A stretch of 22,599 nt of DNA from a virus. Positions 1-22,599 of this stretch are shown one piece after another. The notes beneath the pieces were generated by a model that saw only the letters and a program-made list of their open reading frames with translations, had not been told where the DNA came from and searched no databases. The stretch lies in the IMG/VR virus record IMGVR_UViG_3300003690_000123, positions 1 to 22,599 of that record. One strand, written 5' to 3'. Positions within the stretch are counted from its first letter, which is position 1; every line of letters begins with the position of its first letter. The position numbers were made by a program, and so were the translations under genes.

Positions 1-2
1 CG

Positions 3-1046
3 CCGGATTACTCTGAGAGAAAAGAGGCGATCAATGTTCAGGCACGGAAGGATCTCAAAACTTTTGAAGAGCAGGAAGTTGTTCCGCAAAGCGTTAAGGA
101 CATAAGGGATCATGTAGCTAAGTCTATTGAGGCATTGGAAAGAAGCCCGGTGCCGTGGATGCGTGCCGCTGCCGCAGCTACCAAAGGCCATCAGCCTTTA
201 TTTTTGGCCCTGACCAATGCGATGATTGGCTACACGGAAGGGACTGAAGAGTTAAGAAAAGAAGGCTTGGAGACTATGGGCCAACTGGCTGATATGGATA
301 TGCAGATGGCTGCACTTGAGGCTCAACGTGCTGCGGATGTTTTCGCACAGAAGCAGTTGATCACCCAAGCACAGAGAGCGGAAGTACAAGGAGATGAAGA
401 CAAGGCTGCTAAGTACATCGCTTCCGCTAGCGCAGCCCGTGATGCAGCACTTGGCAGAAATATTGATATAGAACGTATCAATGCTCAGATATATGTCGCG
501 CACATGAATATGTTTGGAACTGACAGAGCGGCGGCTCAAGATGTGCTGAAAGCTCTCTTCAAAGAACATAAGAATGATCCAGAATGGTTTACTATAGCTA
601 CCGATGGTACAGCTACTCCAACTACTCACTCTTACAAAATAGCTTATGAAACTGTTGATCCAAAAGCACTTAATTTTGCAGCATTACAGTATGGGATGAG
701 TGTCCAAGGCAGGAATCTGCAACTTACTAACTTAGCGCAAGGTGAAAGAGATGCGGCTGCATCATGGGCTGATGAGGAGATTGCGAATCAATGGCTTGCT
801 GCTGAATCTCCGTTTAAGGAATGGCTTATAACAAAGGGCATTACGATACCAGAGGGGACAGCTAACACGTCTCCGAAAATAAAAGGGTTGTTGGAAGCAT
901 TTTATTTGGAAACCGAAAGCGCCCATTATCGTAGTACGCCAGAAATACGCGCTCAATTGGACCCAATGTATCCGGGCGTTCTTGGAGGGCAGGCTTTTGA
1001 TGTTAGTGAATGGTCCGTAGAAACAATGCCTACAAAGCCAGAGTGA
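3..1046 (+). CDS. Probable internal/structural virion protein, 5' end cut off by the window
   Basis: The frame is open from the left edge to the TGA at 1046, so 347 residues are visible and the true start lies outside the window. A TTG at 135 could be mistaken for a start, but the frame continues upstream of it without a stop. The protein is rich in Ala, Glu, Gln and Lys, with long predicted helices (roughly residues 75-150) and no signal peptide, membrane segment or catalytic motif that I recognise. It sits 18 bases before a gene with the N-terminal signature of giant phage ejection proteins, so by position it is probably another internal virion or tail-associated protein. The function is inferred from context only; the coding status is firm. 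Confidence 0.75.
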   Translation, partial: PDYSERKEAINVQARKDLKTFEEQEVVPQSVKDIRDHVAKSIEALERSPVPWMRAAAAATKGHQPLFLALTNAMIGYTEGTEELRKEGLETMGQLADMDMQMAALEAQRAADVFAQKQLITQAQRAEVQGDEDKAAKYIASASAARDAALGRNIDIERINAQIYVAHMNMFGTDRAAAQDVLKALFKEHKNDPEWFTIATDGTATPTTHSYKIAYETVDPKALNFAALQYGMSVQGRNLQLTNLAQGERDAAASWADEEIANQWLAAESPFKEWLITKGITIPEGTANTSPKIKGLLEAFYLETESAHYRSTPEIRAQLDPMYPGVLGGQAFDVSEWSVETMPTKPE

Positions 1047-1064
1047 TCAAGAGGGATTTCTTTA

Positions 1065-2051
1065 ATGCCTCAGTATAGAGTCACATCCCCTGACGGAAGA
1101 GAGATTGTTGTCAATGGTCCCGAAGGATCAACGCAGCAGGATGCGGTTCGTTTCGCACAACAGCATTTTGCCGCTCAGGCTACGCAACAGCCAACTGCCC
1201 CACCAGAAGAAGAAGGACTCTTCTCCGGGGTTGGAGATTTCTTTACTGGCACATGGCAAGCAGGCGCACGAGGCTTCGGCTCACTAGCTGAAATACCGGG
1301 TGCTTACAGTGCGGCTTTAGGCTCCCCGGAATCTTTCCAGCGAGAAAAAACAGAGAGAGAAGCAAGGCAGCAGAGGCTAGCCTCAGAAGCTCCTCCTATG
1401 AATCTTGCGGAACTCAAAAGATTATGGGAAGAGGAAGGTGTCCTCACCGCTGCCAGCCGGATACCTCAGTTTGCTTCCGAAGCGATTGCTGGCTCTCTTC
1501 CATTCATGGCCGCTCCCTTTAGCGCGGCAATAACTGCTCAAGCATTTGTCCCCCCTGTCGGTCTTCCCGGTTTGGCTGGTAAAGCTGTTGTTGGCGCAGG
1601 CGCATTCATAGGAACTGCTGCCCTCCAGTTCTTCGGCATGAATATTGGCCGTCAAATGGAAGAAGGGGCGGAAACGCAGGAAGAACTAGACATAGCGAGG
1701 GCTGCTCTGGCCGCGCCAACACAGGCAGCAGCAGAGTACTTCATATTCATGGCGACAGGCGGTCTTGGTAAACTTGTCAACCGCAAGGCTGCTGAAGAAG
1801 CAGCAAGAACTTTATTCCAGTCCATCAAAAGGGGCGGTGCCAGAGGCGCGGCAACGGAAATCCCCACTGAGATGTATCAACAGATGGCAGAGCGTTGGAC
1901 GGCAGGGCTAGACCTTACCTCCGACGATGCTCTGAATGCGTGGGCCTCCTCCGCCTCCTCCACCGAAAGAGGCAGCGCCAACGGCACAGCCAACAGCGCC
2001 TCAACTCTTACTACCAGCCCCTCCCACAACTCCCCCCTTACTCCTCCTTGA
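1065..2051 (+). CDS. N-terminal part of a giant phage internal/ejection protein (frame-split)
   Basis: This 328-codon frame starts with ATG after a GAGGGA ribosome binding site. Residues 1-40 have the pattern YRVTSPDGREIVVNGPEG followed by QDAVRFAQQ, a short domain I know from the N-termini of giant phage internal virion proteins. Residues about 140-230 are Ala/Gly-rich and hydrophobic, as in membrane-penetrating ejection proteins. From about residue 293 the sequence becomes a Ser/Thr-rich low-complexity tail that looks like out-of-frame translation. The +1 frame over the same bases gives a proline-rich linker leading directly into the 2599-codon frame. I infer that this is the front of the same protein, separated by a frameshift, a deletion or a sequence error near 1936-1950. 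It could instead be a separate short protein. Confidence 0.7.
   Translation: MPQYRVTSPDGREIVVNGPEGSTQQDAVRFAQQHFAAQATQQPTAPPEEEGLFSGVGDFFTGTWQAGARGFGSLAEIPGAYSAALGSPESFQREKTEREARQQRLASEAPPMNLAELKRLWEEEGVLTAASRIPQFASEAIAGSLPFMAAPFSAAITAQAFVPPVGLPGLAGKAVVGAGAFIGTAALQFFGMNIGRQMEEGAETQEELDIARAALAAPTQAAAEYFIFMATGGLGKLVNRKAAEEAARTLFQSIKRGGARGAATEIPTEMYQQMAERWTAGLDLTSDDALNAWASSASSTERGSANGTANSASTLTTSPSHNSPLTPP
1936..2051 (+). other. Frame-transition zone between the two parts of the giant protein
   Basis: The upstream frame (positions divisible by 3) runs to TGA at 2049-2051. The downstream frame, one base ahead, is open from 1936 right after a TGA at 1933. Translated in the downstream frame, the overlap reads as poly-Pro followed by Pro/Ala/Leu-rich repeats, which is typical of a linker. 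The upstream frame gives Ser/Thr/Asn-rich noise. The upstream frame ends in CCT TGA, and a +1 slip there would read CTT GAG into the downstream frame. No Shine-Dalgarno sequence precedes the ATG at 1936. The zone fits a programmed +1 frameshift, a natural deletion or an assembly error; the sequence alone does not decide. Confidence 0.55.
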
Positions 2052-5000
2052 GGATCATCGCTTAGACAGCGATAAAATCATAGGCCCGGATGAAGATGTA
2101 TCCGTGCTGGCTAGCCAAACGATTGACCAACTTGGCAACAATCTTCCTTTGGCATTTAACAGGGGTGTTATCACCACTGATGAAACAGGCACGCCTGATG
2201 TTTACAGGGTAAGGCCGGATGTAATTGAAGTCACTGATGAAGAAGGGGAAGTTGTTCGTAATGCCAAGGGAGAACCAACATTTCTTCCGCAAGGGGAATA
2301 CCGTGGGTTTTTTGTAGAAACACAACATGGCGTAAGGGCGTCTCCTTATTTTTCAACTCAAGCACAGGCAGAAACATTCAAGGATGAATTAAACATTGGG
2401 GTTAATAACATCCTGCGGAAACAGGATGAGGCAGAGACGGAGTTACTGGCTACGGAAGCGCTTCAGGAAGCAAGGTTAGATGAGCAGAATGATTTGCTCA
2501 GGGCTGCTGCCATTCTTACCCGTCCCGACACGGTGATAGACTTTGATGACATGGCTACGGCTGATGCAATCAGGCTTAACCAACATATGAATAGCACAAT
2601 GCGGAATCAGTTTGAGTCTGGAGATACGGTCCCGGTTGAGTTGCTTGCTGAAATTGGGCTTGACCCGGATAAGATAGATGCGTTGCTCCCTACTCCACCT
2701 GTGGAAGCGGATCTTGATTTCTGGACTAACACTGCTGTTGCAAGTCTTGCCTCCCAGAAGAATATTAAAATAGATGACCCCGGATTTGAGCGGCTTGCTT
2801 CCCGCAGGACAGGCACTAAAAATTTAGAGAGAATGACAGCCACTCAGCTTTGGTATCTCTCTCGTGCATTGAATGAAATGCCAGTGCTGCCGGGGACTGG
2901 TCCTCAATCCCTACCATTTATTAAGCGGCCAATATTTACTTCTTCACAGTACAACACTGCCGTTGCTTCTGCCCGCAATATGCCTGCGCGTCCTGAAAAA
3001 AAATTAAGACAAGGTGAGATTCTAAAGTCTGATTTAACGAATGCTCTTGAAGGGAAGAAAAGAAGTAAGCCCGGTGTAGCAACTGAATCTATTATTGAAC
3101 GGGCACTAAAGAGGAAAGATTTATTTGCGTTAGAGCGTAGGCCCGGAGCTTACATTCATAAAGAATTTCTCAATGTCACACCTTGGCATGAGCAGTATAG
3201 AGTGCGCCCGACTGCTGTCCCTCCAAAACTTGCGGAGAAAATAGCTGAGAGGAGGAAGGCCGGGAAACCGCCGACCCAAAATCAGCTTCGTCAACTCCAG
3301 AAAGGAATACGGGAAGAAGATATAGAGGGCACCACTCCTTTTACTCGCGGTGAGCCAGTGGAAGTGGAAGCCAGAGCGGCGGAAGCTGCTGCGGCAGAAG
3401 CAGCGGCAGCAGAGGCCGAGGCCGTTGGAACTATAAGTCCATTCAGGGAAAAATTCATCAGGGGTGTACACCCGGAAGGCCGTGTATTTAAGCGCGGTGT
3501 TGCGGTGCGGCCTGCTCGCCCAATTCGTGGTTTAAGAACAGGCGAAATAGTTGGTCCTCGTAAAGGTATTCCTATTAGAAGGGATGATACAAGTGCGTTG
3601 GATATGGATGCTGCGGCCAAGGCTTTCAAAGCAAGGCTGGCCCGTGCTGAAATAAGCAATGAGATTAACCGCAGGCTTGCCACTGTTGGTGGCAGGAAAG
3701 CTGTGGTCGATGCGCTTAGTAAGGCAATCAAATCCAGACTGGTCAAGTACAGGAAGACAATCCCTGACTACACCAAAAAAATAGATGGTGTTTCTGTTAG
3801 CTTGGTGAACACCCTGAGCGGGAAGAAGGAAGCTGATATTGATTGGGAAGGGAATAGGCTTCTTATTTCTGTGGCTCTGGATCAACTGGACACTAAAGAA
3901 ACACTCAAAACCGCATCTAGTAAATTAGCTAATGTTATCAACCATGAAATGGTTCACGCCCTGCGTGACAAAGAATTTATATCTCCCAAGGACTGGAAGC
4001 TACTTACCAAGTTTGTAAAGAAGCGGGCCACTGGTCTGAGGCAAACACTGAAAGACGACACTGTCATAGAGAAAGACAAGACATACTATGAAGCTGCCCA
4101 GATAATATATAAAGATGAGTACCACGACAGGAGCAAAGCTGATCGTGAGAACCTGATAGTAGAAGAAGCTATTGCTGATGCCTTCAGGGATTGGACAGAG
4201 GGCAGAGGTGCAACCGGGAAGCCTGCATCTTTGTTCCGTCGTATTGTTGATTTCTTTATTGGCCTCAAGAATGGCCTCACCAACGCCAACATCAGGAATG
4301 CCAACCAAGTATTCATGGGTCTCTACGGGGAGCCGGAAACACCAGCGCCACGCCCGGTTGCAGCAGCGGAGCAAGTAACTCCTGAAGATGTGGAGAGGGC
4401 TGAGAAATACACTGCAAGGATACGCCAGACAGAGGCTGACCTGCCAGATGCGGTGAGAGGAAGGCGTGCCTCTATAGCTAGAAGTATAGACACTCCGGTA
4501 ACCCCTGCGGTTCCTAGAACAACATCTGAGATATTGGATTTTATCAGGGCGAATCCAGAAGGGTTTACATTAGACATTGAGGGGCGTCCCACTCCGCTAA
4601 CTGGTTATGTTGTCGCCCCGGTTAAAGCCGCTGAAACAAAAGTTAAAGCCAAAGAACTTAATGAAGCTATTGTTGATTCTTTTATAAAAGATTTAGTGCA
4701 GTTGCGTGCCATTAGTCAGCGGCCTGTTTATATGGGGGGCTGGCTTAGTCCTAAAGATAATATGTATTATCTTGATGGGGTACAAATTTATGATAATTTG
4801 GAGGAAGCCTTATATCTAGCTGATGTTGCTGATCAAACTGCGATATGGGACTTAGGGAAATTAAATGAAGTATGGACAGAAGAAGGGATCGCAAGCCTCC
4901 AAGAGGCTGGAGCTTACAGTGATAGACGACACGACGAGCTTCGACGAAGCCAAGGGGAAATTGCTAGGCGCTTTACACCGGGCGGGGATACCCGTGAAGC

Positions 5001-8000
5001 TCGACCCGGATTCCCGGTTCAGACAGGACGGGAAGCCACGGGACTTGATAGAGAAACTTATGACAGAAGACGGGCTAACCAGAAAACAGGCCGTGAGAGC
5101 GATCTCAGATACACTCCTGTAGAAACAGGAGAACTTACTGGGGACGGCAGAGGCCATACTGAATTTTTTTCCTTCGTTACTCGCGGGACTGAAGGCCGTC
5201 CCACTACCAAACAAGAATACGAACCTGTCATCACACTATCAGACGAGTTAGGATTTGATGCCGAGTATCAATCTCATCTCGGTAATTTTGATGCACATAT
5301 TGCAACCAGCATCCCCGGCTTCAGAGAAGTGCAAGCTGCCGTTGGTGAAGCATTAGTAAAAAGTTATGGTGCTGACACTGACGTACTTGATATTGGCGCT
5401 TCAGAAGGCGCACTGATCAAGACTATTTCTTCCCGCTCTGGCGGCAATATCCGTACTGTTGGTATTGATCCTAACGCAGCGATGGCCGAAACCTTTGAGA
5501 CAGGGACTCCTGTTGCAGGAGCAGAGTATGAAATTTCTGCTCTGGGTTCGGCAGGCCAAGAAGGCAAAGTTGCGTGGCGGGATGACGATGGATCATTCGT
5601 TAGGTATTACCAACCTGACAGAAAATTTGATGTCGTCCATGAAGCGATGGTGTTCCAGTTTATTTCTGGGGACCGTGAGCCACAGATCCAACGCATGAAG
5701 GAAATGGCGAAGGATGATGGGTTAGTTATTATTGAGGAGAAAATCTTTGATAATGAAGGAGAGGCACGCAAACAATGGAATAAGAATGAATACAAGAAAG
5801 ATAAATTCAAGCGTCAGTATTTTACGGAGAGAGACATAAGCAAGAAGCGTGAAGAAACTTTGGTGGGAATGCACGACAATATGATTTCTACCACTGAGAC
5901 TGAAAACATTCTTGCCAATAACTTTGGGGCAGTAGCGCAGTTTTGGGACAGTGGGAATTTCAAAGGGTATGCTGCTTCCGATAACTCAGCTACTCTTGAT
6001 AAGTTTCTTTCAAATCTCCAGTCACTAGAGAGTGATTTCTCTACTACTAAAACTCCCCGTCAGCTAGCCAGAAGAGCATCCATAGCTAGGAGGGTAGAGG
6101 TAGGCAAACCTTCCCTGACCATTGAGTCTCTTTACGGAGGCTTCAGTACTCCAGTTGCCCCCAATGCTCTTGATCCTATGTACCAAACTAATAAAAATTT
6201 AATTTGGCAGGATGAAGCTGTCCCTGTCTTTATTCCCCACGGTCATAATGAATGGAGTGATGACCTTCTTAAAAATATAGGGCTTGGGAAAGCGCACGCT
6301 GACCTTCATCTCACCGATATAAAAAAGAACACCCCGTTCAATTCTGTTGAGGAAATGCTGGAAGCAGCGATGGAAGCCTATTGGCCCCACCGTAATAACC
6401 CAGAGGTAGGTGGGGTTACCATAACTCCAATGCCCAAAAAACAGAATGAGATAGAAAAGATTAGGATGGAGTGGGATAGCCCCGATATGGGGTATCCGTC
6501 AGTGTTTGTGTTTCATCGGATTCCATTCTCTGCCTATCCCGGTCTCTTGACCAGACGTCCTGATCTTGAAGGCCGTCACATGATGTCCTTGATTACAGCG
6601 TGGAATGGTCCCTCAAATAAAGAGAGTGACGCCCCGGTTCCGATGCCTGCCATCAGCCCAAGGGCAGAGCGCACTCCGGCAATGGAGATAATAGTACAGA
6701 AGGGAGTCAATGATGCTGTCGCTGCCAACTACAGGGGAAAAGAAAGACTAACCCTGTCTCCCTCCATACGGAAAAGATATTCCATCAATCGTGGCATTGA
6801 CAAGATGGACCCGGAGATGAAGGAAGCTGCCGAAAAAGTTATGAATATCGGTGGCGACCAATCATTCATGGACAAAATGTTCTCCATGTTCCGCGCCACT
6901 GATCCTTCCGATCATACTTTCGCAACAAAGTTTAGGCAGAAAATAGTTGATAGGTTTGCTGGCTTCATAGCTCGTGGAATACAGGTGCAAAAGCTCCGCA
7001 AGGAGATGGGTATCGAGGAAGAGATAGCTTTGGATTCAGCCACGTCCAGTGCGGCTGGTTTGCTCACCAGAAAGTCAGGCATCACTGCTGCCGGTATTAC
7101 AAAAGGGTTCCTTATCAGGGATCGTGGCAGGATCTATGCCCTGCATGAAGGGCTTATAAACCATAGTGATCCTGCTGTCGCAGAAGCATACAAGGCAGCC
7201 TATGACAGGATGGTCGAAGAGACTGCCTACATTGACCCCGTTACGAAGGAAGAAGTACGGATAGAGTCTCCCTCAGATCTTGCTGGTCTTGTTGATATCC
7301 TAGCGGAGATAGACAAGGAACAGATATGGGCTGAGTTCTTCCTCTACGCAGCAGCCAAGAGAGCGCAACGCCTTACAGAAGAAGGACGGGAGAAAACATT
7401 TACCGATAAAGATATTGAGATTGGCCTGCGTGCTGGTGAAATGCACCCATCCATAGACCGTGCCTACCGCAAGTATCAACTATGGAATAACGCCGTAATC
7501 AATATCATGCGTGACAGCGGTGTGATCAGTGATGAAGCCGCTGCTTTATGGAAGGCCAACGCAGACTACCTCCCCTTCTATCGTGAACTTTATGATGACG
7601 CTGGCGTTACCTACGAAGTAATAAGCCCAGAAGGAGTGGCGACAAGAGACGTAATGTATCGGTCTATGAAAGACCCAAACAACAGGGTGCTTTCCAGTTT
7701 CTACAGCACGAAGACTCCAAGGGAACTGAAGGGCGGCAAGCCTGTGTTCTGGGTGATGGTCAATAATGTGTCTGACCACAAGCGTTATCTTTCAAAGTCA
7801 CAACCATTGTATGACCGGGTAAAGGAATTGCGGGAGCGTAATGGGCCTGATGTCCAGATAAGAATTGCTGCCGACAATCAGCGCATTGCTGATCCACTGA
7901 ACAACATGCTGCGTAATCTTGACGCCGCTGTTACTTCCTCCCTCCAGAATATGCTGGTCCTCCGTGGCATCAGGGATCTCAGGGAACTTGGTCTGGCGTC

Positions 8001-9735
8001 AGAACCTGTCAAGAGTGATGAGCCTCCCGGCGGAGAAGTGCATCCGTCTCTGATTGGAGTGCGGGTAAACGGAGACACTTGGTGGTACGAGGTGCAGGAC
8101 AGCCTGATGCTGGACTCCCTGATGATAACGGATGATGTGAATATGCCAGCCCTTGGGTTGCAGGCTGCTCCGGCTACCCTGCTCAGGGAACTTGTTACCA
8201 AAGACCCGGCATTCATGGCAGCGAATATGCTCCGCGACACCCTCAGTGCATGGACAACATCTGGGGTGGGGTCAGCTATTGTAGGCCCGAATGTAATAGG
8301 CACTCTGAAAGGATATGGTCAGGCGTTGCTCAACTCCTCCAGTGCTGCGGCACTAGAAGCCAGTGGTGCAGTGGGCGGTTATGATTTCAAGGGTGATCCC
8401 AAGAATGCAATCACGGCATTCAGGAAACATCTAAGGATGAAGTCTCCTCACAAGTATCCGGGCCGTGCGTTATGGGAGTGGGCCAACAAACTGAGTGGCG
8501 CATCCGATACAGCTACCCGTGTTGCTGTGTATGAGCGTGTTCTCAAGGAAACAGGGGATGAGACTGCGGCAATCATTGAAGCTCTTGAGGTAATTAACTT
8601 CAGCCGGAAAGGGTCCAGTGCTGCCATCAGATATCTAACGGCAGTCATTCCATTCCTTAACGCTCGTATCCAAGGACTTGATGTTCTCTATCGTGGCATG
8701 TCAGGCCGCATGACTCCTCGCATGGACAGAGCAACACGTCAGCGCAGATTCTATTTCCGGGCAGCACAAGTCATTGCGCTCACCATTGCGTACAACATGG
8801 CTCTCGGTGATGAGGAAGAGAACCCGTGGTATCACAACGCTCCTGAATATATCAAGGATAACTACTGGATCATTCCACCTACATGGTTCGGGATGGATGT
8901 AGGCCCAGAGACTCCGGCCTATCGCATACCCATACCATTCGAGGTGGGTGTGTTGTTCAAAGTTATACCAGAAAGAATTATGCGGCTAATAGATGGTGAG
9001 ACTGATTTTACCCAGACAAGAGAATCTGCTCTGCGCCATCTTACAACTACGTTCAACGTCTCCTTCCCGCAGTGGTTCCAACCTATATTGGAAAGCATGA
9101 CTAACCATAACTGGTATGCGAGCAGACCAATCGTTACTTACTGGGGCGAGAGAAATGAGTCATGGCTTGCTGACCCTGAGTATGTATCGCCACTGGCCCT
9201 TGAATTGTCAGAAGTTCTGGGAGAAAAAATGAGAGTGCGTTGGTCGGCAGAGCAGATAGATCACTTGCTGCGTGGGTACACCGGGACACTCGGTAGCTAT
9301 GCACTGATGGCTGCTGACTCTGTTATGAGAAACGCTGCTGGTATTCCTAAACGAGCGGATAGAAGACTGGATCAAATGCCGCCTATGGCACGCTTCCTTC
9401 AGGAACAACAGGGACGTGGCCCGGTGCAGGCTTTCAATGAACTTTATAATGAACTGGATATTTTTAATAATACACTAAAAGAACTTTCAGAAACTGACCC
9501 TGATCGTGCTGGTAAGTACATGGGGTCAAGAGCCAATCTTGCTATATATAAAAAAGAGATTGCCCGTGTTAAGGATGAGCTTGATGGCCTTCGTAAATTC
9601 AGGCGTCAGGTACAGGCAGATCGGGGGATGAGCGGCGAGGACAAGAAAGATATGCTAATGAATTTGGATGAGCTATCCAATGAGATTGTTTCTCATCTCA
9701 CATCGGAAAGGTCTACAATTCTCAGGAGGCAGTAA
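1936..9735 (+). CDS. Giant polyvalent virion protein: zincin-like, methyltransferase, nuclease-like and LPD38-type regions
   Basis: This is a 2599-codon frame, probably continuous with the preceding ORF. Residues 1-40 are a Pro-rich linker and about 476-500 an Ala/Glu-rich linker. At 670-674 there is a zincin-type HEMVH motif with a possible third ligand at E743/E744 (LIVEEAIAD). At 931-936 VYMGGW begins a module I know from phage proteins but cannot name. At 1150-1158 VLDIGASEG is a class I SAM-methyltransferase motif I, with an acidic motif II (GIDPN) after it. Residues 1454-1458 (HADLH), followed by a ...ITAWN strand, recall phage Barnase/EndoU/RelE-type nucleases, weakly. Residues about 2030-2300, including NFSRKGSS (2221 on) and FLNARIQG, resemble the large polyvalent protein domain LPD38, with a hydrophobic stretch near 2276. 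The C-terminus is helical. RRASIAR-like motifs occur at 843, 1379 and 1613. The protein is probably ejected with the DNA. The ATG at 1936 has no ribosome binding site and is unlikely to be the true start. Confidence 0.85.
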   Translation: MRGPPPPPPPKEAAPTAQPTAPQLLLPAPPTTPPLLLLEDHRLDSDKIIGPDEDVSVLASQTIDQLGNNLPLAFNRGVITTDETGTPDVYRVRPDVIEVTDEEGEVVRNAKGEPTFLPQGEYRGFFVETQHGVRASPYFSTQAQAETFKDELNIGVNNILRKQDEAETELLATEALQEARLDEQNDLLRAAAILTRPDTVIDFDDMATADAIRLNQHMNSTMRNQFESGDTVPVELLAEIGLDPDKIDALLPTPPVEADLDFWTNTAVASLASQKNIKIDDPGFERLASRRTGTKNLERMTATQLWYLSRALNEMPVLPGTGPQSLPFIKRPIFTSSQYNTAVASARNMPARPEKKLRQGEILKSDLTNALEGKKRSKPGVATESIIERALKRKDLFALERRPGAYIHKEFLNVTPWHEQYRVRPTAVPPKLAEKIAERRKAGKPPTQNQLRQLQKGIREEDIEGTTPFTRGEPVEVEARAAEAAAAEAAAAEAEAVGTISPFREKFIRGVHPEGRVFKRGVAVRPARPIRGLRTGEIVGPRKGIPIRRDDTSALDMDAAAKAFKARLARAEISNEINRRLATVGGRKAVVDALSKAIKSRLVKYRKTIPDYTKKIDGVSVSLVNTLSGKKEADIDWEGNRLLISVALDQLDTKETLKTASSKLANVINHEMVHALRDKEFISPKDWKLLTKFVKKRATGLRQTLKDDTVIEKDKTYYEAAQIIYKDEYHDRSKADRENLIVEEAIADAFRDWTEGRGATGKPASLFRRIVDFFIGLKNGLTNANIRNANQVFMGLYGEPETPAPRPVAAAEQVTPEDVERAEKYTARIRQTEADLPDAVRGRRASIARSIDTPVTPAVPRTTSEILDFIRANPEGFTLDIEGRPTPLTGYVVAPVKAAETKVKAKELNEAIVDSFIKDLVQLRAISQRPVYMGGWLSPKDNMYYLDGVQIYDNLEEALYLADVADQTAIWDLGKLNEVWTEEGIASLQEAGAYSDRRHDELRRSQGEIARRFTPGGDTREARPGFPVQTGREATGLDRETYDRRRANQKTGRESDLRYTPVETGELTGDGRGHTEFFSFVTRGTEGRPTTKQEYEPVITLSDELGFDAEYQSHLGNFDAHIATSIPGFREVQAAVGEALVKSYGADTDVLDIGASEGALIKTISSRSGGNIRTVGIDPNAAMAETFETGTPVAGAEYEISALGSAGQEGKVAWRDDDGSFVRYYQPDRKFDVVHEAMVFQFISGDREPQIQRMKEMAKDDGLVIIEEKIFDNEGEARKQWNKNEYKKDKFKRQYFTERDISKKREETLVGMHDNMISTTETENILANNFGAVAQFWDSGNFKGYAASDNSATLDKFLSNLQSLESDFSTTKTPRQLARRASIARRVEVGKPSLTIESLYGGFSTPVAPNALDPMYQTNKNLIWQDEAVPVFIPHGHNEWSDDLLKNIGLGKAHADLHLTDIKKNTPFNSVEEMLEAAMEAYWPHRNNPEVGGVTITPMPKKQNEIEKIRMEWDSPDMGYPSVFVFHRIPFSAYPGLLTRRPDLEGRHMMSLITAWNGPSNKESDAPVPMPAISPRAERTPAMEIIVQKGVNDAVAANYRGKERLTLSPSIRKRYSINRGIDKMDPEMKEAAEKVMNIGGDQSFMDKMFSMFRATDPSDHTFATKFRQKIVDRFAGFIARGIQVQKLRKEMGIEEEIALDSATSSAAGLLTRKSGITAAGITKGFLIRDRGRIYALHEGLINHSDPAVAEAYKAAYDRMVEETAYIDPVTKEEVRIESPSDLAGLVDILAEIDKEQIWAEFFLYAAAKRAQRLTEEGREKTFTDKDIEIGLRAGEMHPSIDRAYRKYQLWNNAVINIMRDSGVISDEAAALWKANADYLPFYRELYDDAGVTYEVISPEGVATRDVMYRSMKDPNNRVLSSFYSTKTPRELKGGKPVFWVMVNNVSDHKRYLSKSQPLYDRVKELRERNGPDVQIRIAADNQRIADPLNNMLRNLDAAVTSSLQNMLVLRGIRDLRELGLASEPVKSDEPPGGEVHPSLIGVRVNGDTWWYEVQDSLMLDSLMITDDVNMPALGLQAAPATLLRELVTKDPAFMAANMLRDTLSAWTTSGVGSAIVGPNVIGTLKGYGQALLNSSSAAALEASGAVGGYDFKGDPKNAITAFRKHLRMKSPHKYPGRALWEWANKLSGASDTATRVAVYERVLKETGDETAAIIEALEVINFSRKGSSAAIRYLTAVIPFLNARIQGLDVLYRGMSGRMTPRMDRATRQRRFYFRAAQVIALTIAYNMALGDEEENPWYHNAPEYIKDNYWIIPPTWFGMDVGPETPAYRIPIPFEVGVLFKVIPERIMRLIDGETDFTQTRESALRHLTTTFNVSFPQWFQPILESMTNHNWYASRPIVTYWGERNESWLADPEYVSPLALELSEVLGEKMRVRWSAEQIDHLLRGYTGTLGSYALMAADSVMRNAAGIPKRADRRLDQMPPMARFLQEQQGRGPVQAFNELYNELDIFNNTLKELSETDPDRAGKYMGSRANLAIYKKEIARVKDELDGLRKFRRQVQADRGMSGEDKKDMLMNLDELSNEIVSHLTSERSTILRRQ

Positions 9736-10181
9736 TGGACATACAAAAGTTGACTGATCAACTGATACGTCACGAAGGTATGAAGTTAAGATTATATAAA
9801 TGCCCGGAGAACAAATGGACAATAGGAGCAGGAAGAAACTTAGAGGATCGTGGCATCACTGAAGAGGAGGCCCGTTATCTCCTAAAGAATGATATAGAGA
9901 TATCCATCAGTGAGTTGCAGCGTGCGTTCAATTGGTTCCACCTTTTGGACGATACACGGCAAATGGCTATCGTAGATTTACATTTCAATCTTGGCCTTAA
10001 CCGATTGAAAACATTCAAGAAAACCATCGGGTTGATAGAAGAGGCAATCGAAGGTAGGGTTATCTGGTCTCAGGTCAGTGATGAGTTGTTGGACTCTAGG
10101 TGGTCTACTCAAGTGGGCCAAAGAGCAATACGGATTGCTGACATGATACGACTTGGCAATAACTACGTTGGTGATAACTAA
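9735..10181 (+). CDS. Endolysin, T4-type lysozyme (GH24 muramidase)
   Basis: The 148-residue protein cleaves the glycan backbone of peptidoglycan at lysis. The catalytic signature is clear: H13-E14-G15 supplies the general acid E14, C23 lies nine residues later where T4 lysozyme has D20, and T29 (WTIGAGRNL) matches T4 T26. The later NWFHLLDDTRQMAIVD and FNLGL blocks are also GH24-like. There is no signal peptide or SAR-type membrane anchor, so release should depend on the holin. The ATG overlaps the TAA of the giant gene (TAATG) and follows a strong AGGAGG. The stop overlaps the holin start in the same way, so translation is coupled. Cys in place of the second catalytic Asp is common in phage members of this family. 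Confidence 0.93.
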   Translation: MDIQKLTDQLIRHEGMKLRLYKCPENKWTIGAGRNLEDRGITEEEARYLLKNDIEISISELQRAFNWFHLLDDTRQMAIVDLHFNLGLNRLKTFKKTIGLIEEAIEGRVIWSQVSDELLDSRWSTQVGQRAIRIADMIRLGNNYVGDN

Positions 10182-10375
10182 TGGATATAGTATTAAATTT
10201 CTTTGATGGCTTCCCGGCATGGGTCCACGCCGTGACAAGTGTAATGGTTGCAGCAACTGCCGTGACAGCGCTCACAAAAACTACCTCTGATGACCGGATT
10301 GTAGGATGGGTCTTAAAGATCCTGAATATAGTTGCTGGCAATGTAATGAAGAACCGCAACGCAGACGACAGGTAA
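10181..10375 (+). CDS. Holin-like small membrane protein
   Basis: This is a 64-residue protein with one clear hydrophobic segment at about residues 13-33 (Ala/Val/Thr-rich). A charged TSDDR stretch follows, then a second amphipathic segment (GWVLKILNIVAGNV) and a basic/acidic tail. Size, membrane segment and position directly after the endolysin, with TAATG overlap, are typical of phage holins, which form the inner-membrane holes that release the endolysin. I recognise the overall pattern from proteins found next to GH24 lysozymes in other phages. The assignment rests on topology and context; no holin-specific catalytic motif exists. It could instead be an antiholin. Confidence 0.75.
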   Translation: MDIVLNFFDGFPAWVHAVTSVMVAATAVTALTKTTSDDRIVGWVLKILNIVAGNVMKNRNADDR

Positions 10376-10389
10376 AGATTGAATGATAA

Positions 10390-10611
10390 ATGTTTAATCT
10401 GTTTAGCATTGTAAAGAGCCTGTTAAAACTAGCTGGTGTTCTATCAGAGTGGGGTAAGAACCGTCAGTTGATGAAGGCCGGGGAAGCTAAGGCAGTGAAC
10501 AAAGGATTGGTCGATGCGTACAATGCTATTGAACGTGCTCGCAGGGCTGCTACTAATATTGACAGTAAACGCTTGCGCGACAAATACAAGCGCTCCTCCG
10601 ACAAGGGTTAA
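10390..10611 (+). CDS. Putative inner-membrane spanin (Rz-like)
   Basis: The 73-residue protein has an N-terminal hydrophobic/amphipathic stretch (residues 1-20). A charged, predicted helical region follows (LMKAGEAKAVNKGLVDAYN onward) and the C-terminus is basic. An N-terminal anchor plus a periplasmic coiled coil is the i-spanin plan, and the 3' half of the gene encloses the start of a lipoprotein gene in another frame, the classic Rz/Rz1 arrangement. The start has only a weak ribosome binding site. The hydrophobic segment is short and interrupted by Lys, so it is less convincing than the o-spanin partner. The role in joining inner and outer membranes at the last lysis step is inferred. Confidence 0.6.
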   Translation: MFNLFSIVKSLLKLAGVLSEWGKNRQLMKAGEAKAVNKGLVDAYNAIERARRAATNIDSKRLRDKYKRSSDKG

Positions 10612-10747
10612 TTATATCCCCTGCGTTAGCTTACCCGGACCCTTCCTCTACCCACAACATGATTGCCACCGTTGCCTCTTCTGGAGTGAAGAAACTTTAT
10701 ACTGGGCTGATACTTATAACGCAGTCTGGGAAGCACTGTGTGAGTAG
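10514..10747 (+). CDS. Putative outer-membrane spanin lipoprotein (Rz1-like), nested start
   Basis: The 77-residue protein has a type II signal peptide: M1-R2 start, hydrophobic core at residues 4-18 (LLNVLAGLLLILTV) and a lipobox ending N19-A20-C21, so the mature protein would begin with lipidated Cys21. The mature part starts with a short Ser/Pro-rich region, as in Rz1 proteins, and ends in a conserved-looking WSEETLYWADTYNAVWEALC block. It contains several further Cys residues. The first 98 bases overlap the i-spanin gene in a different frame. Asn at position -2 of the lipobox is unusual. Together with the neighbouring holin and endolysin this completes a Gram-negative lysis cassette. Confidence 0.7.
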   Translation: MRTMLLNVLAGLLLILTVNACATNTSAPPTRVNYIPCVSLPGPFLYPQHDCHRCLFWSEETLYWADTYNAVWEALCE

Positions 10748-10750
10748 AGA

Positions 10751-11440
10751 TTGCTTATCCTAGAGCAGTTGCTTCATCCTTGGTTCCGTAACAAAAACAA
10801 GCTGGGTGTAAAACAGTTCTACGATACTGGTTCCGTTAGTGCTGTTATGGATTTGGAAGAAAACTTCCCTGCTATACAGGCAGAGTATAAAAGTATCATT
10901 AGAAGATATGAGGACTTCGCTCCCTTTCAGGATATTTCTCCCCACCAAACTTACATATCTAATGATGATCGCTGGAGATTATTCTTTCTGAAGGGCGCGG
11001 CAATGTGGTTCCGAAAGAACTGCGCCCTGATGCCACAAACCACGACCATCCTGCGGAAGCATCCAAACATTGTTAGTGCCTACATCTCGGTGCTTGGCCC
11101 GCGCAAGAAACTTAATCCTCATTCAGGCCCGTACTCTGGTGTGCTCCGTCTTCATCTGGCGCTGGACATTCCACACCCTCACCGCTGTTATCTCAGCGTT
11201 GGCGGCAAGCGGGCATACTGGAGAGAGGGCAAGTGTCTCTTGTTTGATGACACATATGAACATTATGCAGTCAATAATACTGACCAGCTACGGGCAGTTC
11301 TTTTTATGGATGTGATTAAACCATTACCAATACCACTGGCGTGGCTAAATATTTTTATTATTTATATTAGTAGAGTCTTCCCTTATGTTCTTATCCCCTA
11401 CCTCCGACACAAAAGATGGGAGAAGAAGTTCTTCGTTTGA
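10751..11440 (+). CDS. Aspartyl/asparaginyl beta-hydroxylase family Fe(II)/2-oxoglutarate dioxygenase
   Basis: The 229-residue protein aligns by eye with the AspH/LpxO family. H124 (HSGPY) and H171 (FDDTYEH) are the two iron ligands. R133 lies nine residues after H124 and R181 ten residues after H171, matching the spacing of the 2-oxoglutarate-binding arginines in human AspH. As in AspH there is no Asp ligand, Gly126 being in its place. The N-terminal FYD...NFPAIQAEY and the DDRWRLFFL blocks also fit the family. Residues about 193-220 are hydrophobic and may anchor the protein to a membrane. The start is TTG four bases after the spanin stop, with a weak ribosome binding site. The substrate is unknown: a protein side chain or, as for LpxO, lipid A. 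Its place just after the lysis genes suggests late expression. Confidence 0.88.
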   Translation: MLILEQLLHPWFRNKNKLGVKQFYDTGSVSAVMDLEENFPAIQAEYKSIIRRYEDFAPFQDISPHQTYISNDDRWRLFFLKGAAMWFRKNCALMPQTTTILRKHPNIVSAYISVLGPRKKLNPHSGPYSGVLRLHLALDIPHPHRCYLSVGGKRAYWREGKCLLFDDTYEHYAVNNTDQLRAVLFMDVIKPLPIPLAWLNIFIIYISRVFPYVLIPYLRHKRWEKKFFV

Positions 11441-11570
11441 TCCAGAAGGATTGCATAACTGTCCGTGGTGTGGGGCCGTTACCAGAGTGGAGTTTGTTCA
11501 CGGGCATTATGAATGTACTGCTTGCCATCGCTCAGTCCACGACTGCTGCGAAGGGATCATGCAGCAATAG
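11385..11570 (+). CDS. Small zinc-ribbon protein
   Basis: The 61-residue protein has two CxxC knuckles, C26-P-W-C29 and C44-T-A-C47, separated by a VEFVHGHYE strand, and a terminal CC at 54-55. It looks like a small zinc ribbon, a type I have seen in alphaproteobacterial and phage genomes, with no known enzymatic role. The ATG at 11385 overlaps the dioxygenase gene by 56 bases and has no good ribosome binding site, so a later non-ATG start is possible; the Cys-rich core is the reliable part. The stop lies inside the convergent integrase gene (14 bases of tail-to-tail overlap). Confidence 0.6.
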   Translation: MFLSPTSDTKDGRRSSSFDPEGLHNCPWCGAVTRVEFVHGHYECTACHRSVHDCCEGIMQQ

Positions 11571-12408
11571 ACAACTTTCCAATAGCGTTCTTGAGGTAGT
11601 CGGGCGCGAATTTTGCATAGACCTGTTCGGTTATTCTGCTGTCCCGATGCCCCAGTAATTTTGCCACCTCGATCAGAGGCACTCCGTCCCGTACTAACTG
11701 CGTGGCCACTGTGTGTCTGAGTGTATGAGGTGTAACGTCTGATAGTTCTGCTTCGTTTAGTATTTTTTCCCATGTCTTTCTAAAGTCTCTAACGCGGCGG
11801 CCATTGTTGTTTACTACATACAAACTGTCAGAATCTAACTCATGTAGCAACTGTTCCATCTCCGGCCCTATGGGAATAATGGCTCTCCCTTTCCGCCTTC
11901 CTGATAGCGGCCCCTCCTGATTGAAATCTATGTAGCCTTCCACCCATCTTACTTGCTCCCACCTAAGCGACAGGATCGCCTCTTTCCTCTGCCCAGTGAG
12001 CAGAGCAACGGCAACGAAAGCATACACATGGGGATATTTCTTAGCTGCCAGCAGCAGGCGTGAACATTCTTCTGGAGTAAGCCAGCGTTGGCGAGGAGGG
12101 GGAGAGGGGAGCCTTGGTATAACTATTAGCTGGTCAATATATCCCTGAACATTGGCCCACCTCAATGCTGCGTTCAGAACTCCGACCTCTCGGTTAACAG
12201 TACCAGCGCTGGCATTTCTTTTCCTAATGTAAGAGCTTACCTTCGATACGGTAAGCATTTTTACAGGGACGTGGCCTAACTTGGGCCGCATCTGAACCCA
12301 TGCAGAAGCAGGACGCATGTGGTCAATGGCTAGGAAATTGATATGCTCAGATAAATATCTATTTACCACATCTCCTACAGTGGTTATCTTATTCATGGTG
12401 ATGCTCAA
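11557..12408 (-). CDS. int: Tyrosine-family site-specific integrase
   Basis: The 283-residue protein has the full catalytic set: R141 (LLTGQRKEA), K173 in the beta-hairpin, H228-x-x-R231 (HTLRH), H254 (LLGHRD) and nucleophile Y264 (ITEQVYAKF). The N-terminal half (residues 10-100) is the SAM-like core-binding domain. It would integrate and, with an excisionase, excise the phage genome. The listed start is TTG with GAGGT 11 bases upstream; an ATG four codons later (12396) is the alternative. It is the last gene of the leftward operon, separated from the upstream gene by a hairpin. No tRNA gene or obvious core repeat lies next to it, so the attachment site cannot be placed. Confidence 0.93.
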   Translation of the reverse strand: MSITMNKITTVGDVVNRYLSEHINFLAIDHMRPASAWVQMRPKLGHVPVKMLTVSKVSSYIRKRNASAGTVNREVGVLNAALRWANVQGYIDQLIVIPRLPSPPPRQRWLTPEECSRLLLAAKKYPHVYAFVAVALLTGQRKEAILSLRWEQVRWVEGYIDFNQEGPLSGRRKGRAIIPIGPEMEQLLHELDSDSLYVVNNNGRRVRDFRKTWEKILNEAELSDVTPHTLRHTVATQLVRDGVPLIEVAKLLGHRDSRITEQVYAKFAPDYLKNAIGKLSIAA

Positions 12409-12435
12409 CTATCACTGTTACCTCACAAAGTTGAA

Positions 12436-12474
12436 GAGGGGGGAAGGGTTAGTCAGCCTTCCCCCTCATTTTTT
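12436..12474 (+). terminator. Rho-independent terminator between int and the RHH gene
   Basis: An 11-bp GC-rich stem (GAGGGGGAAGG, one extra G in the left arm, pairing with CCTTCCCCCTC) has a 9-10 base loop. Six Ts follow at 12469-12474 when read rightward. Read leftward, the stem is followed by TTCAACTTT, a poorer U-tract, so the best function is ending rightward transcripts that cross the integrase gene antisense. Bidirectional action is possible. The right arm encodes the last residues of the RHH gene. Confidence 0.65.
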
Positions 12475-12844
12475 GAGGGCTCTCTAAATTAACTTTAGAT
12501 ACTCCTAGTTTTTCCAATATCTTCTGGGCCAATCTATCTCCTAAAGTTTGTCCCGAAGGGAAACGAGGCTGTACGATTTCTGTTTTAAGAATAGTGAGCG
12601 CATCGTTGACGCCTTTAAAATATTCTGAGCTTCCTGTTGGCTGATCATTTTCAGGCGGAATATTTTTCTTTCTAAAATCCATAGTTAAATAATATATTAA
12701 AGCATTGCGAGCCAAAGCAGCGGGGGTTATCCCATCTTTCTTCGCACGGTACTGTGCTTCCTTTATTAAATCATTAGGAAATACAATATTCCAAGTGCGG
12801 CTAGGCTCCGTCATCCTGCGTGGTCGTCCCGTTTTTCCCGCCAT
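12449..12844 (-). CDS. Putative ribbon-helix-helix DNA-binding protein
   Basis: This is a 131-residue protein starting at the ATG at 12844, which follows GGAGG and AGGA sequences. The frame is open farther upstream but that part overlaps the DUF6378 gene and is not needed. The N-terminus MAGKTGRPRR is basic and AT-hook-like. Residues about 14-54 have a beta strand (RTWNIVFP) followed by two helices (DLIKEAQYRAKKDG and PAALARNALIYYL), the usual ribbon-helix-helix order. The C-terminal 70 residues are charged and helical and may aid oligomerisation. It could be a regulator of the early operon or of integration. No autoregulatory operator was identified. Confidence 0.6.
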   Translation of the reverse strand: MAGKTGRPRRMTEPSRTWNIVFPNDLIKEAQYRAKKDGITPAALARNALIYYLTMDFRKKNIPPENDQPTGSSEYFKGVNDALTILKTEIVQPRFPSGQTLGDRLAQKILEKLGVSKVNLESPQKMRGKAD

Positions 12845-13151
12845 CTTCCTGTGCCTCCATGATTTGTTCGTAGATATCTTCGGCAATTGCTGCGTAGCCT
12901 GCGATATCGCAGTGTGAGTCATGCGCTGGATGGTGTTGGCATCTTGCAAACTTCACAAGCCCCATCATCATGGCAACGTCATAAGGAGTAATTACCCCAT
13001 GCTTCGCCCACGATCTATTCCGCATCCACACATTCCACATGTCTGCAATGCGGGAGTGGTTGGCAGCGGCTTCCCCATATGACTCGGCCCTTGGCCCAGT
13101 CACCATGTCATGTGCTTCCTGTAACAGGTCAGCCTTGATATCATTGCTCAA
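12801..13151 (-). CDS. DUF6378-type phage protein
   Basis: The 116-residue protein contains the DUF6378 pattern: GPRAESYGEAAANHSRIADM, then ITPYDVAMMMGLVKFAR, then HDSHCDIAGYAAIAED. This domain is frequent in phages of proteobacteria and actinobacteria, and its biochemical role is unknown to me. I prefer the TTG start at 13151, with GGAG seven bases upstream, because it overlaps the stop of the preceding gene closely. The longer frame from 13193 would add 14 hydrophobic residues unlike the family. The 3' end overlaps the next gene by 44 bases. Confidence 0.85.
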   Translation of the reverse strand: MSNDIKADLLQEAHDMVTGPRAESYGEAAANHSRIADMWNVWMRNRSWAKHGVITPYDVAMMMGLVKFARCQHHPAHDSHCDIAGYAAIAEDIYEQIMEAQEDGGKNGTTTQDDGA

Positions 13152-13596
13152 GATCAGTCTCCATAAGTATTGACCGTTTAATAAATAGATCACGCATCAC
13201 ACGCCACTTACGTTGAGCAACAGGATCTGTTCTGATTTCTGATCTACTTTTTATATTGAGCAAACTTCTAACTGTGGTGGCAGCATCTTCTTCAGTTATG
13301 TTATCGGAGAATCCATTGTTCATTAGCCACTGTTGGAAGTCAGTCTCTCGGCATAACGCACCAGCAGAAACCACATCCCGCTTGGCTTGACGTTGCTCCT
13401 CGGATTCTACTGGCTGTTCGTCATCCCCGATGAGGGCCATGCCGATCATGTATCTGGAGCCTATGGGATCAGAAAGAAGTGGATTAGGTATGTCATTCGG
13501 ATGGATAACCAAGCTAAGAACAATGCCATCCTTGGATTGTCTGAGCACTGACTTGACTGCTTCAAAGCCATAGCTCAGATCTTTTACGTCAGTCAT
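13141..13596 (-). CDS. Conserved phage protein of unknown function
   Basis: The 151-residue protein resembles proteins I have seen in phage replication regions but cannot name. The N-terminal half has the pattern LSLVIHPNDIPNPLLSDPIG followed by a beta-rich MIGMALIGDD segment. The middle is helical (QRQAKRDVVSAGALC, then FQQWLMNNG). The C-terminal part reads LLNIKSRSEIRTDP followed by a WRVMRDLF helix. There are no membrane segments or metal motifs. The ATG overlaps the HNH gene stop by eight bases, so translation is coupled. Its place among recombination genes suggests a DNA-metabolism role, which is only context. Confidence 0.75.
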   Translation of the reverse strand: MTDVKDLSYGFEAVKSVLRQSKDGIVLSLVIHPNDIPNPLLSDPIGSRYMIGMALIGDDEQPVESEEQRQAKRDVVSAGALCRETDFQQWLMNNGFSDNITEEDAATTVRSLLNIKSRSEIRTDPVAQRKWRVMRDLFIKRSILMETDLEQ

Positions 13597-13852
13597 CTTT
13601 GGTTGCCTTTTCTACAAAGACCATTGGGTCTATCCCTTGCAACGCCCACCATTGCTCTTCATTACCAAGCGAATGGAGCGCCATGTGGCAGCGATGGCAA
13701 AGTGGACAGGTGTTATAATCCGAAACTTTTTTGGATAGAGCGGGATGATCAGTGAAGGTGAGATGATGGGCAACGGTGCGGGGGTCAGCACATATTAAAC
13801 ATGGCTGACCCCTTACCTTGGCGAGGTGTGATTTAGAACGGTATCTCGTCAT
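13589..13852 (-). CDS. HNH-like nuclease, DUF968/Ref-like
   Basis: The 87-residue protein has a zinc-binding HNH layout: C18-L-I-C21, H29-H30 (VAHHL), C49-P-L-C52-H-R-C55-H56, then H60, followed by a WWALQGIDP block. This matches the compact DUF968 (YbcO/Ref-type) HNH endonucleases found in phage recombination modules. In such modules they are thought to act on recombination or replication intermediates. The start ATG lies inside the codons for the acidic tail of the SSB-like gene. The neighbours (ERF, SSB-like, RusA) support a role in homologous recombination. Confidence 0.85.
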   Translation of the reverse strand: MTRYRSKSHLAKVRGQPCLICADPRTVAHHLTFTDHPALSKKVSDYNTCPLCHRCHMALHSLGNEEQWWALQGIDPMVFVEKATKDD

Positions 13853-14207
13853 CGAAATCTGGCGCTGCTTCTGGCGTTACTGCTTCTTCTTTCTTTTCTG
13901 GTTTCCATTTTTCTTCCAACCAGACTGCCAGATAATCACCAGCTTTTTCACCAGTGTATTTCTTCCCCGCTATTGAAACCTTGATAACCTTTTCACCCAT
14001 AGTAGCACTACGTCTGCTGCTATCAGTGTCACCGCTTTTAAAAAGGTTAATCAATCCTTCCAGTTGCGGCTTGGTCATTTCCAAATCCCCTGTCATGTCG
14101 GGCGCATACTTGTGACGGTCCGACATATCAGTTGATTTAATTTCCAATACAGAAACAGCGCGTTGGTTTCGGAAAAGATTTCCCGCTCCAAATTTTTGAC
14201 TAGGCAT
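13833..14207 (-). CDS. SSB-like protein with an SSB-type acidic C-terminal tail
   Basis: The 124-residue protein ends in DFDDEIPF, almost identical to the C-terminal peptide by which bacterial single-strand binding proteins recruit partners. An acidic Pro/Glu linker precedes it. The first 90 residues show beta-strand-like stretches (VSVLEIK, EKVIKVSIAGKKY, YLAVWLEE) but no OB-fold signature I can be sure of. The gene lies four bases after the ERF gene with a GGA-rich ribosome binding site, and phage annealing proteins commonly work with an SSB. A single-strand DNA-binding role is therefore likely but inferred. The coding end overlaps the HNH gene by 20 bases. Confidence 0.7.
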   Translation of the reverse strand: MPSQKFGAGNLFRNQRAVSVLEIKSTDMSDRHKYAPDMTGDLEMTKPQLEGLINLFKSGDTDSSRRSATMGEKVIKVSIAGKKYTGEKAGDYLAVWLEEKWKPEKKEEAVTPEAAPDFDDEIPF

Positions 14208-14210
14208 ATC

Positions 14211-15116
14211 CTATTCCCTTCCGGCTTCATTGCCGTAAACGTTGCCATCCAAAGCCGCAGCTTTTGCTGCCTTGAACATTGTCATAATGTTATCAAAGGT
14301 CTCCGGTGACTTAGCACTGATGACACCTTGGATCAGTTTGTTGTTTAACTTAAAGAATTGACCCACCCCTTTGGCGCAGGCTTGTCCATTTTCAAACAAT
14401 GGTTTGCTGTCACCACGGGTGTCATTAAGGCGTGGCATGAAGGTATGAATAATGTCCTCCACGCGACTCCAGTTGTCATCCTTTGGTGCATTAAGTTTAA
14501 TTCCGTCAGGAGTTTTAGCAAAGAGTTCTGATTTGGATGCAGTTTCTTTATCGTCCAGAAAATCTTTTCTAAAATCATCCAGACTGATTGCTGAGTCCTT
14601 AGATTTTTGAGGGCCAGTAATACTTTCGGCGTCAGTAACTTGCTGCTCGTTCAGTTCCTCGTCATCATTGTTAGAACCATCAGCATCAGGGATGGACATA
14701 TCCTCTGGCTCTGACTTGTGGAAGTACTCTGAGTCCATTTCTCCGGTGACGACTTTGAAACAGGTACGCATGAACAATTTTTCTGCATAGCTACGGGCTG
14801 ACCCCGCTGTCTGTGGCCCTTGAGCAGGATGGAAGATTGTAACAGTGTCATATTCTTCCACTGACTCACCGCTCTTGTGCAGAAGATCAAAGCCAAACTT
14901 AAAGAAGAACGTCTTGCCTTCAGCCTTGACCTCCTGCTCTTTGCAGCGCCAGAACAAGCCATGCTTCAATGCTAACTTCGGTATGGCTGCGTAGTAACTG
15001 TCGATAGGAACGTATTTAAAATTAGCGAACTTATTATCTACGCTCTTAACCAACGGGTTCTTTGAAATGTCAGCCGCCGTTGCAAACAATGCTTCTGCAA
15101 TGACTTTAGTGATCAT
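14211..15116 (-). CDS. erf: ERF-family single-strand annealing recombinase
   Basis: The 301-residue protein has the ERF core at about residues 28-130: FANFKYVPIDSYYAAIPKLA, then KHGLFWRCKE, a FFKFGFDLLHKSGE strand pair and GPQTAGSARSYAEKLFM. ERF proteins anneal complementary single strands in phage recombination and genome circularisation. After an acidic, low-complexity linker (residues 130-200) the C-terminal region is helical. The ATG directly follows the TAG of the upstream gene, with GGGGG as ribosome binding site, so expression is coupled. The SSB-like gene downstream is the expected partner. Confidence 0.9.
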   Translation of the reverse strand: MITKVIAEALFATAADISKNPLVKSVDNKFANFKYVPIDSYYAAIPKLALKHGLFWRCKEQEVKAEGKTFFFKFGFDLLHKSGESVEEYDTVTIFHPAQGPQTAGSARSYAEKLFMRTCFKVVTGEMDSEYFHKSEPEDMSIPDADGSNNDDEELNEQQVTDAESITGPQKSKDSAISLDDFRKDFLDDKETASKSELFAKTPDGIKLNAPKDDNWSRVEDIIHTFMPRLNDTRGDSKPLFENGQACAKGVGQFFKLNNKLIQGVISAKSPETFDNIMTMFKAAKAAALDGNVYGNEAGRE

Positions 15117-15995
15117 CTATTGACCCCCTAATGCTGGGGCACTAACGTCCTCACCAGTGATAAGACGCAATTCTTTTGACACATCCCATCGCAGGAAGTG
15201 ATAGCTCCGCTGTTGCTCCCTATTTAACGAACCATCTATAGCGCGGATCAACCAATTGAACTTCACTAATTTGTGAGGCTTCCTTGCCGAAGCCTTGGCA
15301 CGAGAAGCCAATTCAAAATAACGGAACAAAGGATCGTTGAGAGAGTTCCACTCTGATCGTGCAATAGCAATAAACATACGGTCTGCCACCTCTTGCCCGC
15401 ATGTTTTAGCTAGCCGCCAGAAAGCTAGTGAAGCATTTTCAAGTGAGCTTTCTATATCACAAATCTTTAGGCCGCTTCGCAATGCAGCATAAAGTAATTC
15501 CTCATTCTCTTTGAGAAACTCAACAGCTTCGTGAACTGTTGGCCGCACATTCTGCGCCCGCCAATTAGTATTTTCCCAGCGCCATATTGTATTTACTACA
15601 ACACTCAATTTACTGGAACTCTGATAGCCGTGCATCCCTAACGCGTGTCCTAATGTACGAGGACGGCTCCTATCAACGTCGTCCACACTTTCAACACCAC
15701 GAACAACGGCGGTAGTGAACGGACGGTTTGCAGTAATGCAAGCCCATAGTCTCTGTTGGCCATCCAATAGTTCTCCGGTTGGACTAAACTTCAATGTCTC
15801 CCCGTTCTGGGACCAGCGATCAGCGACCATATCTCTTGCCAATGATGCAACATGCCTGTCGCTAACAGGCCGATTGTTTTTGATATTATCCTCAAGATAC
15901 TTTGTGGCTATCTTAGGAGTGATTGTCTCAGTCGTTAGTGTAAGATTACTATTCGACTGTTTCTTTAATTGTTCATGCGGGTAAAAATCAACCAT
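15117..15995 (-). CDS. ParB-like / DGQHR-motif phage protein
   Basis: This is a 292-residue protein from the ATG at 15995, which has AAGGGGA at the right distance; the open frame to 16022 overlaps the upstream gene. Residues about 25-100 form a ParB/sulfiredoxin-like domain with the signature GELLDGQQRLWAC at 74-86, a DGQHR-type motif in which His is Gln. A VVRGV strand and a D-V-D-R-S-R-P-R-T-L segment follow. The C-terminal 190 residues are helical. Such proteins are common in phages, and some related domains have NTPase or nuclease activity; the role here is unknown. It lies two bases after the PD-(D/E)XK gene stop. Confidence 0.8.
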   Translation of the reverse strand: MVDFYPHEQLKKQSNSNLTLTTETITPKIATKYLEDNIKNNRPVSDRHVASLARDMVADRWSQNGETLKFSPTGELLDGQQRLWACITANRPFTTAVVRGVESVDDVDRSRPRTLGHALGMHGYQSSSKLSVVVNTIWRWENTNWRAQNVRPTVHEAVEFLKENEELLYAALRSGLKICDIESSLENASLAFWRLAKTCGQEVADRMFIAIARSEWNSLNDPLFRYFELASRAKASARKPHKLVKFNWLIRAIDGSLNREQQRSYHFLRWDVSKELRLITGEDVSAPALGGQ

Positions 15996-15997
15996 GA

Positions 15998-16864
15998 CTA
16001 TTCCCCTTTGTACTGAGTACAATGTTGTGCCACCCTACAATAATTGCCAGCACACCTCGCGTAGGTAGCGGGTCGCTCGACTACCTTCCGATCTGTAGAT
16101 TGACTGGCAAACTCTTGCGCTGGAGCCTCGTCATCAAATAGCTTCAACGCCCTTTGATTGTTCCCTTTATAGACTGCCCATACCGCTCGCTTCATCCATC
16201 TCTCTTCATTAGAGCAGGGAGGAAGATCATCAAATTCAGCAGCTAGTTCAGCAATACGGTGAAGCCTCACACGCTCACGCACATAGGCATCCTGTTCTTC
16301 CTCTGGCCAAAGCTGGACTGATACTTCATGTATAGGGGAAGGCGGATAGTCAGAGCGGCGGTTAGCGTTGGCTTGACGCCAATCCCTCAAGACAGCGATG
16401 ATGCTTGCGCTTGCTACCGTGAGTCCTTTAGCGTGCCTGATTAACCAAGCATAAGTGTTGAGTTGCTTCTTCCACTCAGGCTTGACACCTCCTGTCACTG
16501 CATAAACGGAAGTCATTTTATAATCTTTCAAATCCACGCTGCCATCGGCTTCGATGAATTGGTAATCCATCTGCCCACTAACGGTGATGCTATCAATCTC
16601 ATGGGTCAGGCGCTCCTCAACAACATAGCTGTTGGAAGCAGCGCCCCGAAAGACTTCGTGCATGGCCGATCCTAATATACGGTATGTCATTTCCGATACG
16701 TCTTCGGTGTATCCACCTTTATGTCGTTGTTTAAGTTGACTGATTCGGGGGCTGTCAATTAGGGTGGTAACTCGAAGGCCCTTGACCTTCTCCTGTTTGC
16801 TCTCATAAGAGAGGAGGGCACGCACCACAGGATCTGGAAGATGATGGATGTTGGTGACAGGCAT
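15998..16864 (-). CDS. PD-(D/E)XK nuclease, RecB/Cas4-like
   Basis: This is a 288-residue protein counted from the ATG at 16864; another ATG lies two codons upstream (16870). Visible nuclease motifs are GSAMHE (H69), SGQMD (D100), D111-L-K113 and the trailing QLNTYAW (Q134), in the order of RecB-type PD-(D/E)XK enzymes. Three Cys near the C-terminus (271, 276, 282) may bind metal or an Fe-S cluster, but I see no clear fourth ligand in the usual N-terminal place. It probably acts as an exonuclease producing single strands for the ERF protein. It is the first gene of the leftward operon. A promoter with its -10 box just upstream would place the transcript start at the ATG itself. Confidence 0.85.
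   Translation of the reverse strand: MPVTNIHHLPDPVVRALLSYESKQEKVKGLRVTTLIDSPRISQLKQRHKGGYTEDVSEMTYRILGSAMHEVFRGAASNSYVVEERLTHEIDSITVSGQMDYQFIEADGSVDLKDYKMTSVYAVTGGVKPEWKKQLNTYAWLIRHAKGLTVASASIIAVLRDWRQANANRRSDYPPSPIHEVSVQLWPEEEQDAYVRERVRLHRIAELAAEFDDLPPCSNEERWMKRAVWAVYKGNNQRALKLFDDEAPAQEFASQSTDRKVVERPATYARCAGNYCRVAQHCTQYKGE
16782..16809 (+). promoter_or_regulatory. Possible weak rightward promoter ahead of rusA
   Basis: TTGACC (16782-16787), 16 bases, then CATAAG (16804-16809) is the best sigma70-like match upstream of the rightward operon. It lies inside the nuclease coding sequence. The -10 box is poor (four of six bases), so this is only a candidate. Confidence 0.25.
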
Positions 16865-17285
16865 GGACATTTTATACCCAATAGAAAATAAAATTGCAAT
16901 AGACTTTCTTGCTAGTGGTAAGTGGTTGTACGAGCAAACAATTCTTGGAGAGCCAGCAAGCAAAGCCAACTCCCGTCGCATTATTAAGTCCAAAAAAACA
17001 GGAAGGATAATGTCTATCAAGTCAAGCAAGGCGCTGGCCTATGGCCATAGCTTTAAACAACAGGCAAGAAATATTAAGCCGCTAATAGATGAGGATGTCT
17101 TACTGTTCTGTCGGATATATTACTGCACTCGCAGGCCCGATCTGGATGAGAGTTTAATCTGTGACCTGTTGCAGGAAGTTGCTTATAAAAATGACAGGCA
17201 AATAAAAATGAAGATCATCTGCCACGCGCTCGATAAAAGAAATCCACGGGCTGAAATTAAGGTAGGCGTGCTTGTCCCCCAATGA
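16863..17285 (+). CDS. rusA: RusA-family Holliday junction resolvase
   Basis: RusA-like features are clear: the glycine-rich entry TILGEPASKANSRRI, then SIKSSKALAY, then RRPDLDESLICDLLQ and KNDRQI. The conserved Asp residues in the RPDLD and NDRQ blocks are the metal-binding catalytic positions, and the protein ends with a PRAEIKV strand. It would cut four-way junctions during phage recombination or late replication. Two starts are possible: the ATG at 16863 (140 residues, weak GGTGA site), which shares CATG with the divergent nuclease gene, and a TTG at 16926 directly before the conserved domain. The stop overlaps the next gene by 14 bases. Confidence 0.85.
   Translation: MDILYPIENKIAIDFLASGKWLYEQTILGEPASKANSRRIIKSKKTGRIMSIKSSKALAYGHSFKQQARNIKPLIDEDVLLFCRIYYCTRRPDLDESLICDLLQEVAYKNDRQIKMKIICHALDKRNPRAEIKVGVLVPQ
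16871..16899 (-). promoter_or_regulatory. Sigma70-type promoter of the leftward early operon
   Basis: On the minus strand a TTGCAA -35 box (16899-16894) is separated by exactly 17 bases from a TATAAA -10 box (16876-16871). The expected transcript start, seven bases past the -10 box, is 16864, the A of the nuclease ATG. If so, the first message would be leaderless. Both boxes lie in the region where the RusA frame is open on the other strand. Confidence 0.6.
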
Positions 17286-17532
17286 ACACAGGATATGGGT
17301 AGCAATTCTCTATCGTACATTAAGGGATATGATGTCTGAGGACCATCGCGTCCGTGATGAAGCAACTGCTTACCTCACACACCAGTCCAAAGACCTTTCG
17401 ATAGTCTGTGACCACGCGGATATAGAGATTACCAAAATAATACAGGCCGCAAGACACCTTCAAGATTTACCTGCCAATCAGGGTATTGTATACATCGAGA
17501 AGTTACTTAACGAGGGGGATGACCGTGAATGA
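17272..17532 (+). CDS. Small conserved phage protein upstream of the primase-helicase
   Basis: The 86-residue protein has the pattern NEHRIWVAIL...DEATAYLTHQSKDLSIVCDHADIE followed by a helical tail. It resembles small proteins in proteobacterial phages with the theme W-L-x-S-x-D-F-x-x-V-C-x-x-A, whose function I do not know. The start is a TTG inside the rusA 3' end with AGG-rich sequence upstream; an internal ATG pair (about residue 20) would cut into the conserved region. The 3' end overlaps the primase-helicase start by 14 bases, so the three genes form one transcription unit. Confidence 0.65.
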   Translation: MSPNEHRIWVAILYRTLRDMMSEDHRVRDEATAYLTHQSKDLSIVCDHADIEITKIIQAARHLQDLPANQGIVYIEKLLNEGDDRE

Positions 17533-19261
17533 TTTCAATGAAATTATGCGTTCTAGGTTTGATGGAAAGCCAGATGGGCAGTATCGTGAGACATGTCCAG
17601 CCTGTAGTTACCGGCGTAAGCCCATCCACCAGCGCGAGAAAGTACTAAGCATTAATGTCGAGTGGCCTGATGTCAGATGGAACTGCCATCACTGCGGTGA
17701 GAAAGGGGGCATCAACATCCGGCCTAAAGAATCCAAGGTCGTCAAGTTTGTCCCAACTAAGGTAGTATCCCTGAGCAATCAAGCCTCTGACTACCTTAAA
17801 GAGCGCGGCCTTTCAGAAGATACCATCGCATCTGGCCGCGTTATGTCAGCCAAAAAATATATACCAAAAGCAGGCCGTGAGATTCTATGCGCTGGCTTTC
17901 CCTACATTGAGCCGGGGGCTGACTCGGTATATGCGGTAAAGTTTCGTGGCATTGAGGAGAAGGGCTTTGTCTCAGAAGGAGCAGCCCATACCTTCTATGG
18001 CATTGAGAGAGTAAAGATTGGTGAGCCAATAGTTATCTCAGAAGGTGAGATAGATTCACTTTCCATTCGAGAGGCAGGGATTATGAACAGTGTCTCTGTC
18101 CCGAATGGTGCGCCAATTAAAGTTAGTGATGGGGTCGCCGACCCATCTGAGGATAAGAAATTTTCCTATGTCTGGTACGCTAATGAAATTTTAAAAGAAA
18201 CAAAAAAAATTATTATTGCCGTGGATACTGATGGCCCCGGCGGTGCGCTGGCGGAAGAGTTAGCAAGACGTATAGGGAAACCTAAATGCTGGAGTGTCGA
18301 GTGGCCACCAGATTGTAAAGACGCCAATGATACCCTCACTAAACATGGCAAAGCTGCCGTTGCCAATGCAATTAACGAGGCAACTCCGTGGCCTATCGCC
18401 GGGTTGTATGATGTCGAACATTATTCCGATGCCGTCAGGTCACTGTACTGGAATGGGGCAGGGAAAGGATTGTCAACAGGGTATGGAAATGTAGATGACC
18501 TGATGACCATCAAGACTGGCCTCGTGTATATCTGCACTGGTGTTCCCAGCATGGGTAAATCAGAGTTTGTCGATCAACTCTTATTTAATCTCAGTCGTCA
18601 GTACGATTGGAAACATTGCGTGTGTAGTTTTGAAAACCCACCGCCAATGCACATAGCAAAACTTTTGGAGAAGGTATTGTCACGCCCATTCTATGACGGC
18701 CCAACTCCGAGAATGACAGAAGCTGAAATGGAAAGAGCTTTGGCATGGGTGGATTCTCATTTTCTTTTTATGGAACAATCTGATGGGTTGAGTGCGACCA
18801 TTGATACGGTGCTTGAACGTGCGACGGCAGCGGTAGCTAGGAATGGTTCCCGTTCCTTGGTGATTGATCCCTTTTCTTATTTGGACCTTGGCCTTGGCAG
18901 TAAATCTGAAACTAATTTAATCTCTGAGATGTTAACCAAAGTTAGAAACTGGGCAGCGGCACATGATGCTGTAGTATTTTTTGTAGCACACCCAGCCAAG
19001 ATGTATCGGGATAAGACTGGTGATTACCCAATTCCAAAAGGGTGGGATATCAGCGCGAGTAGTCAGTGGGCAGCTAAGGGAGACGTTGGGTTTACCGTCC
19101 ATCAAAATTCTGCTACTGGCATGGTGGAAATCCATGTGTGGAAGGTGAGGTTCAAGCACATAGGTCAACAGGGAATAGCAGAGTTATCATACGATAAATC
19201 TACAGGAACCTATGAAGAAGCGGCTCAAGAAAACTGGGAAGAAACGCTCCGAGACTTCTGA
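17519..19261 (+). CDS. Bifunctional DNA primase-helicase (T7 gp4/Twinkle-like)
   Basis: This is a 580-residue protein counted from the ATG at 17519, which follows a GAGGGG site; the frame is open 33 bases farther. In order it has a zinc ribbon (C26-x2-C29 and C56-x2-C59) and a TOPRIM domain with the acidic SEGEID motif (about 174-179) and the AVDTDG motif (about 235-239). A RecA-like helicase follows with Walker A GVPSMGKS (341-348, K347) and Walker B SLVID (D450). It would unwind the phage fork and make RNA primers. No separate DNA polymerase gene is in the window. Codon use and spacing match the neighbours. Its 3' end overlaps the next gene by 50 bases. Confidence 0.93.
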   Translation: MTVNDFNEIMRSRFDGKPDGQYRETCPACSYRRKPIHQREKVLSINVEWPDVRWNCHHCGEKGGINIRPKESKVVKFVPTKVVSLSNQASDYLKERGLSEDTIASGRVMSAKKYIPKAGREILCAGFPYIEPGADSVYAVKFRGIEEKGFVSEGAAHTFYGIERVKIGEPIVISEGEIDSLSIREAGIMNSVSVPNGAPIKVSDGVADPSEDKKFSYVWYANEILKETKKIIIAVDTDGPGGALAEELARRIGKPKCWSVEWPPDCKDANDTLTKHGKAAVANAINEATPWPIAGLYDVEHYSDAVRSLYWNGAGKGLSTGYGNVDDLMTIKTGLVYICTGVPSMGKSEFVDQLLFNLSRQYDWKHCVCSFENPPPMHIAKLLEKVLSRPFYDGPTPRMTEAEMERALAWVDSHFLFMEQSDGLSATIDTVLERATAAVARNGSRSLVIDPFSYLDLGLGSKSETNLISEMLTKVRNWAAAHDAVVFFVAHPAKMYRDKTGDYPIPKGWDISASSQWAAKGDVGFTVHQNSATGMVEIHVWKVRFKHIGQQGIAELSYDKSTGTYEEAAQENWEETLRDF

Positions 19262-19718
19262 CTTCGGTACTCCAGAACTACGGCGTCAACATCAGATAGT
19301 TATGGAACCGGCAGGACTAAATGTTGGTAGCGTCAGGCTAAGGGTTACTGATAGCTGCGAACTAGATCGTCTATTGAATAGTCAATTGATAACGGATGGT
19401 CAGCACTCCGCTGGCACAAGACTTGGGTGGGACTTTGATAGGGCAGGGGGAAGACGTAGTTGTCTCGCTACCTTGGCAAGCTCTATTGGAGGAGGAGAAA
19501 CTGGGGGGAGATTTGTCTATGCAATCGGGCGAGTCACTTCTGCTATGCGGCAGTTGCAAATAGACATTGGGCGTAAGGCTGGTCGGCTAGTGATCCTAGT
19601 CGTCGGAGACGAAACCAAAATCACCAACCGCGCACAGCTTACTTGTTTGACGGCTGGACTCGATAGCCTTAGTAAGTTTTATTCTTCACGAACTTCAGTG
19701 CCGGTTTCACTTCGCTGA
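19212..19718 (+). CDS. Conserved phage protein, unknown function (DUF6456-like pattern)
   Basis: The 168-residue protein starts with a very basic stretch (MKKRLKKTGKKR), then DFGTPELRRQHQ, and a middle block LDRLLNSQLITDGQHSAGTRLGWDF. The rest is helical and ends near LTAGLDSLSKFY. The L-x-x-G/Q-LI-x-x-x-Q-x-x-AG-x-x-L-x-x-D pattern recalls small alphaproteobacterial and phage proteins of the DUF6456 kind; this is from memory. The basic N-terminus suggests nucleic-acid binding. The ATG has AGGA five bases upstream and lies inside the primase-helicase gene. The 3' end overlaps the convergent RHH-like gene by 40 bases. Confidence 0.7.
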   Translation: MKKRLKKTGKKRSETSDFGTPELRRQHQIVMEPAGLNVGSVRLRVTDSCELDRLLNSQLITDGQHSAGTRLGWDFDRAGGRRSCLATLASSIGGGETGGRFVYAIGRVTSAMRQLQIDIGRKAGRLVILVVGDETKITNRAQLTCLTAGLDSLSKFYSSRTSVPVSLR

Positions 19719-19915
19719 AATGTTTCCCATACTTTCTCTGGGTTAGGCGCTTTAATACCATACTTACCAAAGTTCTCTGCTTGCTGACGATGCTCTCTAT
19801 CGCGCCGTATCATACGACTTATCTGCGCGGAGAAAGAACGATCCCCTGTCTTGGCTAATTCATTAGTATAATCAAACTCATCAGGGGGGATAGTAACGTG
19901 GACACTCTTCATCAT
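19679..19915 (-). CDS. Putative ribbon-helix-helix regulator
   Basis: The 78-residue protein begins with a beta strand (KSVHVTIPPDEF), then helix EFDYTNELAKTG and helix SFSAQISRMIRRDREHRQQ, the Arc/CopG order. The C-terminal 30 residues contain FGKYGIKAPNPEKVWETF, a phrase echoed in the 52-residue protein at 22353-22511. The start overlaps the stop of the preceding small gene in TAATGATG, so the two are coupled. It is the last gene of a leftward group and runs tail to tail into the rightward operon. It could be an autoregulator or an antitoxin-like protein; no toxin partner is evident. Confidence 0.65.
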   Translation of the reverse strand: MMKSVHVTIPPDEFDYTNELAKTGDRSFSAQISRMIRRDREHRQQAENFGKYGIKAPNPEKVWETFQRSETGTEVREE

Positions 19916-20112
19916 TATTCAGGTTCTCCGTTCAGAAATCTTTTTGCGTGGAGCCTATCAAGCTCACTGAGTTTAGCTTTCCACTCATTACGCATGGCAC
20001 TATTGCCACAATTATCATGGGCGTCCCACAGTCTATTGACCCTGCGGATATATGGGTCATTACTCTCCATCAAATAACATGAACGACCAGTCATGTCACC
20101 ATTACTCGCCAT
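19915..20112 (-). CDS. Small phage protein of unknown function
   Basis: The 65-residue soluble protein has several Arg, Asn and Trp residues and a helical C-terminal half (AMRNEWKAKLSELDRLHAKRFL). I do not recognise a family. The coding call rests on a strong AAGGGAG site seven bases before the ATG. It is also supported by overlap with the preceding gene's stop and by the coupled start of the RHH-like gene at its end. Confidence 0.6.
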   Translation of the reverse strand: MASNGDMTGRSCYLMESNDPYIRRVNRLWDAHDNCGNSAMRNEWKAKLSELDRLHAKRFLNGEPE

Positions 20113-20275
20113 CTATTTCTCCCTTGTGCTTGTAGTTACGCTTATAGACTATCTCTGGATTGATAATCTTCGGCGGATAAATCCCTGTGCTTAATGCTTT
20201 AGCTACGGGATTCCTTTTCTTAATTGCGCTGCCTTTAAGTGGCTGTCTACGACGGCTAAACCTCTGGTTTCCCAT
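20102..20275 (-). CDS. Small basic protein, possibly ArfA-like ribosome rescue factor
   Basis: The 57-residue, strongly basic protein has the layout KKRNPVAKALSTG, a Pro/Ile spacer, then VYKRNYKHKGE. This recalls the ArfA family, in which an N/D-P-L/V start is followed by a Y-x-R-K-x-K-H type basic tail that sits in the ribosomal mRNA channel. Match by eye only, and the hallmark KGKGSY is not present. A strong AAGGGAGA ribosome binding site precedes the ATG, and the stop overlaps the next start by 11 bases. An alternative is a small DNA- or RNA-binding protein without rescue activity. Confidence 0.5.
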   Translation of the reverse strand: MGNQRFSRRRQPLKGSAIKKRNPVAKALSTGIYPPKIINPEIVYKRNYKHKGEIDGE

Positions 20276-20380
20276 TAGTCAATCTCCCTTTCTGCAACGA
20301 TACCTACGTTGCTCCACCTAATCCTGATGCTCCATCTAATATTGAGCAGCAAATTTTTGTGAGCCGAGCGCAGGATTTAG

Positions 20381-20423
20381 AAATAAAAAAATAATTCCGC
20401 CCGGAACATGGTGCCTCCGGGCG
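20381..20423 (-). terminator. Terminator after the 29-residue membrane peptide
   Basis: An 8-bp perfect stem (CGCCCGGA at 20398-20405 with TCCGGGCG at 20416-20423) has a 10-base loop. Read leftward it is followed by GAATTATTTTTTT. Between it and the next small gene (start 20275), positions 20276-20380 show no other coding sequence I can support. Confidence 0.7.
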
Positions 20424-20428
20424 CAAAG

Positions 20429-20518
20429 TTATAAAATAAAAAATGCCAGCAGGAGTGCCAGTGCATAAGCAGAAATAAATCCATGCAGCCAAACATTTAA
20501 AATTCCTTTTTCAATCAC
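20429..20518 (-). CDS. 29-residue single-pass membrane peptide
   Basis: The frame starts with GTG after GGGAG (about eight bases spacing) and encodes 29 residues. Residues 4-29 are almost entirely hydrophobic (ILNVWLHGF, then ISAYALALLLAFFIL). It lies alone between two leftward terminators, as a single-gene unit would. It could be a membrane-active phage peptide. A TTG frame over the same bases also gives a hydrophobic N-terminus but has no comparable ribosome binding site. Confidence 0.4.
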   Translation of the reverse strand: MIEKGILNVWLHGFISAYALALLLAFFIL

Positions 20519-20550
20519 AGGTCATCTCCCAAAATAAATATTGAACGGCA

Positions 20551-20582
20551 AATAAAAAAGAGGGCCGCCCAGCAGGCAGCCC
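20551..20582 (-). terminator. Terminator after the DnaJ-like zinc-finger gene
   Basis: An 8-bp stem (20562-20569 with 20575-20582) has a 5-base loop. Its single mismatch is C-A in the rightward RNA but a G-U wobble in the leftward RNA. TCTTTTTT follows in the leftward direction. This fixes the orientation. Confidence 0.8.
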
Positions 20583-20589
20583 CCCCTTA

Positions 20590-20727
20590 TCAGTCAGTCT
20601 CCTTTGTTGACAACTCACCTTGCGAGTCACAAGTTGGACAATCAATGGCGGCAGATTGTTCGCCGTCGCTGTCCATTATGTAGCCGTTGCCATTACAAGT
20701 CGGGCAGATTTTTTTGTCATCGCTCAT
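20590..20727 (-). CDS. 45-residue DnaJ-type zinc-finger peptide
   Basis: The peptide has two half-fingers, CPTCNGNGY near residue 8 and CPTCDSQGE near residue 30, matching the CxxCxGxG repeat of the DnaJ cysteine-rich domain. Such mini zinc fingers without a J domain are frequent in phages; the role is unknown. The ATG at 20727 has GGGGA eight bases upstream and overlaps the stop of the membrane protein gene as ATGA. The longer open frame upstream is antisense-like noise. Confidence 0.75.
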   Translation of the reverse strand: MSDDKKICPTCNGNGYIMDSDGEQSAAIDCPTCDSQGELSTKETD

Positions 20728-20897
20728 CTGTATTTCCCCACGATAATAATAAGTGAACCCATGCCAATGGCAAATGCCGCCAGTGTGGTTAGCCAATGCA
20801 GATGCGTGAAGGTTTCCCACGCCACTGCCGCCCACACACAACCAAACATTGCGTAGCAAATACTCGGCACCAAAGTTATCCACGCCAAAGTTTTCAT
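20724..20897 (-). CDS. Small two-pass membrane protein
   Basis: This is a 57-residue protein from the ATG at 20897 (AAGGAA nine bases upstream). There are two hydrophobic segments, about residues 5-25 (ITLVPSICYAMFGCVWAAVA) and 33-53 (TLAAFAIGMGSLIIIVG), with a short HLHW loop. It has no recognised family. The start overlaps the end of the upstream 183-residue gene by four bases and the stop overlaps the zinc-finger start, so three genes form one unit. It may be a membrane accessory protein; nothing shows a lysis role. Confidence 0.65.
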   Translation of the reverse strand: MKTLAWITLVPSICYAMFGCVWAAVAWETFTHLHWLTTLAAFAIGMGSLIIIVGKYR

Positions 20898-21445
20898 GCC
20901 GCGTTTTCCTTTGCTGGCTTCGCCCAGAACTTGCTGTCCCACCGTTCGGTCAATCTAAAACCTTGGCCATGTTCGTCTTGGACTTGCTCAACTTTCTTAT
21001 TCCATAGCCACTGCGGGACGGTGCCAGCTTCGGCGTTCCACTGGGAGCGTGGAAAAAATAACCGCACACGCTTTGGTCTACCTGTTCGCGCAAATCCTTG
21101 GCGAGTTGACTCGGCAGTCCAATCAAAACCAACTGACTTATCGTTAGTCCAATCAGGATTGGTCCCAACTAATACAGGAGCGGAACCGCGATCCGAATAA
21201 GCCTGACTTGCCGCCGCTAAATCCTCGATCTCTTCGTCACTCGCAGGACCAACGCGCTCAAGATTCTGAAGCGATAAAAATTGGTCCTTAGTTTTACCTT
21301 TGACTCTAGAGATTGCAGACCAGCCAAAGTCAGGATGATTATAAAAGCGCACAACCAAAACCCGCGCCCCTTTCTGCGCCTTGGTATTCTGCCGTCCCGA
21401 CACAACCCGTGCAGCGAACGGCGTAGTCATATCATGTGTGACCAT
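20894..21445 (-). CDS. Phage protein of unknown function, 183 residues
   Basis: This soluble protein appears mainly beta in its first half (ARVLVVRFYNHPDFGWSAI, then VKGKTKDQFLSLQNLERVG). An acidic helix EEIEDLAAASQAY follows, and the C-terminal region is Trp- and Arg-rich (GFDWTAES, RVRLFFPRSQW, WLWNKKVEQV). I do not recognise a family. The ATG has GAGGT five bases upstream, within a 19-base leader repeated at 22078-22096. It heads a three-gene leftward unit with the membrane and zinc-finger genes. Confidence 0.7.
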   Translation of the reverse strand: MVTHDMTTPFAARVVSGRQNTKAQKGARVLVVRFYNHPDFGWSAISRVKGKTKDQFLSLQNLERVGPASDEEIEDLAAASQAYSDRGSAPVLVGTNPDWTNDKSVGFDWTAESTRQGFARTGRPKRVRLFFPRSQWNAEAGTVPQWLWNKKVEQVQDEHGQGFRLTERWDSKFWAKPAKENAA

Positions 21446-21447
21446 GT

Positions 21448-21466
21448 GTCACCTCACTTGTTAAGT
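21448..21466 (-). repeat. 19-base direct repeat, copy 1 (leader/ribosome binding site)
   Basis: The minus-strand sequence ACTTAACAAGTGAGGTGAC occurs here just before the 183-residue gene. It recurs exactly at 22078-22096 before the 85-residue gene. It contains the GAGGT ribosome binding site. Confidence 0.8.
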
Positions 21467-21491
21467 ATTGAACAGTCAATGATGCTAACGC

Positions 21492-21547
21492 ATCCATCAG
21501 CACCTCAGCCAGAGATGCTGGTGGATACGCCCGACTTGCATCGGGCG
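21492..21547. other. Two adjacent inverted repeats in an intergenic gap
   Basis: The first is an 11-bp stem with one mismatch (21492-21502 with 21516-21526), the second a 7-bp perfect GC-rich stem (21528-21534 with 21541-21547). They fill the gap between the 89-residue gene and the 183-residue gene. There is no U-run, so a classic terminator is unlikely; a structured leader or regulator-binding region is possible. Confidence 0.45.
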
Positions 21548-21555
21548 CACCTTCT

Positions 21556-21825
21556 TTAATGGAGCTTGCCTGATGGGCAATACTCATCATGCAATCGTTC
21601 CATAATCTTATTGGTGATCGCGGTCAGAATAACATGCACCGCATACTCTGGGCGCGGTGATGTCTCAAATGAAATGTCGGCAGCTAGTTCAGCCAACACC
21701 TGTGACAACACTAACAAGGACACGCCGCCATCAAACAATTCTTTGGTCTGATCCGAAAGCGTACTGTAAACTTCGTAATACGCTTTGCTTTCCTCATCGC
21801 TCATCGTTTGTTTGATCTCAGGCAT
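21556..21825 (-). CDS. Small phage protein of unknown function, 89 residues
   Basis: The acidic, mostly helical protein reads KAYYEVYSTLSDQTKELFDG, then SLLVLSQVLAELAADI, then YAVHVILTAITNKIMERLHDEY. It has no membrane segment or motif I recognise. The ATG at 21825 overlaps the preceding gene's stop by eight bases with AAGGA upstream; a second ATG at residue 8 is possible. It belongs to the 47/85/89-residue gene unit. Confidence 0.65.
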   Translation of the reverse strand: MPEIKQTMSDEESKAYYEVYSTLSDQTKELFDGGVSLLVLSQVLAELAADISFETSPRPEYAVHVILTAITNKIMERLHDEYCPSGKLH

Positions 21826-22075
21826 AGCCGTTGTCCTTCTCCAAATATGCGGCAGGGATTAAGTTCAAAAGTTTACACCCAGCACGGTAAAATATACTGG
21901 CGTACCAACCGGGGAATGTTCCCTCCTCATTAGCCTTCACTGTCCACCAATCAGGAAAATGCCAGCGTGGGAGAACCCCCCAACTGCCGCATCCCCACTG
22001 TCGGAACGCATACTCAACTAGATAGTCAGACACCGTTTCCACAGCACCAAACAAGTGGCTTAAAAATTTAGTCAT
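21818..22075 (-). CDS. Small phage protein of unknown function, 85 residues
   Basis: The protein is unusually rich in Trp and aromatic residues (RQWGCGSWGVLPRWHFPDWW, then FPGWYASIFYRAGC). It has an amphipathic N-terminus and no clear membrane span or family. The ATG follows the 19-base leader repeat with its GAGGT site, and the gene overlaps the preceding 47-residue gene by eight bases. High aromatic content with four Gly-Trp or Asp-Trp turns suggests a compact fold or membrane-surface contact; this is speculative. Confidence 0.65.
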   Translation of the reverse strand: MTKFLSHLFGAVETVSDYLVEYAFRQWGCGSWGVLPRWHFPDWWTVKANEEGTFPGWYASIFYRAGCKLLNLIPAAYLEKDNGYA

Positions 22076-22211
22076 CAGTCACCTCACTTGTTAAGTTACG
22101 TTCAGCGCACCAACAGCATACATCGCCTTCATCTGAGCGCAGTATGCAATCACATTCGTGACAATGCTCGTGCGGCTCATTGCTCTCATCACATTTACAT
22201 AAAGCAGTCAT
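22068..22211 (-). CDS. 47-residue Cys/His-rich putative zinc-binding peptide
   Basis: The peptide has C5-K-C7, then H14-E-H16-C17-H-E-C20-D-C22, and C32-C33-W-C35, enough ligands for one or two zinc sites. The ATG follows GAGGTGACAGACTG, so the ribosome binding site is good. The end overlaps the 85-residue gene. No family is recognised; it could bind RNA, DNA or a host protein. The 22212-22305 stretch upstream is non-coding, with an imperfect 8-bp hairpin at 22267-22288. Confidence 0.6.
   Translation of the reverse strand: MTALCKCDESNEPHEHCHECDCILRSDEGDVCCWCAERNLTSEVTDD
22078..22096 (-). repeat. 19-base direct repeat, copy 2 (inside a coding end)
   Basis: This is an exact copy of the 21448-21466 repeat. 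Here it also encodes residues near the C-terminus of the 47-residue protein (NLTSEVTD region) while serving as the ribosome binding site for the 85-residue gene. Confidence 0.8.
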
Positions 22212-22305
22212 CAGTCTGTCACCTCACTAAACATTTGTTGTTCAATATCTGACTGCCATCATCAGGCACCGCCCATCACGGCAGTGCGACCTTTCGGTTT
22301 CGGCT

Positions 22306-22338
22306 AAAGAAAAAGGGGAGGGCTTCCGCCTCCCCTTT
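22306..22338 (-). terminator. Rho-independent terminator after the 52-residue gene
   Basis: A perfect 10-bp stem (22312-22321 with 22329-22338) has a 7-base loop. Read leftward it is followed by TTTCTTTA-like Ts. It separates the last two small genes of the window from the 47/85/89-residue unit. Confidence 0.8.
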
Positions 22339-22352
22339 AGACTCACAGTTAA

Positions 22353-22511
22353 TTATTGATCCCTTTTCTTTACATGAGCATCAATAAAATCGTGAGGAAT
22401 TTCTGGGCTTAGGCGTTTCAATTCCTCCGCTGTATATGTTTCTGGTTTGCGAACCCCGTACTTATTAAATTGATCGTGTGCCCATTTAGTAAATTTATCT
22501 TTGGACTTCAT
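22353..22511 (-). CDS. Small phage protein, 52 residues, with KYG-P motif
   Basis: The charged, helical protein begins KSKDKFTKWAHDQFNKYGV and continues RKPETYTAEELKRLSPEIP. The FNKYGVRKPETYT phrase resembles FGKYGIKAPNPEK in the RHH-like protein at 19679-19915. The ATG has a GGGAG site upstream and overlaps the stop of the preceding frame as TGATG. A terminator follows 15 bases after its stop. Function unknown. Confidence 0.6.
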   Translation of the reverse strand: MKSKDKFTKWAHDQFNKYGVRKPETYTAEELKRLSPEIPHDFIDAHVKKRDQ

Positions 22512-22597
22512 CAGTTAGTCTCCCAATCATTTTTATTAACCGTGGCCTTGCACAAAATGCACACCAGTGCTGACCAAGCAAAATGATAAACGCGAGT
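22511..22597 (-). CDS. C-terminal end of a small Cys-containing protein, cut by the window edge
   Basis: This frame is open from the right edge and ends in TGA overlapping the next ATG (TGATG). The visible 28 residues include a VCILCKATVNKNDWE stretch with a CxxC pair, suggesting a zinc-binding small protein. Other frames here also lack early stops, so the coding call relies mainly on the stop/start overlap typical of this region. Confidence 0.4.
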   Translation of the reverse strand, partial: TRVYHFAWSALVCILCKATVNKNDWETN

Positions 22598-22599
22598 TA

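Follow-up and report, generated by a model that had tools for sequence, protein, structure and literature searches.

A short motif marks module junctions in zincin-bearing giant phage polyvalent proteins and may be a self-processing site

A tag of about five residues (a basic residue, usually an aromatic one, Ser, Leu or Ile, and usually Arg) marks almost every seam between exchangeable domains in a set of giant phage proteins, which are probably injected. The tag is probably a mark for a protease built into the chain or for some other single partner, and the chain is perhaps cut there. The preferred reading, made from the sequences and held tentatively as quite possible, is that the tag is a recognition site, most likely cleaved, which is read by the zincin-like metallopeptidase domain of the same chain.

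The window analyzed here is a stretch of 22,599 nucleotides (IMG/VR record IMGVR_UViG_3300003690_000123, positions 1 to 22,599), and all features given below are on its plus strand. The giant protein is encoded by an ORF at 1936..9735 (2,599 aa) and is a phage polyvalent protein of the LPD38 class, uniting several unrelated domains in one chain. The zincin-like domain (3604..4281, residues about 557-782; local HMM E 6.6e-89) contains HEMVH at 3943-3957 and, at about 4162-4167, a distal pair of Glu residues (EE). A phrog_17808-like module (4576..4851, residues 881-972) lies between the first motif copy and a methyltransferase-like module (5284..5979, residues 1117-1348), which matches phrog_4752 (E 6.9e-21), is 36.6% identical to its counterpart in Maribacter phage Panino, and has a weak match to Pfam Methyltransf_25, under the cut-off of that family. 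A folded module (6112..6660, residues about 1393-1575, pLDDT mostly 80-95) is followed by a conserved C-terminal region (6793..9732), which holds LPD38 (PF18857; 8824-9381, residues 2297-2482; E 7.5e-31, 108 bits against a cut-off of 27). A separate ORF at 1065..2051 matches an N-terminal part which three relatives (L002, L003 and L005) carry fused to their giant protein.

Copy 1 of the motif, RRASIAR (4462..4482, residues 843-849), is located about 173 residues past HEMVH; copy 2, also RRASIAR (6070..6090, residues 1379-1385), follows the methyltransferase-like module; copy 3, KRYSINR (6772..6792, residues 1613-1619), stands where the conserved C-terminal region begins. The initial annotation had reported these copies at exactly these coordinates, and its statement that they differ in codons is correct: AGG CGT GCC TCT ATA GCT AGA, AGA AGA GCA TCC ATA GCT AGG, and AAA AGA TAT TCC ATC AAT CGT. 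The codons ATA GCT are common to copies 1 and 2. It had placed the copies after a zincin-like, a methyltransferase and a nuclease-like module; the first two placements hold, and the third module, at most a putative nuclease, folds in the model and had no match in a PDB fold search. The pattern [RK]R.SI.R occurs three times in the protein against a mean of 0.006 in 3,000 shuffles, none of which reached three, and any repeated 7-mer is expected 0.013 times. This pattern was picked after the data had been seen, so the real test is in the relatives, where the motif holds strongly. There RRxSIxR proved to be one local spelling of a broader motif, [KR]-[FYLA]-S-[LIV]-x(-R), of which related giant phage proteins with the same zincin-like (HEXXH) domain each have several copies.

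Relatives comprised 11 viral contigs and 21 locus records gathered with an alignment of the C-terminal region, some of the latter being other cuts of the same contigs. A single-sequence query with the zincin-like domain returned no relatives; an alignment query gave 292 matches in all, 80 of which were taken in. Enrichment was determined in 47 non-redundant zincin-bearing giant proteins, each split at the zincin HEXXH. The pattern [KR][FY]S[LIVM] was found 124 times C-terminal to the zincin against 10.6 expected (97,075 residues from HEXXH onward), 0 times N-terminal to it against 1.9 expected (37,843 residues), and 4 times against 6.0 expected in the other ORFs of the same contigs (105,972 residues), which is no enrichment. 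When Ser was replaced by Thr, Gly, Asp or Asn, or the order was reversed, the excess C-terminal to the zincin in these 47 proteins was gone. The count of 124 includes homologous sites more than once; grouped by flanking homology, the sites represent 63 different combinations of upstream and downstream modules, still well above 10.6. A chance origin was rejected on the basis of the window shuffles, the enrichment in relatives and the 63 module combinations.

At the homologous position of copy 1 the relatives have RKFSIDR, RRFSIDR, KYAVRR, QFSIKR or KFSLRR, the first two being those of the nearest relatives (77-80% identity). Aligned counterparts of copy 2 are RKFAIDR (L002) and TRFSIDR (L003), and copy 3 reads RKYSIDR or KRYSIDR in the nearest relatives. 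Of the only 10 columns that are invariant across 17 relatives, two are the Ser and the last Arg of copy 3, in a linker that otherwise diverges. L002 and L005 contain RKFSIDR, a module of about 118 residues, and RKFAIER followed by DLPQVP, where L003 has RRFSIDR followed by ETPQVP; as read from these sequences, one module has been gained or lost together with one motif copy. The methyltransferase of the window lies in the interval from the zincin to copy 2, which holds unrelated sequence in L002 and L003, and in L008 the homologue of the phrog_17808 module comes after LYAVRR.

Junctions were also located from BLASTP segment ends, which in the zincin-bearing giant proteins lay within 10 residues of the motif 1,253 times, against 217±43 for random positions. 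The control pattern [KR][LIV]S[LIVM] is likewise near segment ends; many of its sites are of the KLSLR type, which is the same motif with Leu. Among 27 ADP-ribosyltransferase (ART-PolyVal) domains in 20 proteins, no motif falls inside a domain (6.8 expected); the next copy lies 9-10 residues past the domain end in 21 of 26 cases, and the previous copy mostly 21-22 or 37 residues ahead of the domain start. The possibility that the motif is part of the ART domain was rejected, since it does not flank the domain in phage F116, crAss-like cr85_1 or Dickeya phage JA33, and at most one motif-like copy lies beside the domain of Dolichospermum phage Dfl-JY45; ART domains of other phages being mostly without the motif, it is not a property of the domain.

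Partial models were made with AlphaFold2 from alignments of 12 and 17 sequences. Copy 1, after the zincin, and copy 2 have pLDDT below 50, and copy 3 has about 42-60; copies 2 and 3 are outside the folded module. These low values suggest that the copies lie in exposed linkers, and in the models all three window copies are outside confidently folded domains. The proposal of a boundary signal is thus strongly supported, homologues bearing the motif both at equivalent boundaries and at new ones. Both checks that the initial annotation had set for it, one on homologues and one on predicted structures, came out in its favor. The motif accordingly resembles the sites of viral polyproteins in being short and conserved, at module boundaries, and in linkers whose exposure is suggested by the models.

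Module joins that fall exactly at the motif would also be expected if it were a passive linker, an in-frame sequence hitch-hiking with recombining modules, either tolerated between domains or serving as short homology for recombination. The slight excess of shared codons agrees with this: identical residues in different copies use the same codon in 268 of 685 cases, with 219 expected. Codon identity is nevertheless close to expectation, which places the constraint mainly at the protein level; with the differing codons, it also led to the rejection of recent DNA duplication as the main cause. LPD38 giant proteins without this zincin have modules and lack the motif, and copy 3 keeps its Ser and Arg across the 17 relatives within an otherwise divergent linker. 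A passive linker is therefore decidedly unlikely.

Lineages tend to keep one spelling of the motif across all of their own copies: FSIDR in L003, Q[FY]SI[AK]R in L027-L031, K[FY]SLAR in L037-L043, and YAVRR in L008 and L009. Variant spellings are [KR]ASLK in L119, KFSR in L136 and [LI]PTFSR in L046, and L107, a zincin-bearing giant protein in which the C-terminal core is not detectable, carries copies of the KFSIAP type. In 135 sites of 35 proteins, copies from the same protein agree beyond label-shuffled sets at the aromatic position, the aliphatic position and the one after it (0 of 1,000 shuffles reached the observed values); for the aliphatic position the agreement is 0.627 against 0.457±0.028. 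An unbiased search for short repeats, which has low power in most single proteins, that of the window among them, recovered the motif in L031, L038 and L008 and the variant [LI]PTFSR in L046. Copies being more alike within than between proteins, one shared recognizer is suggested.

The zincin-like domain is favored as this recognizer, since the motif lies C-terminal to it and is absent from giant proteins that lack it. In 78 zincin-bearing giant proteins 252 motif copies were found (41.6 expected), against 14 (22.0 expected) in 42 LPD38-family giant proteins without this zincin; only three of the latter have at least two copies, and two of these three are from truncated contigs. The view that the motif is common to all LPD38 giant proteins was rejected for this reason. 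In 12 aligned relatives neither HEXXH nor the distal Glu pair varies, and the zincin assignment rests on these residues, as the model of the domain (mean pLDDT 59.8) has no PDB match by fold or by sequence profile. On the tree of the C-terminal region the zincin and motif states are about two changes apart, with one supported independent pair, so zincin and motif together mark what is essentially a single clade, and shared ancestry could explain their association. The link to the zincin suggested in the initial annotation is thus borne out by co-occurrence and strict C-terminal placement and is not phylogenetically independent. Processing by the zincin is further opposed by some zincin-bearing giant proteins that have few copies or a divergent spelling, for example [LI]PTFSR or KFSR, and by Ruegeria phage 45A6, in which the zincin match adjoins the C-terminal region and the motif is absent.

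The junction data, the exposure and the matching of copies within a protein fit any single partner equally well. The motif might thus be a docking peptide bound without cleavage by one partner, be it a non-cutting zincin, a protein of the head or portal, or a chaperone of ejection. Such binding would thread the modules or keep them in order while the protein is packaged and ejected. Packaging of such proteins is documented by gp69 of phage JC1, an LPD38 giant protein detected as a virion protein with 51 unique peptides (PMC9144972); among isolated phages of the phage collection, no carrier of the motif was identified. Against docking, the LPD38 giant proteins without this zincin, presumably packaged too, have no motif, and the one capsid-targeting sequence mapped in this class of proteins, that of P1 DarB, is N-terminal (PMC9024508), whereas the motif is absent N-terminal to the zincin. 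That sequence is likewise a short signal on a packaged antirestriction protein; unlike the motif it is single, for which reason, together with its position, the packaging or ejection tag put forward earlier is the weaker alternative. Docking is on balance rather unlikely.

Under the preferred reading, cleavage by the zincin in the same chain, the giant protein would be made as a single chain, and the zincin would bind exposed linkers bearing [KR]-[F/Y/L/A]-[S/A]-[L/I/V]-x-[R] and cut before the aliphatic residue. Zincin peptidases generally prefer a hydrophobic residue after the cut, and for this reason the predicted scissile bond is S/A|L/I/V. This would place the cuts in the window protein after Ser846, Ser1382 and Ser1616. 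Separate polypeptides would result, namely the effector modules on the C-terminal side and the C-terminal part with LPD38, either during head maturation or after injection. That the zincin reads the motif, that reading means cleavage, which bond is cut and when are all points that we infer. Autoprocessing by the MPTase (zincin) domains of polyvalent proteins has been proposed before, with no site given in the portions of that source considered here, which name DdrB of P1 as a processed example (PMC5512222). Two cases count against it: the vRNAP of N4, which has an MPTase domain, is packaged unprocessed according to the same portions, and DarB of P1, a different polyvalent protein, occurs in the virion with a listed size of 251 kDa (PMC9024508). 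No motif copy was recognized in P1 DarA, DarB or DdrB.

The linkers could instead be cut by another enzyme, a phage head-maturation protease or a host protease acting at dibasic or aromatic-Ser sites. Several copies do lie within K/R-rich linkers (RRASIAR, KKRYSIDR), and many internal head proteins are cut by head proteases in other phages (PMC10052503). The sites of SPN3US gp245 are, like those predicted here, short sites for cutting packaged phage proteins; they end in AXE, with the cut after Glu (PMC10052503), whereas no Glu is found at the equivalent place in RRASIAR or KRYSINR, as would be required immediately before the cut by head proteases of the T4/phiKZ type. The motif is furthermore restricted to a single protein, along which it recurs; the remaining ORFs of these contigs show no enrichment, and the motif goes with chains that have this zincin. 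Cleavage by another protease is considered improbable.

The broader proposal is a self-cutting phage polyprotein that yields separate effectors, a single metallopeptidase in the chain reading a lineage-specific code word at every seam, so that modules flanked by this word could be inserted or exchanged; it is a possibility held with more reserve than recognition by the zincin itself. Viral polyproteins have serial short cleavage sites and encode the protease in the same chain. Here too a short site is repeated at each seam, its copies match within a protein and diverge between lineages, and the putative protease is in the chain; the differences are that cleavage is predicted, that a metallopeptidase is proposed, and that the products would be a set of injected effectors, not replication or capsid proteins. 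If the chains are cut, they would represent a self-processing phage effector polyprotein of modular plug-in design. Polyvalent proteins have many enzymes per chain, and the motif bears on how these act separately.

In composition the window protein and its relatives agree with the polyvalent proteins of Iyer et al. (PMC5512222), sharing the giant multidomain chain, LPD38, a HEXXH domain, a methyltransferase module and, in relatives, ART-PolyVal. They differ in the junction motif: neither it nor a cleavage site is described in the parts of that paper drawn on here, and a limited keyword search of the open-access literature found no earlier description of the motif. As a seam marker the motif accordingly appears to be new, while the idea of autoprocessing by polyvalent zincins, as far as those parts go, is already known. 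It offers a concrete, testable site for the processing suggested in 2017 and lets domain borders be read from sequence in large uncharacterized phage proteins.

RRASI resembles a basophilic kinase site. Phosphorylation of the Ser is judged unlikely, as Ala stands in its place in copies that are homologous or equivalent (RKFAIER, RKFAIDR, YAVRR).

The giant protein of locus L046, a zincin-bearing relative on a Pelagibacter MAG contig, carries [LI]P[TN]FSR five times, at residues 737, 857, 1110, 1313 and 1383. This is apparently the junction-motif device spelled differently. In the window giant, the canonical motif was not found between the phrog_17808 and methyltransferase modules. The same interval contains RRFTPGG at residue 1012 (about 4969-4990) and LRYTPVE at residue 1058 (about 5107-5130), which are possibly degenerate, Thr-bearing junction copies.

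N-terminal to the zincin, [KR][FY]G[LIVM] is over-represented in the zincin-bearing giants (20 versus 3.5 expected), and sequences of the YSLQNLP or YSIEDIV type recur in the N-terminal half of these proteins. Both kinds of site N-terminal to the zincin are probably conserved domain sequence. Across 82 giants, [FY]S[RK] occurs 171 times against 96 expected, a count that includes any conserved-domain sites. LPD38 giants that lack this zincin (L050-L062, L020, L079 and other gammaproteobacterial giants) frequently carry a lone [FY]S[RK] site, for example in RVLFSKQAMAQ or IKFSRTQ.

In the related loci L002 and L003, a single frame holds the giant and an N-terminal part, the counterpart of window ORF 1065-2051. 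In the window, this ORF and the giant are in separate frames, and in the region 1936-2100 approximately 100 nt stand for approximately 64 residues of L002 and L003. The frame break is either a true deletion or frameshift, or an assembly error.

Window positions 11557-19261 encode an Erf-like annealing protein, a phrog_2139 exonuclease, a primase/helicase and a tyrosine-recombinase-like ORF, the last label having been assigned in the initial annotation from sequence alone. This gene set is consistent with a tailed phage.
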